Below, in pieces: positions 1 through 64,000 of a DNA stretch of 64,000 nt. The stretch covers positions 3,224,001 to 3,288,000 of the forward strand of contig NZ_JAFBCF010000001.1 of NCBI RefSeq assembly GCF_016907535.1, written 5' to 3'. Each line of letters begins with the position of its first letter. Position 1 is the first letter of the stretch. Source of the DNA: Microlunatus panaciterrae (GTDB lineage: Bacteria > Actinomycetota > Actinomycetes > Propionibacteriales > Propionibacteriaceae). The position numbers were made by a program, and so were the translations under genes. The notes under the pieces are model-generated. The model saw only the letters and a program-made list of their open reading frames with translations. It had not been told where the DNA came from and searched no databases.

Positions 1-2
1 TG

Positions 3-116
3 GGCGGCCGCTATGACGCACTGATCTGGCTGGAGGACACGCGGGCCCTGCAGCCGCTGCATCACGAGGCCAGACCGAGCGAACCCGAGCTGGAGACGGA
101 GCCCACCGGCTTCTGA
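3..116 (+). CDS. 3' end of an unidentified gene (partial)
   Basis: An open frame enters from the left edge and stops with TGA at 114-116. It gives 37 residues, starting GGRYDALIWLED and ending in a polar, Glu/Pro-rich tail (PSEPELETEPTGF). Nothing in this tail identifies a family. The gene ends 8 bp before the stop codon of the convergent SDR gene, so the frame is consistent with a real gene end. It could equally be chance, as no start or domain is visible. Confidence 0.45.
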   Translation, partial: GGRYDALIWLEDTRALQPLHHEARPSEPELETEPTGF

Positions 117-124
117 CGCGTGGG

Positions 125-1123
125 TCAGTTCCCGAGGCTCTGCACCTTGTCGATCAGGGCGTCCAGCCGTGCGTTGAGGCCGGCATCCACCACCTGGGCA
201 TCCGGGTGTTCGTCATGCCAGCCGACGATCTCGCGTACCCCCGTCGCATAGGGGATGGTCGCGCAGAACTCAGGAACCAGCGACTTGATCTTGCTGTTGT
301 CGAAGATCACCGAGTGGGCCTTGTCTCCCACGATGCCTGGGCCGATCTCCGGCAGCACCGCAGCCAACGTGTCGGAGGCGACGTGCACCAGCTGCGGCGT
401 CACGCCGAGGGCGGTGCCGTAGAGGCCGAAGATGTGGTTCCAGGTCAGCACCTCGTCGGAGGTGATGTGGAAGGAGTCGCCGATCGCCTGCGGGTGGCCC
501 AGCAGGCCGACGAAGCCGATCGCGAAGTCCTCGGTGTGCGTCATCGTCCACAGCGAGGTGCCGTCTCCGTGGACGACGACCGGCAACCCGCGCCGCATCC
601 GATCCACCACTGTCCAACCACCGGGGAGGGCCACCCGGCTGTGGTCGTACGTGCTGGACGGACGGACGATGGTGATCGGGAAGCCGTCGTCGCGGTAGGC
701 CTCCAGCAGGAGGTCCTCGCAGGCGATCTTGTCCCTGGAGTACTGCCAGTACGGGTTGCGCAGCGGGGTCGATTCCACGATGGGTAGCCGGGCAACCGGC
801 TTCTGGTACGCGGAGGCGCTGCTGATGAAGACGTACTGCGAGGTCCGGGAGGTGAACAGGTCGATGTCGGTGCGGACGTGGTCGGGGGTGAAGGCGATGA
901 AGTCGACGACGACGTCGAACTCGCGAGCGCCCAGCGCGCTGCGGACCGAGGCGGGATCCCGGATGTCGGCGGTCAGTACCTCGGCTCCCGCGGGCACCGG
1001 TCGGCTCGCCGTGGTGCCGCGGTTGAGCAGCGTCAACTGGTGCCCGGCGGCGATCGTCTGGGCCGAGCTGGCCGCGCTGATGGTGCCGGTGCCGCCGATG
1101 AAGAGGATCTTGAGTGGGCTCAT
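125..1123 (-). CDS. NAD(P)-dependent epimerase/dehydratase (extended SDR-like)
   Basis: This 332-residue protein is an extended or atypical short-chain dehydrogenase. The N-terminal Rossmann turn reads FIGGTGTIS (residues 8-16) in place of the strict GxxGxxG. DFIAF follows strand 4, an SSASAYQ segment (101-107) follows strand 5, and a YSRDK (Tyr128-Lys132) fits the YxxxK catalytic pair. The C-terminal half is the variable substrate-binding region, so the substrate cannot be named; a nucleotide-sugar epimerase-like or reductase role is likely. It is divergent from the SPW gene, with 128 bp between them. The first in-frame ATG is used. Family is confident, reaction is not. Confidence 0.85.
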   Translation of the reverse strand: MSPLKILFIGGTGTISAASSAQTIAAGHQLTLLNRGTTASRPVPAGAEVLTADIRDPASVRSALGAREFDVVVDFIAFTPDHVRTDIDLFTSRTSQYVFISSASAYQKPVARLPIVESTPLRNPYWQYSRDKIACEDLLLEAYRDDGFPITIVRPSSTYDHSRVALPGGWTVVDRMRRGLPVVVHGDGTSLWTMTHTEDFAIGFVGLLGHPQAIGDSFHITSDEVLTWNHIFGLYGTALGVTPQLVHVASDTLAAVLPEIGPGIVGDKAHSVIFDNSKIKSLVPEFCATIPYATGVREIVGWHDEHPDAQVVDAGLNARLDALIDKVQSLGN

Positions 1124-1251
1124 GACGTGACTCTATCGAGCGCAGCTGAACAGGCCTTCGGACCTCTTGTGCCGACACGAAACGGATCTACCGTGGTGAT
1201 ATGGCGATCCGCCAGAGGCGACGGATCTGAACTGAAAGGTGGTGGCTTGAG

Positions 1252-1611
1252 ATGCGCAAATGGACTCGCTGGCAGGACTGGGTGGCCCTCGCCGCTGGTC
1301 TGTACGCGCTGCTGTCTCCGATCTGGACACAGACCACAACCCGGGCGACCTGGTCGCTGATCGGGCTGGGGGCCGTGCTCGCGGTGACGGCACTGTGGTC
1401 GCTCGCTGCGCCCGGAGCGGTGGCGTCGGAGTGGATCCACGCGATCCTGGGCGTGCTGTTGATCATCGCGCCGTTCGTGCTCGGGTTCTCGGGTCTGATG
1501 GGAATGGCCATCACGGCTTGGGCCACGGGCGGCGTTGCCCTGATCGTCGGCGCCTTGGGGATCCCGGCCAGCAACCGGGTTCACCACGACCAGATGGTGG
1601 CGCACAGCTGA
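1252..1611 (+). CDS. SPW repeat family membrane protein
   Basis: A 119-residue, four-helix membrane protein. It has two SPW-type units: WQDWVALAAGLYALLSPIW near residues 7-25, and SEWIHAILGVLLIIAPFVLGF near 58-78. Each pairs an amphipathic W-x2-hydrophobic start with a conserved Gly and Pro. Such proteins are found widely in actinobacteria; their role is unknown. An AAAGGTGG ribosome-binding stretch lies upstream of the ATG. The protein ends in a short polar tail. It is followed by a strong hairpin shared with the convergent dioxygenase gene. Confidence 0.85.
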   Translation: MRKWTRWQDWVALAAGLYALLSPIWTQTTTRATWSLIGLGAVLAVTALWSLAAPGAVASEWIHAILGVLLIIAPFVLGFSGLMGMAITAWATGGVALIVGALGIPASNRVHHDQMVAHS

Positions 1612-1651
1612 CCTCACACCCTGATCAAGCTGTGTCGTCAGCGATGCATCT

Positions 1652-1680
1652 CCAGCGGCCCACCTGGCGTGGGCCGCTGG
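1652..1680. terminator. Bidirectional hairpin terminator between convergent genes
   Basis: A perfect 11-bp inverted repeat, CCAGCGGCCCA / TGGGCCGCTGG, is separated by a 7-nt loop. It sits between the SPW gene stop and the dioxygenase stop, where both strands need termination. There is no U tract, as is usual in high-G+C actinobacteria. Confidence 0.65.
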
Positions 1681-1693
1681 CAGGTCCGGCGGC

Positions 1694-2581
1694 TCAGCTC
1701 GGTGCTGTGGCCTCGTCGGCGTGCTCGGGCCGGCCGGCCAGCCAGTCCTGCAGGTCGGCCACCCGCTGCGGGTGGCGGCGACTGCGCGCCAGGAACCCCG
1801 CGCCGTGCTCCGGCATCGGATCCTGGTCGGTCGGTTGATAGCGCAGGTCGACACTCCAGCGGACATGGTCGGCGTTGTTCGGCGTCGAGCTGTGCACCAG
1901 CCGGTCGTTGAACAGGATCGCGGTGCCGGCCCGTACCGGCAGCGCCCGTTCCCGGCTCTTGCCGGCGGCCAGCCCCTCGACATCGACTGTCAGGAACCCG
2001 GTGCCGCTGTACTCCTCCTGGTGGAACGGCAGCACCTTCTGCTTCTGCGTCCTCGGCAGCACGTGCAGGCAGCCGTTCTCCAGTGTGGCGTCGACGAACG
2101 AGATCCAGACGGTGATGACGGGGTTGGAGTTGGCGTCCGGCCAGTAGGACTTGTCCTGGTGCCAGGGGACGGCTCCGGCGGCGATCCTGGGCACCTTGGG
2201 ACGGACGTTGTACACCGGGTTGGAGAAGATCTCCGGACCGATCAGGCTCTCGACCGCGTCCAGGATCTTCGGGTTGCTCATCAGCGTGTGGTAGCCGGCG
2301 ATCCGGTCCCGCCAGCTGCGGCCGAACTCGAGGAAGTGTTCCGGCGCCAGCCCCTCGAACAGCCGGGCCAGCCGGACCGGAAAGGGGGCATCGGTCAGCG
2401 GGTCGTCGATGAGGCCGGCCGCGACCAGCTCTGCGGCGATCCGGTCCACCTTCTCCGTCAACGCCCCCCGGACCGGTGCCATGTCCTGCTCCGTCAGGAG
2501 GTCCGGCAGCACCAGGTACCCCTCGGTGTCGTACTGCTCGACCTGGGCCGGCGACAGGTTGCCCTGGTTACCTGCCCGCAT
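1694..2581 (-). CDS. Phytanoyl-CoA dioxygenase (PhyH) family Fe(II)/2-oxoglutarate oxygenase
   Basis: The protein (295 residues from the chosen start) has the PhyH double-stranded beta-helix signature. An HQD iron-binding motif (His141, Asp143) lies within VPWHQDKSYWPD, the distal iron His is His230 (NDRLVHSSTPNN), and Arg247 in SVDLRYQP is placed to bind the 2-oxoglutarate carboxylate. The substrate is unknown. Family members hydroxylate lipids, osmolytes such as ectoine, or natural products. The frame runs 20 codons further upstream, but that extension is basic and unlike the family, so I start at MRAGNQGN. An AraC regulator is transcribed divergently and probably controls this gene; the two genes read as one catabolic or modification unit. 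Confidence 0.88.
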   Translation of the reverse strand: MRAGNQGNLSPAQVEQYDTEGYLVLPDLLTEQDMAPVRGALTEKVDRIAAELVAAGLIDDPLTDAPFPVRLARLFEGLAPEHFLEFGRSWRDRIAGYHTLMSNPKILDAVESLIGPEIFSNPVYNVRPKVPRIAAGAVPWHQDKSYWPDANSNPVITVWISFVDATLENGCLHVLPRTQKQKVLPFHQEEYSGTGFLTVDVEGLAAGKSRERALPVRAGTAILFNDRLVHSSTPNNADHVRWSVDLRYQPTDQDPMPEHGAGFLARSRRHPQRVADLQDWLAGRPEHADEATAPS

Positions 2582-2714
2582 CCGGGTGTTCCCCTCGACA
2601 CTGTCCCGGCGTGCTGGAATCTCGCGTGCAATGGTGCGCATGGGGCAACGCTAGAGGGCGATTCGCCTGTCTGTCGTGGTTCTGTCGGGTCATTTGTGGT
2701 TACCATCGATCACG

Positions 2715-3497
2715 ATGCAGGTTGCAGCAGATCATCGACTGGCACTCCGGCTGGCCCGCCCGCCGGAGGTGAGGGGCATCGGCATCGGCGTCCATGGCAC
2801 GCGTCATCGGCACGAGCGGTGGGTCCTGCCCGAGCTGCACTCGCTGCATCTGTACGGCTATGACGGTGTGGTGACATTGGACGGGGTGCTCCACCGGATC
2901 CGTCCCGGTCACGCCAGTCTGGTGCCGCCCGGAGCGGTGATGGAGTTTCAGTTCCGGGGCCCGTCCGAGCATCTTTTCGCTCACCTGCTCATGCCGCGGA
3001 GCGGCCCGACCCGCGACGTCCCCGTGATGCAGGACCTGGGGGTCGACGGTCCCGTCCTGCAGGAGCGGCTGCGGTCGGCCAGGCACCTGCTCGAACCGGA
3101 TCATCTCGCCGCGGAGGTGTGGTCGGTGCTGTGGAGTCTGGCCACCCTCGAGCAGCGCCGCGGGAGCCAGGCCGACGGCGAGCATCCGGCGCTCCGGGCG
3201 GCGGTGCGCCATGTCGAGGGCCATCTGGCGGATCGCCTGACGGTGCCGGAGATCGCTGCCGCCACCGGCTATTCGGCCAGTCACCTCAACCGGCTGTTCG
3301 GCTCAGCGATGGGCTGCAGCGTCACCGCCTACGTGCGCCGGCGCCGGATGGCCCGGGCCCGGCATCTGCTGCAGGACACGACCCAGTCGATCTCCTCGGT
3401 CGCGGCGTCCGTCGGCATCGCCGACCTGCAGGCGTTCAACAAGGCGTGCCGGCGCGAGTTCGGGGCGCCTCCGCGCGCACTCCGCTCCGGCTCGTGA
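2715..3497 (+). CDS. AraC family transcriptional regulator
   Basis: A 260-residue regulator. The first half is a cupin-like sensory domain (LHSLHLYGYDGVVTLDG, then RPGHASLVPPGAVMEF). The C-terminal third (from about residue 165) contains two AraC helix-turn-helix motifs: LTVPEIAAATGYSASHLNRLF, and SISSVAASVGIADLQAFNKAC followed by FGAPPRALR. The longer frame begins 13 codons earlier; the ATG before QVAADHRL gives a standard N-terminus. It is divergent from the PhyH dioxygenase across a short shared promoter region of about 130 bp, so it is probably that gene's local regulator, and the inducer is probably the dioxygenase substrate or product (inference). Confidence 0.88.
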   Translation: MQVAADHRLALRLARPPEVRGIGIGVHGTRHRHERWVLPELHSLHLYGYDGVVTLDGVLHRIRPGHASLVPPGAVMEFQFRGPSEHLFAHLLMPRSGPTRDVPVMQDLGVDGPVLQERLRSARHLLEPDHLAAEVWSVLWSLATLEQRRGSQADGEHPALRAAVRHVEGHLADRLTVPEIAAATGYSASHLNRLFGSAMGCSVTAYVRRRRMARARHLLQDTTQSISSVAASVGIADLQAFNKACRREFGAPPRALRSGS

Positions 3498-3583
3498 CAG
3501 GAACCGACCACTCGTCGTCGGCCGGGGGCGGACTCGGCGTGGGCCGCGGCCACCCGTCTGCCGACGACTGGTCGTTTCCTTGC
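3498..3583. repeat. Dispersed palindromic element, copy A
   Basis: An imperfect inverted repeat of about 86 bp. The left arm starts CAGGAACCGACCACTCGTCG and the right arm ends CGACTGGTCGTTTCCTTG. It lies between the convergent AraC and flavoprotein genes. The same outer arms recur near 31.6, 32.9 and 57.0 kb. Confidence 0.75.
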
Positions 3584-3593
3584 AGGGCGAGAC

Positions 3594-4859
3594 TCAGCCG
3601 GCCGCTCTCACGTCTGCGGCCGGGAACGGTGGCCGCTGGTCGAGCCTGACCGACATCCGGCCAGCCGCCCGCCAGGCGCGGGCGACCAGGTCACGGTCCT
3701 GCTCGGTGATCAGGTTGCCCATCACCCGTAGCGCCACGGTCATCAGCAGCTGCGAGCGCATGCCGACCGGCCCGAACACCGGCAGCAGGTGCGGCACGGT
3801 GATCAGGCCGGCGAGCCGCCGTGCGATCGAGAACGACTCGCCATAGTGCCGGCGCAGCAGGGCCGGCCAGGCGAGCTGAAGGTCATCCTCGGCCCGCATC
3901 AGGTCGACGACCACCCGACCCGTCTCCAGCCCGTAGTCGATGCCCTCACCGTTCAAGGGATTGACGCAGGCGGCCGCGTCACCAACCAGAGCCCAGTTCG
4001 GCCCGGCCACACCGGAGACGGCACCACCCATCGGCAGCAGGGCGGAGGTCGGCAGCCGCAGTTCGTCGCCGAGCTCCCATTCGTCGCGTCGCTGACGGGC
4101 GTAGAACTCCATCAGCGGACGCAGCTGCACCTTTGCCGGCCGTTTCGCGGTGGCCAACGTCCCGACCCCGAGGTTCACCTCCCCGTCGGACAGCGGGAAG
4201 ATCCAGCCGTAGCCGGACAGGATCTCGCCCCGCTCGCCGCGCAGTTCCAGGTGGGAGGAGATCCACGGATCGTCGCTGCGACCGGACTTCACATAGCAGC
4301 GGCCGGCCACTCCGTAGGCGGTGTCGCGGTGCCACTCCCGGCCCAGCACCCGGCCGAGTGGGGAACGCACACCGTCGGCGACGATCAGCCGGTTGCAGTG
4401 CACCCGGTGCGTCGCCCCGTCGGCCAGGGTGAACAGGACCTCGGTGACCCGGCCTGCCTCACGGACGGCGTCCACCGCACGCGCGCCGTCGAGGGCGGCG
4501 GCACCGGAGTCGAGCGCCACCTGACGGATCCGTGCATCGAGCTCCGTGCGGGGCACCGCGGAGCCGTGGTCTGGTAGCGATCCACCGGGCCAGGGCAGGT
4601 GCAGCACCTGGCCGAAGCCGTGTGCGCGAAGTCCCCGGTTGGTGCCCTGCCGGCGGATCCAGTCGCCCATACCGAGGCGGTCGAGCTCGGCGATCGCCCG
4701 TGGCGTAAGTCCGTCACCGCAGGTCTTGTCTCGGGGGAAGGTCGCGGCGTCGGCGAGGACCACCTCCAACCCGGCCCGAGCGGCCCAGGCGGCCGCGGAC
4801 GACCCGGCCGGACCGGCTCCGACGACAAGAACGTCGGTATCGGTCGGCAGTTCGGTCAC
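3594..4859 (-). CDS. Geranylgeranyl reductase family FAD-dependent oxidoreductase
   Basis: A 421-residue flavoprotein of the geranylgeranyl reductase/PHBH fold. The N-terminal dinucleotide motif VLVVGAGPAGSSAA is followed by FPRDKTCGDGLTPRA, the family's K-x-CGDGL-P signature. A second FAD motif, ALVGDAAACVNPLNGEGI, lies near two-thirds of the length. These enzymes reduce polyprenyl chains (quinones, membrane lipids) or act in secondary metabolism. The frame is open to an ATG at 4922, but the family normally begins a few residues before the Rossmann strand, so a GTG at 4859 (VTELPTDTDVL) is preferred; neither has a clear ribosome-binding site. It is divergent from the lanthipeptide-like operon, and nothing else suggests a link. 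Confidence 0.87.
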   Translation of the reverse strand: MTELPTDTDVLVVGAGPAGSSAAAWAARAGLEVVLADAATFPRDKTCGDGLTPRAIAELDRLGMGDWIRRQGTNRGLRAHGFGQVLHLPWPGGSLPDHGSAVPRTELDARIRQVALDSGAAALDGARAVDAVREAGRVTEVLFTLADGATHRVHCNRLIVADGVRSPLGRVLGREWHRDTAYGVAGRCYVKSGRSDDPWISSHLELRGERGEILSGYGWIFPLSDGEVNLGVGTLATAKRPAKVQLRPLMEFYARQRRDEWELGDELRLPTSALLPMGGAVSGVAGPNWALVGDAAACVNPLNGEGIDYGLETGRVVVDLMRAEDDLQLAWPALLRRHYGESFSIARRLAGLITVPHLLPVFGPVGMRSQLLMTVALRVMGNLITEQDRDLVARAWRAAGRMSVRLDQRPPFPAADVRAAG

Positions 4860-4969
4860 CCCTGGATTCTCGCATTGGCGACCTGCAGTTCCGAAATCGC
4901 TGCGCACCTGTGCCCTGGCCATGGACGCGGTGCGCCGAGCCCGCTTGGAAGCCCCCGATGTATCACTTT

Positions 4970-5015
4970 CCCGATCGACGGACTCTTTCTTGTCGGGGTC
5001 CCGATCGGCGGGACT
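4970..5015 (+). promoter_or_regulatory. Tandem direct repeat upstream of the lanthipeptide-like operon
   Basis: Two near-identical boxes, CCCGATCGACGGACT (4970-4984) and CCCGATCGGCGGGACT (5000-5015), lie 30 bp apart, about three helical turns. They end 18 bp before the first start codon of the four-gene operon. They look like a tandem operator, but no regulator gene is adjacent. Each contains the palindrome CGATCG. Confidence 0.4.
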
Positions 5016-5032
5016 GCGGAGGAAGGAACGAC

Positions 5033-6472
5033 ATGTCTGCTCAGTCAGAACATGAGGCGAGGGCGGCCATCCGCCCGGTCAAGGAGCGGGTCGAGGACGA
5101 GCTCATCGCCCGGGAGGGCGTGGTGGGTGTCGACATCGGCGAGAAGATCTCCGAGGGGAAGCCGACCGGCGAGCTCAGCATCGTGGTCTATGTGGAGAAG
5201 AAGAAGCCGGACTCCAAGCTGACGAAGGCGCAGGCGATCCCGAAGGAGATCAACGGGGTCAAGACCGACGTCCAGGAGCTCGTGATCGAGCTGCAGCAGG
5301 CCGTACGGTTCCAGGAGGCGGTGAGCCAGGTCGACACCAGTGCCTACCCGACCCTCGTCGGCGGCATCGGCATCGGACCCGCCCGGACGGTGTTCCTGTC
5401 GCCCCCGGACGTACCGTCGGCCGGCAACTACGTCTTCGTCGGCACCCTCGGCGCCATCGTCGAGGATCGCAGCAGCGGCGCCCGGATGGCGCTGACCAAC
5501 TTCCACGTGGCCTGCGTCAACAACACCTGGACGGTCGGGGACCGGATGGTGCAGCCGTCCCGAGTCGACGGTGGCTCTCCGACGGGTTTCTTCGGCAGCC
5601 TCACCCGTGCACAGCTGACCGAGAACACCGACGGTGCAGTGATCACGATCGACGCCGGACGCCCGTCGGAGCCCTCCGTCACCGGTATCGGCACCGTGGT
5701 CGGCCAGGGGGTCGCCAGCGTCGGCATGGCCGTACAGAAGCGGGGACGGACCACCGAACACACCTTCGGCACGGTGCAGTCGACCGACTTCACGGTCTCC
5801 ATCGACTACGGCACCGGAGTCGGCACCCGGACGCTGCGGCACCAGATCCGGATCGACACCGACACCACCAAGTCGCCCCGCTTCTCCGACCACGGTGACT
5901 CCGGCTCGTCGGTGATGGACATGAACCGCAACGTGGTCGGGCTGCTGTTCGCGGGTTCCAACGACGGCTCGATGACGTTCGCCAACCCGATCGCGGCAGC
6001 CCTGGACGAGCTGGATGTCAACCTCGTCATCGACCGTCCGACCCTGGTCACCAGGCCGGTGATCTGCGACTTCGTGGTCACCAAGCCGGCCATCTGCGAG
6101 AGCTTCAGCAGGACAGTGATCTGCAACATCGTCACCAGGCCTGCGGTGTGCAACATCGTCACCAAACCCGCGGTGTGCGACCTGGTGACCAGACCCGCGG
6201 TGTGCGGGGTCAGCCGGACCGTGATCTGCAACGATCTCGTCACCCGGTCGGCCTCGTGTCTCGTCACCCGGGTCAGCTGTCCGACCCGTGCCGTCTGCGG
6301 TCCAGGGGACTTCGAACCGGGCGGTCCGGTCGAGCGCCCCCGGATGGGTCAGTTCGGTGGCTATCTGGACCAGTACGGGACCAGCGGGGAGGAGCTCGAA
6401 GACACCTTCGTCGCCGGCTACCTTGCCGCGCTGGAGGCGCTGGCCGCCGAGGAGAAGACCGGGGAGCGCTGA
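5033..6472 (+). CDS. Trypsin-like serine protease fused to a Ser/Thr-Cys repeat tail; candidate substrate of the adjacent lanthionine enzymes
   Basis: A 479-residue protein starting at an ATG preceded by GGAGGAAGGA. Residues 1-90 are a charged N-terminal domain (GVVGVDIGEK, VVYVEKKKPDS) like that of Nal1-type bacterial proteases. Residues ~100-335 are a trypsin fold with an apparently intact triad: His158 (LTNFHVAC), Asp200 (NTDGAVI) and Ser290 (DHGDSGSS). Residues 339-422 hold ten short repeats of the type VTRPAVC, each with Ser or Thr four or five residues before a Cys. An acidic 57-residue tail follows. Only one other Cys (161) is present. No signal peptide or membrane helix is seen. The next three genes, tightly coupled, encode a kinase, a HopA1-type lyase and a LanC cyclase, so I infer the repeats become (methyl)lanthionine rings and the protease domain serves as leader, scaffold or active partner. 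A plain disulfide-rich repeat is the alternative. Confidence 0.85.
   Translation: MSAQSEHEARAAIRPVKERVEDELIAREGVVGVDIGEKISEGKPTGELSIVVYVEKKKPDSKLTKAQAIPKEINGVKTDVQELVIELQQAVRFQEAVSQVDTSAYPTLVGGIGIGPARTVFLSPPDVPSAGNYVFVGTLGAIVEDRSSGARMALTNFHVACVNNTWTVGDRMVQPSRVDGGSPTGFFGSLTRAQLTENTDGAVITIDAGRPSEPSVTGIGTVVGQGVASVGMAVQKRGRTTEHTFGTVQSTDFTVSIDYGTGVGTRTLRHQIRIDTDTTKSPRFSDHGDSGSSVMDMNRNVVGLLFAGSNDGSMTFANPIAAALDELDVNLVIDRPTLVTRPVICDFVVTKPAICESFSRTVICNIVTRPAVCNIVTKPAVCDLVTRPAVCGVSRTVICNDLVTRSASCLVTRVSCPTRAVCGPGDFEPGGPVERPRMGQFGGYLDQYGTSGEELEDTFVAGYLAALEALAAEEKTGER
6047..6298 (+). repeat. Ten-unit Ser/Thr...Cys coding repeat (candidate lanthionine core)
   Basis: Within the protease gene, residues 339-422 repeat with a period of about nine residues. 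Cys lie at 345, 355, 364, 373, 382, 391, 399, 409, 416 and 422. Each is preceded by Thr or Ser five residues earlier in the first eight units (T340, T350, S359, T368, T377, T386, S394, T404) and four residues earlier in the last two (T412, T418). The commonest unit is VTRPAVCNI or VTKPAVCDL; two units are SRTVIC. DNA units in the middle are near-identical, which suggests recent duplication. Confidence 0.85.
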
Positions 6473-6475
6473 GCG

Positions 6476-7447
6476 ATGCTGACAGCTCCGGAGCTTGTGG
6501 CACACGCCGCCCAGGCGCAGCTGGTCACGAGCCGCGACGTGCTGATCGGTGCCGTCACGATCAGCGACGAGTCCCGGAGCAATCACGTGCAGGTGATCTC
6601 CGTCCACGACCAGCCGATCGTCTACGTCAAGCAGCGCGGTGCCGCCTCGCTGCTTGACGGCGACGATGCCATCGGTCACGAACGAGCCGCCCTCACCTCC
6701 CTGGCTGATCTTGGTCTGGTTCCGCAGATGATCATGGTTGCCGACCAGCGGACCCTCTGGACCACTGCATTGGCAGGAACCGCGCTGACCCGACGCCAGG
6801 GCCCGGTCACCGACCTGGTTGCGGTGTGCGCCGCTTGGGGCGTCGCGCTGGCAACCCTGCACCAGTGGCCGACAACGGCCGTTCCCTCACTGCTCGCGCC
6901 ACGGCCGTGGGCACTTCAACTGGACACGCTGCCGCCCTCCATGGCCGGTGCCGAGACGGCCGAGCTGCGCGCGGTGCTGCGGGCCAGGGACGAGCCCGAG
7001 CTGCGGCAGGCGGCGGAGACCGCAGACCGTGACTGGACGCACGACCGGTGGATCCACGGAGACCTGAGCGCCGCCAACGTTCTGGTCCGCGATCATGATC
7101 ATCAGCCGCAGCTGACCTTCATCGACTTCGAGGCTGCCGGGCTGGGCGAGCCAGGCTGGGACGTGGCGACGGTGATCGACAGCCTGGAGTGGATGGCCCC
7201 GGTCTGGCAGGCGCCGAGCGAGCCCCTGGTTGAGCACTTCCTGACCGGCTACCGCACGGCCGGGGGTTCTGGACGCGCGACGTCGGCGCTGCAGGCCATG
7301 CGTGCGTTGATGACGGCCTGGCAGCTGGCCGCCCGTTCGCTGCAGGAGCCCACCCCCGGCCTGGGCGACGACGTGGCCGCCTTGCTCGACCGGGCGCGGC
7401 GCTTCGCCGCCGAGGATCGGCGGATGCACTGCCAGGCGGTGGCCTGA
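6476..7447 (+). CDS. APH/choline-kinase-fold protein kinase, candidate lanthipeptide Ser/Thr kinase (LanK-like)
   Basis: A 323-residue kinase-fold protein starting 3 bp after the substrate gene stops. The catalytic set is complete: Lys52 (VYVKQRG), a candidate helix-C Glu69 (GHERAAL), the Brenner loop H194-G-D196 with Asn201 (WIHGDLSAANVLV), and Asp217 in IDFE. The aminoglycoside phosphotransferase family is the nearest recognisable family, but aminoglycoside resistance does not fit the context. In class V lanthipeptide loci a free kinase of this fold phosphorylates Ser/Thr of the precursor, and the next gene here encodes a HopA1-type lyase. I infer that it phosphorylates the Thr/Ser of the repeat tail. 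The gene overlaps the lyase start as TGATG. Confidence 0.83.
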   Translation: MLTAPELVAHAAQAQLVTSRDVLIGAVTISDESRSNHVQVISVHDQPIVYVKQRGAASLLDGDDAIGHERAALTSLADLGLVPQMIMVADQRTLWTTALAGTALTRRQGPVTDLVAVCAAWGVALATLHQWPTTAVPSLLAPRPWALQLDTLPPSMAGAETAELRAVLRARDEPELRQAAETADRDWTHDRWIHGDLSAANVLVRDHDHQPQLTFIDFEAAGLGEPGWDVATVIDSLEWMAPVWQAPSEPLVEHFLTGYRTAGGSGRATSALQAMRALMTAWQLAARSLQEPTPGLGDDVAALLDRARRFAAEDRRMHCQAVA

Positions 7448-8379
7448 TGCCGCACTGGGCACCGGAGCCTGCGGCAGACCTGCACCGGGCGGCCGAGCTC
7501 GGCTGGCCGGACTCGGGTGGTCAGGACGAGCTGACCCAACGTCTGTACCACCAATGGTACGCAGCCCCGGACCCGGACGTCGGACCCGTGGACGTGGATG
7601 AGCTGGGACCGCCGCTGGCCGGTGTGCTGCGCCAGGCTCATGCCGGCAGCAGCCGATGGTTGGAGGCCACGGTGCTGCGGACGGGGGCATCCGGCGTGCT
7701 GGTGGTCGGCCGGCCGGGTGAGCCGGCGCGGGCCGTGGTGCGCGGTGACTACGCCCATCCCGCCGGCTCGCAGCGGTTGGGGATGACGCCGGTCGTCGGC
7801 GAGCGGGTCAGCGTCCGGGACCGCCGCGACGCGCCGCCCACGGAGGGCTGGTGGCGTACCTGGGGGGCCGGCTGGAACTTGATCACGCCGCCCGGCGGGC
7901 TGACCCGGATCTACCTGGCCCCGAGACCGGACCGGTTGCCGGCGCTGCTGCAGCTGCTCACCCGCCTCCTCCTGTCGACCAATGACCCCTGGATGATCAA
8001 GGTCGCGGCCGATCCGGTGGCGCTGCGGCGACCCGACGCCACCGTCGTCTACCTGCCGGTACCGCTGGACCAACTGCGCGACAGCGCACTGCTCGGACAG
8101 CTGTGCAGCGAAGCCGGCGACATGCTGAGACGCCACTCACCGCCATTGACCCTGCGCGTCGCCGCAGGGATCGCCGCAGCAGAGGACCCGGGCGACGGCC
8201 GCAGCTTCGGCGAGCTGTGCTGCTCTCTCGTTGCGGCCGGCATCGCCGGGTCGCAGGCGCGCGACGACGTGCCTGCTGCGGTGGCCGGCCGGTTCCGCGC
8301 CGCCGGTCTCGACCCGGCAGAGCCGTACCTGCGACCCCGACCCGCCGTGCCGCGCCGAACCGTCCCGGAGGAGCGATGA
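7447..8379 (+). CDS. HopA1-domain protein, candidate phospho-Ser/Thr lyase (LanY-like)
   Basis: A 310-residue protein whose pattern fits the HopA1 effector family. It has a RLYHQWY segment (32-38), a WWRTWGAGW segment (135-143), RIYLAP (154-159), then PWMIKVAADP with Lys185, and RRPDATVVYLP (194-204). In class V lanthipeptide biosynthesis a HopA1-domain protein removes phosphate from phospho-Ser/Thr to give dehydroalanine and dehydrobutyrine; in type III effectors the same fold is a phosphothreonine-lyase-like enzyme. Its place between a kinase and a LanC gene fits that role. The gene overlaps both neighbours (TGATG upstream, ATGA downstream), implying coupled translation. Specificity for the repeat tail is inferred. 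Confidence 0.8.
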   Translation: MPHWAPEPAADLHRAAELGWPDSGGQDELTQRLYHQWYAAPDPDVGPVDVDELGPPLAGVLRQAHAGSSRWLEATVLRTGASGVLVVGRPGEPARAVVRGDYAHPAGSQRLGMTPVVGERVSVRDRRDAPPTEGWWRTWGAGWNLITPPGGLTRIYLAPRPDRLPALLQLLTRLLLSTNDPWMIKVAADPVALRRPDATVVYLPVPLDQLRDSALLGQLCSEAGDMLRRHSPPLTLRVAAGIAAAEDPGDGRSFGELCCSLVAAGIAGSQARDDVPAAVAGRFRAAGLDPAEPYLRPRPAVPRRTVPEER

Positions 8380-9722
8380 GAGTGGAGACCCCCGGTGACG
8401 TGTTCACCGCCAGCCGAGCGGTCGCCGATCGGCGTTCAGCGCCCGACGACCCGAGCAGGTCGACAGAACCCCGGCCGGGTGGGCCTGTGCAAGAGCAGCA
8501 GTCGCCCGCTCTGGACCTGCAACGGCTGGTCGAGCGGTGCGCCGACACGCTGGCGGGGGTGGCCTTCCGGGACGGCGAACGGGCGGGCTGGCTGAGCTGG
8601 GAGCTGACCGGCGACGGCAGGCCGACGAGGATGCGCGCCGGCAACCCGACGCTGTACGACGGCGACGCCGGCACCGCCTGGGTCTGTGCCGAGCTGGGGG
8701 TCCTCCTCGGTCGCGACGACCTGGTCGAGCTGGCCCAGCGGGTGATGGCGGACACCTCAACCCGAGCGGCCCAGCTGCCTGCGGGTCTGCTGACCGGACG
8801 GGCCGGGGTCGGCCTGGCTCAGAAGCGCATTGAGGTGCTGACCGGCAGCCGGACCGCCGAGTCGCTCGGAGTCGACCTCGGTTGGGACGGCACCCCGCCG
8901 GGCTCGGCCGACCTCACTTCGGGCGTCGCAGGGCTGCTGGTCGGGGACCTGACCGCTGCACAGGCCGAGACGGCTCTCCTGCTGCTGGAGCGCAGTGCCC
9001 ATGGGGGCCCGGGCGGCTACTGCTGGCCGGAGCCGGAGGCCCCGGATCCGTTGGCCGGGCGTCCACTCTGCGGGCTGGCGCACGGGAACTCCGGCGTCGT
9101 CTGGGCGCTCGCTGAGACCGCTGCGCGGTACGAGGCCCTGGCTCCCCGGGCCGGCGAGCTGATCAGGGAGGCGCTGCGCTGGGAGCGGTCCTGGTTCGAT
9201 CCGGTGCGTGGACGCTGGCCCGACCTCCGCACCGTCCCGCCGTCCCACCCGGCGCTGTGGTGCCATGGGGCCGCGGGCATCGGGGCGGTCCGACTGCGGC
9301 TGCTCGCGCTGTCCGGCCAGGGACTGGAGCTCGGACTTCCGCTCGAGGAGCTGACCGCCGAGGCCGAGCTTGCTGTCCAGGCCTGCGGTCAGGTGCTGGC
9401 CGACTCCGTGCAGCTGGCCCAGGCCCAGGATCCAGCAGCGCTGGCCGGCGGCCTGACCCTGTGCCACGGCCTGGGTGGTCCGCTCGACGTCCTGCTGTCG
9501 GCACACCGGCTCTGGGAGGTCCCCGAGCACCTGGCGGCGGCCCGGTCGATGGCAGTCGCCGTGGCCGACCTACTGGGCCAGAATCCTCTCGACTGGCCTT
9601 CCGGGCTGTCGGCCACGGGCGGCAGCAGCTTGTTCCTCGGCCTGGGTGGAGCAGCACTGGTGCTGGCCCGCGCCGCCTACCCCGACCGGATCGGATCGCC
9701 GGCGCTGCTCGGCATTCGATGA
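8376..9722 (+). CDS. LanC-like zinc-dependent lanthionine cyclase
   Basis: A 448-residue protein with the alpha/alpha-barrel LanC pattern. Successive motifs are LYDGDAGTAW (93-102), LAHGNSG (234-240), WCHGAAGIG (295-303), LCHGLGG (362-368) and a final GLSATGGSSLFLGLGG. Putative zinc ligands are Cys296, Cys363 and His364, and His236 matches the catalytic His of NisC; all are present, so it should be active. LanC enzymes add Cys thiols to dehydrated Ser/Thr. The first 45 residues are a Pro/Ser-rich extension not needed for the fold. The start is the ATG overlapping the lyase stop (ATGA). It is the last gene of the coupled operon. Use of a true zinc LanC beside a HopA1-type lyase is unusual. Confidence 0.88.
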   Translation: MRVETPGDVFTASRAVADRRSAPDDPSRSTEPRPGGPVQEQQSPALDLQRLVERCADTLAGVAFRDGERAGWLSWELTGDGRPTRMRAGNPTLYDGDAGTAWVCAELGVLLGRDDLVELAQRVMADTSTRAAQLPAGLLTGRAGVGLAQKRIEVLTGSRTAESLGVDLGWDGTPPGSADLTSGVAGLLVGDLTAAQAETALLLLERSAHGGPGGYCWPEPEAPDPLAGRPLCGLAHGNSGVVWALAETAARYEALAPRAGELIREALRWERSWFDPVRGRWPDLRTVPPSHPALWCHGAAGIGAVRLRLLALSGQGLELGLPLEELTAEAELAVQACGQVLADSVQLAQAQDPAALAGGLTLCHGLGGPLDVLLSAHRLWEVPEHLAAARSMAVAVADLLGQNPLDWPSGLSATGGSSLFLGLGGAALVLARAAYPDRIGSPALLGIR

Positions 9723-9832
9723 GGCACCGAGCCGTTGGTCCCGACCACAGCGGGTCTTCCTGCTCTGTCGGGGATGGGGACGCCGACGCACGATGGGGCT
9801 GTCAACCACACTGACATCGGCGAAGGGACGAT

Positions 9833-10495
9833 ATGACGACGACCGGCCACACGTCCACAAGGGCCGGTCGACGGCCCGGGCATGAGGGTGGCATCTTCGC
9901 TGACTGGGTGCTGCTCGTCACGATCGGAGAGTTCCTCGGCTTCCTGGCTCCTGCCCTGGTCGGCACGCTGGCTGCTGGCACCAGCCCCTATCGGTTTCTC
10001 TTCGCCATGGTCGCTGCCGGACTGGTGGAGGGGGCGGTGCTGGGCACGGCCCAGTCCGTGGTGCTGCATCGCCGGTGGCCGGCGCTGCGGCGTCGGGACT
10101 GGATCGCGGCAACGACGAGTGCCGCCGGCTTCGCCTGGCTGATCGGCATGCTGCCGAGCACCTTCGACCAGGTCTGGCTGGACTGGCCCACGGCGCTGAC
10201 CGTGGCCGTCGCGGCCGTCCTCGGCTGTCTGATGCTGTTCTCGTTCGGCTTTCTGCAGTGGCGCGTACTGCGTCATCACCTGGCCCGGGCCTGGCGCTGG
10301 ATCCCTGCCGTCGCGATCGGCTGGGCGATCGGCCTCACCGTCCTCCTGGCCGTCGTGCTTCCCCTCTGGCAGCCGGGGCAGTCCGGCATCGTGGTGGCTG
10401 CCATCGGCGCGATCGGCGGCTTGGTGATGGCGGCGTCGATGGCGTTGCTCACCGGGTGGATGCTGAACTGGATGATCAGACACGAGCCTCACTAG
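9833..10495 (+). CDS. Six-helix membrane protein of unknown function
   Basis: A 220-residue protein with about six hydrophobic helices (near residues 24-50, 52-75, 92-112, 122-143, 155-180 and 184-208) and short charged loops. The N-terminus is polar. An AAGGGA box precedes the ATG. It starts 110 bp after the LanC gene on the same strand, so it may be read through from that operon. It has no ABC-transporter or protease motif, so there is no direct evidence that it exports the modified product. I do not recognise the family. Confidence 0.75.
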   Translation: MTTTGHTSTRAGRRPGHEGGIFADWVLLVTIGEFLGFLAPALVGTLAAGTSPYRFLFAMVAAGLVEGAVLGTAQSVVLHRRWPALRRRDWIAATTSAAGFAWLIGMLPSTFDQVWLDWPTALTVAVAAVLGCLMLFSFGFLQWRVLRHHLARAWRWIPAVAIGWAIGLTVLLAVVLPLWQPGQSGIVVAAIGAIGGLVMAASMALLTGWMLNWMIRHEPH

Positions 10496-10539
10496 AGCTT
10501 CACGCATGACCGACCCCGTCGATGCGCTTGGATGGGTCG

Positions 10540-11649
10540 ATGATCGACATCGCTGTGGTCGGGCTCGGGTTCGGTGCAGACTTCGTCCCGCTCTACCAGG
10601 CGCATCCCGATGTTGGGCGGGTGGGCATCGTCGACCCGGACCCGGGCCGGCTGGCCGCCGTTGCAAAACGGTGCCAGGTCGCCGACAGCTACCGCAGCCT
10701 GGAGGACCTGCTGGACAGCAGGGGGTGGGACGCGGTGCACCTGCTCACCCCGGTGGCGCTGCACGCCGACCAGGTGATCAAGGTGCTCGAGTCGGGCCGG
10801 CACTGCGCCTGTGCGGTACCGATGGCCACCAGCCTGGCTGACATCGATCGGATCATCGCGGTCCAGGGCCGGACCGGGAGGACCTACATGATGATGGAGA
10901 CGGCCGTGTGCTCGCGAGAGTTCTTCTACGCCCGGTCGCTGCTCGAGCGGGGACAGCTCGGCCAGCTCAGCTTCTTCCGTGGCGAGCACCTGCAGAACCT
11001 CGACGGCTACCCGCCGTACTGGCTGGGTTTTCCGCCGATGCACTACGTCACCCACGCCTTGTCACCGGCGCTGGCCCTTGCCGACGCCAGGGCCGAGTCG
11101 GTGCGTTGTCTCGGGTCCGGGCTGCTCACACCGCAGCGGCGAGGACTCTCAGGCAATACGTTCGGCACCGAGACGGCGCTCTTCACGCTGCGTCGTCGCT
11201 CACCGGCGTCCCCCGGCGCGGCCGAGGAGGCTCTGGCGGCCAACATCACCGTCTCCTTCTTCCAGCTCGGCCGCAGCTACCTGGAGGGGTTCTCGGTGTA
11301 CGGCGACGCCGGGGCGCTGGAGTGGCCGCAGCTCGAGGGCGGCCCGATGAAGCAGTTCCGCATGTCAGGCCGGACGTCGGGGCAGCGGGGACGACCGGTC
11401 GACGTGATCGACCTGCATCCGCCGGCCGTGACCGGCACCTTGCCGGCGCCCCTGCAGCCGTTCACCGTCTCGGGTGGTCACGGTGGGTCGCACCCGCATC
11501 TGGTGCACGAGTTCGTCCGCAGCCTGGTCGAAGGCCGCCCGCCGGTCGTCGACCACCGGGCGGCCGCGCGGTTCACGGCGCCCGGCATCTGCGCCCACTC
11601 GTCGGCCATGTCCGCCGGTGCCGAGGTCGCGATACCCGACTACGGCTGA
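10540..11649 (+). CDS. Gfo/Idh/MocA family protein lacking the usual EKP lysine
   Basis: A 369-residue Gfo/Idh/MocA protein. The Rossmann start is IAVVGLGFGADFVP, and a VHLLTPVALHADQ segment follows strand 4. The family's EKP motif, whose Lys contacts substrate and cofactor, is replaced by ACAVPMATS near residue 93, so it may bind a sugar derivative without normal dehydrogenase chemistry, or use a different residue. The C-terminal domain has the usual SGGHGGSHPHLVHEF loop. The ATG at 10540 is chosen because translation then begins directly at the Rossmann strand; an ATG six codons upstream is possible. Confidence 0.85.
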   Translation: MIDIAVVGLGFGADFVPLYQAHPDVGRVGIVDPDPGRLAAVAKRCQVADSYRSLEDLLDSRGWDAVHLLTPVALHADQVIKVLESGRHCACAVPMATSLADIDRIIAVQGRTGRTYMMMETAVCSREFFYARSLLERGQLGQLSFFRGEHLQNLDGYPPYWLGFPPMHYVTHALSPALALADARAESVRCLGSGLLTPQRRGLSGNTFGTETALFTLRRRSPASPGAAEEALAANITVSFFQLGRSYLEGFSVYGDAGALEWPQLEGGPMKQFRMSGRTSGQRGRPVDVIDLHPPAVTGTLPAPLQPFTVSGGHGGSHPHLVHEFVRSLVEGRPPVVDHRAAARFTAPGICAHSSAMSAGAEVAIPDYG

Positions 11650-11744
11650 TCCGCCGGCACGGACAGCAGGTCTGTCAGTGCCCGTTCGTAGACTCGAGAG
11701 GCAGTCGCAGCCAGCGACGAGCCCGATCACCAGAAAGTCCACCC

Positions 11745-14700
11745 ATGGCGCCGACGCTCGACCTCGAGACCATCGAAGACCTGGTCGACGTCGGCGCGTT
11801 CGAACGCGGCCGGGAATATGAGCGGCAGGGCAGGGTGCAGTCCTATCGATGGGCTCGGGCGGACACCGTGCTCGAGGGTCACGTCAGCGGGAGCGGCGGC
11901 CAGGCGTACCGGGTGAATGTGATGTTCTCCGACGCCGACGGGCAAACAGTGCCCACGGTCGGAGTCTGCTCCTGCCCGGTGCACGTCAACTGCAAGCACG
12001 TCGTCGCCGTACTGCTGGCGCTCCGACGCGACCTGGAGGGCGGTGGCGGTGGGGACGGCAGGCCTCTGTGGGAGCAGCTGCTCTCAGGACTCGTACCGCG
12101 CGACCACAGGCCGGCGCCGGCCCCGCTGGCCCTTCAGCTGGAGCTGCAACCGACCGCGGACCGATCCAGACTGGCGCTGCACGGCCGGCCACTGGCGATG
12201 GGGTCGAAGGGAAGGTGGATCCGCGGCCGGGTGAGCTGGAGCAGTGTCACCTACGCGCACAGCTACCAGGAGTGGAACCCCGACCATCACCGCATCCTCA
12301 GTGCGATCAACGCGCTGCACGCCACCACCCGCCACCAGTACGGCGCCGACCCGTGGCTCCGGCTGGACCTGCTTCCGATGCGGACCCTCTGGTCACTGCT
12401 GAGGGAGGCCGTCGAGGTCGGGCTGACGCTGCTGCACACTGACGACCGAACTCCGGTCCGGCTGAGCGACACCACCGCCTCGCTGGTGCTCGACCTGCAC
12501 CGCGGCGACGACGAGCTGACCGTGCAGCCAATGACCCGGCTGGGCGAGGAGCCACTCGACGCAGGGGCCTTCGGCTTCCTGGGCGAGCCGGGACAGGCGA
12601 TCGCCTACTGGTCGCCGACGCTGGTGGCGGTCGACAACCGGCTGCAGGACCGACGGTTCTCGCTGGCCCTACTGGACCGCCCGCTGCCGCGGGAGCTGCG
12701 TGGACTGACCGAGCACAAGGGCGGTATCAGCATCCCGGCCGCCGACGCCGGCCGCTTCCTGGACGACTTCTTCCCGGTCCTGCGGTCCAGGATGGAGACG
12801 GTCTCGACGGATCGGTCGTTCGAACCCCCCAGCTTGCCGAGGCCGATGCTGGTCCTCGCGGCGAAGGTGCTGCCGGAGCACCGGCTCGAGGTCGAGTGGT
12901 GCTGGCTCTACCGGCGCAGCGAGGATCCGCCCGGCGTCGGAACGCGACGGGGCCTCCATCCGGTCGTGGTTCAGGGCATCGGGTTGCTGCATCCGATCGG
13001 GACGCACGCTCCGGGCGGGGGCCCAGGAGCCGGCCGTGATGCCGGGGCCGAGACGGCCCTGCTGGAGCGCCTGGACCTCGGAAGGTTCCCCTTCCTGTTC
13101 GAGCAGTCGCCGTCCGGGCCCCGGCTGGCCGAGCGCGTACTGGTGGAGGGGAGCGACACGGTCGAGCTCGTCGGACGGCTGCTGCCCGAGCTGACCGGCC
13201 ACCCCGACGTGCTGGTCGACATCGAGGGCCAGCAGGTCAGCTATCGACAGGCCACCTCCGCGCCGACGATCGAGCTGGCCACCACCGACATCGCCGGCGA
13301 CCGGGACTGGTTCGGGCTGGCCGTGACGATCCGGATCGAGGGCGAGGAGGTCCCGTTCCATGAGGTCTTTCGGGCACTGGCCACCGGCGAGGACACCATG
13401 ATCCTGCCCAGTGGCACCTACTTCTCGCTCGACCATCCCGAGCTGCGCCAGCTGCTGGCGTTGATCGAGGAGGCCAACGCCCTCTCCGACGCCGCCGAAG
13501 GGGAGGTGCGGATCAGCAGGTTCCAGTCGGCGCTGTGGGACGAGCTCGCGACCCTGGCCGTCGTCACTGCGCAGGCCCAGGCGTGGCAGCAGTCGGTCGC
13601 CGGTCTGCGGGAGGGCGCGGAGCTGACCGAGGTACCGCAACCGGTGGGCCTCCAGGCGACGCTGCGGGACTACCAGCGCGAGGGTTTCTGGTGGCTGGCC
13701 TTCCTCTACCAGCATCGGCTGGGTGGCGTGCTGGCCGACGACATGGGCCTGGGCAAGACGCTGCAGACGCTGGCCCTGATCTGCCACGTCCGGGAGCAGG
13801 CCGGTGCATCGGCACGGGACCGACCGCCGTTCCTGGTGGTCGCGCCCACCAGCGTGGTGCCCAACTGGGCCCACGAGTGCCGACGGTTCGCCCCGGGGCT
13901 GCGGGTGGCGGTGATCAGCGAGACCACCGGTCGCGGCCGCTACACGTTGGCCGACGTCGCCGCCGACGCCGACATCGTGGTCACCTCCTATGCGCTGTTC
14001 CGGATCGACTTCGAGGCCTACGACGCCCTCGGCTGGGACGGCCTGGTGCTGGACGAGGCGCAGTTCGTGAAGAACCACCAGTCACGGGCCTACGCCTGCG
14101 TACGGCGACTGTCGACCCCGTTCAAGCTGGCGATCACCGGCACTCCGTTGGAGAACAACCTGATGGAGCTGTGGTCGCTCTTCTCGATCACCGCTCCCGG
14201 TCTGTTCGGCACCCCGGCACAGTTCGGGGACGTCTATCGCCGACCGATCGAGAAGGACGGTGACGTCGAGCTGCTGGCCCGGCTGCGGCGCCGGATCCGG
14301 CCGCTGATGCTGCGCCGGACCAAGGAGCAGGTGGCCTCAGAGCTGCCGCCCAAGCAGGAGCAGGTGGTGGAGCTCGAACTGTTGCCTAGGCATCGTCGGG
14401 TCTACCAGACCCATCTGCAGCGGGAGCGCAAGAAGGTGCTCGGTCTGTTGGATGACCTTGACGAGAACAGGTTCGAGATCTTCCGGTCCCTGACCGCGCT
14501 GCGCCAGCTCAGCCTGGACGCGAGCCTCTACGACGAGAAGTACGCCGACGTCCCGTCGACCAAGCTCGAGGCGTTGCGCGAGCTGCTGGAGGACATTGTG
14601 GCGGAGGGACACCGGGTGTTGATCTTCAGCCAGTTCACCCGGTTCCTGTCCCGGGTACGTGACCTGCTCGACAGCGTCGGGATCGGCTACGCCTATCTGG

Positions 14701-15059
14701 ACGGCAAGACCGGCAACCGTGCCGCCGTGATCGACAGCTTCAGGACCGGAGCCGTTCCGGCCTTCCTGATCAGCCTCAAGGCCGGCGGTTTCGGCCTCAA
14801 CCTCGTCGAGGCCGACTACTGCATCCTGCTCGACCCCTGGTGGAACCCGGCAGCGGAGGCGCAGGCCATCGACCGTGCGCACCGGATCGGTCAGACCAGG
14901 AAGGTGCATGTCTACCGCCTGGTGGCCATCGACACCATCGAGGAGAAGGTGATGGCGCTGAAGGAGAGCAAGATCAAGCTCTTCGACAGCGTGATGGGTG
15001 AGGCGTCGGCCACCTGCTCCCGTCTGACGGCCAAGGACATCCGCGAGCTGTTGAGCTGA
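11745..15059 (+). CDS. SWIM zinc-finger SNF2 family helicase
   Basis: A 1104-residue SNF2 ATPase. An N-terminal SWIM zinc finger has Cys75, Cys77, Cys83 and His85 (VCSCPVHVNCKHVVAVLL). A long middle region (about 150-590) is typical of bacterial SNF2 proteins. The ATPase core has motif I LADDMGLGKTLQT (~663-675), the DEAQ motif VLDEAQFVKN (~767-776), then SQFTRFLSRV, ISLKAGGFGLNL and AIDRAHRIGQ in the C-terminal lobe. It probably translocates on DNA in repair or transcription. The frame stays open far upstream over the Gfo/Idh gene; the ATG at MAPTLDLETIED gives the standard family start. No restriction or modification partner is adjacent. Confidence 0.93.
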   Translation: MAPTLDLETIEDLVDVGAFERGREYERQGRVQSYRWARADTVLEGHVSGSGGQAYRVNVMFSDADGQTVPTVGVCSCPVHVNCKHVVAVLLALRRDLEGGGGGDGRPLWEQLLSGLVPRDHRPAPAPLALQLELQPTADRSRLALHGRPLAMGSKGRWIRGRVSWSSVTYAHSYQEWNPDHHRILSAINALHATTRHQYGADPWLRLDLLPMRTLWSLLREAVEVGLTLLHTDDRTPVRLSDTTASLVLDLHRGDDELTVQPMTRLGEEPLDAGAFGFLGEPGQAIAYWSPTLVAVDNRLQDRRFSLALLDRPLPRELRGLTEHKGGISIPAADAGRFLDDFFPVLRSRMETVSTDRSFEPPSLPRPMLVLAAKVLPEHRLEVEWCWLYRRSEDPPGVGTRRGLHPVVVQGIGLLHPIGTHAPGGGPGAGRDAGAETALLERLDLGRFPFLFEQSPSGPRLAERVLVEGSDTVELVGRLLPELTGHPDVLVDIEGQQVSYRQATSAPTIELATTDIAGDRDWFGLAVTIRIEGEEVPFHEVFRALATGEDTMILPSGTYFSLDHPELRQLLALIEEANALSDAAEGEVRISRFQSALWDELATLAVVTAQAQAWQQSVAGLREGAELTEVPQPVGLQATLRDYQREGFWWLAFLYQHRLGGVLADDMGLGKTLQTLALICHVREQAGASARDRPPFLVVAPTSVVPNWAHECRRFAPGLRVAVISETTGRGRYTLADVAADADIVVTSYALFRIDFEAYDALGWDGLVLDEAQFVKNHQSRAYACVRRLSTPFKLAITGTPLENNLMELWSLFSITAPGLFGTPAQFGDVYRRPIEKDGDVELLARLRRRIRPLMLRRTKEQVASELPPKQEQVVELELLPRHRRVYQTHLQRERKKVLGLLDDLDENRFEIFRSLTALRQLSLDASLYDEKYADVPSTKLEALRELLEDIVAEGHRVLIFSQFTRFLSRVRDLLDSVGIGYAYLDGKTGNRAAVIDSFRTGAVPAFLISLKAGGFGLNLVEADYCILLDPWWNPAAEAQAIDRAHRIGQTRKVHVYRLVAIDTIEEKVMALKESKIKLFDSVMGEASATCSRLTAKDIRELLS

Positions 15060-15174
15060 GGCTCGACCGGTCCGCGGTCGGTTAGCGGCTACGGTGGGAC
15101 CCGATCTTCCCTGCTGGACTTCGCGTACGCAGCGCGGCGGCCCGGCAGGAGCCGAGCACCAGCCGAAGGACGTC

Positions 15175-16056
15175 ATGACCGCACCAAGATCATCCCCATC
15201 ACCCGCCGCCCCGGACGGCCGCGACGCCCGTCGCGACGTCGCGGACGTCGGCGAGCTGGCGTTCTCGGCACATCTGCAGCGGGTCGCGACGGCTGCGGCG
15301 CACGGGGTGCGCGACTATCTCCGCGACGCCTTCGCCGATGTGCAGGATGTCTCGCTGAAGAAGAACTTCCAGGACCTCGTCACCCGACACGACCGGGAGG
15401 CCGAGGAGATGCTCAGCTCGGCCCTGCTGGCGGCGATCCCGGACTCAGGCGTCCTGGGGGAGGAGGGTGGTCGCACCGGCGACGGGGCGGTCGAGTGGAT
15501 CGTCGACCCGATTGACGGTACGTCGAACTTCGCCATGGGCGTGCCACACTTTGCGGTGTCGATCGGCGCCGCCCTGGACGGCAGGATGCTCGCCGGGGTG
15601 ATCTTCGAGCCGTTGCGGGACGTCACCTATGCCGCCAGCCTCGCCGGGGCCAGCAGGAACGGGGTGCCGATGCGGAGCCGAGGTGCGGTGCGTGACCGGG
15701 AGGCGCTGCTGCTGACCTCCTTCCCGGGGCCGGACCTGCTACGCGACGACGAGGCCGCCGGGCAGTCGCTGGCCACCTACCGTCAGCTGGTCCGAAGCTT
15801 CGCGAGCATGCGCCGGCTCGGCTGCACGACGCTGTCGCTGTGCCTGGTGGCGGAGGGCGCTGCAGCTGCCGCCTACGGCTTCGGGATCAATCCCTGGGAC
15901 GTCGCGGCCGGCTACCTCATCGTCGAACAGGCCGGGGGCAGCTATCTGCCACTGGGGGCTGAGTCGGCGGCGAAAGCGCCGTGGCTGGCACCCGGCTATC
16001 TGGCGACGGTCGCCGACTACGACCTTGCGTCGTCGGCGCTCTCGGCCCTGCTCTGA
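15175..16056 (+). CDS. Inositol monophosphatase family phosphatase
   Basis: A 293-residue protein of the lithium-sensitive phosphatase superfamily. Metal-binding motifs are present in order: GEEGG (~95-99), IVDPIDGTSNFAMG (~110-123) and NPWDVAAGYLIVEQAGG (~239-255). Substrates in the family include inositol-1-phosphate, histidinol phosphate and other sugar phosphates, and this sequence does not decide between them. The N-terminal 30 residues are a polar extension. A GAAGGA box precedes the ATG at MTAPRSS. It is a single gene downstream of the helicase. Confidence 0.92.
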   Translation: MTAPRSSPSPAAPDGRDARRDVADVGELAFSAHLQRVATAAAHGVRDYLRDAFADVQDVSLKKNFQDLVTRHDREAEEMLSSALLAAIPDSGVLGEEGGRTGDGAVEWIVDPIDGTSNFAMGVPHFAVSIGAALDGRMLAGVIFEPLRDVTYAASLAGASRNGVPMRSRGAVRDREALLLTSFPGPDLLRDDEAAGQSLATYRQLVRSFASMRRLGCTTLSLCLVAEGAAAAAYGFGINPWDVAAGYLIVEQAGGSYLPLGAESAAKAPWLAPGYLATVADYDLASSALSALL

Positions 16057-16089
16057 GTCTCGTCGCCGACGAACCCTCGGTCGGGTGGA

Positions 16090-17268
16090 TCAGCCGGCCA
16101 GGGTCCGCGCGAAGAAGTCCCAGGCCTCCCGCTGAGGCGTCTCGTTGAACAGGTGTCCCTGGGCGTAGAACGAGCCCCGATAGCGGTCGGCATGCAGCTG
16201 CCGTAACCGGTGGTCCGCCGCCTGCATGCCCTCGATCGGGAACAGCGGGTCTTCGATCCCGTACTGGACCAGCAGCTGCTGGCCGTCCCGGCCCGCGGTG
16301 ACGTCGGGCCAGTCGGCGTATCGCCACAGCCCCGGGCTGTTGAGCAGCCACGAGTGGTTGTCGATGTAGTGCGGCATCAGCGACTCGAAGGTGGCCATCA
16401 TGCAGCTCACGACATAGCTGCGGACCCTGGCCGACAGGGCCGCCAGGATCACCGACCGACCACCGCCACCTGAGAAGCCGAACGCGCCGAGCCGCTCGGC
16501 GTCCACCTCTGGCAGCGAGGCGAGGATCTCCAGCGCCACCAGGTCGTCGGCGGCGACGGTACCGGTGAGGCTGGTGCCCAGGATGCCGGCCGTCTTGGCC
16601 ACGGTGTGCTCGTGTGCCGCGGCGGCGACGTTGTAGCGCTCCGCCGCCGAGGGAGTGACCCCCTGCTCGCGCCAGAGGGCCTCCGCGCCGGCGACGGTCG
16701 GCAGGATTCCCATCGGTGGAGGGTCGAGCTCGAACCGACGGCTGCCCCAACAGAACGCGTCATGCGTCAACACCGCGAAGCCGCGCCGGGCCAGCTCCGT
16801 GGCGGGGGCCAGGCCGCCGTAGTACCCGGCCTGCAGGCCGAGCGCCTCCGCCGACGTATCCGGCCCGAGATCGACCAGCTGCTCCGCCCCGACCCACTTG
16901 TAGCCGCCGTGACAGTGCAGGCCCAGCACTCCGGGCAGAGCGGACGCGGCGCCAGTCGGTCGGATGAGGTAGCCGACCGTCCGGGGCCCGAAGCCGACAC
17001 TCCAGCTCAACCGGGTGGTGGTCAGCCCGCCATGCTCCCAGCTCTGCTCTGTCCGCAGCTCGGGCGTCGGCTCGGCTGGCGCCCGTACCCCCAGGACCGC
17101 ACCGAGATGGGCCAGCGCGGAGCCGGTGTTGTGGAACGGCGCTCGCCCCCGGGCGTACGCGGGCCAGTCCTGGTAACCGCCGAGAGGATGCGTCGCGACC
17201 GCGCGATCACTCCCGTAGCCGGGATCCTCATAGCCGGAGCTGGTGCCGTCGTCGGACATGGCCGTCAT
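16090..17268 (-). CDS. Alpha/beta hydrolase of the acetyl-xylan-esterase-like (Abhydrolase_7) type
   Basis: A 392-residue hydrolase. The central beta strands lead to HCHGGYKWVG (oxyanion region), then AFGFSGGGGRS with the nucleophile Ser in a GFSGGG elbow (near residue 263), GIEDPLFPIEG (acid) and AQGHLFNETP (His). The size and order match deacylases of the acetyl-xylan esterase group, which often act on carbohydrate esters. An ATG three codons downstream (MSDDG) is an alternative start. The upstream region holds two operator-like palindromes that face only this gene, so it is probably locally regulated. Confidence 0.85.
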   Translation of the reverse strand: MTAMSDDGTSSGYEDPGYGSDRAVATHPLGGYQDWPAYARGRAPFHNTGSALAHLGAVLGVRAPAEPTPELRTEQSWEHGGLTTTRLSWSVGFGPRTVGYLIRPTGAASALPGVLGLHCHGGYKWVGAEQLVDLGPDTSAEALGLQAGYYGGLAPATELARRGFAVLTHDAFCWGSRRFELDPPPMGILPTVAGAEALWREQGVTPSAAERYNVAAAAHEHTVAKTAGILGTSLTGTVAADDLVALEILASLPEVDAERLGAFGFSGGGGRSVILAALSARVRSYVVSCMMATFESLMPHYIDNHSWLLNSPGLWRYADWPDVTAGRDGQQLLVQYGIEDPLFPIEGMQAADHRLRQLHADRYRGSFYAQGHLFNETPQREAWDFFARTLAG

Positions 17269-17317
17269 CGTACAAGCGCCGAGGGGATCGGTCGGTGCGG
17301 GCGGGGGTCGGTCAGTT

Positions 17318-17335
17318 TCCCAAGTCGACTTGGGA
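17318..17335. promoter_or_regulatory. Operator-like palindrome O1
   Basis: A perfect 18-bp palindrome, TCCCAAGTCGACTTGGGA, lies 50 bp upstream of the esterase start. Together with O2 it shares the core CAGTTTCCCA...GACTTGGGA. It is probably a repressor site. Confidence 0.6.
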
Positions 17336-17376
17336 TTCTGTCACTCAGCCAGGGAAATCGTCCCCGTCATGTGACA

Positions 17377-17400
17377 GTTTCCCATGCTGACTTGGGAAAC
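17377..17400. promoter_or_regulatory. Operator-like palindrome O2
   Basis: GTTTCCCA and TGGGAAAC, 8 bp each, flank an 8-bp centre. It is the second copy of the O1 element, centred 62 bp away (about six helical turns), which would allow two dimers to bind the same DNA face. Confidence 0.6.
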
Positions 17401-17424
17401 CGACACGCCATCACACGTTCGGGG

Positions 17425-18084
17425 TCAGGTACGGACGGCGGTGCCGATCACATGGGGGGAGGCCGGCATCACCAAGCCGGTTCTCGGCAGCCGGAACCGC
17501 TCGGGCCGGACGATGGTGAAGCCGGCGGCGGCGATCGCTGCGAGGGTGTCGCGGCTGCAGTGGCAGCCGGCAGTGAGCGGCGGCCAGAAGGTGGCGTCCA
17601 CGAACCGCTGCGCCCTTCTGAGCGCGCCCGGGTGCTCGGCCAGCAGGTGCTCGTAGAAGCGGAGGCTGCCGCCGGGCCGGAGGACCCGGTGGATCTCGGC
17701 CAGGGCAGTCGCCTGGTTCGGCACCGAGCACAGCACCAGCGAGGTGACGGCGGCGTCCAGGCTCGCGTCGTCGGCCGGCAGCCGGTCGGCCACCCCGGCC
17801 ACCACCCGCACCGGGACCGGTGCGTCCCGGGCCGCCTGCTCGGCCGCGGCTCTCAGCCGGGGCTCGGGCTCGACGGCCAGCACCGACGTCACCTCGGCGG
17901 GGTAGTGGGCGAAGTTCCGGCCGTTGCCGGCCCCGACCTCGACCACCGTGCCACTCAGCCCCGCCAGCAGGCGTTGCCGCAGCTCGCGACCACCGCTGCG
18001 GTCCATCGCCGCACTGGCCCTGATGTAGGCGCGGGCGAAGATCGGATGCGAGACGAACTGCTCGCCCTCACTCTGTGCAGGCAT
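17425..18084 (-). CDS. Class I SAM-dependent methyltransferase
   Basis: A 219-residue methyltransferase of the UbiE/Methyltransf_11 type. Motif I is VVEVGAGNGRNFAHYP (~46-61), the acidic loop is AVEPEPRLR, and motif II/III are DAAVTSLVLCSV and EIHRVLRPGGSLRFYEHLL. The insertion between the last strands and the C-terminal ASPHVIGTAVRT match small-molecule (thiol, lipid or quinone) methyltransferases; the acceptor is unknown. It lies 37 bp upstream of... the VIT gene's stop on the same strand, so the two may be cotranscribed. Confidence 0.87.
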   Translation of the reverse strand: MPAQSEGEQFVSHPIFARAYIRASAAMDRSGGRELRQRLLAGLSGTVVEVGAGNGRNFAHYPAEVTSVLAVEPEPRLRAAAEQAARDAPVPVRVVAGVADRLPADDASLDAAVTSLVLCSVPNQATALAEIHRVLRPGGSLRFYEHLLAEHPGALRRAQRFVDATFWPPLTAGCHCSRDTLAAIAAAGFTIVRPERFRLPRTGLVMPASPHVIGTAVRT

Positions 18085-18121
18085 CAGGCTCCTCGAGGTG
18101 TTGTCCGGAGGCTTCCGGAGG

Positions 18122-18862
18122 TCAGCCGATGCCGGCAGTGCCGAGCAGGGAGCCGAGCCCGAAGGTCACCGCCAGCGCCAGCGCACCGCCGATCACCACC
18201 CGCAACGTCGGCCTCAGCACCCGGCTGCCCCCAAGGTACGCACCACTCGCCCCGGTCAGGGCGAGGGCGATCAGGACGACGGCGAACGTCAACGGTATCC
18301 GCCACGGGGTGGGGATCAGCAGCACCGCCAGCATCGGCAGGATGCCGCCGATGGTGAACGCCGCGGCCGAGGCCAGGGCGGCCCGCCACGGGCTCACGAC
18401 GTCGTTCGGGTCGATGTTCAGCTCCGCCGAGAGGTGGGCCTTCAGAGCGTCCTGCTCGGTCAGCTCCTCCGCCACCAGACGGGCGGTCTCGGGCTTGAGC
18501 CCCTTCTCCTGGTAGATGGCCGTGAGCTCGGCCAGCTCCTCCTCCGGCATCTCCCGCAGCTCGCGCCGCTCCTTGGCGATCAGGGCGCGCTCGCTGTCAC
18601 GCTGGCTGCTCACCGACACGTACTCGCCGAGCGCCATCGAGATGGCGCCGCCGACCAGGGCCGCCGAACCGGCGGTCAGGATGGGGCCGATGGCCGTCGT
18701 CGCGCCGGCGACACCGACCGCGACCGCGGCCACCGAGACGATGCCGTCGTTGGCACCCAGCACCCCGGCGCGCAGCCAGTTCAGCCGGTTGTTGAGGCCG
18801 GCGCGGTGCGGCTCGTCCTCGTGCGGCTGGTCAGCGGTGGTCTCGGCGTCGGTCTCGCTCAT
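18122..18862 (-). CDS. VIT1/CCC1 family Fe(II)/Mn(II) transporter
   Basis: A 246-residue membrane protein of the vacuolar iron transporter family. The N-terminal signature is NWLRAGVLGANDGIVSVAAVAVGVAGA, followed by GGAISMALGEYVSVSSQRDSE, which carries the conserved metal-site Met/Glu region. A charged cytosolic insert (about residues 95-155, Glu-rich) is the metal-binding domain of the family. Three C-terminal helices follow. It probably exports iron or manganese from the cytosol. I prefer the ATG at MSETDAE over the one three codons upstream. Confidence 0.92.
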   Translation of the reverse strand: MSETDAETTADQPHEDEPHRAGLNNRLNWLRAGVLGANDGIVSVAAVAVGVAGATTAIGPILTAGSAALVGGAISMALGEYVSVSSQRDSERALIAKERRELREMPEEELAELTAIYQEKGLKPETARLVAEELTEQDALKAHLSAELNIDPNDVVSPWRAALASAAAFTIGGILPMLAVLLIPTPWRIPLTFAVVLIALALTGASGAYLGGSRVLRPTLRVVIGGALALAVTFGLGSLLGTAGIG

Positions 18863-18945
18863 GGCGTCCACACAATCACGGACGGTCCGGACCTTCCAGG
18901 AAGGGCAGGATTGCCTGCCGCTCGCCGGACGGCCCGGTCGCGGAC

Positions 18946-19935
18946 TCAGCCATGGGCGTGCACGTCGGCGAGCAGCTCATACGAGCGGAGCCGGTCGGCA
19001 TGGTCGAAGGTGTTGGTGACGACGATCAGCTCGTCGGCGTCGGCATGCGCGGCGAAGTCGGCCACAGACTCCTTGACCGTCTGCGGCGAGCCGACGGCCG
19101 CATAACGCAGCATGTGCGACGCCCGAGCCTTCTCGGCCGGCGTCCAGACCGCCTCGATGTCCTCGACCGGCGGCCGGCCCTGGCTGTCGCCCGGACGGCC
19201 GAGGTCACGGAAGCGCTGCTGCATGGTGGTGAACAGCCGGGTGGCCTCGGCATCCGTCTCGGCGGCCACGACGTTCAGTGCGGCCAGCACGTACGGGGCG
19301 TCCAGCTGCTCGGAGGCCCGGAAGTTCTCCCGGTACGCCTGGACCGCGGCCTGCAGAGCATCCGGGGCGAAATGGGAGGCGAAGGCGTACGGCAGCCCGA
19401 GCGCGGCAGCGAGGCGGGCGCCGAACAAGCTCGAGCCGAGGATGTAGATCGGCACCCGAGTGCCGTAACCGGGCACCGCCCGCACCCGTTGACCGGGTTG
19501 CAGCGGACCGAGCAGGTGCTGGAGCTCCTGCACGTCGGAGGGGAACTGGTCACTGCTGGCGGGATCGCGGCGCAGCGCCAGCACCGTCAGCTGGTCGGTG
19601 CCGGGTGCCCGTCCCAGGCCGAGGTCGATCCGGTCCGGATACAGGCTCGCGAGAGTGCCGAACTGCTCGGCGACCACCAACGGGGCATGGTTCGGCAGCA
19701 TCACGCCGCCCGACCCCACCCGGATCGTGGAGGTCCCGGCAGCCAGGAACCCGATCGTCACCGGGGTGGCGGCCGAGGCGACGCCCATCATGTTGTGGTG
19801 CTCGGCGACCCAATAGCGCCGATACCCCCACTTCTCCGCGTGCTGGATCAGGTCCAGGCTCTGCAGCAGCGCCTCGCGGGCCGTCCCTCCTTCGTTGATC
19901 GGGGCGAGATCAAGGACGGAAAGCGGTAACGGCAC
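18946..19935 (-). CDS. LLM class flavin-dependent oxidoreductase
   Basis: A 329-residue luciferase-like monooxygenase of the MsnO8-type group. It begins [17 protein letters not shown] and continues [42 protein letters not shown] and [12 protein letters not shown], all typical of this group. The GTG start at 19935 is chosen because GCAGGAGG lies just upstream; the frame extends 43 codons further but that part is basic and unlike the family. Substrate is unknown, and FMN or F420 could be the cofactor, with FMN more common in this subgroup. Confidence 0.9.
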
Positions 19936-20115
19936 GGTGCCTCCTGCGGCAGGTTGGATCGGACGGCGATGGCGCCAGCGCGGCACGGCATCTCTGCCGA
20001 CAACCATCCGCTGGCTCCGGACATTCCCCGTCGCCTGCCACTGAGCTCTATAACTGTTAGGCATCTTCGGCCCCCGGCCCGGCCGTGGCCTGGCACGGTG
20101 CGGTAGGTATCAGTC

Positions 20116-22566
20116 ATGTCCGCTGCCGACCGTCGACCGCTTCAGCCGGCTCGCGGCCAGCTGCGCCGCGAGCAGACCCTGGCCGGCCCGAACCTGCTGG
20201 CAGCCGTCCTGCTGGCCGGCTACCTGGCTGGCCTGGTCGCGCTCGTGCTCGCCGTGGTGTTGCCGGTCGAGGCGGTCCGCGAGTGGCCCGGGCTCCTCTC
20301 CGGGTACGGCGACCCGACCGCGTGGTGGCCCAGCCTGGCGCAGAGTCTGCTCGCCATCGGCGCCTACCTGGTCATCTGGCTGCCTCGTCGTGGGCAGCGG
20401 CGGGGCTACTCGCTGATCGCCACCTCGACCCTGGTGGCAACCATCCTGGTGCTGGGCATGGTCTCCTACTGGGGCTGCACCGCGGGCCGCAGCCCGTTCT
20501 GGACCCCGTTGGTCTGGACGATCAGCCTGTCGTTCGGCAACGCGGAGCAGCCTTTCGGCACCAGGAACCTGCCGGGCTGTCCGGCCCAGATCCCGCAGGC
20601 GATCCAGGTGGCCGAGCTGTTCGCCAAGTCCATCGTCGCGCTGGCTGCGACGGGTGTGGTCGCCGCGGTGTTCCGCGCCCAGGTGGACCGGATCAGGATC
20701 CGGCTGGCCCCTGCCCTGGTGGTGGTGTCCGGTCTCGAGGAGGCCTCCGTCGCCCTGCTGCGGCGGGCCCGGGGGGACCTCCAGTTCGGGGAGACGCTCG
20801 CCGTGCTGACGGACAACGACGCGGACCCGCTGGTCAGCACCGCCCGTTCCATCCGGGCCCGCGCCGTCACCGTGAACTTCGACCGGCCGGCGGAGCTCCG
20901 CTCGTTGCTGACCAGCGGGGGCCGGTTCAAGATCCGGACCCTCTACCTGATCGCCGCCGATGCCTCCCTGAACGCCCAGCGGGCCGAGCTGGTCAGCGCG
21001 ATCGCTGCCGCCGCCCGTCCACCGTCTTCGCGGCTGCCACCGCGGCTGGTGCTGCGGATCGACGACCCCTGGCAGGCGGAGTATTGGCGTCGGACCAACT
21101 CCTACCGGGTGGCGCAGCCGGCCGAGGGCGCCGACGGCACCACTACCTGGATCAGTGATGCGCTCAGCATCTATGAGGTGACCGCCTCGATGATCCTGAC
21201 CCGGATGGAGCAGCTCGGCTGGGACCGGCTGGTGGTGATCGGACAGTCGCCGCTGGCGTTGGCGCTGTGTGCCGAACTGGCGCAGCGCAACCGGGAGCAG
21301 GCTGTCCTCGACACCGCCAGGGCCGTCCCGTTGACCACCGGCCCGGGGAGCCTGCACCGAGAGGTCGTGCTGATGGGTGCGACCGCGGCCACCCTGTACG
21401 AGCAGCACCGGCTCCGGCAGGAGCGGTTCGGCAACTCCGCCCAGCTGGCCACGCTGCGGGTGCTGGGGCAGCTGCCGACCGCGGAGAACCTGGCCGACGC
21501 GCTGCGGGGGAGCGCGCAACCGGTGGTCATCCTGACCGAGCGGCCAGCTGACGTCTCCGCCCAGTTCGGCACCTCGCTCGCCGCCCGCTTCCCCGCCTGG
21601 ACGATCTTCGACCCCAAGCCCGGCCACGAGGGCCTCAGTCCCGAGCCGGCGATGGAGCGGCTGTATCCGTACGGGCTGACGCTCGAGCCGTCGGATCGGG
21701 TCGCCATCGACAGCTGGGAACGTGCGGCGCGGATCGTGCACGAGCTCTATCTGCTGAAGTTCGCCACCCCGCCGGATCCGAAGCAGCAGGCGCACGTCTC
21801 CTGGGATCGGCTGTCGCCGTTCCTCCGCGGCTCCAACATCCGGCTGGTGACCAACACGCTGGCCAGCGCCGAGCGGCTCGGCCGCACCTGGGGTGCTGCC
21901 GCCGGCGAGTCCGAGGAGGATCTCGACTTCAGCCCCGAGGAGGTGGAGCAGCTGGCCCGACTCGAGCACGAGTCCTGGATGCGCTACTACCTGGACAGTG
22001 GGTGGCGACAGGCGGCCGTACGCGATGACAGCAGGCGGCGCCACACGGCGTTGTTGCCGTGGGAGGAGCTCGACGACAAGAACAGGAGCCGCGCCAGGGA
22101 CAACGTGATGGACACCGTGGCGATCCTGCGTGGGCTGGGCTACCGGTCCAGGCCGGTCAGGACCACTCCCGTTCAGCCCGATTCCTCCCTGCGCTGGCGT
22201 GCGGTACGGCGGGTCGGTGAGGTGACGGCAGAGCAGGTCGAGCAGGCGTGGACCTGGCGGAACGGCAACGGCGAGGTGCTGCGGGCAAGTCCGGGGGACT
22301 GGCGGCTCTCGGACGGCAAGGGCGGCATCTGGTCGGTGGCGCCGGCGGTGTTCGAGACCAGCTATGAGCACGTGGACGGGCAGCGCTGGCGCCGAACGGG
22401 CGTCGTCCAGGCCAGGCCGGCGATCGACGGCGAGGTGGTCGCCTCGATGGAGGGCGCCGAGACCGCCCGGGCCGGGGACTGGGTCATCCGAGGGACGAAG
22501 GGCGAGCATTACGTCATCACCCAGGAGCACTATGCGGCCAACTACGAGAGCGTCGACGCTGGCTGA
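20116..22566 (+). CDS. Membrane-anchored protein with Rossmann-like regions and a RyR domain
   Basis: An 816-residue protein. Three or four N-terminal hydrophobic helices (near residues 28-52, 75-92, 97-116 and 170-195) are followed by two nucleotide-binding-like regions: ALVVVSGLEEASVALLRRA (~200-218) and DRLVVIGQSPLALALCAEL (~370-388). The latter resembles TrkA-N folds. Residues ~560-665 match the RyR (ryanodine receptor) repeat: WDRLSPFLRGSNI, then LEHESWMRYYLDSGWRQ, HTALLPWEELDDKNRSRARDN. The C-terminus (DWVIRGTKGEHYVITQEHF-like) is a small beta module. Bacterial RyR proteins of this kind have been associated with ion-channel and ligand-sensing architectures; the function here is unknown. 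It stands alone on the strand. Confidence 0.8.
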   Translation: MSAADRRPLQPARGQLRREQTLAGPNLLAAVLLAGYLAGLVALVLAVVLPVEAVREWPGLLSGYGDPTAWWPSLAQSLLAIGAYLVIWLPRRGQRRGYSLIATSTLVATILVLGMVSYWGCTAGRSPFWTPLVWTISLSFGNAEQPFGTRNLPGCPAQIPQAIQVAELFAKSIVALAATGVVAAVFRAQVDRIRIRLAPALVVVSGLEEASVALLRRARGDLQFGETLAVLTDNDADPLVSTARSIRARAVTVNFDRPAELRSLLTSGGRFKIRTLYLIAADASLNAQRAELVSAIAAAARPPSSRLPPRLVLRIDDPWQAEYWRRTNSYRVAQPAEGADGTTTWISDALSIYEVTASMILTRMEQLGWDRLVVIGQSPLALALCAELAQRNREQAVLDTARAVPLTTGPGSLHREVVLMGATAATLYEQHRLRQERFGNSAQLATLRVLGQLPTAENLADALRGSAQPVVILTERPADVSAQFGTSLAARFPAWTIFDPKPGHEGLSPEPAMERLYPYGLTLEPSDRVAIDSWERAARIVHELYLLKFATPPDPKQQAHVSWDRLSPFLRGSNIRLVTNTLASAERLGRTWGAAAGESEEDLDFSPEEVEQLARLEHESWMRYYLDSGWRQAAVRDDSRRRHTALLPWEELDDKNRSRARDNVMDTVAILRGLGYRSRPVRTTPVQPDSSLRWRAVRRVGEVTAEQVEQAWTWRNGNGEVLRASPGDWRLSDGKGGIWSVAPAVFETSYEHVDGQRWRRTGVVQARPAIDGEVVASMEGAETARAGDWVIRGTKGEHYVITQEHYAANYESVDAG

Positions 22567-22582
22567 ACGAGCCAGTGTGAGA

Positions 22583-22596
22583 TACCCCACCGGGTA
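22583..22596. promoter_or_regulatory. CsoR/CstR-like operator upstream of sulfur operon
   Basis: TACCC-CACC-GGGTA lies about 90 bp upstream of the SQR start and just upstream of a putative -35. The TACCC/GGGTA arms are the typical half-sites of CsoR-family repressors, including the persulfide sensor CstR, which regulate sulfur-oxidation genes elsewhere. No CsoR-family gene is present in the window. Confidence 0.5.
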
Positions 22597-22616
22597 CGTG
22601 GGGACCTTTGGCACTG

Positions 22617-22643
22617 TTGACTGTGCAGAGCGCCTCCTAGCGT
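22617..22643 (+). promoter_or_regulatory. Possible sigma-70-type promoter of the sulfur operon
   Basis: TTGACT (22617-22622) and TAGCGT (22638-22643) are separated by 15 bp. They match -35 and a TANNNT -10, although the spacer is short. The position between the CsoR-like site and the start codon suits the operon promoter. Confidence 0.4.
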
Positions 22644-22666
22644 GGTTGGCAGGAACACCAACCACG
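22641..22666 (+). promoter_or_regulatory. Perfect inverted repeat in the 5' leader of the sulfur operon
   Basis: CGTGGTTGG and CCAACCACG, 9 bp each, surround an 8-nt centre. It overlaps the presumed -10/start region and ends 9 bp before the GAGGAG ribosome-binding site. It could be an operator or an mRNA hairpin; I cannot choose. Confidence 0.5.
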
Positions 22667-22688
22667 TTGAACTCGAGGAGTATCACCC

Positions 22689-23945
22689 ATGAAGCGACTG
22701 CTGGTGCTGGGTGCGGGAACCGCCGGCACCATGATCGTCAACAAGCTGAGGCGGCGCCTGGCGGCGACTGACTGGCACATCACCGTCGTCGACCGAGACG
22801 ACGTGCATCCCTACCAGCCGGGCTATCTGTTCCTGCCGTTCGGCACCTACAAGCCGGAGCAGGTGTCCCGGTCGAGACACGCTTTCCTGCCGGACGGCGT
22901 CGACTTCGTCATCGGTGAAGTCGACCGGGTGGACGGAGCGGCGGACCTGGTCACCCTGACCGACGGCCGGACCTTGGCCTACGACTACCTGGTGATCGCC
23001 TCCGGTACGTCTCCGCGTCCCGACCAGACCCCGGGCATGCTGGGCTCCGAATGGCGGCGCAGCATCTTCGACTTCTTCACCTTCGACGGTGCACAGGCGC
23101 TGGCGTCGGCGCTGAAGGAGTTCGACCATGGCCGCCTGGTCGTGCACATCACCGACATGCCGATCAAGTGTCCGGTGGCACCACTGGAGTTCACCTTCCT
23201 GGCCGACTCCTGGCTGCGTAAGCGGGGGATCCGGGACCGGGTCGAGCTGGTCTACGTGACGCCGCTGCCGGGAGCCTTCACCAAACCCATCGCGTCGGCA
23301 CACCTCGGGTCGATGCTGGACGAGCGCAAGATCCACGTCGAGTCCGACTTCCTGGTCGAGCACATCGACAACGAGAAGAAGATGCTGGTCTCGTTCGACG
23401 AGCGCGAGGTCCCGTTCGACCTGTTGGTGACCATCCCGCTGAACATGGGCGCCGACTTCGTCGCCAGGTCGGGGTTGGGCAACGAGCTCAACTACATACC
23501 CGTCGACCGACACACGCTGCAGTCCAAGCAGTTCGCGAACATCTTCGCCGTCGGTGACTCCTCCGACATCCCGACCTCCAAGGCCGGCTCGGTCGCGCAC
23601 TTCTCCGTGGAGATCTTCGTCGACAACTTCCTCCAGCTCATCCAGGGCAGGCCGATGACAGGTGCGTTCGACGGCCATGCGAACTGCTTCATCGAGTCCG
23701 GCGACCACAAGGGGCTGCTGATCGACTTCAACTACGACACCGAGCCGCTGCCCGGCGCCTACCCGTTGCCCCTCGTTGGCCCGATGGGCCTGCTCAAGGA
23801 GACGCGAGCCAACCATCTCGGCAAGCTCGCCTTCCGCTGGATCTACTGGAACGTGCTCCTGCCGGGTCGCTGGATGCCGCTGCCGGCACACATGTCCATG
23901 ATCGGCAAGAAGAACCCCAACCGTACCGAGAACCTCATCACATAA
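22689..23945 (+). CDS. Sulfide:quinone oxidoreductase-like FAD/NAD(P) disulfide oxidoreductase
   Basis: A 418-residue flavoprotein of the SQR/FCSD family. The FAD motif is VLGAGTAGTMIVNKL (6-20), HPYQPGYLFLPFG follows (as in SQR), the DYLVIASGTSPRP segment precedes the cofactor loop, and the second FAD motif is IFAVGDSSDIPTSKAGS. Cys161 (IKCPVAPLEF) and Cys333 (HANCFIESGD) are the likely redox pair. SQR oxidises sulfide to persulfide or polysulfide and passes electrons to quinone at the membrane. The C-terminal helix-rich stretch (WIYWNVLLPGRWMP) is suited to membrane association. It is the first of three genes with TusE/DsrC-like and DsrE-like proteins, which fits sulfane-sulfur trafficking. 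Confidence 0.88.
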   Translation: MKRLLVLGAGTAGTMIVNKLRRRLAATDWHITVVDRDDVHPYQPGYLFLPFGTYKPEQVSRSRHAFLPDGVDFVIGEVDRVDGAADLVTLTDGRTLAYDYLVIASGTSPRPDQTPGMLGSEWRRSIFDFFTFDGAQALASALKEFDHGRLVVHITDMPIKCPVAPLEFTFLADSWLRKRGIRDRVELVYVTPLPGAFTKPIASAHLGSMLDERKIHVESDFLVEHIDNEKKMLVSFDEREVPFDLLVTIPLNMGADFVARSGLGNELNYIPVDRHTLQSKQFANIFAVGDSSDIPTSKAGSVAHFSVEIFVDNFLQLIQGRPMTGAFDGHANCFIESGDHKGLLIDFNYDTEPLPGAYPLPLVGPMGLLKETRANHLGKLAFRWIYWNVLLPGRWMPLPAHMSMIGKKNPNRTENLIT

Positions 23946-23955
23946 GGAGAATGCA

Positions 23956-24270
23956 ATGCCTGTGACCACGCTCGACGGTCATCAGATTCATGTCAACGAC
24001 GAAGGCTTCCTGACCGACCCGAACGAATGGGACGACTCGCTGGCTACCGTGCTGGCAGCCCAGATCGGCATCACCCTGACCGACGCCCACTGGAAGGCGA
24101 TCCGCTTCCTGCGCAAGGACTTCGAAGAGCAGGGCGAGACGGCGACCCTGCGTCGCGTCGCCACCGTCGGTGGCGTTCCGATCAAGGAGCTGTTCGCCCT
24201 GTTCCCGCAGAAGCCGGCCAAGAAGATGGCCTACATCTCCGGTCTGCCGAAGCCGCAGGGCTGCGTCTGA
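23956..24270 (+). CDS. TusE/DsrC family sulfur-carrier protein
   Basis: A 104-residue protein of the TusE/DsrC/DsvC family. The signature is complete: DEGFLTDPNEWDDSLA (15-30), IGITLTDAHWKAIRFLRKDF (37-56) and the end GLPKPQGCV with the swinging-arm Cys103. The second Cys found about ten residues earlier in true DsrC is absent, so it is TusE-like, a single-Cys sulfur carrier. An AAGGAGAATGCA box sits 4 bp from the ATG. It starts 10 bp after the SQR gene and probably accepts sulfur for or from the DsrE-like protein encoded next. Confidence 0.9.
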   Translation: MPVTTLDGHQIHVNDEGFLTDPNEWDDSLATVLAAQIGITLTDAHWKAIRFLRKDFEEQGETATLRRVATVGGVPIKELFALFPQKPAKKMAYISGLPKPQGCV

Positions 24271-24322
24271 GCCCGACCGTCTGCACCTCTCACCACGCAC
24301 CACCTATGAAGGAGATCAAGAC

Positions 24323-24835
24323 ATGACCACCGACGCCGCACCGGCGATCGTTCCGCAGTTCGACAACGAGACCCCGACCGGCCGCAAGCTGGCCATCATC
24401 TGCTCGAAGGGGAGCCTGGACATGGCCTACCCCGGACTGATCCTGGCGAACGCCGCCCTGGGTGAAGGGGTGGAGACGCATCTGTTCTTCACCTTCTGGG
24501 GTTTCGACATGATCAACAAGAAGACGATGGGCGACCTGCAGTTCACCATGCTCGGCAACACCGCCACCCATATGCCCCAAGGCCTCGGCGGCCTGCCGGG
24601 AATGACCGCGTTGGCCACCTCCCGGCTGAAGAAGTCGATCGCCGACGTGGACGTACCCGAGGTGCCCGAGTTCCTCGAGCAGATCGTCGCCTCCGGCGGC
24701 CACCTGTGGGCCTGCCGGATGTCGGCCGACATGAACAAGCTGACCAAGGAGGACCTCTACGACGAGGTCGAGGACATCATCAGCGCCAGCGACTTCATCG
24801 AGAAGACCGAGGGCGCCCAGATGCTGTTCATCTGA
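24323..24835 (+). CDS. DsrE/DsrF-like (DsrE2 type) sulfurtransferase-like protein
   Basis: A 170-residue protein. The pattern RKLAIICSKGSLDMAYPGLILANAALGEG (21-49) followed by FFTFWGFDMI, and a C-terminal WACRMSADMNKLT (129-141), matches DsrE2-type proteins of the DsrE/F family. Cys27 and Cys131 are candidate persulfide sites, the latter in the conserved C-x-MS-x-D motif. It has no clear membrane span beyond two hydrophobic stretches. GAAGGAGA lies at good spacing from the ATG at 24323. With the SQR-like and TusE-like genes it forms a sulfide oxidation or sulfur relay operon. Confidence 0.88.
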   Translation: MTTDAAPAIVPQFDNETPTGRKLAIICSKGSLDMAYPGLILANAALGEGVETHLFFTFWGFDMINKKTMGDLQFTMLGNTATHMPQGLGGLPGMTALATSRLKKSIADVDVPEVPEFLEQIVASGGHLWACRMSADMNKLTKEDLYDEVEDIISASDFIEKTEGAQMLFI

Positions 24836-24988
24836 CCCGTCCGGGCACGCCGCCAAACCAGGGCCCGCAGGGTGTGGGCCATGGTGGCCTTCCGCTCGGA
24901 CAGACGGAGCGGCAGACTGAGAGTGAGGCGGCGGCGATGGCGAGCAGCTACGCCTCCGGTCCACAGCGCTGCAGGGAAAGGGAGCCAG

Positions 24989-25141
24989 ATGAGCGAGCAG
25001 CCCGTCGAGGATGCGAAGGACAAGCCGACGGAGCCTGCTGAGCGCCCACCGGCACGGCCGACCATCCATCACGACCACCCCCGCACCGAGGGTGAGACCT
25101 CCGTCGACGACGCCTGGGGGGCCGCGGACGACCCAGCCTGA
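24989..25141 (+). CDS. Small acidic/proline-rich hypothetical protein
   Basis: A 50-residue frame, starting MSEQPVEDAKDK and ending DDAWGAADDPA, with a GGGAAAGGGAG ribosome-binding stretch upstream. The protein is polar and probably disordered, with many Pro, Glu and Asp. Similar short acidic tails follow sulfur or membrane operons in actinobacteria, but I know of no function. The 153 bp before it (24836-24988) show nothing that I can name. It could be a chance frame. Confidence 0.5.
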   Translation: MSEQPVEDAKDKPTEPAERPPARPTIHHDHPRTEGETSVDDAWGAADDPA

Positions 25142-25176
25142 CCCGACTGTTGCCGGCTCAGCCCAGGCCGGGCCGG

Positions 25177-25782
25177 TCAGCCCCGCAACGTCTGCGCGAG
25201 GCGGGACAGCAGCGCCCAGGCCAGCACCGCAAGGCCGACACCGCCGAGCACGGCCAGACCTCCGGAGCGCACCGCCTGGCTCGACAACCACGCCATCACC
25301 ACCGCCAAGAGCTGGGCGACGGCCTGCATCACCAGCAGCCTGCGCAGTGCGGGAAGCAGGACGGCCAGCTCGAGTCGGCCCCGCCAGGACAGGTCGCCGT
25401 TCGTCGCGCCGAGCACCACCAGCAGGTGGACGCCCAGCAGCAGCGCGAAACTCTGCCATCGCCACGGGTCGCCGCCGGAGAGCACCAGGGTCAGGCCCAG
25501 CGCGAGCGCGAGCATCGCCGGTGCCATCCCCTGCGGCCGGATGATCACCAGGGCCACAGCCAGTCCGGTCAGCACCCACCAGAAGGCACCTGACACGGTC
25601 AGGGCCGCGCAGCCGCAGGCGATCAGCCCGATGGCGAGGCGCAGCACCCAGCCGCCGACGCTGGGACCGATCTCGATCCGCACCCACGGCTTGGCTCGGG
25701 CCGACGGCGACCGGTCGACCCGCAGCGCCCGGAGCAGCCGCTGCCAACGCGTGTCGGCGGTCGGGCCGCCTGCTGCGCTCAT
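25177..25782 (-). CDS. Multi-pass membrane protein, last gene of the MoxR/DUF58 operon
   Basis: A 201-residue protein with about six hydrophobic helices (GWVLRLAIGLIACGCAAL, FWWVLTGLAVALVIIR, APAMLALALGLTLVLSG, FALLLGVHLLVVLGA, and two near the C-terminus). I do not recognise the family. The start is the ATG overlapping the DUF58 stop (ATGA), so translation is probably coupled; the open frame extends further upstream but overlaps DUF58 in another frame. It is likely a membrane partner of the MoxR/DUF58 system. Confidence 0.8.
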   Translation of the reverse strand: MSAAGGPTADTRWQRLLRALRVDRSPSARAKPWVRIEIGPSVGGWVLRLAIGLIACGCAALTVSGAFWWVLTGLAVALVIIRPQGMAPAMLALALGLTLVLSGGDPWRWQSFALLLGVHLLVVLGATNGDLSWRGRLELAVLLPALRRLLVMQAVAQLLAVVMAWLSSQAVRSGGLAVLGGVGLAVLAWALLSRLAQTLRG

Positions 25783-27143
25783 CGCCGGTCCGCCCGTCTG
25801 CGGGCCAGCGCCATCAGCGAGACCTGGACGTTCTCCGTAGAGCCGTTGCCGTCCGGGTCGCCCTCCCAGTGCACCAGCTCGACCCCGGTGCCCGCCAGCG
25901 CGCGCAACCGGTCGCCACGTTCCATCCGGATGATCCGGTAGGCGGTGTGCAACCGCGGCGGCAGCGATCCACCCTCGAGCCTGGGCAGCACGTCGACGGC
26001 GATCACCCGATGCCCGCTCTGCCGCCACAACCAGGCCAGCCGGGCCACGTCGTCGTCGAGGAAGGTGGAGAACACGATGATCAGGGCACCCGACGGCAGC
26101 CGGGGAGCCCGCCGCCGCGGCTTGGGTTCGCCCTCGGGTTGAGCCAGCGCGAGGTGGTGTACCAGCCGCCGGAGCTGCTGGCGGCCGCCCGCCGGCGGGA
26201 CCGGTCGGCGCATCCTGCCCAGGTCTTCGAGACCGACCCGGTCACCGCCGTCGAGGAAGCGGCGGGCCAACGAGGCCGCCGCCTCCCGGGCCACGTCCAG
26301 TGAGGTGGCCTGGTCCTGGCGGACCTCGGTCGCCCCGCTCCAGTTCGAGATGTCGGGACCGACCTCGTCGCGGGAGTCCAGGACGAGCATCACTGTCGCA
26401 TCGGCGGTGGCGAACGTCCGCCGGACGTAGAGGTCGGTCAGCCGGGCGGAGCCCGGTCCAGCCGCAGCGGGCGTCTGGCCGCGTCGGGCCGTCACCCGCC
26501 AGTCGATCCGGCGGAGCCGGTCGCCCGGCTGGAACAGGTTGATGTCGTGCAGGTCGCCCCCGTCGCCGGCACGTCGTGAGTTATGGGCTCCGGTCAGGCC
26601 CTGGAGGCGGAACGGCAGCGGCAGCTGGCGGAGCGGTTTCGCCGCGGGCAGCACCATGACGGTCACCGGCCGTACCGAGAACGGGGTGTGCCGTACCAGG
26701 TGGTCGGCTCCCGCCTCCAGGCAGTCGGTGGAGAACACCGTGTGCTGCCCGGTGCGTACGGTCGACATCGTCAGCCGCAGCTCCCGCTGCTGCCGGGCAG
26801 CGACCAGCACCTCGCTGGTCCGGTGCCCGGGTGCGGCCACCCGCACGTGCATGCTGGCGACCGAGGGCGCCGGTGAGAGGGTCAACCGGCCGACGATCTC
26901 TCCCGGTTCGGCCAGTTGGCCGCCGACCCGCAGCGAGGCGGTCCCCGACCGGTCCGGCCGGTGCAGCCAGTTCCAGACCACGGTGAGCACCAGCGGTACG
27001 CCGAGAACCCCGACATCCGGGCGCCTGGTCAACAGGCCGAGCACCAGCAGGGCCATCCCGGCCACCGTCCAGGCGCCGGCGGCGACGCTGGTGCGCCAGC
27101 GCTGGGGGAGTGCCGGCGGCGGACGGTATTCGGGGATGCTCAC
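25779..27143 (-). CDS. DUF58 domain protein (MoxR-associated)
   Basis: A 454-residue protein. Two N-terminal membrane helices (TVAGMALLVLGLL, GVPLVLTVVWNWL) precede a beta-rich region and the DUF58 core: FQPGDRLRRIDWRVTARRG (~205-223), LYVRRTFATADATVMLVLDS with the D-x-S-like metal-site segment, then a von Willebrand-type Rossmann segment (GALIIVFSTFLDDDVARLAW). DUF58 proteins work with MoxR AAA ATPases in envelope or metal-insertion functions. It lies 13 bp downstream of the MoxR gene. Confidence 0.9.
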   Translation of the reverse strand: MSIPEYRPPPALPQRWRTSVAAGAWTVAGMALLVLGLLTRRPDVGVLGVPLVLTVVWNWLHRPDRSGTASLRVGGQLAEPGEIVGRLTLSPAPSVASMHVRVAAPGHRTSEVLVAARQQRELRLTMSTVRTGQHTVFSTDCLEAGADHLVRHTPFSVRPVTVMVLPAAKPLRQLPLPFRLQGLTGAHNSRRAGDGGDLHDINLFQPGDRLRRIDWRVTARRGQTPAAAGPGSARLTDLYVRRTFATADATVMLVLDSRDEVGPDISNWSGATEVRQDQATSLDVAREAAASLARRFLDGGDRVGLEDLGRMRRPVPPAGGRQQLRRLVHHLALAQPEGEPKPRRRAPRLPSGALIIVFSTFLDDDVARLAWLWRQSGHRVIAVDVLPRLEGGSLPPRLHTAYRIIRMERGDRLRALAGTGVELVHWEGDPDGNGSTENVQVSLMALARRRADRR

Positions 27144-27156
27144 CGGGCGCTCCTGA

Positions 27157-28137
27157 TCAACGGGCCGAGGCGACGGCGGCCGGTCCGGGCACCTGGGACA
27201 GCAGTGTCTGGACCAGGTCGGCGGGCTGCAGGCCGGTCGCCCAGGTCTGCGGGTTGAGGGTGAGCCGGTGGGCCAACGCGCTGACCGCGATCTCCTTCAC
27301 GTCCTCCGGCGTCACATAGTCACGGCCCGACAGCACAGCCAGTGCCCGGGCGACCAGGACCAGAGCCTGTGAACCACGCGGGGAGGCGCCGACCTCGACC
27401 GCGCCATGCCCGCGGGTCGCGGCGGCCAGGTCGACGCAGTAGCGGCTGATGTCACGGTCGACCTCGACTGCCTCGACACCCGCCTGCATGGCCAGCACCG
27501 TCTCCGGGTCCACCACCTGGCGGACCGAGGCCTCCTCGGTGCGGCGCTCCAACCGTCGGATCAAGACCTCCGTCTCCGCCTGACGATCGGGGTAGCCGAC
27601 GGCGAGCCGGACCATGAAGCGGTCCAGCTGGGCCTCAGGCAGCGGGTAGGTGCCCTCGTACTCGACCGGGTTGGAGGTGGCCATCACATGGAACGGCTTC
27701 GCCAGCGGGAAGCTGTGCCCCTCGACGGTGACCTGGCGTTCGGCCATCGCCTCCAACAGCGCCGACTGGGTCTTGGGCGCTGTCCGGTTGATCTCGTCGG
27801 CCAGGAACAGACCGGTGAACACCGGCCCGGCCCGGAAGACGAACTGCGACTCGGCGGGGTCGAACACGTACGAGCCGGTGATGTCGGCCGGCAGCAGGTC
27901 CGGGGTGCACTGCAACCGGCGGAAGTCCAGGCCGAGAGCGGTGGCGAGGCTGCGGGCAGCCAGCGTCTTGCCCAGCCCCGGGACATCCTCGAACAGGACA
28001 TGCCCGCCGGCAAGGATGGCGGCCAGCGCGGTCCGCAGCGCCGACTCCATCCCGACGACGACGGTCCCGACCTCGGTAAGGACAGTGCCGCACAGACGCG
28101 ACACCTCGGCTACGGGCAGTGGTTGGGCGGTCACCAT
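27157..28137 (-). CDS. MoxR family AAA ATPase
   Basis: A 326-residue AAA+ ATPase. The Walker A is FEDVPGLGKTLAARSLA (~49-65), Walker B LFLADEINRTAPKTQSALLEAM (~110-131), sensor 1 MATSNPVEYEGTYPLPEAQLDRF (~152-174), and the sensor 2 region near TRGHGAVEVGASPRG. MoxR ATPases act as chaperones with VWA/DUF58 partners. The gene overlaps the upstream 188-residue membrane protein by 7 bp. All catalytic motifs are intact. Confidence 0.94.
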   Translation of the reverse strand: MVTAQPLPVAEVSRLCGTVLTEVGTVVVGMESALRTALAAILAGGHVLFEDVPGLGKTLAARSLATALGLDFRRLQCTPDLLPADITGSYVFDPAESQFVFRAGPVFTGLFLADEINRTAPKTQSALLEAMAERQVTVEGHSFPLAKPFHVMATSNPVEYEGTYPLPEAQLDRFMVRLAVGYPDRQAETEVLIRRLERRTEEASVRQVVDPETVLAMQAGVEAVEVDRDISRYCVDLAAATRGHGAVEVGASPRGSQALVLVARALAVLSGRDYVTPEDVKEIAVSALAHRLTLNPQTWATGLQPADLVQTLLSQVPGPAAVASAR

Positions 28138-28697
28138 GACGGGGCTCCTGGAACGGTTGGATTGTCGTACGGGCGGGGGCGGTGAGCGTGGTCCGGGTGG
28201 TCACCGGAAGGAAGGGTGTCCAGGCGTTCGAGCGCATCGACGCACCGGACGAAGGTGTCGAAGCGCGGCGGCGGGCCCGTCTCGGCGGTCAGCACGGCCC
28301 AGACCTGGTCGCCGAGCAGCCGGGCCGCCGTCTCTCGTCCGGCGGGGTCGTCCACCTGCACGCCGCGGGCGGCGAGGCGGGTCACGGCGAGCTCGCGGAG
28401 TCGGCGCAACGGTGCCTCGCCGACCCTGTTCTCATGCCCGCCCAGCGTCCAGGACAGTCGCGTCACCTCGCGCCGGGCACCGTCGGCGATCTGGTCGTCG
28501 GGTGGCTCCCAGGGCACGTCCTCACCCGCCGGCAGCAGGGCGAGCAGGCCGCCGACGGTGGCGGTGGCGGTGCCGAGCAGCAGGCACTGCACCCAGTTGA
28601 CGCCCACCACGAAGGCGGCCACCGGCACCAGCACGCTGAGGACGACCACCCAGACGACCCTGGTCCGCCGGATCCGCTGGGCTTCGAAGTCCATCAT
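28131..28697 (-). CDS. Hypothetical protein with two membrane helices
   Basis: A 188-residue protein. Two adjacent helices near the N-terminus (VVWVVVLSVLVPVAAFVVGV and VQCLLLGTATATVGGLLALL) are followed by a soluble, charged C-terminal domain (RREVTRLSWTLGGHENRVGEAPLRRL). It occurs between DUF4129 and MoxR genes, where actinobacterial MoxR operons commonly carry such a protein. It overlaps both neighbours. The function is unknown. Confidence 0.8.
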   Translation of the reverse strand: MMDFEAQRIRRTRVVWVVVLSVLVPVAAFVVGVNWVQCLLLGTATATVGGLLALLPAGEDVPWEPPDDQIADGARREVTRLSWTLGGHENRVGEAPLRRLRELAVTRLAARGVQVDDPAGRETAARLLGDQVWAVLTAETGPPPRFDTFVRCVDALERLDTLPSGDHPDHAHRPRPYDNPTVPGAPSW

Positions 28698-29416
28698 GGC
28701 GTCGGCCCCGGTGCTGCGCCGGTCCAGCTGGCAGCCAGCCGACCCAGGCAGGCCCGAGCGGCGGCGACCTCATTCGGACCGACGCCGGCGCTGGAGAACC
28801 GGGCCCGGTGGTAGAGCCGCAGCAACTCGCGCGTGGCGACCGGATCGGCCTCGGTCCGAGCCAGCACGTCGACGGTGAACTCGGTCGGGGTCTGGGCCGG
28901 TTGCCGGGTCACCCCGGAGCCGTCGGCGGCCTCCTCCAACTCGAGCCAGGCAGCGACGATGGCGTTGTTGGGGTCGGAGATCCGGTCCAGGGAGCGGGTG
29001 GCCGCAGCAATGCCCTGCCGCAGCACCGGCAGATCGGGCATCGCCTGGTCGGCAACCAAGGCAGCCCCCAGGCCCCGCGGGTCCTCCCGTACCGTCGACA
29101 CCGTGCGCCGAAAGCGCTGCCAGAGCCACCAGAGCAGGCCGACCGCGGCGAGCACCCCGACAGCGAGGGCCAGCGTGCCCAGCCAGCTGAGGTCGAGGTG
29201 CAGCGCCGGCGGGTGGGGCTGTGGGGTCGCCGATGCCGGGCCTGGCATGCCCCCTGCCGGCGTCGGCATCTCGAACGGTCGATCCGGCCGGGCGAACTGT
29301 GGAAAGTTGCGGTGCTCCAGCGTCCAGGAGCCGCCGGTAGCGGCGCCCAGCAGCGCCAGCACGAGCACGGTGACGACACCCACCAGGGCGCCGACCGACC
29401 GCGTGCGTAACCGCAA
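28694..29416 (-). CDS. DUF4129 domain membrane protein
   Basis: About 240 residues from a TTG start preceded by GGAG at 9-bp spacing; the frame runs 32 codons further without a good start. One helix lies at the N-terminus (ALVGVVTVLVLALLGAATGG), a second follows the Pro-rich linker (LGTLALAVGVLAAVGLLWWLW), and the C-terminal cytosolic DUF4129 region (AIVAAWLELEEAADGSGV, TPTEFTVDVLART, LLRLYHRARFSSAGVG) is characteristic. It is the first gene of the MoxR operon and is divergent from the LysR gene. Confidence 0.82.
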   Translation of the reverse strand: MRLRTRSVGALVGVVTVLVLALLGAATGGSWTLEHRNFPQFARPDRPFEMPTPAGGMPGPASATPQPHPPALHLDLSWLGTLALAVGVLAAVGLLWWLWQRFRRTVSTVREDPRGLGAALVADQAMPDLPVLRQGIAAATRSLDRISDPNNAIVAAWLELEEAADGSGVTRQPAQTPTEFTVDVLARTEADPVATRELLRLYHRARFSSAGVGPNEVAAARACLGRLAASWTGAAPGPTP

Positions 29417-29562
29417 GCTTCTCTGCTCCGTCCAGACGAGGAAAGTCCAGCATAGGGCGCGCGCTTTCCGGCGGTGGGCCGGGACCGGCGACCGCCAGGC
29501 CGACCTGCCCACCGATGCGTGCGGCCGATCGGGAGGCGGCGACCCGGGGCTAGAGTCAGGTT

Positions 29563-30459
29563 GTGGAACTTCGCCAGCTGGAGCACTTCATCGCCGTCGC
29601 CGAGGAGCAGCACTTCACCCACGCCGCCGAGCTGCTGCAGATCTCTCAGTCGGGACTGTCGGCATCGATCCGGGCGCTGGAGACCGAGCTCGGCTCACCG
29701 CTGTTCGTCCGCAGCACCCGTCGGGTGGAGCTCACCCCGGCGGGCCGTGCCTTCCTGGACGAGGCGGTGCGTACGGTGGCCAGCGCCACCGCAGCCAAGA
29801 ACGCCGTGGCTGCGGTCCAGGGGGTGCTGCGGGGGACGATGAGCGTCGGTACCGAGCAGTGCCTCGGAGTGCTGAACCTGCCGCAGGAGCTGGCCGGATT
29901 CCGTAGCCGGCATCCGGGCGTCGAGGTGCGGCTCAGCTATGAGGGTTCGGCCGACCTGGTGGCCAAGGTCGGCGCCGGGCAGGTCGATCTGGCGCTGGTG
30001 GCGATCTGCGACCCCGACCCGATCGGGCTCCAGCTGGTCCCGCTGTCGGTCGAGTCGTTCGTCGTACTGTGCCATCCGAGCCATCCGGTCGCGGCGCTCA
30101 CCTCGGTCGAGATCGACCGGTTGGTGGGGGAGAGCTTCGTCGGATTCCTTCCGGGCTGGGGTGCCCGGGTGCTGGCTGAGCGCGCCTTCGCTTCGATCGG
30201 GTCACCCCACCGGGTGTCGATGGAGGTCAACGACGTACACACCCTGCTGGACCTGGTGGAGCACGGGCTCGGCATCGCCATCGTGCCGGAGCACTTCGCG
30301 CGCAAGCGACCCGACAAGCTGGCTGCGGTCGCCATCGACCACGACCGGTTGCAGTGGCGTGTCGCGGTGGCGCTGCCGCACCAGCCGTCGCCGGCGGCCA
30401 AGGAGCTGCTGTCCCAGTTCGATGTCAGCGCGCAGAGTGCGCCGACGGCGGCCGCCTGA
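29563..30459 (+). CDS. LysR family transcriptional regulator
   Basis: A 298-residue LysR regulator with a GTG start (MELRQLEHFIAVAEEQHFTHAA). The HTH occupies residues 1-60 (HAAELLQISQSGLSASIRALETELG), and the effector domain starts near 90 (GTMSVGTEQCLGVLNLP). It is divergent from the DUF4129 operon, so it may regulate that operon or itself; typical LysR sites (T-N11-A) would lie in the 146 bp between. A 14-bp-stem hairpin follows the stop. Confidence 0.93.
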   Translation: MELRQLEHFIAVAEEQHFTHAAELLQISQSGLSASIRALETELGSPLFVRSTRRVELTPAGRAFLDEAVRTVASATAAKNAVAAVQGVLRGTMSVGTEQCLGVLNLPQELAGFRSRHPGVEVRLSYEGSADLVAKVGAGQVDLALVAICDPDPIGLQLVPLSVESFVVLCHPSHPVAALTSVEIDRLVGESFVGFLPGWGARVLAERAFASIGSPHRVSMEVNDVHTLLDLVEHGLGIAIVPEHFARKRPDKLAAVAIDHDRLQWRVAVALPHQPSPAAKELLSQFDVSAQSAPTAAA

Positions 30460-30478
30460 CCTTTGGGGGTGGAGACGC

Positions 30479-30510
30479 CAGTGGCCGGGCCCCGAAGGGC
30501 CCGGCCACTG
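30479..30510. terminator. Strong hairpin terminator between convergent genes
   Basis: A perfect 14-bp stem (arm CAGTGGCCGGGCCC) closes a CGAA tetraloop. It lies 20 bp after the LysR stop and 26 bp before the stop codon of the convergent aldo/keto reductase gene, so it can serve both. Confidence 0.8.
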
Positions 30511-30535
30511 CTGTTGATGCGTCTGGTTTACGCGA

Positions 30536-31507
30536 TCACCAGGCGTAGTCCTCCGGGGCCGGCTTGTGGCCCGGGAAGATCTCGTCCAGCTTGGTGAGGG
30601 CGCTCTCGTCCAGGGAGATCTCCATCGCCTTGACGGCGGTGTCGAGCTGCTCCTGGGTTCGCGGGCCGATGATCGGCGCGGTCACGGCCGGCTGATGCAG
30701 CAGCCACGCCAGTGCCAGCTGACCCGGCTCGTGCCCGAGCTCGTCGGCGAAGCTCTCGTACGCCTCGATCTGCTCGCGGTGCTCGGCCAGCGTTTCCGCA
30801 GCCCGACCCTCGAGGCGACGGACGCCCTGGACCTCTTTCTTCAGCACACCGCCGAGCAGACCGCCGTGCAGCGGCGACCACGGGATGACACCGAGGCCGT
30901 AGTCCTGCGCGGCCGGCAGCACCTCGAGCTCGACCTCGCGCTTGAGCAGGTTGTAGATCGACTGCTCGCTCACCAGGCCGGTGAAGTTACGCCGAGCGGC
31001 GGCCTCCTGGGCCTTGGCGATGTGCCAGCCGGCGAAGTTGCTGCTGCCGACGTAGAGCACCTTGCCCTGCGCGACCGCAGTCTCGAGGGCCTGCCAGATC
31101 TCGTCCCACGGGGTGGCCCGGTCGACGTGGTGGAACTGGTAGAGGTCGATGTAGTCGGTCTGCAGCCGCTTCAGGCTGGCGTCCAGCGCGCGGCGGATGT
31201 TCAGCGCGGACAGCTTGCCGTTGTTCGGCCACTCGTCCATGTCGCCGTACACCTTGGTGGCGAGGACGGTCTTCTCGCGACGGCCGCCACCCTGGGCGAA
31301 GTAGTTGCCGAGGATGGTCTCGGTGGCACCCTTGCCCTTGCTGCCGCCATAGCCGTTGGCGGTGTCAAAGAAGTTGACGCCGTATTCGTGAGCGGAGTCC
31401 ATGATCGAGTAGGAGGTGCTCTCGTCGGTCTGCGGACCAAAGTTCATGGTGCCGAGGCAGAGACGAGAAACGGTGAGGCCTGTGCGGCCGAGATGGGTGT
31501 AATCCAT
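30536..31507 (-). CDS. Aldo/keto reductase
   Basis: A 323-residue NADPH-dependent aldo/keto reductase. MDYTHLGRTGLTVSRLCLGTMNFG opens the barrel. The catalytic Asp (FFDTANGYGG) and Tyr, Lys (VLATKVYGD) and His (YQFHHVDRAT) are in place, and GPRTQEQLD near the C-terminus is the cofactor loop. An ATG four codons upstream is possible; the one used here follows GGTGA. A second related enzyme is encoded at 50.5-51.5 kb; the two differ at many positions but share the same motifs. Substrate unknown. Confidence 0.9.
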   Translation of the reverse strand: MDYTHLGRTGLTVSRLCLGTMNFGPQTDESTSYSIMDSAHEYGVNFFDTANGYGGSKGKGATETILGNYFAQGGGRREKTVLATKVYGDMDEWPNNGKLSALNIRRALDASLKRLQTDYIDLYQFHHVDRATPWDEIWQALETAVAQGKVLYVGSSNFAGWHIAKAQEAAARRNFTGLVSEQSIYNLLKREVELEVLPAAQDYGLGVIPWSPLHGGLLGGVLKKEVQGVRRLEGRAAETLAEHREQIEAYESFADELGHEPGQLALAWLLHQPAVTAPIIGPRTQEQLDTAVKAMEISLDESALTKLDEIFPGHKPAPEDYAW

Positions 31508-31617
31508 GGTTTTCACCATGCCGTGTCCCAGCCCGGAAATCCAACCGATCAGTCTGATGAGATTGAGAAGCGCAATCTCTGAGTGCGCAGCCGCAGGCTG
31601 CTCCGCCTCGCCGGCCC

Positions 31618-31706
31618 TGCAAGGAATCGACCATCCATAGCTTCCGCCGAGCGGGCTCCCGCCCGGCTCGTGGGCCGGCGACGGAACGAATGGTCGATTC
31701 CTTTCA
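31618..31706. repeat. Dispersed palindromic element, copy B
   Basis: Arms GCAAGGAATCGACCATCCAT and ACGAATGGTCGATTCCTTTC bound an 89-bp imperfect palindrome. An inner inverted repeat (GCCGAGCGGG / CCCGCCCGGC) lies in the centre. It sits between the aldo/keto reductase and DUF559 genes and just overlaps the end of the latter. Confidence 0.75.
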
Positions 31707-32555
31707 CGGACCCTCCAACGCCTGTCGGACCAGGGAGACGACCTGCACCGGATGGTCGGTCAGCATCGTCCAGGTGACCCGCAGAACACGCCACCCGGCC
31801 AGCACGAGGTGGTTCTGCCGCCACCGGTCGTACTCGAAGGTGTCGGTGGCGAGGTCGTCGTGGAACCTCCGCCCATCAACCTCGAGCACCAGCCGCTGCC
31901 GCCGAAAGACGATATCGCCGAAGTAGATCTGGCCCACCGTGGCGATGGCCACGTTGGCCCGCCAGCCGGAGATCCCCGCCTCTCGCAGCAGCCGGTGCGC
32001 CAGCCGCTCGGCGGCCGACCAGGGCTCATCGCGGGAGTCCAGCAGCAGCGCCCGGCGGTCCTGGTTGCCGCGACGGTGCCGGGTGTCCTCCAATGCCTGA
32101 TGCAACTGGGCGAGCGTGGCGGCTCGGGTGCGCAGGACGGTGTCGATGCCGCCAGCCCCGACAGGGGTGTCGCACAGGTCGAGCGCGGTGAGCGCGGGAG
32201 CCGTGAATCGCACCGGCCCTCGGGTGCGGACCAGCTCTGGCGGAACGACCCTGCGGACGATCCGGTAGCCGGGCCTCGTGATCCTCCGGTTGCCGGGCAC
32301 GGCCAACGCGATGTCGCCGACCTGGAGCCCGGGCCAGAACGACACCAGCGCAGCCCCGCCACCGAAGACCACCGCGTCGGGGTCCCACATCATCGCCGCG
32401 CGGATCCTGGTCAACGGGTCGCGGCTCAGCTCGAGCGGAACGTAGACGCCCGGCAGGCTGGCCACCAGCTGGCGTTCCCGGACCAGACGGCTGAGTGTGC
32501 TGGCGAACTGAGGATGGTCACGCACGGCGATCACCCCGCCGTTCTGCCGGATCAC
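31704..32555 (-). CDS. DUF559 / restriction-endonuclease-fold protein with AbiEi-like N-terminus
   Basis: About 283 residues from the chosen GTG. The N-terminal part (VIRQNGGVIAVRDHPQF, then RLVRERQLVASLPGVYVP) resembles the winged-helix antitoxin-like domain seen in these proteins. The C-terminal DUF559 part has FGDIVFRRQRLVLEVDGRRFHDD and DRWRQNHLVLAGWRVLRVTW, a PD-(D/E)xK-like endonuclease fold with Asp and Glu-Val-Asp core residues. The frame extends 89 codons upstream, but that part translates the neighbouring DNA repeats (RPEPVEGR, FDKLRARGEG), so the true start is unclear. Repeat DNA may have inserted at or near it. The role is unknown; defence or DNA metabolism is possible. Confidence 0.75.
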   Translation of the reverse strand: MIRQNGGVIAVRDHPQFASTLSRLVRERQLVASLPGVYVPLELSRDPLTRIRAAMMWDPDAVVFGGGAALVSFWPGLQVGDIALAVPGNRRITRPGYRIVRRVVPPELVRTRGPVRFTAPALTALDLCDTPVGAGGIDTVLRTRAATLAQLHQALEDTRHRRGNQDRRALLLDSRDEPWSAAERLAHRLLREAGISGWRANVAIATVGQIYFGDIVFRRQRLVLEVDGRRFHDDLATDTFEYDRWRQNHLVLAGWRVLRVTWTMLTDHPVQVVSLVRQALEGP

Positions 32556-32594
32556 GCGGTCGAGCTCAGCCCGGGCGCCACCCGCCCTGGCTCC

Positions 32595-32752
32595 CGCACC
32601 CCGAGCCCTTAGCCCCTCACCCGGTGCCCTAGGTCCCTCACCCCGCGCCCTGAGCCCCTCACCCCGCGCACCCCGCGCCCTGAGCCCCTCACCACGCGCC
32701 CTGAGCTTGTCGAAGGGCTCCCGAGTGTGTCGGCCTTCGACAGGCTCAGGCC
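32595..32752. repeat. Tandem GCCCTGAGCCCCTCACCC units and a CTTCGACAAGCTCAGG palindrome
   Basis: Imperfect units of about 20-32 bp reading CGCGCCCTGAGCCCCTCACC repeat here, ending in an inverted pair: CCCTGAGCTTGTCGAAGGGC (32699-32718) and GGCCTTCGACAGGCTCAGGCC (32732-32752). This motif recurs near 36.1, 56.9 and 61.1 kb. It belongs to a palindromic family common in many bacteria; its role is unknown. Confidence 0.8.
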
Positions 32753-32881
32753 GCGTCTCGTGCGGGGGCTCGGGCTGCGTCTCGCGCCCCGGCGGGTCAA
32801 CGTGCTGTGGTTGTTCGCCCATAACTGGAATATGTGGATCGGCCGTCGAACCGTGTCGGGCGTGGAGAGATCTGGGGACAA

Positions 32882-32970
32882 CGCAAGGAAGCGACCACTC
32901 GTTGTGGATGAGGCGCGGCCGTCAGGCTGCGCCCCGCTGTCCGTGCGCGATGACTGGTCGGTTTCTTGCG
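32882..32970. repeat. Dispersed palindromic element, copy C
   Basis: Arms CGCAAGGAAGCGACCACTCG and GACTGGTCGGTTTCTTGCG enclose an 89-bp imperfect palindrome. It lies in the 530-bp gap before the mannitol-dehydrogenase-family gene; the rest of that gap holds the GCCCTGAGC repeats and no other gene I can support. Confidence 0.75.
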
Positions 32971-33083
32971 CCGTCCGCCTGTCACGCTCCGCCTGGCGAG
33001 CCCTCGACACGCTCAGACGACCTTGGTTGAATGGGAAATCGGCCCGGTCCAAGGGCGGGATCACCGAACGGAAGGTCGTCGAG

Positions 33084-34562
33084 ATGGATCAGCGCACCGA
33101 GCATGAGTTCCTGGCCGGGGCCACGCCCGACCTGGAGCTCCCGTCGTACGACCGGACCGGCCTCAAGGCCGGCATCGTGCACTTCGGGGTCGGCGGCTTC
33201 CACCGTGCGCACCAGGCAATGACGATCGACCGACTGTTGAGTGCCGGGCTGGCCCGTGACTGGGCGATCTGTGGAGTGGGCGTCCTGCCCGGAGACCGTC
33301 GGATGAAGGACGTGATGGAGGCGCAGGATGGGCTCTACACGTTGTTGATCAAGCACCCCGACGGCAGCCGGGATGCCCGGGTGATCGGCTCCATCATCGA
33401 CTACCTGCTCGCTCCGGACGACCCCGAGGCAGTGATCGAACGGCTGGCGCACCAGGACACCAGGATCGCCTCTCTGACCGTGACCGAGGGTGGCTACAAC
33501 AACCACCCGGTCACCGGCCAGTTCGACAAGACGAACCCGCAGATCCTGGCCGACCTGGCGCCGGATGCCGTCCCGGCCACCGTCTTCGGACTGGTCACCG
33601 AGGCGCTGCGCCGCCGCCGTGACCGCGACCTGGGGGCGTTCACGGTGATGACCTGCGACAACATCCAGGAGAACGGTCGGGTCTGCCACGACGCGTTCCT
33701 CGCCTTCGCGGAGCTGAAGGATCCCGAGCTGGCGCGGTGGGTCGATGCCGAGACGAGCTTCCCGAACTCGATGGTGGACCGCATCACCCCGGTCACCTCA
33801 GACGAGGACCGGGCGGAGATCAAGCAGCGGTATGGCGTCGAGGACGCCTGGCCGGTGGTAGCCGAGCCCTTCTTCCAGTGGGTGCTCGAGGACCACTTCG
33901 TCAAGGGCCGGCCGCCGTACGAGGAGGCCGGCGTGCAGCTGGTGGACGACGTCGAGCCGTACGAGCTGATGAAGCTGCGGCTGTTGAACGCGAGCCACCA
34001 GGCGCTTGCCTACTTCGGCCACCTGGCCGGCTACACCTATGCCCATGAGGCGGCTGGAGACCCGCTGTTCGCCGAGTTCCTGCTCGCCTACATGCGCAAG
34101 GAGGCCGCGCCCACCCTCAAGCCGGTACCGGGGATCGATCTCGGCGACTACATGGAGACGTTGATCGAGCGCTTCTCCAACCCCGAGGTCCGCGACACGA
34201 TCGCCCGGCTCGCGGCCGAGTCGTCCGACCGGATCCCGAAGTGGCTGGTGCCGGTGATCCAGCAGAACCTGGCCGACGGAGGGGAGATCCGGCTGTCGGC
34301 AGCTGTCGTGGCCAGCTGGGCCAGGTACGCGGAGGGGGTCGACGAGCAGGGCAACCCGATCACGGTGGTGGACCGGCTGGCCGAGTCGCTGAAGGCGACG
34401 GCGGCACGGCAGCACGACGAGCCGACCGCTTTCATCGAGAACCGTCAGCTGTTCGCCGACCTGGTCGACGACGAGCGGTTCGTTTCGGCGTACACGTGGG
34501 CGCTGGACTCGCTGCACAAGGACGGAGCCCGGGCCACGCTCCAGGCGCTGGTGGCTCGCTGA
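33084..34562 (+). CDS. Mannitol dehydrogenase family (fructuronate/mannitol reductase-like)
   Basis: A 492-residue polyol-specific long-chain dehydrogenase. The Rossmann start is GIVHFGVGGFHRAHQAM (~29-45), with TVTEGGYNNHPVTG and the catalytic-lysine region KLRLLNASHQALAYFGHLAG (~296-315), where Lys, Asn and His are conserved. Length matches mannitol 2-dehydrogenase and D-mannonate oxidoreductase. It interconverts a hexitol or uronate with its ketose, using NAD(P). The ATG used follows GGAAGG and gives the standard N-terminus; the open frame extends upstream over repeat DNA. The genes after it (nucleoside hydrolase, Gfo/Idh) do not form a clear operon with it. Confidence 0.92.
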   Translation: MDQRTEHEFLAGATPDLELPSYDRTGLKAGIVHFGVGGFHRAHQAMTIDRLLSAGLARDWAICGVGVLPGDRRMKDVMEAQDGLYTLLIKHPDGSRDARVIGSIIDYLLAPDDPEAVIERLAHQDTRIASLTVTEGGYNNHPVTGQFDKTNPQILADLAPDAVPATVFGLVTEALRRRRDRDLGAFTVMTCDNIQENGRVCHDAFLAFAELKDPELARWVDAETSFPNSMVDRITPVTSDEDRAEIKQRYGVEDAWPVVAEPFFQWVLEDHFVKGRPPYEEAGVQLVDDVEPYELMKLRLLNASHQALAYFGHLAGYTYAHEAAGDPLFAEFLLAYMRKEAAPTLKPVPGIDLGDYMETLIERFSNPEVRDTIARLAAESSDRIPKWLVPVIQQNLADGGEIRLSAAVVASWARYAEGVDEQGNPITVVDRLAESLKATAARQHDEPTAFIENRQLFADLVDDERFVSAYTWALDSLHKDGARATLQALVAR

Positions 34563-34596
34563 TTCCGCTTCGACTGAACAGGTCGGGCGGCACGGC

Positions 34597-35445
34597 TCAG
34601 AGTGGCTGCGGGGCGGCGCAGATCCGCCGGACGATCTCCTCTGTTGCCGCGGCCACCTCGAAGTCGGCGACGATCCGGTGCGGCCCGGCCGGGTCAGGGC
34701 TGAACTCGGTGCGCCCGTCTCCCTTGCTCGTCTCGGTCACCGTGATCGTCCCGTTGACGAAGGTGAACAGCTCCGGGTTGGTGATCATCAACACCGCGAG
34801 CGGGTCGTGCGGAGTGTTGTGGCCGCGGCCGGTCACCTGCCAGTACTGCAGCACGTGAGCGGCCACCAGCTGGCCGAAGTCGCCGGCATGATCGAACAGC
34901 TCCACTGCCGCCGGATCGATCCTGGCTCGGCTGGTCTGGTCGATGCCGATGATCGTCACCGGGACCTGGGCCTCGAACACGGCTGCAGCGGCCACCACGT
35001 CGCAGCTGATGTTGTGTTCGATTCCGCCGGGAAAGTTGCCACCCATCAGGTAGAGCTGCTCGATGCCGCAGCCGGGCCGCTCGACTGCCTCGGCGATGTT
35101 GGTCAGTGGACCGATCCCGATCACGAGTGGCGTACGAGCGAGTACGTCGGCCGCGTCAAGATCGGCGTCCACCGACTCGCGGCCGAGGTCGGGCATCAGA
35201 TCACCCTCGTGACCGGGCCAGTAGATCTCGCGGCCCGACCGGGGCTGCCGCAGACCGGGAACGATCGGGGGCAGGTCCCGCAGGGCTGCCCGGTAGGCCC
35301 GGGCCACCATCTGGGCCCGGAGCTGGGTGTCGCCGTACACCGTGGTGACCGCCACCAGGTCGAGCTCGGGGGAGCCGAACAGGACGGCGAGGGCCAGCAG
35401 GTCATCGACATCGGTGCCGATGTCGGTGTCGAGGGCGACGTTCAC
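34597..35445 (-). CDS. Inosine/uridine-preferring nucleoside hydrolase family
   Basis: A 282-residue hydrolase starting MNVALDTDIGTDVDD, the DxDxxxDD calcium-binding motif of nucleoside N-ribohydrolases. The VYLMGGNF-like loop (LYLMGGNFPGGIEHNISCD) and HNTPHDPLAVLM (catalytic His and calcium Asp) are present. It hydrolyses the N-glycosidic bond of nucleosides. It shares a 4-bp ATGA overlap with the upstream gamma-carbonic-anhydrase-like gene. Confidence 0.92.
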   Translation of the reverse strand: MNVALDTDIGTDVDDLLALAVLFGSPELDLVAVTTVYGDTQLRAQMVARAYRAALRDLPPIVPGLRQPRSGREIYWPGHEGDLMPDLGRESVDADLDAADVLARTPLVIGIGPLTNIAEAVERPGCGIEQLYLMGGNFPGGIEHNISCDVVAAAAVFEAQVPVTIIGIDQTSRARIDPAAVELFDHAGDFGQLVAAHVLQYWQVTGRGHNTPHDPLAVLMITNPELFTFVNGTITVTETSKGDGRTEFSPDPAGPHRIVADFEVAAATEEIVRRICAAPQPL

Positions 35446-35972
35446 GACCGCACCCGCTCCGCGTCGCGGTGGCGGGCCGCGAGACCGACATAGATCCGGG
35501 CGTTCTCCACCACGTGCGCGAACTCCTCGTCGGTCAGCTGGCGGCGGACTTTTCCGGGGACTCCGGCGACCAGCGAGCGGGGCGGGATCACCGTCCCCTC
35601 TAGTACAACGGCGCCGGCGGCCACCAGCGAGCCGGTGCCGATCACGGCACCGTTCAGGACGGTGGCGTTCATGCCGATCAGGCAGTCGTCCTCAACGGTG
35701 CAGCCATGAACGACGGCGGAGTGTCCGACACTCACCCCGGCGCCGATGACGGTTGGGAATCCGGTATCGGTGTGGACGACCACATTGTCCTGCAGGTTGC
35801 TGCCCGCGCCGAGGCTCACCCGGTCCATATCCGCACGGATCACTGCCCCGTAGAAGACACTCGCCCGTGCCTCGACGGTGGCCTGCCCGATCACCGTCGC
35901 TGTCGGCGCCAGCCAGGCGTTGGCATCGACCTCGGGGGTCGCGTCGCCGAAGCTGAGGATGTGTGGGGTCAT
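35442..35972 (-). CDS. Gamma carbonic anhydrase family (left-handed beta-helix) protein
   Basis: A 176-residue hexapeptide-repeat protein. Repeats run from SVFYGAVIRADMDRVSLGAGSNLQDNVVVHTD to GHSAVVHGCTVEDDCLIGMNATV, with metal His residues in VVHTDTG and GHSAVVHG. Similar proteins bind zinc or iron and many lack measurable anhydrase activity, some being acyltransferase-like. It ends in a C-terminal helix (FAHVVENARIYVGLA). The nucleoside hydrolase gene follows directly. Confidence 0.92.
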   Translation of the reverse strand: MTPHILSFGDATPEVDANAWLAPTATVIGQATVEARASVFYGAVIRADMDRVSLGAGSNLQDNVVVHTDTGFPTVIGAGVSVGHSAVVHGCTVEDDCLIGMNATVLNGAVIGTGSLVAAGAVVLEGTVIPPRSLVAGVPGKVRRQLTDEEFAHVVENARIYVGLAARHRDAERVRS

Positions 35973-36071
35973 ACGAGGTCCTCCTGGCTGTGGGCTGCCC
36001 TCCGCATGTTTCCATAGCCGCCTACGCGGTCGCGCGTCGAGGCCACCGATACCTGCCCTGAGCGAGAACGC

Positions 36072-36157
36072 GCCCTGAGCCTGTCCCCGCGCGGTGAGGG
36101 CTCAGGGCGCAGGTGCCCTTCGACAAAGCTCAGGGCACGGGAACAAGCTCAGGGCAC
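36072..36157. repeat. Cluster of GCCCTTCGACAAGCTCAGGGC-type repeats
   Basis: Several arms of this palindromic family occur here: CGCCCTGAGCCTGTCCCC, GGGCTCAGGGCGC, GCCCTTCGACAAAGCTCAGG and ACAAGCTCAGGGCACGGG. It lies in the gap between the carbonic-anhydrase-like gene (start) and the Gfo/Idh gene (end). Confidence 0.75.
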
Positions 36158-36180
36158 GGGGGCATCACGGCGCGGTGGGC

Positions 36181-37185
36181 CTAGACCTGGAGGACCGGGG
36201 CGATGCTCTTGTTCTTGGCGCCCTCGTAGGCGGCCAGGATCATGCCGAGCACCTCGATGCCCTCCTTCTCGGTGTGCAGCGGGCGGGTGTTGTTGATCAG
36301 GCAGTCAGCGAAGTGACCGATCTCGGCAGGAATCGTGTCAACCGGCTCGAAGTCGAAGGTCTCGGACTCGCCGCTGCGCAGGTTGTAGGTCAGCGAGGTG
36401 CCGTCGCTGTGCAGAGAGCCGAGCTCACCGACTGCGGAGAAGCGCTCGGTGACCGTCGCCGGGGTGTAGGCCCAGCTGGTGACCAGATGCCCCACCACGC
36501 CGTTGTCGAACCGGATCAGCACCTGGGCGGAGTCCTCACCCTCCATGAACCTCAACCGGTGGGTGGAAAGGAGCGCCGTCGCCTCGACGGGGGAGCCGCC
36601 GGCCAGGTGCAGCATCAGATAGCTGGGGTGGTAGCCGGTGTCGATCAGCTCACCGCCGCCACTGGTCTTGGCGCTGGCCCGCCAGCCCATGTTGGCCGGG
36701 TCGAAGTTGTTGAAGAAGCTGTCGGTCGTACGGACCTCGTAGACCGTGCCGATGGTGCCGGCCTCCAGCAGCTCCTTGGCCTTGGCGACAGCCGGCATGA
36801 ACAGCTGGTTGTGGGCGCTCATCAGCGTGACACCGTTCTCCGTCACAGCCGCCTGCACCTCGCGGGCCTCGTCCGGGCTCAGGCACAGCGGCTTCTCGCA
36901 CAGGATGTGCTTGCCGGCCTTCGCCGCGGCGACGATGGCGTCCTTGTGCAGATGGTGCGGCAGGCAGATGTCGACCGCGTCGATGTCGGCATCGGCGATC
37001 AGCTCGTTGAAGTCGGTGTACGCCGTTGCACCGAGCTCCTCGGCCCGGCGCTTGGCGGTCTCGGCGTCGGCGTCGGCGACTGCCGTGACGCCGATCTTGT
37101 CGGCATAGGCCTGGTAGCCCTTGATGTGGGCGCTGGCGATACCGCCGCCGCCGATCAGGCCGACCTTGATGGGGGTGGATGTCAT
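36181..37185 (-). CDS. Gfo/Idh/MocA family oxidoreductase
   Basis: A 334-residue sugar or inositol dehydrogenase-like protein. The Rossmann motif is VGLIGGGGIASAHIKGY (8-24). CEKPLCLSPDEAREV carries the EKP catalytic Lys. DTGYHPSYLMLHLAGG holds the conserved His region. The C-terminal alpha/beta domain completes the family. It lies 30 bp downstream of a second Gfo/Idh gene on the same strand, and the two probably form one catabolic operon. An operator-like palindrome lies upstream of the pair. Confidence 0.93.
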   Translation of the reverse strand: MTSTPIKVGLIGGGGIASAHIKGYQAYADKIGVTAVADADAETAKRRAEELGATAYTDFNELIADADIDAVDICLPHHLHKDAIVAAAKAGKHILCEKPLCLSPDEAREVQAAVTENGVTLMSAHNQLFMPAVAKAKELLEAGTIGTVYEVRTTDSFFNNFDPANMGWRASAKTSGGGELIDTGYHPSYLMLHLAGGSPVEATALLSTHRLRFMEGEDSAQVLIRFDNGVVGHLVTSWAYTPATVTERFSAVGELGSLHSDGTSLTYNLRSGESETFDFEPVDTIPAEIGHFADCLINNTRPLHTEKEGIEVLGMILAAYEGAKNKSIAPVLQV

Positions 37186-37215
37186 GGGGGGTTTCCGTTC
37201 TGTGCCAGAGGAGGG

Positions 37216-38199
37216 TTAGAGGATGACGGAGCGGCCGTCGGCGGCTGAGGCGTTCGCGGCCACCACCAGCCGGGTCAGCTCCACAGCGCGGGCCAGGTTG
37301 TCGTCGGCCCGGGTGCCGTTGCTGATGTGGTCGACCCACTGGCCGTAGGCATCCTGCCCGTGCTCTGGGACATCGACACTCTGCCAGCCGTCGCCGAACG
37401 CCTCGCCGAACACGGTCAGGTGGTTGCCAGCATCGGTGTAGCGCAGGCTGCCCTCAGTGCCGTTGAGCTCGATCGTGAACGGGTTCTGGCTGACGAAGCC
37501 GGCTTCGATCACGCCGATGGCCTGGTCGTCGTAGCCGACCGTCACCACTGCATGGTCGTCGACCGCCCGCTCGGTGACCGAGCGGTAGGTGGCGCTGACG
37601 GTGTTCGGCGCTTCCCCGAGGAAGAGCTGGGTCAGGTAGACCGGGTGACAGCCCAGGTCGGTGAGTGCGCCGCCGATCGCCGTCTGCGGATCGTAGAAGC
37701 GCTCGGGCAGCCAGTTGCGGACCGCGCCGGAGTGCGAGAGCCGGACCCGGCCGTAGGTGATCCGCCCCAGCTTGCCGGAGGTGATGACCTCCGTGATGGC
37801 CTGTGTATAGCCGTGGTAGAGCCGTGGCAACGACACGATCAGCTTGACGTCGTTCGCGTCGGCGGCGGCGATGATCTCCTCGGCCTCGGCGACCGTGGGC
37901 GCTAGCAGCTTCTCGGTGAAGATGTGCTTGCCAGCCTCGGCGGCCTTCACCATGATGTCGCGGTGAACGTCGGTGGAGGTCGTGATGGTGACAGCGTCGA
38001 TGTCGTCGCGGGCCAGCAGGGCGTCCAGGTCGGAGACGTACTCGACCCCGAACTGCTCGGCGCCGAGCTTGCCGCGCTCCTCGTCATCGTCCCAGACGGC
38101 CACCAACTCGGTGCCGGGATGCTGCTGGGTCTGACGCGCGTAGTCGCCGGCATGGACATGCCAGAAGCTGAGGACGGCGACCCTGAGTGGTGCGGCCAA
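37216..38199 (-). CDS. Gfo/Idh/MocA family oxidoreductase
   Basis: About 327 residues from a TTG with GAAGGG at 9-bp spacing; another TTG three codons upstream (38208) sits directly on that site and is less likely. The Rossmann strand reads LRVAVLSFWHVHAGDYARQ, with HVH where GxGxxG is usual. The catalytic motif reads FTEKLLAPT, EKL in place of EKP. DLGCHPVYLTQLFLGE provides the conserved His. It differs from its neighbour in the cofactor loop, so the two may act in sequence on one substrate. Confidence 0.9.
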   Translation of the reverse strand: MAAPLRVAVLSFWHVHAGDYARQTQQHPGTELVAVWDDDEERGKLGAEQFGVEYVSDLDALLARDDIDAVTITTSTDVHRDIMVKAAEAGKHIFTEKLLAPTVAEAEEIIAAADANDVKLIVSLPRLYHGYTQAITEVITSGKLGRITYGRVRLSHSGAVRNWLPERFYDPQTAIGGALTDLGCHPVYLTQLFLGEAPNTVSATYRSVTERAVDDHAVVTVGYDDQAIGVIEAGFVSQNPFTIELNGTEGSLRYTDAGNHLTVFGEAFGDGWQSVDVPEHGQDAYGQWVDHISNGTRADDNLARAVELTRLVVAANASAADGRSVIL

Positions 38200-38242
38200 A
38201 ATGATCAACCCTTCATCTCGCGAAGTGATTTCTTTTCCGTAA

Positions 38243-38286
38243 ACTCCATCGTTTGGAGTAATCCCACCGTATCCATTGTCCGGACA
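38243..38286. promoter_or_regulatory. Operator-like palindromes upstream of the Gfo/Idh pair
   Basis: ACTCCA-TCGTT-TGGAGT (38243-38259) is followed at 38277-38286 by the palindrome TGTCCGGACA. They lie 44-90 bp upstream of the start codon in an A+T-richer stretch, which suits a repressor-controlled promoter for the two Gfo/Idh genes. Confidence 0.5.
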
Positions 38287-38742
38287 TATTGGTACCCCTC
38301 ATCCTCGGTACTGGACGCACGACGCGGGGGCACGACGCACCTCCGGATGAAGGCGCCGACCTTCGTCGGGCTGCAGAACCAGGTGGCGGCGATACCGACC
38401 CGCTGACCAGACTGTCCACCGCCAACACCTGCCGTGGAGAACTACTGCGCCCGACCTGGACCTGGCTGCACCCGCCTACGCAAATTCCAGGAGGGCGACA
38501 AACCGTACGCCTGGTCGGGCGGGTTCGCCCTGTATGCGCCGCCGGGCTCGTCGAGGTACAAGCCGATGGGGCCCGGGACCGGGTCGGTCCGCAGATGGAG
38601 ACCTACTGCCCGTTCTCGAGGCCGGAGGGTTTTTCGGCACGACCGGGATCTGACCGAAGAGGGCCCAGCTCAGACCCAGGGATGGGCGCGGACCCGACGC
38701 AGGACTGATGTCCGCGGACCGGCCGGCTGACAAGGTGGTGAG
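38287..38742. other. 456-bp stretch without a supportable gene
   Basis: Several short frames (up to about 130 codons) overlap here on both strands, but none has a domain, a ribosome-binding site or codon pattern that I trust. It may hold gene remnants. Confidence 0.4.
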
Positions 38743-39710
38743 GTGCGCCCAACCGAGACCACTGATCGTTCCCACCCCGACGGCCGTCCGGACCTGCAGG
38801 TCGCGGGTGCGGGGCGGCCGATGGGCGTCAACCGGCTGCTCCGCGGCTACCTGGTGGTGCTGGCCGCAGTCGCGATCGGTGCGCTGGGCGTGGTCGCGGG
38901 GGCGGTCGCCTCGTCCCGGTGTGATGCCAGGGCCTCGCCTGCCTCGGCTGGGTCATTTACGGCGCCGTCGCCGGACTGGCGGCGGGCGCCGTCGTGCTGC
39001 TGGTTCTCTGTCACCGGACCCGGATGGGGCTGCTGTTCGGGCTCCTGGTGATCGCCTTGGTCGGTTGCGCGATCGCCTCACCCGGGCTGGAGCTGGTCCG
39101 CGTCGTGATGGCACTGCTGTCACCGGCGGCGGCCGCCTGGGTCACCCAGCCAGCCGGGCCGATGCTGCCGTCGACACTCCAGGCCCCGGCATGGGTGGTG
39201 CGGGGGTTGGCGCTGCTTCTGGTGCTGTCGCTGGCGCCGATCTCGACGGTCGCGCTCGACCTGCGCACTGCGGACAATCGGGAGCAGGCCTACCTGAGGG
39301 AGGGGGTGACTCCGGTAGGTCTGGCCGACGACCGGGGCTGGTCGTATGGAACGGTGATCGAGAGCGTGGTCGCCCGCGGCTTCTCCTACCAGGTGGAGGA
39401 CCCGGAGGGTCGCGCGCTCCGGGTCGAGGTCACCCAGATCGACGACAGCGTGGTTCAGCCACCCAGGAACTGCTCCCCGGACCCGAACCTGGCCGTCCGG
39501 TGCGAAGACCAGGGCAACGGCGTCTTCTGCTCGGTCGCTGACTCGCGGCAGCGCATCGTCGTCCGAGGCGAGGGGGTGGTGCTGCTCTGGGCTCAGTCGG
39601 GCGCGTTCACCGACGGCGAGCTGGACCGGCTGGCAGGTGGGCTGCGACCGAGGTCCGCGCGCTGGCTGGCCGAACGCCAGTGCCCGGTGTGCCGCCTGCT
39701 GCCCGACTGA
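38743..39710 (+). pseudogene. Frameshifted membrane-anchored hypothetical protein
   Basis: A GTG after AAGGTGGTGAG begins a frame encoding a membrane helix (RLLRGYLVVLAAVAIGALGVVAGAV). A shift is needed near 38910-38940: the second frame then supplies LGWVIYGAVAGLAAGAVVLLVLCH, further helices, and a 150-residue soluble domain (RGWSYGTVIESVVARGFSYQ, with several Cys: NCSPDPNLAVRCEDQGNGVFC, QCPVCRLLPD). The two parts fit as one membrane protein of about 320 residues. An in-frame TGA at 38922 precedes the second part. It may be a sequencing error or real decay; the family is not recognised. Confidence 0.6.
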
Positions 39711-39720
39711 CCGGCTGAGG

Positions 39721-39927
39721 TCAGGCCGCGGGGACCAGCAGGAAGTGCCAGCCGAGCCACCACCAGAACAGCAGGATGGTGAGCCGGCTGACGCGTCGCT
39801 CCATCACCCGGTCCAGAATCCCCGCCAGCGATTGGGAGCGGTCGGTGCGCCGTGCCCAGACCTCCAGGACCAGCAGCGCCAGGCCGCCGAGGACGAAGCC
39901 GAGGATCGTGACCAGCCGGCTAGTCAC
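39721..39927 (-). CDS. Small two-helix membrane protein (DUF6186-like)
   Basis: A 68-residue protein with two membrane helices (VTILGFVLGGLALLVLEVWA and LTILLFWWWLGWHFLLVP) and a basic loop between them (RRTDRSQSLAGILDRVMERRVSR). The R-R-x-R, W-W-W-x-G-W pattern matches small actinobacterial membrane proteins of the DUF6186 type. It overlaps the preceding membrane gene by 8 bp. Confidence 0.7.
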   Translation of the reverse strand: MTSRLVTILGFVLGGLALLVLEVWARRTDRSQSLAGILDRVMERRVSRLTILLFWWWLGWHFLLVPAA

Positions 39928-40504
39928 GGTGAGATCCTCGCCCGAGCCTGAGCAGGGCGATCCCGCCGAGCAGCCAGAGGGTGACCAGGCCGGCGCGCAA
40001 CGGCCGGACGTCGAGCAGCGGGTCCATCAGGTCCGACATGGCGGGATGGGCGAAGTCGCGCCCGGTGACCCGCTGGATCAGATAGTTGACGAGCTCCCAC
40101 AGACACAGGACCAGGGCGACGACCACCCAGCGCGACAGCCGCAGCAGGCGCTGCCTCGGCGTCACGCCGGCGGAGTCCCGCTGGCCCCAGCCCAACGCCA
40201 GGGTCGCGACTCCGATGGCCGGGATCACCAGGTGCGCGGCCAGGCCCCGCCGCGACGCGAAGCCGAGCAGCAGACCGATCAGCACCGCGACCACGACGCC
40301 CGGCCAGGTCCGGGACGGCAGAGTCGGCACGTCCGGCGCCGCCAACCGGGCCCCGAACCGCGCATCCAGCGCCAGCGCGACGCCCATCCCGAAGAAGAGG
40401 ACCGCATCCAGCGGAGCCCCGCGAACAAGATGGAAGATGCCGGTCAGCAGCAGCACCAGCATCGACCAGGAAGCCACCCTGGTCTGCCTCAGCACCTCGG
40501 ACAC
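39920..40504 (-). CDS. Integral membrane protein of unknown function
   Basis: A 194-residue protein with about six helices (ASWSMLVLLLTGIFHLV, AVLFFGMGVALALDAR, PGVVVAVLIGLLLGFA, LVIPAIGVATLALGWG, VVVALVLCLWELVNYLI, AGLVTLWLLGGIALLRLG). I do not recognise it. It overlaps the small membrane gene and the two probably form a unit. Confidence 0.75.
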   Translation of the reverse strand: MSEVLRQTRVASWSMLVLLLTGIFHLVRGAPLDAVLFFGMGVALALDARFGARLAAPDVPTLPSRTWPGVVVAVLIGLLLGFASRRGLAAHLVIPAIGVATLALGWGQRDSAGVTPRQRLLRLSRWVVVALVLCLWELVNYLIQRVTGRDFAHPAMSDLMDPLLDVRPLRAGLVTLWLLGGIALLRLGRGSHRD

Positions 40505-40584
40505 CTCGCCTCACCCACCTCCCGGGGTTCGCGCCACCCACCGTACGCCCGCAAGAGGGGACCGGTGCTGGCGATCAGCCACGG

Positions 40585-41197
40585 TCAGCGGCTGGGGCGT
40601 CTCCCGACGGCCACCGTCCGGCTCCGGTGGTGGCTGCTGCGTCGATGCAGCCACCAGGCGGCCAGCACGCCTCCAACGGCACCGCCGAGGTGGGCCTGCC
40701 AGGACACACCGGCGGAGGTGGGGAAGACCCCGGAGATCATGCCGCCGTACACCAGCAGGACCAGCACGCTGATGATCACCTGTCCCACATTGCGGGTCAG
40801 GAAACCGCGCACCAGCAGGTAGGTCAGCCAGCCCAGGATCAGACCGCTGGCGCCGAGCACCACGCTGTTGACGGGCGACAGCGCCCAGGCGGCCAGTCCT
40901 GAGCTGACGATGCTGACCAGGGAGGAGACGACCCAGCGGTACAGACCCCCGGAGAAGGACGAGGAAGCCGAGGACGAAGAACGGCAGCGAGTTGCTGATC
41001 AGGTGGGCGAAACCGGCATGCAGGAACGGCGCAGTGAGGATCTCCGGCAGCCCGTCGACCTCACGTGCATGGATGCCGTAGTTGTCCAGCCAGTGGCCGC
41101 CGGCCTGGTCGACGATCTCCAGAACCCAGAGCAGCCCGAGCAACAACAGCATCAGTGCCGCGGCCCCACCGGCGCTCTCCACACCGCGTCTCATCAC
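40585..41197 (-). pseudogene. Frameshifted rhomboid family intramembrane serine protease
   Basis: The N-terminal frame carries the rhomboid start (LTAPFLHAGFAHLISNSLPFFVLGFLVLL). A single shift near 40955, in a run reading TTCTCCGGGGG on the minus strand, joins it to SGGLYRWVVSSLVSIVSSGL, then VVLGASGLILGWLTYLL with the GxSG nucleophile, and SWQAHLGGAVGGVLAAWW with the catalytic His. All three motifs are intact across the shift, so the gene would be a full rhomboid of about 200 residues if the shift is removed. It may be a sequence error. Rhomboids cleave membrane proteins within the bilayer. Confidence 0.8.
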
Positions 41198-41329
41198 GCC
41201 TCCTTCATCGTCACCAACGGGCGGTCACCGATCCGCGTTCCCCACCCTCCAGCAGCGGTACGGTATTGCCATCCGACACCGGGGCCGGGGCCACCGGGTC
41301 GCCGGGTCGCCGGCCGGAGAAGAGGACAG

Positions 41330-42397
41330 ATGACCGAGAGCCAGCCGTTTCCCTACCGCCTGACCCGGTGCGGCGTGGTGATGAGCCCGGAAGAGGGCAA
41401 TGCCCTCGAGGTGGAAGGGGTGCTCAACCCCGCCTCCGGGCGCGGGCCGGACGGGGAGCTCTACCTGCTGCCGCGGCTGGTCGCGGCCGGCAACGTGTCC
41501 AGGGTCGGCCTGGCCCGGGTCACCGTGGTCGACGGCGTGCCCAGCTCGGTCGAACGCCAGGGGGTGGTGCTGGAGCCGGAGCGGTCCTTCGAGCACGGCG
41601 CCCGCAACGCCGGGGTGGAGGACCCGCGGGTGACCTGGGTCGGCGAGCTCGGCCTGCACGTGATGACCTACGTCGCCTACGGCCCCCTCGGGCCGAGGAC
41701 GGCCATCGCCACCTCGACCGACCTGCGCAGCTGGACGCGCCTCGGGCCTGTGCTGTTCCGCTACGACGACCGTCACGACGTCGACCTGAACCTGTACCAC
41801 AACAAGGACACCGTGTTCTTCCCCGAGCCGGTCACCGACCCGGACGGGGTGCCGAGCCTGGCGGTTCTGCACCGGCCCATGTGGGACCTCGAAGAGATCA
41901 AACCGGGGGAGGGCAGCCAACCACCCCCGTGGTTGGCGGAGTCCCGGCACAGCATCTGGATCAGCTTCCTCCCGCTGGCGGACGTGCGGCGTGACTCGGC
42001 AGCTCTGACGCTCTGGTCCAAGCACCGCTTCCTGGCCGGCCCTGAATATCCCTTCGAGGCACTCAAGATCGGCGCCGGCCCGCCCCCGCTGCGGGTGCCC
42101 GAGGGCTGGCTGGTGCTGCACCACGGCGTGACCGGCCGGATCGACAGCGCCTTCGACCAGCAGCAGAACGTCAACTACGCGGCCGGCGCGATGATCTTGG
42201 ACGCCGACCAGCCGTGGCAGGTGCGGTCCCGGACTGCGGAGCCGCTGCTGGCGGCGGAGACGGAGGACGAACGTTCCGGCATAGTGCCCAATGTGGTCTT
42301 CCCGACCGCGATCGAGGAGGTCGCGGGCGTGCGCTACGCCTTCTACGGGATGGCCGACTCCAAGATCGGCGTGGCCCGGATCGACACGCTCGGCTGA
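41330..42397 (+). CDS. GH130 family glycosidase/phosphorylase
   Basis: A 355-residue five-bladed beta-propeller enzyme of the GH130 type. Signature stretches are GVEDPRVTWVGELGLHVMTYVAYGPLGPRTAIATSTD (in several parts), NKDTVFFPEP and LVLHHGVTGRID. Members phosphorolyse or hydrolyse beta-mannosides. The Asp in GVEDPR is the family's catalytic acid. GAAGAGGA lies before the ATG. A large patatin gene follows 29 bp downstream and could be cotranscribed, though the link is not obvious. Confidence 0.87.
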   Translation: MTESQPFPYRLTRCGVVMSPEEGNALEVEGVLNPASGRGPDGELYLLPRLVAAGNVSRVGLARVTVVDGVPSSVERQGVVLEPERSFEHGARNAGVEDPRVTWVGELGLHVMTYVAYGPLGPRTAIATSTDLRSWTRLGPVLFRYDDRHDVDLNLYHNKDTVFFPEPVTDPDGVPSLAVLHRPMWDLEEIKPGEGSQPPPWLAESRHSIWISFLPLADVRRDSAALTLWSKHRFLAGPEYPFEALKIGAGPPPLRVPEGWLVLHHGVTGRIDSAFDQQQNVNYAAGAMILDADQPWQVRSRTAEPLLAAETEDERSGIVPNVVFPTAIEEVAGVRYAFYGMADSKIGVARIDTLG

Positions 42398-42426
42398 CAG
42401 AGCGGACCGCACCGAGGAGATGCACC

Positions 42427-45400
42427 ATGGATGATCGTGCCCGGTTGCCGGGAGAGCTGCGGATCGCGCTGGCGATGAAGGGCGGAGTGAGCCTGGCGGT
42501 CTGGATGGGAGGCGCCTGCCGGGAGATCGCCCGGCTCCGCGAGGAGGGCGACGGCGGTGAGGCGGCGCCAGCGGACGCCACCACCGAGTCGTCGCGCTAC
42601 CGCGCCCTGCTCCGGTTGTGCGGCTACGACAAGGTCCTGGTCGATGTGCTGTCCGGCAGCAGCGCGGGCGGCCTGAACGGCGTCCTGCTGAGTCAGAACA
42701 TCGCCTCCGGAGCCCGGTTCGACGACGGTGTGCGTGACGTCTGGCTCAAGGTTGCCGACCTGCACCGGCTGGCCCGACGACCGTGGGCCGATCCGCCGCT
42801 GTCGCTGCTGCACGGGGACCAGGCGTTCTACCGGCAGCTGGTGCTGGCGATGCGGCAACTGCAGACCAGCGACCTGACCCGGGTGAGTGAGCATCCGTTG
42901 CGGCTGCTGGTCACGGCCACCCGGCTGCAGGGTCGGCGCGACGCGCTGTTCCCGACCGCCGGCTCGCCGCTGCGAGCCCGAACCAACGCCGGCTTCATCC
43001 GATTCCGCTATCCCGGCATCGCCGACGCGCTGTACGTCAGCCGGGAGACCGACCATGATCACGCGATCAACGACTTCATCGAGTCCGACTTCGGCCGGCG
43101 CAGGCTCGCCTACGCCGCCCGGACCACCTCCTCGTTCCCGGGCGCCTTCGAGCCGAGCGCTCCATGGGTGCTGACCGACGTACCGGAGCAGCAGGTCGAC
43201 CTCTACGGGGTGAGCTCGGAGACCGGCACCGAAGACGACGAGATGCCCGGCCGGGTGGAACTCGTCGACGGCGGTCTGCTGGACAACATCCCGATCGCGT
43301 GGGCGATCCGCAGCATCGCCGGGATGCCGGCGACGGCACCGGTGGACCGCTGGTTGGTCTATCTCGAGCCGGTGCCGGACAAGGACTCCACAGCCGCGGC
43401 GGCGGATGCGGGAGTGATCAACAGGGACCGGCCGCGGAGCAGGTCGGTGCTCGGGATGATCAAGTTGGTGATCGCCTCGCTGCGGGTCAAGGCCAACACC
43501 GAGTCCGTCCTCGACGACGCCCAGGCGCTCAGCGAGGCGGCCGGACTGACCAGTGCGCAGCAGGCAGCGATGGTGGCGACGCTGTCGTTGGCCGGGTCCG
43601 AGGGTCTGCGGGACGCGGCCGGGGACCAGGTTGACCCGACCTATGTCCGGCTGCTCGGCCGGATGGAGATCGGACGGCTGCGACAGCTGCTGCTGAACCC
43701 GTACGCGCTGGTCGCGCCGGACCCGCTGCCACTGCCGCCCGACACCTACCCGGACCGCCAGGTGCAGGCTCTCGGTGAGTCGGAGCGCACCGCGCCGCTG
43801 CTCCGCCCGGTGTCCGACGACGACGCCGCTGCATTGGCCGGCCCGCTGCAGAGCCAGGACGTGCAGGGACAGCTGGGCTTCAAGGCGCAGACCCCACTGG
43901 TGGCGGCCCGCGCGGTGACCCTGCTGATGGAGGCGGTCCGGGTGGCCGAACAGGCCGGAGACCACCCGGAGGTCGCCGGGCTGAGGTCCCGGCTGTACGC
44001 CGTACGGCTGGCCATCGAGATGACCATCGCCGCTCGCGACCGGATCCTGCTGCGGCTGGCAGACGAGCATCTGCGAGACGGCGACGGGCACCCGGTCGCT
44101 GCGCCGGTGGCGCTGCTCCGGCAGGCGACCCGTGAGCTCGCCGCCCTGCTGGCCCAGCTGGATCAGCCCCCGGCCGAGACGGGCCATGAGGCGATGGCCC
44201 TGTTCTGGCGCCGGTGGGCCTACGACCTGGCCGTGCTGGCGGTGAAGAGCTCCTCCGCCTCGATCCCGCGTGCCACGGCCGCCAGGGGCCCGGGTCCGGA
44301 CGCGGGGGAGCCAGTCACGCCGTACGCGATGTTGTGGGAGGCGGTGCTCGGCTGTGAGGAGGCCTTCGACCTGATCGACGCGCCCGACCGGCTCGAACCG
44401 ACCCAGCATTCGCGGCGGGCCACGATGGGCGAGACGCTGTGCTCACTCGAGGTGCTGGTCGGAGGCCTGCGGCCGGACCCGCTGTCCAGCCCGGCCGTGC
44501 CGCTGTTCGCGGTCATGTCGGCAACCAACAGGAGTCCGCTGGAGGATCGACTGCTGAAGGGTCCGATCACCGAGCAGAACAGGGTCAACCTCAAGCTGAG
44601 CGGCAACCAGGTCGCCAACTTCGCCGGCTTTCTCAGCGCGCGGTGGCGCGACAACGACTGGATCTGGGGTCGGCTCGACAGTGCCCAGACGCTGGTCTCC
44701 CTGATCGCGAGGGAGGACCGGGTGGCCGCCGCCCTCGCCCCCGACGCCGACTCTGCCGACCCGCGTCGGGCCCTGCGGGAGTTCTTCACCGGCGGCGCGC
44801 ACGACCAGGAGTGGGCGGCATTCCTCGGCTCACGCTGGCAGCAGCTCGAGCAGGAGCTGGTCAACGGCGACCGCGCGGTGGAGTCCTGGTTCGTCGATGT
44901 CGCCACCGAACGGCTGCACTGGGACATCCTGGCGACCGAGATCGGCTGGTTCCACCAGCTCAACGACCGCGCCGTCGGGCGCGACGACCCACCCCAGGCC
45001 GACGGCGTCGCCGCGACGGTGCCGCCCCCTCGGGCCCAGGCCGGCGGCGCACCCGGCCCGCTGGACCGGCTGCGGAGGGTGGGTGAGGTCGGCGAGGAGA
45101 CGGTGATGGAGCTGCTCCGACGGGCCGAGCTGCGCCGCGTCCTCGTCCAGTTGGGGCTGGTGATCTGGCGGGCGGTGGTGGGGACCCGGGCTCCGGAGCC
45201 GCCCGGCGCCGCCCCAGCCCAGGGGACCAGGCACCGGTCCGAACCGGCGTGGGCCCTCGTCCGCAGAACCGCCGCGTGGGCCCTGGCGCCGACGTTCCTG
45301 CCCGCTCTGCTGCTGTCGCTGGTCTCACCGTTCAGCACGCTGTTGGCCGGCCTGCTGTCCTGGGGAGCGATCAGTGCCGCCACCGGTAGCTGGGCCTCGG

Positions 45401-45930
45401 CCGCGCACGTCCCGGTCATTCTCGGTCTGGGGCTGGCCTCGTTCGTCTTCCTGGCGCACCTGCTGCTGCCCAACGCCGCCAGAGAGCACGCCCGCAGCGG
45501 GGTCCCTCTGAACGGAGCCAGACTGTGGTTGCTGCGCCTCGTCCCGGCCACGGTGATCGTGGTCGGCATCGTGTTCTGGACGGTTGCGCTCCGCCTGCAC
45601 TGGCAGTTCGACGTGCACAACGGCTGGGCGCAGGCCGCCTGGGGCGGACTGCTGGCAGGTGGCGCCTTCCTGGCCACCCAGCTCGACGTGGTGTGGGCGA
45701 GCCTGCGCCGCCGGACCAGCCGCAGCTCGGACCGGACGGTGTCGCCAGGCCTGCTGCTGGTGTCCACAGCGGTGGTGGTGGTGGCCTGCTTCGCGGTCTG
45801 CCTGCTGCCGGACCACTGGCTCGTCGGCTTCGCCGTCCAGTACGTCGCCCTGGCGCTCAGCCTCGCCGGGCTCTATGTCTGGACCGAGCGATGCGCCACC
45901 ATCCAGCCTCCGCTCGGCCCGGAGGCCTAG
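42427..45930 (+). CDS. Patatin-like phospholipase, DUF3376 type, with C-terminal membrane domain
   Basis: An 1167-residue protein. The patatin domain has the oxyanion segment LAMKGGVSLAVWMGGACRE (~16-34), the nucleophile in LSGSSAGGLNG (Ser ~77) and the catalytic Asp in VDGGLLDNIPI (~274), so it should be active as a lipid acyl hydrolase. A long helical middle region of the DUF3376 type follows. The C-terminal ~190 residues hold about six membrane helices (from FLPALLLSLVSPFSTLLAGLL to VGFAVQYVALALSLAGLYVW). The start follows GAGGAG. Its TAG stop shares CTAG with the convergent GH36 gene's stop. Substrate is unknown. Confidence 0.9.
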   Translation: MDDRARLPGELRIALAMKGGVSLAVWMGGACREIARLREEGDGGEAAPADATTESSRYRALLRLCGYDKVLVDVLSGSSAGGLNGVLLSQNIASGARFDDGVRDVWLKVADLHRLARRPWADPPLSLLHGDQAFYRQLVLAMRQLQTSDLTRVSEHPLRLLVTATRLQGRRDALFPTAGSPLRARTNAGFIRFRYPGIADALYVSRETDHDHAINDFIESDFGRRRLAYAARTTSSFPGAFEPSAPWVLTDVPEQQVDLYGVSSETGTEDDEMPGRVELVDGGLLDNIPIAWAIRSIAGMPATAPVDRWLVYLEPVPDKDSTAAAADAGVINRDRPRSRSVLGMIKLVIASLRVKANTESVLDDAQALSEAAGLTSAQQAAMVATLSLAGSEGLRDAAGDQVDPTYVRLLGRMEIGRLRQLLLNPYALVAPDPLPLPPDTYPDRQVQALGESERTAPLLRPVSDDDAAALAGPLQSQDVQGQLGFKAQTPLVAARAVTLLMEAVRVAEQAGDHPEVAGLRSRLYAVRLAIEMTIAARDRILLRLADEHLRDGDGHPVAAPVALLRQATRELAALLAQLDQPPAETGHEAMALFWRRWAYDLAVLAVKSSSASIPRATAARGPGPDAGEPVTPYAMLWEAVLGCEEAFDLIDAPDRLEPTQHSRRATMGETLCSLEVLVGGLRPDPLSSPAVPLFAVMSATNRSPLEDRLLKGPITEQNRVNLKLSGNQVANFAGFLSARWRDNDWIWGRLDSAQTLVSLIAREDRVAAALAPDADSADPRRALREFFTGGAHDQEWAAFLGSRWQQLEQELVNGDRAVESWFVDVATERLHWDILATEIGWFHQLNDRAVGRDDPPQADGVAATVPPPRAQAGGAPGPLDRLRRVGEVGEETVMELLRRAELRRVLVQLGLVIWRAVVGTRAPEPPGAAPAQGTRHRSEPAWALVRRTAAWALAPTFLPALLLSLVSPFSTLLAGLLSWGAISAATGSWASAAHVPVILGLGLASFVFLAHLLLPNAAREHARSGVPLNGARLWLLRLVPATVIVVGIVFWTVALRLHWQFDVHNGWAQAAWGGLLAGGAFLATQLDVVWASLRRRTSRSSDRTVSPGLLLVSTAVVVVACFAVCLLPDHWLVGFAVQYVALALSLAGLYVWTERCATIQPPLGPEA

Positions 45931-48071
45931 GCAGGCTGGCCGGTGTCGGTGCGGCCCGGGGAGGGGATCAGCGACAGCACCCGCGCCGACGGTGCGCTCG
46001 CGCCGACCCCGATCCGCAGCACGGCCGTCTCGGGGTCCCAGTCGAAGGTCCAGTCGTGTCGGTCCTGCACCGGGGTGTCGGCGCTCGGGAAGTGCTCCGC
46101 CAGCCGGAGGTGATGACCTCGGTGTTCGGTCAGCGGGAGCTCGATCGTCCGCTCGCCCTCGGACCGCTTCCATACACTCAGGTAGGTTGCGTCGGCACCT
46201 CTCAGGCCGACGCAGACCACCGGTGCCGTCCAGGCCGGCAGGCCGAGCGGCCAGAACGGCTCGGTGGTGGGCAGCGCCGCGCGGAGGTCCTTGTGCGCCT
46301 CCACCCCGGCGGTGACCAGGGCCAGCTGGGATGGGCTCATCTGGGCCAGATGGCCGGACAGGTAGAGCCGGCCCGCGATCCCGTTGACCATGGTCAGGAC
46401 GATCTCCTCGTCGTTCATGCCTGGTTGGGGGTAGGCCCAGTTGGCGGCCTGCTCGGGCAGCACCGCGGCAGGTGCCGCCGCAGCGATGGTGGCATACAGC
46501 AACGGGTCCATCTGGTCCGACGTCGACTGCAGGGCCAGCCTGGACAGCATCGCGTAGTCCTGCCGCATCGCCCCCGAGCCGCAGTTCTCCAAGATCAGGT
46601 CCGGGTGTCGGTCGAGCACACCGTCGAGCCAGGAGAGCAGGGCACGGTTGTGGGCGAGCAGACCGGCACCGGGGGAGACGGCGTCCAGGTCGGTGCCGAG
46701 TCCCGGGGTGACGTTGTAGTCGAGCTTGAAGTAGCCCACGGTGAACTCGCCGACCAGCCGGTCGACCACCTCGTCGAGGTGGGCTCTGGCCGCCGGGTGC
46801 CGCAGGTCCAGCAGGTAGCGCTCATGATCAACGATGCGGGTGCCGTGCCGTTGCAGGAAGGCGTCGGTCGGCAGCCGGTCGGCGACCGGGCTCTCGACCC
46901 CCACGACCTCGGGCTCCAACCACAGACCGGGAACCATCTGGTGGCTCCTGATCCGGTCGATCACCTCGCCCAGGCCACCGGGGAATCGGTTCGTCGAGGG
47001 CTTCCACTCACCGACGCTGTTCCACCAGTAGCCGCCGTCGTCGTACCAGCCGGCGTCGATGCAGAAGTACTCGGCGCCGGCCTGCGCCGCTGCGTCGATC
47101 AGCGGGAGCAGCTTCTCCGTGGTCGGGTCACCCATCAGGGTGTTCATGTAGTCGTTGAAGATCAACGGCAGGGTTGCGTTCTGCGGGTGGTCACGAAGCA
47201 GGGCACGCCTTTGCCAGGTGAGGGCCGCGAAGGCGTCGTCGGCGGTCCCGTCGACACAGGCCACCGAGACCGGGACCGAGGTGAAGGGGTGCGTGTTGTC
47301 GACCAGCACCAGGCACCCGTGCTCCAGGTCGGTCGGCCCGAGCAGCGCCAGGTACGCCCCGGTCAGGTTCTCCGCGACCTCGAAATGCCAGGGCCCGTTG
47401 TGCTCGATCTGCCAGCCGAGCGCGTAGCCGCCGTCGCGCGCCGCGACCACCCCGATCGGCAGCCGTTCGCCGGTCGACCAGGACGAGTGTGCGGTGACGC
47501 CTATCCGGCTGCGCGGGCTGTGGGAGTGGGCATCGGTGTTGATGTCGACCAGCTGCAGGTCGCGGACCGGCCGGCGCTGCCAGCGGTTCTCGACCACCCA
47601 GTCCGACTCGGCGGTGAGCAGGTCGAGCGCACTGAGCTCGACGCCCGAGTCGGTCAGGAAGGCGCCGGTGGCGAAGGACGTGACGGCCTGCAGCAACACC
47701 TCACCGGGCCCAGGCAGCTCGACCTCGGTCCAGCTGCGGAACGCGCCACGACCCGGGGTCGCGATGATCACACTGGTGACGATGAGCCCGGTGACGGGAT
47801 CGTTCTGGGTGATCCGGAGGTCGGTCCCGGTGGCCTGGTGCGAGACGTAGCGCAGCCGTGAGCCGACCAGCGTCTCGCTGTAGCGGTAGCCGGGCCGGCG
47901 TCCGTCGGCGACGGTCAGCACCTCCACGAAGGGCACCGCCGGCACGGTCGCAGGGTCGGCATGCGCAGGCCCGATCGCCGGACGGATCGACACCAGGCTC
48001 AGCGGGGTGTCGTCGTCGTAGCGGAAGGTGAGGACCAGGTCGGTGCCGAAGTCGATCAGGGAAGGGCTCAT
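45927..48071 (-). CDS. Alpha-galactosidase (GH36 family)
   Basis: A 714-residue GH36 enzyme with an N-terminal beta-sandwich and a TIM barrel. AEYFCIDAGWYDDGG, PGLWLEPEVV, YFKLDYNVTPG (nucleophile Asp, ~449), ILENCGSGAMRQDYAML and LQSTSDQMDPLLYA (acid/base Asp, ~516) are all present in order. A C-terminal beta domain follows. It hydrolyses terminal alpha-galactosides, as in raffinose-type sugars. No signal peptide is seen, so it acts in the cytoplasm. It lies downstream of FAH-family and PPOX genes on the same strand. Confidence 0.93.
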   Translation of the reverse strand: MSPSLIDFGTDLVLTFRYDDDTPLSLVSIRPAIGPAHADPATVPAVPFVEVLTVADGRRPGYRYSETLVGSRLRYVSHQATGTDLRITQNDPVTGLIVTSVIIATPGRGAFRSWTEVELPGPGEVLLQAVTSFATGAFLTDSGVELSALDLLTAESDWVVENRWQRRPVRDLQLVDINTDAHSHSPRSRIGVTAHSSWSTGERLPIGVVAARDGGYALGWQIEHNGPWHFEVAENLTGAYLALLGPTDLEHGCLVLVDNTHPFTSVPVSVACVDGTADDAFAALTWQRRALLRDHPQNATLPLIFNDYMNTLMGDPTTEKLLPLIDAAAQAGAEYFCIDAGWYDDGGYWWNSVGEWKPSTNRFPGGLGEVIDRIRSHQMVPGLWLEPEVVGVESPVADRLPTDAFLQRHGTRIVDHERYLLDLRHPAARAHLDEVVDRLVGEFTVGYFKLDYNVTPGLGTDLDAVSPGAGLLAHNRALLSWLDGVLDRHPDLILENCGSGAMRQDYAMLSRLALQSTSDQMDPLLYATIAAAAPAAVLPEQAANWAYPQPGMNDEEIVLTMVNGIAGRLYLSGHLAQMSPSQLALVTAGVEAHKDLRAALPTTEPFWPLGLPAWTAPVVCVGLRGADATYLSVWKRSEGERTIELPLTEHRGHHLRLAEHFPSADTPVQDRHDWTFDWDPETAVLRIGVGASAPSARVLSLIPSPGRTDTGQPA

Positions 48072-48110
48072 GGCTCGCTCTCGAGGGTGGGGAGGGTCGG
48101 GCGGACAGGA

Positions 48111-48539
48111 TCAGGTGGGTCGGACCATGCCGTAGAGATGGTCCACCCGGATACGCAGGACGAGCCGCTGCTCGGCCACCATGGCCGCGCGGAACTCGTC
48201 CCAGTTGGGATGCTCGCCGCCGATCGAGCGGTAGACCTCGATCAGCTCCTCCACCGTCGGATCGTCGGGCTCTGCGGCGACCGGTGTCAGGTCGGCGTTT
48301 CCCTCCGCAACGGCGTAGGACCAGAAGTCGGGACTGGTCACATAGAAGCTGACCCGGGGATCCCTGCGGAGGTTGCGGGTCTTGGCCCGGTCGTCGGTGA
48401 TCGACACCCGGATCCGGTCACCGACCGGGTCATAGCTGTGGGCGACGTTGGAGATCTGTGGCCGACCGTCACGCTTCAGGGTGACCAGGACGCCGTGGTG
48501 CGACGCCGCCAACAGCTGCCGGAACGGGTCAGCGAGCAA
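48111..48539 (-). CDS. PPOX-class (F420-type) flavin-fold oxidoreductase
   Basis: About 142 residues from a TTG preceded by AGGAGCT; an ATG seven codons upstream (48560) is an alternative. The split-barrel fold has HHGVLVTLKRDGRPQISNVAH, then RAKTRNLRRDPRVSFYVT and RLVLRIRVDHLYGMV, typical of PPOX-class F420- or FMN-binding enzymes in actinobacteria. Substrate unknown. It overlaps the end of the FAH-family gene. Confidence 0.88.
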   Translation of the reverse strand: MLADPFRQLLAASHHGVLVTLKRDGRPQISNVAHSYDPVGDRIRVSITDDRAKTRNLRRDPRVSFYVTSPDFWSYAVAEGNADLTPVAAEPDDPTVEELIEVYRSIGGEHPNWDEFRAAMVAEQRLVLRIRVDHLYGMVRPT

Positions 48540-49413
48540 GGCTCGAGCTCCTGTCGCCATCCGTCCGGACCGGGTCGGGTGCGGAGCCGCCGACCGTGAT
48601 CACCGGGTTGGTCAGCGAGTCGACACCGTCGATCTGCACGGTGATCAGGTCGCCGGCGCGGACGGTGAAGGAGGAATCCGGCACCAGACCGGTGCCGGTG
48701 AGCAGGACGACACCGTCCGGGAACGGCATCGCCAGCGTCAGCCAGTCGACCAGCTCCTCGAAGCCACGCTTCATCGCACTGCTGTCGGTATGCGCGCTGT
48801 AGACCTGCTCACCGTCCCGGGTGATCGACACCGACACCGCCAGCGGCAGCTCGGGCGCCTCCCAGACGCCGACGATGCGGTGGCCGAGTGCGCAGGAGGC
48901 CTCGTACACCTTGGCCTGCGGAAGGTAGAGCGCGTTCTCTCCCTCGATCGAACGGCTGCTCATGTCGTTGCCCACCAGGAAACCGAAGATCTCGCCGGCG
49001 GAGTTGATCACGAGACCGATCTCGGCCTCGGGCACATCCCAGCCGGAGTCGGCCCGGATGCCCACCGGCTGCTGGTCGGTGACGACCCGGCCGGCGGTGG
49101 ACTTGAAGAAGATCTCCGGCCGCGCCGAGGCGTAGACGTGGTCATAGAGGGTCTCGTTGCCGGACTCCTCGATCCGCCCGTCCCGGCTGCGCCGGTAGGT
49201 GACGCCGGCCGCCCACACCTCCTGGACATCCACCGGCGGCAGCAGCCAGCTCGCGTCGACGGGGTCCGCCTGGACGGTCTGGACGAGGGTCTGCGCCTGG
49301 TCCAGGGGCAGCGCCAGCAGCTCGGCCAGCGTCAGCTCCAGTGGCCGGATGCCGTCGTCGGTGTCGACACCCAACGTCGGGACACCGTTGTGGGAGAAGC
49401 GGACCAGCGCCAT
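48529..49413 (-). CDS. Fumarylacetoacetate hydrolase (FAH) family protein
   Basis: A 294-residue protein. WAAGVTYRRSRDGR opens the FAH fold, EIFFKSTAGRVV and VPEAEIGLVIN provide the metal-binding Glu residues, FGFLVGNDMSSRSIEGENALYLPQAKVYEASCALG the conserved core, and LLTGTGLVP the final turn. Family members cleave or hydrate dicarbonyl compounds, and this length and motif set resemble 2-keto-3-deoxy-sugar-acid dehydratase or hydrolase relatives. The ATG at 49413 follows CAGGAG. Sugar-acid catabolism would fit the ROK, aldo/keto and GH neighbours. Confidence 0.9.
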   Translation of the reverse strand: MALVRFSHNGVPTLGVDTDDGIRPLELTLAELLALPLDQAQTLVQTVQADPVDASWLLPPVDVQEVWAAGVTYRRSRDGRIEESGNETLYDHVYASARPEIFFKSTAGRVVTDQQPVGIRADSGWDVPEAEIGLVINSAGEIFGFLVGNDMSSRSIEGENALYLPQAKVYEASCALGHRIVGVWEAPELPLAVSVSITRDGEQVYSAHTDSSAMKRGFEELVDWLTLAMPFPDGVVLLTGTGLVPDSSFTVRAGDLITVQIDGVDSLTNPVITVGGSAPDPVRTDGDRSSSLAR

Positions 49414-49620
49414 CGTGGCTCCTGTTCTGACGGGGGGCTTCTCCACCCTAGCGACAGGGCCGCCTCGGCGGGCGACGCGCCCCGGCACCGTCTCACACCC
49501 CGCACACCGTGTCGCTCGTTGGGAAGTGCGGGGAGTCGACGAACGATGATGATCGGCATTTGCGATAGTGACCTCGAGCTTTCCCCACCGGGCCGGCCAT
49601 CCCAGACAGGAGTGCGCAGC

Positions 49621-50514
49621 ATGACTCTCACCCTCGGCATCGACATCGGTGCGACCAGCATCAAGGGGGCGGCGGTCACCGAGTCGGGCGAGGTGGTCGG
49701 GCGGGACGTGCAGCCGACGCCCAGCGCGGGCAGCAGCGCCGACATCGAGGACGCGATCGTGGCCTGCATCGCGGCGCTGCGCAGCAGCCTTCCGGACGTG
49801 TCGTCGGTCGGGCTCGCCGCTGCCGGGTGGATCGGCCCGGACCGCCGCTCGGTGGTGTTCTCGGCGAACTTCCCGTCCTGGCGGCAGGAGCCGCTGCTGG
49901 ACCGGTTGGAGCAGCGCACCGGGCTGGCGATGGTGCTGGAGAACGACGCCAACGCCGCTGCCTGGGGCGAGTACCGCTTCGGCGCCGGGGCGGCGGCGAC
50001 GTCGATGGCGGCGATCACCCTGGGCAGTGGCGTCGGCGGTGCGCTCATCGTCAACGGCGAGCTGGTCCGCGGGCACCAGGGCGCCGCCGGTGAGATCGGC
50101 CACAGTGTGATGATCACGGACGGCTACCCGTGCGCGTGCGGTCGGCACGGCTGCATGGAGAACTATGTCAGCGGTCGCTCGATCAACCGGCGGGCGGCAG
50201 CCATACTGCCCGGGGCGGACGTGTACGAGCTGGCCAGGGCCGGCGACGAGCGGGCCCTCGGCTGCTACCTCGAGCTGGGCGACTATTTGGGCCGAGGCCT
50301 GGCCAACGTGGCCATGCTGGTCAACCCGCAGCTGGTGGTGATCAGCGGCGGAGTGTCGGACGCCTACGACCTGTTCGCCGAGCAGGCCCAACGGAGCATG
50401 CGCTCAGAGCTCGGAGCCTACTGGGCGGGCCTGACGCCGGAGTTCGCGGCCGGGACCCTGGCCGCCGACGCCGGCCCGCTGGGGGCTGCCGACCTTGCGC
50501 GTCACCAGGCGTGA
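49621..50514 (+). CDS. ROK family sugar kinase
   Basis: A 297-residue ROK protein without a DNA-binding domain. The phosphate loop is LGIDIGATSIKGAAV (~4-18), the catalytic Asp is in MVLENDANAAAWGEY, GSGVGGALIVNGELVRG follows, and the zinc motif CACGRHGCMENYVSG is intact with EIGHSVM before it. It should phosphorylate glucose or a related hexose. It is divergent from the FAH gene; the 207 bp between them may hold both promoters. Its 3' end overlaps the convergent aldo/keto reductase gene by 13 bp. Confidence 0.92.
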   Translation: MTLTLGIDIGATSIKGAAVTESGEVVGRDVQPTPSAGSSADIEDAIVACIAALRSSLPDVSSVGLAAAGWIGPDRRSVVFSANFPSWRQEPLLDRLEQRTGLAMVLENDANAAAWGEYRFGAGAAATSMAAITLGSGVGGALIVNGELVRGHQGAAGEIGHSVMITDGYPCACGRHGCMENYVSGRSINRRAAAILPGADVYELARAGDERALGCYLELGDYLGRGLANVAMLVNPQLVVISGGVSDAYDLFAEQAQRSMRSELGAYWAGLTPEFAAGTLAADAGPLGAADLARHQA

Positions 50515-51506
50515 GCCTGCGGGGACTCTCCGGGCCCGATCCGGCGGCCGTTGTTGATGTTGAAGATCTCATCCAGTCGGGCCATGGCTGACTCGTCGAG
50601 CTGCAGTGCGGCGGCCCGGTCGACTCCCTCCAACTGCTCGACTGTGCGGATGCCGACAATGGCCGAGTCCACCGCTGGATGCTGGAGCACCCAGGCGGTG
50701 GCCACCACCGACTCCGGCTCGCCGATCTGCCGGCAGAGCTCGCTGAAGTCGCTGAACTGGCTGTTGTCGGGTCCGAGGCTGATCCCGTACTCCTCCTCGA
50801 CCTGACGGGTCCGGGAGCCGTCGAACGACTGGGTCTTGCCGGTCAGCAGACCGCCGGCCAGTGGCATGTAGACAATGACACCGATGCCGAAGTGGCGAGC
50901 CGCCGGCAGCACCTCCATCTCCGGCACCCGGCTGAGCAGGTTGTACTGGGTCTGCTCGGAGACGAACCCGGTGAAGCCGCGCTGCCAGGCCTGCTGCTGG
51001 AACCTGGCGAGCCCCCAGCCGGAGAAGTTGCTGGATCCGGCATAGAGCACATCCCCGTCGGCGACCGCCTTCTCGTACGTGCCCCAGAACTCCTCTGGCG
51101 AGACCCGCTCGTCGATGTGGTGCACCTGGTAGACGTCGACCCGGTCGGTCTGCAGCCGGCGCAGTGAATCCTGCAGGTGCCGGCGGACCTTGTAGGCGGA
51201 GAAGCCGCCGGCCTCGTTCGGGTCGTCGCTGTCGCCCATCGGGCCGTACACCTTGGTGGCGAGCACCACCCGGTCGCGGGCTCCGGGGCGGGCGGCGAAC
51301 CAGTTGCCGATGATCTGCTCGGAACGTCCGGGGTCGTCGGCGCCGCCGTACACGTTGGCGGTGTCGATGAAGTTGATGCCGAGCTCCAGGGCGCGGTCCA
51401 GGATCGCGAACGACTGCTGCTCGTCTGCCTTGGGACCGAAATGCATCGTGCCGAGGCAGATCTTGCTCACGGACATGTTCGAACGGCCGAGCTTGGTGTA
51501 CTCCAT
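50502..51506 (-). CDS. Aldo/keto reductase
   Basis: A 334-residue enzyme, paralogous to the one at 30.5 kb. It opens MEYTKLGRSNMSVSKICLGTMHFG. The catalytic Asp is in FIDTANVYGG, Lys in VLATKVYGPMG and His in YQVHHIDERV; QTQYNLLSR and VGIRTVEQLEG are the usual C-terminal motifs. CAGGAG precedes the ATG. It probably reduces sugar aldehydes or ketones with NADPH; the substrate is unknown. Confidence 0.92.
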   Translation of the reverse strand: MEYTKLGRSNMSVSKICLGTMHFGPKADEQQSFAILDRALELGINFIDTANVYGGADDPGRSEQIIGNWFAARPGARDRVVLATKVYGPMGDSDDPNEAGGFSAYKVRRHLQDSLRRLQTDRVDVYQVHHIDERVSPEEFWGTYEKAVADGDVLYAGSSNFSGWGLARFQQQAWQRGFTGFVSEQTQYNLLSRVPEMEVLPAARHFGIGVIVYMPLAGGLLTGKTQSFDGSRTRQVEEEYGISLGPDNSQFSDFSELCRQIGEPESVVATAWVLQHPAVDSAIVGIRTVEQLEGVDRAAALQLDESAMARLDEIFNINNGRRIGPGESPQAHAW

Positions 51507-51656
51507 CACTGATCTCCTGCGGGTGGTCGATTGGGAGGACGGCGCTGACGGCTCGTCCCGGGGCAGTCTGTCATCGTCCCTCCTCAGTGTGTCTACCCAC
51601 CTGGGGCGGTCGTCAATCCACTGGCCGTCGCGGCCGGGCCCACCTAGGGTGTGGCC

Positions 51657-52585
51657 ATGACCGACGACACGCGTTCCGGCCATGCCCGCCGGGTGTGGGG
51701 ACAGCTGCCTGCGGGTGCCGAACAGGTGCTGTCCGAGACCATGACGCCCACCGACCTGCAGAGCCTGCAGCTCGCAGTGGCTCGTACCCGAGCCGAGCAG
51801 GTGAGCCCCGCGCGTCTGATGCGTCGCTGGTCCGAGGACCGTTTCGTCCGGCCGGCCGAGGTCGATCCGCGACGTCTCAGCCGGCTGGAGGCCACCCTCT
51901 GGGAGCTGCTGCCGGACACCTTCGCCGGGGTGGCCCTGTCGCCGGTGGCACCACTGGGCACCTGTACGGCCGTCGGTGCGGCCGATCAGAACCGGGTCCT
52001 CAGTACGGTGCGCAACAGCGAGGTGGTCAGCGATCAGACGAACGTACTGGCGGTGGAAGCGGCTCGGCGGCGCGGACTCGACCCGACGGCGGACGTGCAT
52101 CTGGCCAGCTGTCACCGGGTGCTGCGCACCCAGCGCTTCCCGGCGGGATTCAGCTCCCATTTCACCCTGTTCGCGCTCGTCTCGAGCGCCCGTGACCACG
52201 GTTCGGCCCGGACCGAGGCCGACCTGCTCAGCCTGCACCTGCGGTACTGGCAGAGGGTGCTGGAAGTCGTGCTCGGGCCGGGTCGGGCAAGATCAACTAC
52301 ACCCTGTTCGACGCACCGGCGCTGAGTCAGCGGATGTCCGAGCAGGTGGCGCCGGCTCTGGCGGCGTCGGCCACCCCCGTGCTGGCGGACCCGCAGCGGA
52401 CCCGCGCCCACGGCTACTACCGCAGCGCGGCGATGATGATCATGGGCATCCGTGGTGCCGAGGAGCTGGAGATCGGTGACGGTGGATTCACCGACTGGAC
52501 CGCTCAGCTGCTGCAGGATCGCAAGGAACGCTGCCTCATCTCCTGCCTCGCGCCGGAACGGTTGTTGGCGCTCAGCAGCTCCTAA
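51657..52585 (+). pseudogene. Frameshifted hypothetical protein
   Basis: The first frame (51657-52325) runs from MTDDTRSGHARRVWGQLP to about LEVVLGPG. A single shift near 52280 restores the reading SGKINYTLFDAPALSQRMSEQVAP, which continues to a normal C-terminus (GGFTDWTAQLLQDRKERCLIS). Joined, the product is about 309 residues. The final part, with GYYRSAAMMIMGI and a GDGGFTDWTAQLL segment, loosely recalls the class II aminoacyl-tRNA synthetase-like fold, but this is weak. It overlaps the end of the convergent ADP-ribosylglycohydrolase gene by 14 bp. Confidence 0.6.
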
Positions 52586-54713
52586 CCTCGACCGGCCCGC
52601 TGGACAGGGTCCCCTCGGAGATCAACAGCCCGGCAGCACCACCGGTGAGACTGTGATCTCTGACCGACCCGATCGGGACTCCGTCCACCGTGCCGCTGAT
52701 CCGGTCGCCGGTGACCTGGAGCTTCAGCCGGTGACGCGAGCCGGGGTGAGGCAGCGGCACCTCGGCGAGCACCTCGAGCCCGTCGCATTCCTTGATCAGC
52801 CTCGCGCGGTCGCCGGCGATCACCGCCGCGTAGTAGCGGCGCAGGCCGCCGACCCGGGCAGCCACGCCGGCACTCAGCGCCAGTAGGACGTCGAGGTCGG
52901 CGGACACCTCATAGTCGGTCCAGGTCTCGTCGCCCTGGGCGATCAGCCCGGTGCCGCGGTTCTGTGCCAGCTTGTAGTCCTCCGGCCAGTGCCCGGCCCA
53001 GTCGTCGACACCATCCACCCAGGCGCGCCGCCACAGTGTGCTGTCGAAGGCCGGCCGGCCCAGGGTCAGTGTCGGCGCACCGTCCCAGTGGACCCGGTCG
53101 ACCAGCAGCGCATCGCCCGGCTCTCCGGTGAGGGCGAAACCGAACCGCAGCACGGGAGCTCCGCCGACGTCGGGGATGACCCAGCCACCGGTGTGGTCGG
53201 CGCCGGCGCTGAGGGTGCAGGGGTCACCGAACCTCCGCTGCACACGGTCGCCTGCGCCGTAGTAGTCGATCAGCGGTCGGACGGTCACGTCGGCCCGGTT
53301 GGCCGCGGGCGCGGCCAGGGTGAACTCGACCCGCTGGCTCGGGTAGAGCGTGGGGGAGCCGATCAGCTGATAGCCCGGCATCTCGACCGCCTCCGGCGGG
53401 ATGAACGTCGGGGTCGCCACGAACGCCTCCCGGCTGTCCTCTCGCAGCGTCAGCTCCAGCCGTCCGGCGTCGTTGCTGATCACCAGCGGGCGTACGGGTT
53501 GCTCGGGGTCGTCAGGCGTGGCGCCGAGTGACTGGAAGCCCTGAACCGAACCGGGCAGGCTGAAGTGGAACCGGGCGCCCTGCTTGGGTCGCGTCGGTGC
53601 CCTTCCGTGCAGGATCTCGCCGGCGTTGGCGATCCGCACCGCAACAGTGGCTGCGTCGGAGATCGCTCGGCCGCCCTCGGCGCACGGGAGGTAGAGCCGA
53701 TCCGCCAGCGGGCCGCGCCAGTCCGTGCCGGTGGCATCGTCGATGCCCCGCAGACCGTTCTTGATGCCCATGATCGCGCCGACGCTGCCGGAGTTGCAGT
53801 CGGTGTCCCAACCGCTGCTGTTGATGATCATCATCGTCCGGCTGAAGTCGTCGTCGCCGTGCAGCAGGGCGGCGATGATCAGCGCGTGGTTCGGCACCAT
53901 GTGACAGACGCCGGGGAAGAGGTGGTAGCCGTAGTGCTGCTCGATGAGCGCGCGGGTGGCGTACCAGTCGGAGCTGTCACGGTGCCACTGTCGTACGTCG
54001 GCGATTGCCCTGGCCAGGGTGCAGTCGGCCGGGATGAGGCCGACGGCGGTGTCGAGGAGCGTCTCCAGGTCGGGCTCAATGAACGCCTGCGCCTCGATTG
54101 CGGCGATCACCTGGGCGCCGTGGATCCCGTCACCGTCGTGGCTGACGGAGGCGGCCCGGCGGGCGAGCTCGGCGGCCCGTTCCGGGTCGCCTGGGGACAG
54201 CATCGCCCAGCCGTCGATGAAGATCTGGCCACCGATCTGCTCCGCGACGGCCCGGCCGTTGCATGCCACCGAGCCACTTGCCGGGGCGGGGATGCCGGAC
54301 TTCAGCCGGAGGTAGGCCGTGTGCTCGGTCGAGGTGCCCAGGCCGCCCCACCACAAGATGGTGCGGTTCTCGATCAGGTAGTTGAGCCAGGACTCGCCGA
54401 TCTGGGCCGGCGTCAGCCCCGGGTCGAAGCCGCGGTCCTCCAGGGCCCGGATGAAGGTGAACGTGCCGGTGATGTCGTCGTCGGTGACGATGAGTGGCTG
54501 CCCGAGTCGATCATGGACATAGTCGGTGATCTCGCCCAGCTCGGCGATGATCCGTTGGTGCGTCCAGCCCTCGAACGGCCGACCCAGGTAGACGCCGATG
54601 ATCTTGCCGAGCACGCCCGCGTAGACCCGGGTCAGGTAGTCGTCGGGCAACGACGGCTGGTCGAGCAGGGTGACGCTTCGACTGCTGGTCATGGTGGACG
54701 TCTTCCGGGTCAT
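52572..54713 (-). CDS. ADP-ribosylglycohydrolase family protein with C-terminal beta domain
   Basis: A 713-residue protein. The N-terminal ~370 residues match the ADP-ribosylglycohydrolase fold: YAGVLGKIIGVYLGRPFEGW, the first metal motif VTDDDITGTFTF, AEQIGGQIFIDGWAM and SSGWDTDCNSGSVGAIMG, the second metal motif. About 340 residues follow that look beta-rich (ending GDRISGTVDGVPIGSV and GGAAGLLISEGTL), like a laminin-G/concanavalin carbohydrate-binding domain. Similar fusions occur in sugar-utilisation loci; the substrate may be an N- or O-glycoside and not ADP-ribosyl-protein. The start overlaps the ABM stop (ATGA); an ATG seven codons downstream is possible. Confidence 0.85.
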   Translation of the reverse strand: MTRKTSTMTSSRSVTLLDQPSLPDDYLTRVYAGVLGKIIGVYLGRPFEGWTHQRIIAELGEITDYVHDRLGQPLIVTDDDITGTFTFIRALEDRGFDPGLTPAQIGESWLNYLIENRTILWWGGLGTSTEHTAYLRLKSGIPAPASGSVACNGRAVAEQIGGQIFIDGWAMLSPGDPERAAELARRAASVSHDGDGIHGAQVIAAIEAQAFIEPDLETLLDTAVGLIPADCTLARAIADVRQWHRDSSDWYATRALIEQHYGYHLFPGVCHMVPNHALIIAALLHGDDDFSRTMMIINSSGWDTDCNSGSVGAIMGIKNGLRGIDDATGTDWRGPLADRLYLPCAEGGRAISDAATVAVRIANAGEILHGRAPTRPKQGARFHFSLPGSVQGFQSLGATPDDPEQPVRPLVISNDAGRLELTLREDSREAFVATPTFIPPEAVEMPGYQLIGSPTLYPSQRVEFTLAAPAANRADVTVRPLIDYYGAGDRVQRRFGDPCTLSAGADHTGGWVIPDVGGAPVLRFGFALTGEPGDALLVDRVHWDGAPTLTLGRPAFDSTLWRRAWVDGVDDWAGHWPEDYKLAQNRGTGLIAQGDETWTDYEVSADLDVLLALSAGVAARVGGLRRYYAAVIAGDRARLIKECDGLEVLAEVPLPHPGSRHRLKLQVTGDRISGTVDGVPIGSVRDHSLTGGAAGLLISEGTLSSGPVEVRSC

Positions 54714-55036
54714 GCCGGGACGGTCATCTCGCCCATCTCGGACCAGTCGTCACCCTCAGTCTCGAAGTTGATGATCTTGGGGGTGGCGACCAGCCGGGTG
54801 GGCAGCTGCTGCATGGCCTTCTTGAAGTGCTCGGACTGCACGTGCTCGGCGCCGGCCTCACCGTCGCGGAACGCCTCCACCAGGACGTACTCGCAGCTGT
54901 CGTCGACGCTGCGGGACCAGTCGAACCAGAGATTTCCCGGCTCGTTGCGAGTGGCCTGGGTGAACTCCGAGGTGAAGTCCACCCAGCTGTCGGCGTACTC
55001 CGGCTGAACCTGGAACTTGACGCAGATGAAGATCAT
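54710..55036 (-). CDS. Antibiotic biosynthesis monooxygenase (ABM) family protein
   Basis: A 108-residue ferredoxin-like protein: MIFICVKFQVQPEYADSW, then RNEPGNLWFDWSRSVDD and YVLVEAFRDGEAGAEHVQSEHFKKAM, matching the ABM/YgiN family. YgiN-type members are quinol monooxygenases or act on quinone-like compounds. GAGGAG precedes the ATG; the frame extends 12 codons upstream. The gene is coupled to the ADP-ribosylglycohydrolase gene by an ATGA overlap. Confidence 0.88.
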   Translation of the reverse strand: MIFICVKFQVQPEYADSWVDFTSEFTQATRNEPGNLWFDWSRSVDDSCEYVLVEAFRDGEAGAEHVQSEHFKKAMQQLPTRLVATPKIINFETEGDDWSEMGEMTVPA

Positions 55037-55100
55037 CCGAACTCCTCGGTCTCGGTGCTGTGTGCTGCCCACACTCTAGGGCCAGCACCGATCGACCGGG

Positions 55101-55607
55101 CTAGTGCAGCTGACCCCTGATGGCACCGGACGGGAAGTCCTTGTTGTGGATGTTGACGTAGTAGCTGCGCGGGTCCTTGCGGATCTTCTTCACCAGCGCC
55201 GGGTCGACCTCGGTGCAGCCGCCGACGCGGTTGACCGGTGCACCCAGGCCGCCCGGCACCGAGAGCAGCTGGACGACCACGGGTCCGGCGACACCGGCCT
55301 TGCCCGCATGGATGTGGGCGGCGGTGGGCGCGTCGATCCTCCGCCAGGTCAGGGTGAAGCAGATCTTGTGCTGCCGAAGCTTCACCGTCGCCTTGCCGCG
55401 CCCGTTGGCGTCGCCGGGTCCAGGAACCTCCTTGGCACCGGTCAGGGTGGCGTGCAACGTCTTGTTCGAGTGGCGATGATGGCCACCGTCGGCGTACGCC
55501 GGGACGGTCGCGCCGATGCTGATGGTCGCTATCGCCGCCAGCGCGACACTCCTGCGCCAAACCCCGTTGTGCCGTAGTGCGGCGAACCTGCTCTCGGTAG
55601 TCGTCAT
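55101..55607 (-). CDS. Exported CHRD domain protein
   Basis: A 168-residue protein. Residues 1-40 are a secretion signal (RRSVALAAIATISIGATVPAYA, cleavage after AYA). The rest is a CHRD domain: LHATLTGAKEVPGPGDANGRGKATV, the AAHIHAGKAGVAGPVVVQL histidine segment, and YYVNIHNKDFPSGAIRGQL. Two Cys (in KICFTL and GGCTEV) may form a disulfide. CHRD domains occur in chordin and secreted bacterial proteins; ligand and role are unknown. Confidence 0.92.
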   Translation of the reverse strand: MTTTESRFAALRHNGVWRRSVALAAIATISIGATVPAYADGGHHRHSNKTLHATLTGAKEVPGPGDANGRGKATVKLRQHKICFTLTWRRIDAPTAAHIHAGKAGVAGPVVVQLLSVPGGLGAPVNRVGGCTEVDPALVKKIRKDPRSYYVNIHNKDFPSGAIRGQLH

Positions 55608-55755
55608 TGACTGCTCCCCTCCGGTCGAGACATGGACTTCCTCAGCGTGCGCGCCCGGCCGCGACCTGTCAACGGCCCGGTCAACAGTCGTCGCTCGCCG
55701 ACACCTGGTGGGCGGGGATTGATTCGTTTCAACCCAGCCCGGTAGCGTGTGCCGG

Positions 55756-56844
55756 GTGACTCTCGGTGAGCAGCTGGTGACGTTCGTTGATCGGGCTCGT
55801 GATCAGGCGGCGGAGGTGCTGGCCCGAAGCTGGGTTACCGGGCCTTCCGGCGGTCTCTTCGTCGACCGACCTGGTCAGCCGCCGACCGTGCGGGCCCAGT
55901 GTGACGCCATCGAGATCGCCGACCTGCTGCTCGGCGGCCCACCGCCGCAGTTGTCGGCCGAGCAGCACCGGGACCGGCTGATCGAGTTGCAGGATCCGAA
56001 GACCGGCCTGGTGTCCGCCTTCGACCAGACCGGTGAGCAGCTGCCTCCGGTCACCGACCTGTTCGACGACCAGGCCAACTATCACGTGCTCTGCGTCGGT
56101 TACGCCCTGGACATCCTCGGCAGCAGGTTCGCCGAACCGACCCACATCGTCGCCGACGCCGATGCTGCCGAGCTCATCGACGGACTGGAGCGCCAGCCCT
56201 GGGAGGGTCAGCCGTGGCGGTCCGGCCACTGGGTCGACATGGTCGGGACGGCGTTGCGCTGGAACCTCGCCCGCGGCGTTCCCGGCACCCGTGGGGCGGC
56301 CGAGGCGGTGTTCGGCTGGCTGCTGACCAGGGCCGACCGACGAACCGGGATGTGGGGGACCCCCGGCCCGGACGACGGGCTGCTGCAGGTGGTGAACGGG
56401 TTCTACCGGGCCTCCCGCGGGACCTTCGCCCAGTTCGACCTTCCGCTGCCGTACCCCGAGCGCGTGATCGACACCGTCCTGGAGCACACCCGCAGCCAGC
56501 GCTTCTTCGCCCCGCACCGGCAGAACGCCTGCAACGTCCTGGACGTCGCCCACCCGCTCTGGCTGGCCGGCCGGCAGACGGGCTATCGCAGTGACGAGAT
56601 CACCCAGACCGCGCGCACTCTGCTGGCCGACGCGCTCGGACACTGGACCGACGGTGCCGGCTTCGGTTTCCAGGCTCCGCACCCCTCCACGGCAGCCCTG
56701 GCCGAGACCGAGCCCGGCCTGCAGGGGACCGAGATGTGGTTGGCCATCATCTGGCTGCTGGCCGATCTGGCCGGGCTCTCCGCCGCGGTCGGCTACCGCC
56801 CGCGCGGCGTCCACCGCCCCGAGCCCGCCCTCCGCCTCGCCTGA
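55756..56844 (+). CDS. Alpha/alpha-toroid-like hypothetical protein
   Basis: A 362-residue protein with repeated helical pairs (YHVLCVGYALDILGSRFAEP, GTALRWNLARGVPGTRGAAEAVFGWLL, HPLWLAGRQTGYRSDEITQ), which suggests an alpha/alpha-barrel as in glycoside hydrolases or terpenoid cyclases. Conserved-looking polar stretches are FDDQANYHVLC, RSGHWVDMVGT and GTEMWLAIIWLLAD. I do not recognise a catalytic motif. The start is a GTG three codons into the longer frame; there is no clear ribosome-binding site. Confidence 0.7.
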   Translation: MTLGEQLVTFVDRARDQAAEVLARSWVTGPSGGLFVDRPGQPPTVRAQCDAIEIADLLLGGPPPQLSAEQHRDRLIELQDPKTGLVSAFDQTGEQLPPVTDLFDDQANYHVLCVGYALDILGSRFAEPTHIVADADAAELIDGLERQPWEGQPWRSGHWVDMVGTALRWNLARGVPGTRGAAEAVFGWLLTRADRRTGMWGTPGPDDGLLQVVNGFYRASRGTFAQFDLPLPYPERVIDTVLEHTRSQRFFAPHRQNACNVLDVAHPLWLAGRQTGYRSDEITQTARTLLADALGHWTDGAGFGFQAPHPSTAALAETEPGLQGTEMWLAIIWLLADLAGLSAAVGYRPRGVHRPEPALRLA

Positions 56845-56878
56845 CCTTAGGTGCGCGGGCCTGAGCGCCCCAATACGC

Positions 56879-57010
56879 GGCCTGAGCCTGTCGAAGGCCG
56901 AGAAGGTGACGATGGCCCTTCGACAAGCTCAGGGCACGTGGCGCGATCCGCGGCCTGAGCCTGTCGAAGGCCGAGAACGTGACGATGGCCCTTCGACAAC
57001 GCTCAGGGCA
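56879..57010. repeat. 72-bp tandem duplication of GCCCTTCGACAAGCTCAGGGC-type hairpins
   Basis: Two nearly identical units start at 56879 and 56951. Each has the arms GGCCTGAGCCTGTCGAAGGC and GCCCTTCGACAAGCTCAGGGC (or its one-base variant) around GAGAA(G/C)GTGACGATG. The 72-bp period and near identity suggest a recent tandem copy. It lies just before palindromic element copy D. Confidence 0.8.
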
Positions 57011-57028
57011 CCGGGATGATCGTGGGGA

Positions 57029-57116
57029 TGCAAGAAAACGACCATTCATGGGGCCCGTGCCGGCCGGCCCAGGCGGGGCGGCCCGCTCAGTCGGTGACGA
57101 GTGGTCGATTCCTCCC
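57029..57116. repeat. Dispersed palindromic element, copy D
   Basis: Arms TGCAAGAAAACGACCATTCA and ACGAGTGGTCGATTCCTCCC bound about 88 bp. The 3' end of the convergent methyltransferase gene runs into its right arm (residues RGRNRPLVTD), so the repeat supplies that gene's stop region. Confidence 0.75.
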
Positions 57117-57725
57117 ACGAGGCTTCATCGCGCAGACGGCAGAGTAGACACCGGCCAGCAGGGGAGGCCCGCACAGCCTCGGTTCGAGCCCGCATGCGAC
57201 CAACTCGGCCAGCTCGAGCGGCCGATCCCGCACCAGCGCCAGCAGGTGCGATCTCATCCTCCGCTGCGGCGTGCCGGGCCGGTGGACGGGCTCGAGCAGC
57301 CGGACCTCGGTGCGCGCCACCCGCGCCATCTCCTGCAGGGCGGCACGTCGCGAGTCGCAATCCAGCAGCCCGAGGACCCCGGCGGCGAGCACGACGTCGA
57401 AGGCATCGTCGGCGAACGGCAATGCGGTCACGTCCGCTCGGACCAGCGCCGCCGTGCCCGGGCCACAGCCGGTGCGCCGGGCAGCCCGGGCCAGCATGGC
57501 GGCGTTGCGATCCAGCCCGACATAATCCACCCCGCGGGCCAGCAGCCGCGGCGCCGGGTGCGCCGGTCCGCAGCCCACCTCCAGCACGCGGCCGGAGCCG
57601 AGATCGGCGACCAGGGTGTCCAGCCAGCGGTGCCATCCCACCAGTCCCACCGCGCGGTCGTAGCCGGGCGACACGACCGTCCACCACCGGTCGCTCAGCC
57701 GGTGCCTCCGGCCGGCCGGCGTCAT
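57087..57725 (-). CDS. SAM-dependent methyltransferase coupled to a radical SAM gene
   Basis: A 212-residue methyltransferase: RVLEVGCGPAHPAPRLLARG (motif I), VGLDRNAAMLARAARR, and FDVVLAAGVLGLLD (motif IV). The start overlaps the radical SAM gene's stop (ATGA), so translation is coupled. The last ten residues come from repeat DNA (copy D). The acceptor is unknown; a porphyrin or a tailored product is possible given its partner. Confidence 0.85.
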   Translation of the reverse strand: MTPAGRRHRLSDRWWTVVSPGYDRAVGLVGWHRWLDTLVADLGSGRVLEVGCGPAHPAPRLLARGVDYVGLDRNAAMLARAARRTGCGPGTAALVRADVTALPFADDAFDVVLAAGVLGLLDCDSRRAALQEMARVARTEVRLLEPVHRPGTPQRRMRSHLLALVRDRPLELAELVACGLEPRLCGPPLLAGVYSAVCAMKPRGRNRPLVTD

Positions 57726-59014
57726 CGCTCGAACAGCCGGCGGGCCAACGACCAGGCTCGCCCACTGCGGGCCCGCTCGGGTGTGACCCAGCGGGCCCGA
57801 GTCTCCTCGCACGGCAGTGCCGCGTGCTCGGTGAGCATCTCGGCCCACAACGGTTCGATCAGCTGGTAGGTCACCCAGCGCTCCAGATCGTGGTACGCGT
57901 CGAAGCCGCGCGCGGTGAGCCGGTAGCCGCCCGCAGCGCGACGGAGGAGCCCGGCCAGCACCAGTGGGGCCAGTCCGGCGCGGGCCACCGCCGCCACCAC
58001 CTGGCCGTACGACTGCCTGAGCTGTTCCACGTCCACGCCGCCGGAGTAGGCCTGCCAGAACGCGTCATAGGCGGCGCCGCCCCACCGACCCAGATGCAGC
58101 CAGCGGGCGACCGGCAGCCGGCCGTGCTCAATCGCGTCGGCGTAGCTGCCGACGCCAAAATGGTTGACGTAGAAGTCGCCGCCGGCATAGGAGGTGCTGC
58201 CGGCGCCCATCCCGAGGAAACGGCGCCGGGTGATCGACGTGTACGGCGCCGCGCCCCGCCGGTTGAACGTCCAGACCGAGCGGCGCTCGTAGCCCATCGA
58301 CTCCGCCAGCTCGGTCACCTGAGCGAGTACGGCATGCTCACGGCGGCGGTCGTGTCGGGCCGTGCCGAACGGGGTGAAGCCGAAGCGCATCAGCGGGTAG
58401 GTGGAGACCTGGTCCACCCCGAGAGCGAAGCAGGTGCGGACGTCGTCGATGAAGGCGCCCGGGAACGCGTCCCGATCCTCCCAGGCCACGTCGACGATCA
58501 GGTCCACGTCCACCAGCGCGAACCGGCCGAGAGCGTTCTCCACCGCCGCCCGGCTCGCCGCCGCGTCGTGGGGCCGGCGGAGCTGGTGCAGCACCCCGTC
58601 GTGGAACGACTGCGCGCCGATGCTGACTGCGGTGATGCCCATCTCGGCGAGACGATCCAGCCGCTCGACGGTGCCATGGGTCGGCAGCACCTCCACCGCC
58701 CGCTCCCCGGACACCGGGATCTGTCGGATCACCTCGGCCAGCTCGTCGGGGTAGAGCGTCGGGGTGCCGCCGCCGATGTACAGCGACGTGAACGGGACGC
58801 CGCGCTCGGCCACGTACCAGTCAATCTCCCGGTGCAGTGCCGCGAAGTACCGCTGCGCCAGGTGCTCCTCCGCGCGCACCTTGTTGTAGGGGCAGAAGGG
58901 GCAGATCCGTTCGCAGAACGGCACGTGCACATAGGCCCCCATCGGCCCATCGAAGGAGTCAAGGACGACCGCAGGCCGCAGAGCCGCCACGGTGCTGCTC
59001 TCGGCGACGCTCAC
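57722..59014 (-). CDS. HemN/HemW-like radical SAM enzyme
   Basis: A 430-residue radical SAM protein. The iron-sulfur motif is CERICPFCPYN (C-x3-C-x2-C), preceded by GAYVHVPF as in coproporphyrinogen dehydrogenase relatives; SLYIGGGTPTLYPDEL, VSIGAQSFHDGVLHQLRR and STYPLMRFG follow, with GMGAGSTSYAGGDFYVN near the C-terminus. It is related to HemN, HemW (heme chaperone) and HutW/ChuW (heme degradation). The GTG start follows GAGGAGGA at 7-bp spacing. Coupling with a methyltransferase is closer to heme-derived or modification chemistry than to a plain HemW, but this is an inference. Confidence 0.85.
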   Translation of the reverse strand: MSVAESSTVAALRPAVVLDSFDGPMGAYVHVPFCERICPFCPYNKVRAEEHLAQRYFAALHREIDWYVAERGVPFTSLYIGGGTPTLYPDELAEVIRQIPVSGERAVEVLPTHGTVERLDRLAEMGITAVSIGAQSFHDGVLHQLRRPHDAAASRAAVENALGRFALVDVDLIVDVAWEDRDAFPGAFIDDVRTCFALGVDQVSTYPLMRFGFTPFGTARHDRRREHAVLAQVTELAESMGYERRSVWTFNRRGAAPYTSITRRRFLGMGAGSTSYAGGDFYVNHFGVGSYADAIEHGRLPVARWLHLGRWGGAAYDAFWQAYSGGVDVEQLRQSYGQVVAAVARAGLAPLVLAGLLRRAAGGYRLTARGFDAYHDLERWVTYQLIEPLWAEMLTEHAALPCEETRARWVTPERARSGRAWSLARRLFER

Positions 59015-59154
59015 CGGCACTCCTCCTCGGGACCAGTCAAGCAGCGCCCCGCCGCTGAGCCCAGAGTCCAAGGACCCCCTAGAGGACGGGTGGATCCGGG
59101 TGGTCGATTCCGAGGTGCGGCGTGGCTGGTGTGGATCAGCCCTCGGTGCGGCGC

Positions 59155-60042
59155 CTAGCCCCGGGCAGCCACCCCGAGCTTGTCCGGCACCATCACCCAC
59201 ATGATCCGGTGAATACCTGCGCTGCTGATGCGGAGGGTGAGCAACGCGACCGGCTGGTCGCCCTGACGGATCAGCACCGATGGTCGGCCGTTGGTCTGCA
59301 GCACCGCTACCTCGGTGCCCGGCCAGAACGACGGCGCGAAGGCCACGAGGAACTTCGCCACGCGACTCCGCCCCACCACCGGGATGCGCGCCGCCCGCCG
59401 GACGACGCCGGCGCCGTCGGACAGGCTCACGACGTCCTCGGCGAGCAGCCGCTCCAGCGCCTCGAGGTCGCCCTCCTGTGCGGCCTGCACGAACGCGTCC
59501 AGCAGGCGGCGGTGCTCGGCGGCGGTGACAGGCTCACGGTCGTTGGTGCCGACGTGTCTCCTGGCCCGGCTGACCAGCTGACGGGCGTTCGCCTCGCTCG
59601 TCTCCAGCAGCTCCGCGAGCTGGCCGTACGGATAGTCGAAGGCCTCCCGGAGCACGTAGGCCGCCCGTTCACGCGCCGGTAGCGTCTCGAGCAGCATCAG
59701 CACCGCCGCCTCGAGCGCCTCTGCCCGCTCGGCCCCGAGAGTGGGGTCGGCGCTGGTGTCGACCGGCTCGGGCAGCCACGGACCCACATACCGCTCCCGG
59801 CGGACGCGGGCGGAGTCCGCCGTGTTGATCGCCAGCCGCGTGGTGACCGTGGTCAGGAAGCCCTGTGGGTTGCGTACGACGTCGCGGTCGGTCTGCTGCC
59901 AACGCAGCCAGGCCTCCTGGACGATGTCCTCCGCTTCGGCGACGCTCCCGAGCATCCGGTAAGCGATGCCGAACAGGCGCGGCCGGGCGGTGTCGAAGAT
60001 CTCGAGGGCAGGTCCTAGACCGCCGTCGACGTCCGTCCCCAT
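59155..60042 (-). CDS. ECF41/SigJ-type sigma factor with SnoaL-like C-terminal domain
   Basis: A 295-residue ECF sigma factor. Sigma2 has LFGIAYRMLGSVAEAEDIVQEAWLRWQ, the linker carries WLPEPV (the WLPEP signature of ECF41), and sigma4 has LPARERAAYVLREAFDYPYGQLAELLETSEANARQLVSRAR. A C-terminal SnoaL-like domain ends in VPDKL, the counterpart of the ECF41 NPDKL motif, and SDGAGVV stands where DGGGKV is usual. In ECF41 proteins this domain replaces an anti-sigma factor. The SDR gene just upstream is the usual kind of ECF41 partner (an oxidoreductase/epimerase), and its promoter carries the matching motif. Confidence 0.92.
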   Translation of the reverse strand: MGTDVDGGLGPALEIFDTARPRLFGIAYRMLGSVAEAEDIVQEAWLRWQQTDRDVVRNPQGFLTTVTTRLAINTADSARVRRERYVGPWLPEPVDTSADPTLGAERAEALEAAVLMLLETLPARERAAYVLREAFDYPYGQLAELLETSEANARQLVSRARRHVGTNDREPVTAAEHRRLLDAFVQAAQEGDLEALERLLAEDVVSLSDGAGVVRRAARIPVVGRSRVAKFLVAFAPSFWPGTEVAVLQTNGRPSVLIRQGDQPVALLTLRISSAGIHRIMWVMVPDKLGVAARG

Positions 60043-60221
60043 GGGCTGAGCCTAAGGGGTTGTGAGGCGACCGCTGGGAGGCGTCGTCGCAGTCGTGGTT
60101 CGCGGCACCATGGTCGTCACGCACCAGAGAGGGCTGCGCTGGCCACCAGCAGCTCCGAAGGTGTGGCGACCCGGTGCGGCGCGTCCGGCGACCGGGCCAC
60201 CGACCCGCGGCACGACCAGTC

Positions 60222-60980
60222 TCAGCCCTGGGAGGCCAGCTGCGCCGACACCCAGTCTCGGTACGTCGTGGTAGCCAACTCGGCGTCGGGACCGGGGACC
60301 AGCTCACCGTTGGTGGGCAGGGCTCCGAAATAGCGTGCGTCAGGGTCGGTGACGACCGTCCGTGGGTCGTGGCGCTCCTTCAAGGCCTCCCGGATGAACT
60401 CGTCCATCCGCACCTTCAGCGGCCCACCGATCTCCAGCCGGCCGTTCAGTGGCGTTTCGGCAGCGACCCGACCGAGCGCGGTCGCGACATCCTCGGCGGC
60501 CATCGGCTGGAACCACACGGACGAGAGCCGCACCTCCCCGTCGACGGTGGCCGAGTCGGCGATCCCGGAGACGAACTCGAAGAACTGGGTCGCCTGCACG
60601 ATCGAGTAGGGGAGCCCAGAGTTCTCGATCAACTGCTCCTGGGCAGCCTTGGCGCGGAGGTATCCGCTGTCGGGCAGCCGTTCGGTGCCGACCACCGACA
60701 ATGCCACGTGGTGGGTCACACCGGCGGCCTTCTCCGCGGCAAGAAGGTGGGTGGTGGAGGTGGTGAAGAACGACAGCACGTCGTCGTTTGCGAACGATGG
60801 TGAGTTGGAGACGTCGACGACCACGTCGGCCTCCTTCAATGCAACGTCCAGGCCTTCGCCGGTGAGGGTGTTGACGCCGGTGCTCGGCGCGGCCGGCACT
60901 GCTGTGTGTCCGTCCGCGGTCAACTTCCGGACCAGCTTTGAGCCGATGAGTCCGGTGCCGCCGATGATCACGATCTTCAC
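60222..60980 (-). CDS. NAD(P)-binding SDR (NmrA-like), ECF41 partner
   Basis: A 252-residue atypical SDR: IVIIGGTGLIGSKLVRKL (3-20), VVVDVSNSPSF, HHVALSVVGTERLPDSGYLRAK with a YLRAK catalytic pair, and SIVQATQFFEF. It resembles NAD(P)H-binding, NmrA-type epimerases. ECF41 sigma factors are usually next to carboxymuconolactone decarboxylase, oxidoreductase or epimerase genes (COE), and this gene fits that place. Upstream, TGTCACA and GGTC spaced by 16 bp match the ECF41 promoter. Confidence 0.9.
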   Translation of the reverse strand: MKIVIIGGTGLIGSKLVRKLTADGHTAVPAAPSTGVNTLTGEGLDVALKEADVVVDVSNSPSFANDDVLSFFTTSTTHLLAAEKAAGVTHHVALSVVGTERLPDSGYLRAKAAQEQLIENSGLPYSIVQATQFFEFVSGIADSATVDGEVRLSSVWFQPMAAEDVATALGRVAAETPLNGRLEIGGPLKVRMDEFIREALKERHDPRTVVTDPDARYFGALPTNGELVPGPDAELATTTYRDWVSAQLASQG

Positions 60981-61039
60981 GGTGTGCTCCTTTGAGCGTT
61001 GAGGGGTGTTGAGTGCTGGGGTGTTCCTGCACTACTCAT

Positions 61040-61066
61040 GACCAGACAGGCCGCTGACCTGTGACA
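61040..61066 (-). promoter_or_regulatory. ECF41-type promoter of the SDR gene
   Basis: On the minus strand, TGTCACA (61060-61066) and GGTC (61040-61043) are separated by 16 bp, close to the ECF41 consensus TGTCACA/CGTC. It lies about 60 bp upstream of the SDR start codon. Confidence 0.65.
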
Positions 61067-61120
61067 CGCCCGCCCCCGGTACCGCGAAACGGGTGCGGAG
61101 GGTCGGTGATCAGCTCACCG

Positions 61121-61223
61121 CTCTTCGACAAGCTCAGAGCGCGTAAACACCTCGGCACGCGCGCCCTGAGCCTGGCCTTCGCGCCCTGAGCTTGTCGAAG
61201 GGCCTCCGCGTCCTGAGCCTGAG
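61121..61223. repeat. GCCCTGAGCTTGTCGAAGGGC-type repeat cluster
   Basis: Arms CTTCGACAAGCTCAGAGCGC, CGCCCTGAGCCTGGCCTTCG, CGCCCTGAGCTTGTCGAAGG and CGTCCTGAGCCTGAG occur here. It lies in the gap between the SDR start and the VOC gene end, downstream of the VOC operon. Confidence 0.75.
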
Positions 61224-61286
61224 TCCGCCCTCGCCTTCCTGACTACCGCCGCGTCCTGCAGACTCTCCAGCCGGATCTCGTGGACC

Positions 61287-61700
61287 CTAGCTTGGCGGGC
61301 CTTCGGCGGTCTCCGGCTTCTCCGCAACGATCTGGATCAGGTTTCCGCAGGTGTCGTCGAAGACGGCGAGGACGGCGGCGCCGATGTCGGTGGGAGGTTG
61401 GGTGAACGACACACCCTTGCTGGTCAAGCGGGCATACTCGGCCTCGACGTCGTCGACGGCGAACTGGGCGAGCGGGATGCCGTCCTCGACGAGGGCGTCC
61501 CGATACGGCTTGACCGCGGGGTGACCGGCCGGCTCCAGCAGCAGCTCCGGTCCGTCCGGAGACTCCGGCGAGACGACGGTGAGCCAGGAAGCCTCGCCGA
61601 CCGGTATGTCTCGGCGTTTCGTGAAGCCGAGGACGTTGACGTAGAAGGCGAGTGCGGCTCGCTGGTCGTCGACGTACACGGTCGTCAGGTTGATCCTCAT
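61287..61700 (-). CDS. VOC (glyoxalase/bleomycin resistance) family protein
   Basis: A 137-residue protein with two beta-alpha-beta-beta-beta units: LTTVYVDDQRAALAFYVNVLGF and FAVDDVEAEYARLTSKGVSF, ending DDTCGNLIQIVAEK, where the Glu/Gln metal-site residues lie. The start follows AGAGGAC. It is coupled by an ATGA overlap to an ArsR regulator gene upstream, a common pair in which the regulator responds to the enzyme's substrate. Function is unknown. Confidence 0.9.
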   Translation of the reverse strand: MRINLTTVYVDDQRAALAFYVNVLGFTKRRDIPVGEASWLTVVSPESPDGPELLLEPAGHPAVKPYRDALVEDGIPLAQFAVDDVEAEYARLTSKGVSFTQPPTDIGAAVLAVFDDTCGNLIQIVAEKPETAEGPPS

Positions 61701-61981
61701 GAACGGGTCCTCTCTGGGTGGGGCCACCGCCGGGTGATCTCGGACAGCGGTGCGGGGTTGAAGTAGTGGAACTTGGAACGACCACGTCGCTCCGTCACGA
61801 CCAGCCCCGCCGACTCGAGTACGCCGAGGTGCTGGGAGATCGCCTGACGGGTCAGGCTGAGACCGTGCCGGGTCGTCAGCACGGTGCAGATGTCGAACAG
61901 GGTCTTGCCGTCACTGGCGGCGAGCTCATCGAGGACGAGGCGCCGCGTCTCGTCATCCAGCGCCCGGAAGACATCCACCAT
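61697..61981 (-). CDS. ArsR family HTH regulator
   Basis: A 94-residue winged-helix regulator: VFRALDDETRRLVLDELAAS, SLTRQAISQHLGVLESAGLV (recognition helix) and a C-terminal wing (ERRGRSKFHYFNPAPLSEI). It has no cysteine cluster for metal sensing. The ATG at MVDVFRALDDE is preferred over one 14 codons upstream, because two operator-like repeats occupy that region. It precedes the VOC gene with an ATGA overlap and probably represses the pair. Confidence 0.9.
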   Translation of the reverse strand: MVDVFRALDDETRRLVLDELAASDGKTLFDICTVLTTRHGLSLTRQAISQHLGVLESAGLVVTERRGRSKFHYFNPAPLSEITRRWPHPERTRS

Positions 61982-61994
61982 GGCTCCACCATAG

Positions 61995-62035
61995 GCAAGC
62001 ACGGACTTGCATATCAAGGGCAAGCGCCTACTTGC
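61995..62035. promoter_or_regulatory. Tandem operators of the ArsR/VOC operon
   Basis: Two copies of GCAAG-N6-CTTGC (61995-62010 and 62020-62035) are spaced 25 bp start to start. They lie directly upstream of the ArsR start and are probably its own binding sites. Confidence 0.65.
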
Positions 62036-62066
62036 ATGTCCCGGTCCGCGCCGCTCCGCTCGGGCG

Positions 62067-63299
62067 CTAGCCCAGTTGGTCGCGGCGGCGGGTCAGGTAC
62101 GCGATTTCGGCGCTGTTGCCCGCCAGCTCGATGGCCTGGTCGTAGGCCTCGCGTGACCGCTGGCTGGAACCCAGCCGGCGCAGCAGGTCGGCGCGGGTCG
62201 CGTGGTAGGCGTGATAGCCGGCCAGCCTGTCCTCGAGCCGGTCGACGGCCGCCAGGGCCACCTCCGGACCGTCAAGCTCGGCGATCGCGACGGCCCGGTT
62301 GAGGGCGATGATGGGCGAGGGGTCGAGGCGGACGAGCTGGTCGTAGAGGGCGACGATCTGCGACCAGTCGGTGTCGCGTATGTCACGAGCGGAGGTGTGC
62401 ACGGCGTTGATCGCTGCGAGGAGCTGGTAGCGACCGGGAGCCACCCCGGCGGCCAGCCGCTCGCGCACCAGCCGATGCCCCTCGGCGACCAGCGCCGCGT
62501 CCCAGGCCCCACGGTCCTGCTCGTCGAGGGTGACGAGCTCGCCGGTCGGCGAGACCCGGGCGGTCCGGCGGGCCTCTATGAGGAGCATCAGCGCCAGCAG
62601 CCCAGTCGTCTCACCGTCCTGCGGCATCAGGGTACGGATCAGACGCGTGAGCCGGATCGCCTCGGCGGTCAGGTCGTGGCGTACGGGATCGGTGTCCGGT
62701 CCGGTCGCCAGGTAGCCCTCGTTGAAGACGAGGAACAGCACGGCGAGTACGCCGGAGACGCGTACCGGCAGATCCTCCGCGGACGGCACCCGATAAGGGA
62801 TCCGAGCCGCCTTGATCTTGGCCTTCGCGCGGGTGATCCGCTGCCCCATGGTGGCCTCCTGCACCAGGAAGGCGCGGGCGATCTCGGGCACGGTCAGACC
62901 ACCGACCATGCGCAGCGTCAGCGCCACCCGGGTATCCATCGCAAGCGCCGGGTGACAGCAGGTGAAGATCAGCCGGAGCCGCTCGTCGTCGATGGCGCCG
63001 AGAGGCTCGGGCGGAGCGTCGTCGTGCAACATCTGAGCCTCCTGCTGCTTGTGGTCGCGCTTGTTCTCGCGCCGGAGCCGGTCGATGGCCTTGCGGGTGG
63101 CGGTGGTGGTCAGCCAGGCGCCGGGGTTGGCCGGTACGCCGTCGGTCGGCCACCGCGCGACGGCGGTCGCGAACGCCTCGGCCGCCGCCTCCTCGGCGAT
63201 GTCGAGGTCACCGAAACGCCTGGTCAGGGCGGCGACCACCCGCGCCCACTCCTCCCGGTGGGCGCGCGTGATCGCCTCCCGGACCTCGAGCTCGCTCAC
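62067..63299 (-). CDS. ECF42-type sigma factor
   Basis: A 410-residue ECF sigma factor with a long C-terminal extension. Sigma2 has RFGDLDIAEEAAAEAFATAV and PGAWLTTTATRKAIDRLRRE, sigma4 has LTLRMVGGLTVPEIARAFLVQEATMGQRITRAKAKI, and the extension (from ~190) has FLVFNEGYLATG and TPR-like helices (LNRAVAIAELDGPEVALAAVDRLE). ECF42 members are known to be linked to DGPF-domain genes, as here. The extension probably controls activity in place of an anti-sigma factor. The DGPF gene overlaps the start by 4 bp. Confidence 0.93.
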   Translation of the reverse strand: MSELEVREAITRAHREEWARVVAALTRRFGDLDIAEEAAAEAFATAVARWPTDGVPANPGAWLTTTATRKAIDRLRRENKRDHKQQEAQMLHDDAPPEPLGAIDDERLRLIFTCCHPALAMDTRVALTLRMVGGLTVPEIARAFLVQEATMGQRITRAKAKIKAARIPYRVPSAEDLPVRVSGVLAVLFLVFNEGYLATGPDTDPVRHDLTAEAIRLTRLIRTLMPQDGETTGLLALMLLIEARRTARVSPTGELVTLDEQDRGAWDAALVAEGHRLVRERLAAGVAPGRYQLLAAINAVHTSARDIRDTDWSQIVALYDQLVRLDPSPIIALNRAVAIAELDGPEVALAAVDRLEDRLAGYHAYHATRADLLRRLGSSQRSREAYDQAIELAGNSAEIAYLTRRRDQLG

Positions 63300-63619
63300 A
63301 GGAACGGTCGCACCTCCACCTTTCTGTTGCAGGCCTTCGACCCCTCGGCAGCGAGCTTGAGCGCCTGGTCCAGGTCTGCGGCCTCGATAATCCAGAAGCC
63401 GGCGAGGTATTCCTTCGACTCGACGAACGGCCCGTCGGTGACCACCGCCTCACCGCGGCGGTTGTCGATGACGGTGGCCGAGTCGGGGGAGCCGAGGCCG
63501 GCGGCGAACACCCAGTGACCCTCCGCCCGGAGCCGGTCGTTGAACGCGTCGATGTCGGCCTCCTCGGTCGGGGTGGCCAAGCCGGCGCCGTCGTCGATGA
63601 CGGAGAACAGGTATTGCAT
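63296..63619 (-). CDS. YCII-related/DGPF domain protein (ECF42 partner)
   Basis: A 107-residue protein with the DGPF motif intact: EAVVTDGPFVESKEYLAGFWIIEA (~57-80). It opens MQYLFSVIDDG. The fold is the dimeric alpha/beta barrel of YCII proteins. It is probably the target of the ECF42 factor encoded just downstream. CAGGAGATG precedes the ATG. Confidence 0.92.
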   Translation of the reverse strand: MQYLFSVIDDGAGLATPTEEADIDAFNDRLRAEGHWVFAAGLGSPDSATVIDNRRGEAVVTDGPFVESKEYLAGFWIIEAADLDQALKLAAEGSKACNRKVEVRPFL

Positions 63620-63675
63620 CTGGGATCATCTCCTGTGCTGTGGGGCGCCCTTGGTGGGCGGCCGCTCACCCCTGC

Positions 63676-63702
63676 TACGAACACCTCTGGTCCGATCCGA
63701 CA
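63676..63702 (-). promoter_or_regulatory. ECF42-type promoter of the DGPF/sigma operon
   Basis: On the minus strand TGTCGG (63697-63702) and TCGTA (63676-63680) are separated by 16 bp. This is close to the reported ECF42 pattern (TGTCGA -35, CGA-type -10) and lies about 57 bp upstream of the DGPF start. Confidence 0.5.
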
Positions 63703-63802
63703 CCGCCTCCAGGTTTCTTGCAAGGACTCATCGGCTTGTTCTCGTTCATGGTCGCGTATGAGCATTGTGGGTGCGGCGGTGGAGGCAGAAGGAGCGCCAA
63801 CC

Positions 63803-64000
63803 ATGATCCTGTCCAAGGTCCGGGACCCTCGGTTCGTGACCATCCGCCGTGGGGGGACTCTCACTGACTCTGATCACCGTCTTCTCGCTCTCTGGGCGGC
63901 CTCCTGCGCCGAGCACGTGCTCGACCTCTTCGAGTCGGCCCAGCCTGGGGACCTCCGCCCGCGTCGGGCGATCGAACAGGCTCGCGGCTGGGCCCGTGGT
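63803..64000 (+). CDS. Putative immunity protein (5' end only)
   Basis: An ATG after GAAGGAGC starts a frame that runs to the window edge (66 residues): MILSKVRDPRFVTIRRGG, then LLALWAASCAEHVLDLFES and RPRRAIEQARGWARG. The pattern matches bacterial proteins annotated as putative immunity (Imm-5-like) proteins, which have helical repeats. No toxin gene is seen in the window. Confidence 0.7.
   Translation, partial: MILSKVRDPRFVTIRRGGTLTDSDHRLLALWAASCAEHVLDLFESAQPGDLRPRRAIEQARGWARG

What the first reader, a model, noticed from the sequence alone, without database searches (positions are those of the whole stretch)
5033..9722. A protease-repeat protein with a three-part lanthionine synthetase in one operon
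Four tightly coupled genes encode a trypsin-like protease carrying a Ser/Thr...Cys repeat tail, an APH-fold kinase, a HopA1-type lyase and a zinc LanC. Kinase, lyase and cyclase are the three activities of a lanthipeptide synthetase, here as separate proteins. No ordinary small precursor peptide lies nearby; the only Ser/Thr/Cys-rich candidate is the protease tail. That suggests a large, enzymatically competent protein carrying lanthionine rings, which I do not recall being described.
Basis: partly seen in the sequence, partly recalled or inferred. Interest (0 to 1): 0.95.

Follow-up and report, generated by a model that had tools for sequence, protein, structure and literature searches.

The report
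Protease tails built for lanthionine rings
A bacterial operon makes a full-size protein-cutting enzyme with a floppy tail of repeats, plus the three enzymes that normally staple small antibiotic-like peptides into thioether rings; related bacteria suggest the tail is what gets stapled, on two unrelated kinds of protease.

Summary
Window 5033-9722 holds four coupled genes: a NAL1/trypsin-fold protease with a 10-Cys repeat tail, an APH kinase, a HopA1 lyase and a zinc LanC. The three enzymes match class Vb lanthipeptide synthetases (LanK, LanY, LanC), so that trio is known; the substrate is the new part. I collected 17 operons with this protease and 2 in which an unrelated S8 subtilase carries the tail. 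In the 19 tails, 203 of 203 Cys have their own Ser/Thr 3-6 residues upstream (shuffle maxima 94 and 135), usual lanthionine ring sizes. Four tailless proteases nested in the same clade have none of the three enzyme genes nearby. No precursor-like small ORF is shared by the 13 operons tested. Lyase, LanC and protease catalytic residues are conserved. The tail is predicted disordered between folded protease and C-terminal helix. Best reading: the trio puts one thioether ring per repeat on a folded protease. No chemistry is shown, and whether the ringed tail stays attached or is cut off is open; I lean to attached because the protease is kept when the tail is lost. My open-library searches showed no report of this.

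The parts
5033..6472 (+). Protease-tail gene, 479 aa: NAL1-like N-terminal domain, trypsin-fold protease, repeat array, C-terminal helix
   Evidence: ORF and Pfam Trypsin 2.7e-4; AF2 model best PDB matches rice NAL1 7y77, E 4.5e-19
5504..5506 (+). Catalytic His158 codon (with Asp200 5630-5632 and Ser290 5900-5902)
   Evidence: H, D and S invariant in 45 of 45 aligned protease domains
6050..6298 (+). Array of ten [ST][RK]x(2-3)C units, residues 340-422; predicted lanthionine/methyllanthionine sites
   Evidence: 10/10 units; residues 341-450 below pLDDT 50, block means 25-40
6386..6460 (+). C-terminal helix, residues 452-476 (FVAGYLAALEAL; WAGYxAAL in most relatives)
   Evidence: block pLDDT 68, 85, 69; G-Y-x-x-A invariant in 12 aligned relatives
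6476..7447 (+). APH-fold Ser/Thr kinase, LanK-like
   Evidence: PF01636 2e-17; H194 G195 D196, N201, D217 invariant in 12
7447..8379 (+). HopA1-type phospho-Ser/Thr lyase, LanY-like
   Evidence: PF17914 4.4e-18; R154, K185, R195, Y202 invariant; best PDB match lexapeptide LxmY 9dk3_B, E 1.1e-16
8376..9722 (+). Zinc LanC cyclase (ATGA overlap with the lyase gene)
   Evidence: PF05147 1.5e-29; C296, C363, H364, H236, H297 invariant in 12

Best explanation
The operon makes a folded NAL1-like serine protease whose disordered tail is the substrate of a class Vb-type lanthionine synthetase. Steps: (1) LanK phosphorylates the Ser/Thr that opens each unit. (2) LanY removes phosphate to give Dha/Dhb. 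(3) LanC adds the Cys 3-6 residues downstream, so each repeat becomes a small (methyl)lanthionine ring and the window protein could carry about ten. All three steps are inferred from family, conserved residues, operon linkage and co-loss; none is shown. I lean about 60:40 that the ringed tail stays attached to a working protease and stiffens, protects or targets it, because relatives that lack tail and enzymes keep the protease. The confidence given is for 'the tail is the substrate and gets rings'.
For: (1) Ring geometry: 203 of 203 Cys in 19 tails have their own Ser/Thr 3-6 upstream; full shuffles mean 74, max 94; Cys-fixed shuffles mean 115, max 135 (2000 each). The rule also holds in the 67 of 203 units without an [ST][RK] pair at that distance. 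(2) Linkage: of 46 protease loci from the genome-contig scan, 10 of 10 with such a tail have kinase, HopA1 and LanC downstream in the same order; 0 of 36 without it have HopA1 or LanC nearby (7 of the 36 cut by contig ends). In 96 relatives, the two genomes with this protease at E<=1e-40 are the two with a strong HopA1 match (two more have weak partial HopA1 matches at 2e-4). (3) Co-loss: four tailless, enzyme-less proteases nest inside the tailed clade (10 rows, 99/99; 16 rows, 100/99); HopA1 was absent genome-wide in the three of those four that could be searched. (4) Second recruitment: two S8 subtilases with CPSxxxxC/CPTLAC arrays sit before the same three genes. (5) The CaoY residues discussed as catalytic (R187, K219, R229, Y236; PMC9486802) align by spacing to R154, K185, R195, Y202, invariant in 15. 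(6) No precursor-like small ORF shared among the 13 of 17 operons tested. (7) Within Serinicoccus (5 sequences) Cys 7/7 and following R/K 7/7 are conserved against 23/49 other array residues; array dN/dS 0.26.
Against: No mass or structure data. Two more distant operons, L136 and L138, have separate kinase, HopA1 and LanC genes and no such array that I could find, so the trio is not specific to proteases. Array dN/dS is higher than in the protease domain (0.26 against 0.12). Tails hold more Ser/Thr than Cys (window 17 against 10), so some dehydro residues may stay open or rings may pair otherwise. In PMC9486802 the R229Q lyase variant still dehydrated its substrate, so conservation of that Arg is weak evidence. 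AF2 says nothing about modified tails. The 19 tails are related, so the shuffle tests overstate independence; the S8 pair is the main independent case.
Confidence: 0.82

Rival explanations
1. Same chemistry, but the protease is a built-in leader protease: it recruits the synthetase and then cuts itself to release a string of rings or single-ring peptides as a secreted lanthipeptide.
For: Both carrier folds are proteases, with the NAL1-type triad intact. A Gly/Pro-rich linker follows the array in the window and several relatives. Known lanthipeptides are normally cut from their precursors (PMC10885120, passages).
Against: Tailless relatives keep the protease, so it has a use of its own. All 17 NAL1-type tails end, by sequence, in the helix-like segment beyond the array. 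Exporters were not searched for.
Confidence: 0.33
2. Self-inhibitor: each ring presents Thr-Arg/Lys as a P2-P1 pair, a tethered inhibitor array for this or a partner protease, as ringed graspetides inhibit serine proteases.
For: 136 of 203 units are [ST][RK]; [quoted passage not shown]
Against: CPTLAC and most CPSxxxxC units lack the Arg/Lys (4 of 27 S8-type units have it); primary specificity of this protease is unknown.
Confidence: 0.1
3. The tail is a Cys-rich metal-binding or disulfide segment, and the three enzymes act on an unlinked substrate.
For: Cys-rich repeats can bind metals or form disulfides (general knowledge). Some genomes keep the protease without the enzymes.
Against: Every Cys has its own Ser/Thr at ring distance; tail and enzymes change together on the tree; S8 recruitment; no shared precursor-like small ORF.
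Confidence: 0.06
4. The tail is phosphorylated or dehydrated, but the end product is open Dha/Dhb or adducts, or ladder-like crosslinks between repeats rather than one ring per repeat.
For: Ser/Thr outnumber Cys in each of the 18 tails; glutathione adducts were seen when CaoK/CaoY dehydrated CaoA in E. coli (PMC9486802, section 4 part 1).
Against: A LanC with invariant zinc ligands accompanies the 12 operons aligned.
Confidence: 0.1

Closest known systems
Class Vb lanthipeptides (LanK + LanY + LanC; SmoA/SmoC)
   Same: Stand-alone PF01636 kinase, PF17914 lyase and LanC cyclase (PMC12291118; PMC12328550; passages seen; the primary paper PMC9621591 was not held)
   Different: The substrate is a C-terminal array on a full-length folded protease, not a short leader-core peptide. 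One published class V survey collected only ORFs shorter than 110 residues (PMC9486802 section 7), which would miss these.
Class Va lanthipeptides and thioamitides (cacaoidin, lexapeptide, thioviridamide)
   Same: Kinase and HopA1 dehydratase; the same CaoY residues; LxmY is the closest solved structure
   Different: Separate precursor peptides; per PMC12291118 no LanC in class Va, but LanX and a Cys decarboxylase
NAL1 (NARROW LEAF 1) serine proteases
   Same: Best fold matches of the protease model; NAL1_N/Nal1_C Pfam hits below the curated cut-off
   Different: The S/T..C tail and the linked lanthionine enzymes; whether plant NAL1 has any such tail was not examined here
NucA-trypsin and other peptidase-effector conflict systems (Kaur et al. 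2020, PMC7159879)
   Same: Trypsin-like domains with variable partners, caspase-like and S8 peptidases; a plasmid relative of this protease lies in a protein annotated as DNA/RNA non-specific endonuclease
   Different: 'lanthi' and 'HopA1' occur 0 times in the main texts of that paper and of PMC8195603 (term searches)
Borosins (enzyme fused to its own core peptide; recalled, not checked)
   Same: A catalytic domain and a modified core in one protein
   Different: There the fused enzyme does the modifying; here separate enzymes would do it and the fused enzyme is a protease

Membership tests
Class Vb lanthipeptide system | Stand-alone LanK kinase (PF01636) | tested here: met
Class Vb lanthipeptide system | Stand-alone LanY lyase (PF17914) with the CaoY catalytic residues | tested here: met
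Class Vb lanthipeptide system | LanC cyclase with zinc ligands | tested here: met
Class Vb lanthipeptide system | Short leader-core precursor peptide | tested here: not met
   459 small ORFs (20-120 aa) within 3 kb of 13 operons: no shared precursor-like family; the candidate substrate is the 479-aa protease
Class Vb lanthipeptide system | (Me)Lan thioethers in the product | not testable with these tools
   needs mass spectrometry
Class III/IV lanthipeptide synthetase | Lyase, kinase and cyclase in one polypeptide | tested here: not met
   three separate genes; NCBIfam class III/IV models far below cut-off
NAL1-like serine protease | NAL1 fold and H-D-S triad | tested here: met
Caspase/trypsin conflict system | Linked ECF sigma, CHAT and S8 genes | tested here: inconclusive
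   Beside the operon in several relatives, not in others; in the window genome at a separate place (L160); no defence role tested

The most novel reading that the evidence does not exclude
A new class of gene product: full-size active enzymes (trypsin-fold and subtilisin-fold proteases) that carry arrays of 6-25 lanthionine rings as a permanent, covalently stapled tail, made by dedicated class V-type enzymes and wired in some lineages to an ECF sigma/CHAT/S8 gene cassette. Lanthionine chemistry would then be a protein-engineering device for enzymes, not only a way to make peptide natural products.
Probability: 0.48. Interest if true: 0.94.

Novelty: new variant of a known kind. Interest (0 to 1): 0.88.

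Why it matters
The lanthionine systems described in the passages read here modify short precursor peptides. If these tails are ringed, class V enzymes act on folded enzymes of about 440-660 residues, and searches limited to short precursors have missed a group spread over several actinobacterial families. It makes two questions testable with one co-expression: can a lanthionine synthetase staple the tail of a folded protein, and what does a ringed tail do for a protease? It would also give a genetically encoded way to add thioether-stapled segments to proteins.

Tried and rejected
Ordinary lanthipeptide cluster with an overlooked small precursor: rejected for the 13 of 17 operons tested (not L022, L024, L053, L164). 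21 pairs of similar small ORFs between loci were found; by their coordinates 17 lie over the S8/sigma-side genes and 4 in other flanking regions, and none looks like a precursor. Only ORFs of 20-120 aa outside the operons and within 3 kb were covered.

Kinase docking as the role of the C-terminal helix: dropped. Cellulomonas L039, L047, L048 and L049 keep a helix-like end (divergent in L039) although a search of their genomes with the L040 kinase-like protein found none (0 of 4; of the 7 genomes, 2 had a match: L040's own and L044's). The S8 tails lack the motif. The Cellulomonas 'kinases' do not keep HGDxxxxN (HGD in 5 of 7, my gene calls).

Graspetide reading of the PFTEP tails: not tested; no ATP-grasp hit among the 10 neighbour proteins given to Pfam.

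Plasmid collection: 12 records hold a protease-domain relative, none covering 80% of the query; HopA1 1 record, partial.

Survey limits: at most six candidates per genome were scored. Of 27 non-own HopA1 places I fetched 20; the 7 left had E 1.1e-12 or weaker. In one search, 13 of 16 places were newly fetched; the others were the window, G024 and G458, already held. In one search, 5 of 9 non-own places were newly fetched, three of the rest had been fetched before, one (G211 C34) never. Two fetched places (L101, L108) gave no HopA1 with my own profile. Rows dropped: L054 (cut), L056 and L057 (protease read in two frames) and the window genome's paralogue L011 are not in the tree or the triad count. 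The counts use my cut of each tail: 12 residues before the first Cys (for the two S8 tails a start chosen by eye) to the last Cys. Gene calls in fetched loci are my own GC-frame calls or stop-to-stop frames; start sites are approximate. L164 was not checked for the S8/sigma/CHAT cassette. pdb_via could not be run.
Full report
WHAT IS THERE. The four genes are real, intact and tightly packed. Pfam gives Trypsin (2.7e-4), APH (2e-17), HopA1 (4.4e-18) and LANC_like (1.5e-29). No NCBIfam model reaches its cut-off for any of the four. The protease has ten Cys in its tail, each in a unit that opens with Ser/Thr followed by Arg/Lys. Shuffling the non-Cys letters of this one tail reaches ten out of ten Ser/Thr at ring distance in 7 of 5000 trials, and ten [ST][RK] units in 0 of 5000.

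RELATIVES. A scan of one genome per species (two short patterns from the protease) gave 46 loci; with the family member G024 (L010) they fall into three groups. Group A (10 of 46, plus L010 and the window): S/T..C tail, and kinase, HopA1 and LanC downstream in the same order. Group B (19 of 46): no tail or a short one, or (L056, L057) a protease read in two frames; no kinase, HopA1 or LanC match nearby. Group C (17 of 46, all titled Cellulomonas): 13 show PFTEP-repeat tails without Cys and 4 are cut by a contig end before any repeat; 7 of 17 have a distant kinase-like gene next door, none has HopA1 or LanC nearby. In all, 7 of the 36 group B and C loci are cut at or just after the protease (L036, L037, L038, L042, L044, L045, L054). 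HopA1-led searches of 96 relatives, 394 class, 391 order and 396 phylum genomes, and 215 genomes of one genus, overlapping sets, added L010 and five more full operons of this type: L128, L129, L130, L152 and L164. That makes 17 in all, five of them from the single genus Serinicoccus.

THE TAILS. In 12 group-A tails 95 of 95 Cys have Ser/Thr 3-6 residues upstream (shuffle max 63 in 5000 shuffles). With all 17 tails and the two subtilase tails, 203 of 203 Cys have their own Ser/Thr, lying after the previous Cys, at that distance. Shuffling whole tails gives mean 74 and max 94; shuffling with Cys fixed gives mean 115 and max 135 (2000 each). In 136 of 203 units the Ser/Thr is followed by Arg/Lys. 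In L128-L130 a second array is largely of the CPTLAC type, so the Ser/Thr-Cys pair is kept where the basic residue is not. In five Serinicoccus sequences all seven Cys and all seven following Arg/Lys are conserved, 8 of 9 Ser/Thr stay Ser/Thr, and 23 of 49 other positions are unchanged; dN/dS is 0.26 in the array and 0.12 in the protease. AF2 gives a confident protease (most blocks above pLDDT 85), a disordered tail (341-450) and a C-terminal helix (452-476). The best solved matches are rice NAL1 structures.

CO-GAIN AND CO-LOSS. On a tree of 45 protease domains, the four tailless, enzyme-less proteases L017-L020 lie inside the tailed clade (sets of 10 rows 99/99 and 16 rows 100/99). The tail label needs three changes, at least two of them forced by well-supported branches, so the state of tail plus enzymes changed at least twice, together. 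HopA1 is absent genome-wide from the searched genomes of L017, L018, L019 and L057 (L020 was not held); of the 10 genomes of that call one, L027's, has a distant match (2.3e-15) elsewhere. Among the same 96 relatives, the protease at E<=1e-40 occurs in exactly the two genomes with a strong HopA1 match. Since the protease survives without the tail, it should have a use of its own; this is my main reason to favour a tail that stays attached.

A SECOND PROTEASE FOLD. In G682 (L131) and G665 (L132) the gene before kinase, HopA1 and LanC is an S8 subtilase (Pfam 8.6e-53 and 2e-32) with 15 and 12 Cys in CPSxxxxC/CPTLAC arrays. 27 of 27 Cys have their own Ser/Thr (Cys-fixed shuffle mean 19.6, max 25). 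Among strong HopA1 relatives only G438 (L089) has no protease carrier: no kinase or NAL1-type protease was found there, and by my reading of its frames its HopA1 has Glu where the catalytic Lys should be and its LanC lacks the zinc Cys residues.

THE ENZYMES. The CaoY residues R187, K219, R229 and Y236 (PMC9486802, section 4 part 1 read; R187A and K219A impaired elimination, R229Q did not abolish it) correspond by spacing to R154, K185, R195 and Y202, invariant in 12 and then 15 sequences, including the S8-linked ones. The lyase model (pLDDT 87) matches LxmY of the lexapeptide dehydratase best. LanC zinc ligands are invariant in 12. Kinase HGD, Asn201 and Asp217 are invariant in 12. Protease His158, Asp200 and Ser290 are invariant in 45.

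CONTROLS AND RESULTS AGAINST. HopA1 genes further away look like other RiPP systems. Of the 34 HopA1 loci, L100 and L103 have small Cys-rich ORFs before a kinase and a HopA1-LanC fusion, L134 has a similar fusion, nine show only kinase and HopA1, and twelve only HopA1 by my profiles. L136 and L138 have all three separate enzymes but no array that I could find, so the trio alone does not predict a protease carrier. No precursor-like small ORF is shared between 13 operons.

CONTEXT. In L010, five Serinicoccus loci, L128, L129, L152 and G438, an S8 subtilase, an ECF sigma factor, a 167-aa protein and, where the fetched stretch reaches it, a TPR-CHAT protein are encoded divergently beside the operon; in L015 part of the S8 gene is seen at the contig end. 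L012, L013, L014, L016 and L130 show no such match nearby. The window genome has this cassette at another place (L160, G000:C1 about 2.849-2.854 Mb). Such gene sets resemble the peptidase-based conflict systems of PMC7159879 and PMC8195603 (passages), but no defence role was tested.

KNOWN AND NEW. The trio is that of class Vb lanthipeptides (PMC12291118; PMC12328550; passages). The substrate is new as far as my searches go: in the rows shown by paper searches (several listings were capped) no title, shown abstract or passage describes a protease-borne lanthionine array. Most subscription papers, and the primary class Vb paper, could not be read. I file it as a new variant of a known kind, because the enzymes are known and one defining feature of the class, the short precursor, is not met.

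Noticed in passing
L036-L052 (Cellulomonas), e.g. L040:7965-9761: The same protease family with a long PFTEPFTEP repeat tail without Cys (seen in 13 of 17), ending in a similar FWAGYxAA segment where not cut; 7 of 17 have a kinase-like gene next door whose catalytic motif looks degenerate. Located next to rplA (Pfam) and other ribosomal/transcription genes (recalled). Function unknown.
   Followed up: partly
L131:7887-9650 and L132:2671-4659: S8 subtilases with Ser/Thr-x(2-5)-Cys arrays before kinase, HopA1 and LanC: a second protease fold with the same kind of tail.
   Followed up: yes
L010, L021-L024, L053, L128, L129, L152, L089; window genome L160: Cassette of S8 subtilase, ECF sigma, 167-aa CarboxypepD_reg-like protein and TPR-CHAT protein, divergent from the operon in many relatives and at a separate place in the window genome.
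   Followed up: partly
L013:5962-6228; L128:7238-7522; in L129 and L130 just after the protease gene: Small ORFs (about 85-90 aa) encoding only the NAL1_N-like N-terminal domain of the protease, within or next to the operon; possibly an oligomer partner or inhibitor.
   Followed up: no
L014:1466-6252 (Arthrobacter sp. HY1533): The operon lies beside contractile-injection-system genes: Pvc16_N, gp19 tail tube and tail sheath (Pfam), on the other strand.
   Followed up: partly
L128-L130 protease tails: Two arrays in one tail separated by a second AGYAxGYAAA-type segment, as if the array-plus-helix module had been duplicated; 19, 25 and 20 Cys.
   Followed up: partly
L089 (G438): HopA1 and LanC homologues without a kinase or protease found, with catalytic Lys and zinc Cys apparently lost, still beside the S8/ECF/CHAT cassette: a likely degenerate remnant.
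   Followed up: partly
L011:4873-5877 (window genome, about 2.045 Mb): A second, tailless NAL1-like protease paralogue (334 aa, 38% identity over the matched protease stretch); its flanks were not searched for lanthionine genes beyond the gene clusters.
   Followed up: no
window 1-5000 and 9833-15059: Neighbours of the operon: epimerase, PhyH dioxygenase, AraC regulator and FAD oxidoreductase upstream; a small membrane-like protein, a GFO/IDH oxidoreductase and a SWIM/SNF2 helicase downstream (Pfam; membrane-like by eye). No obvious link to the operon.
   Followed up: no
L060:3887-5767 (Streptomyces canus plasmid): A distant relative of the protease domain (28%) in a protein annotated as DNA/RNA non-specific endonuclease: another C-terminal partner for this protease type.
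   Followed up: no
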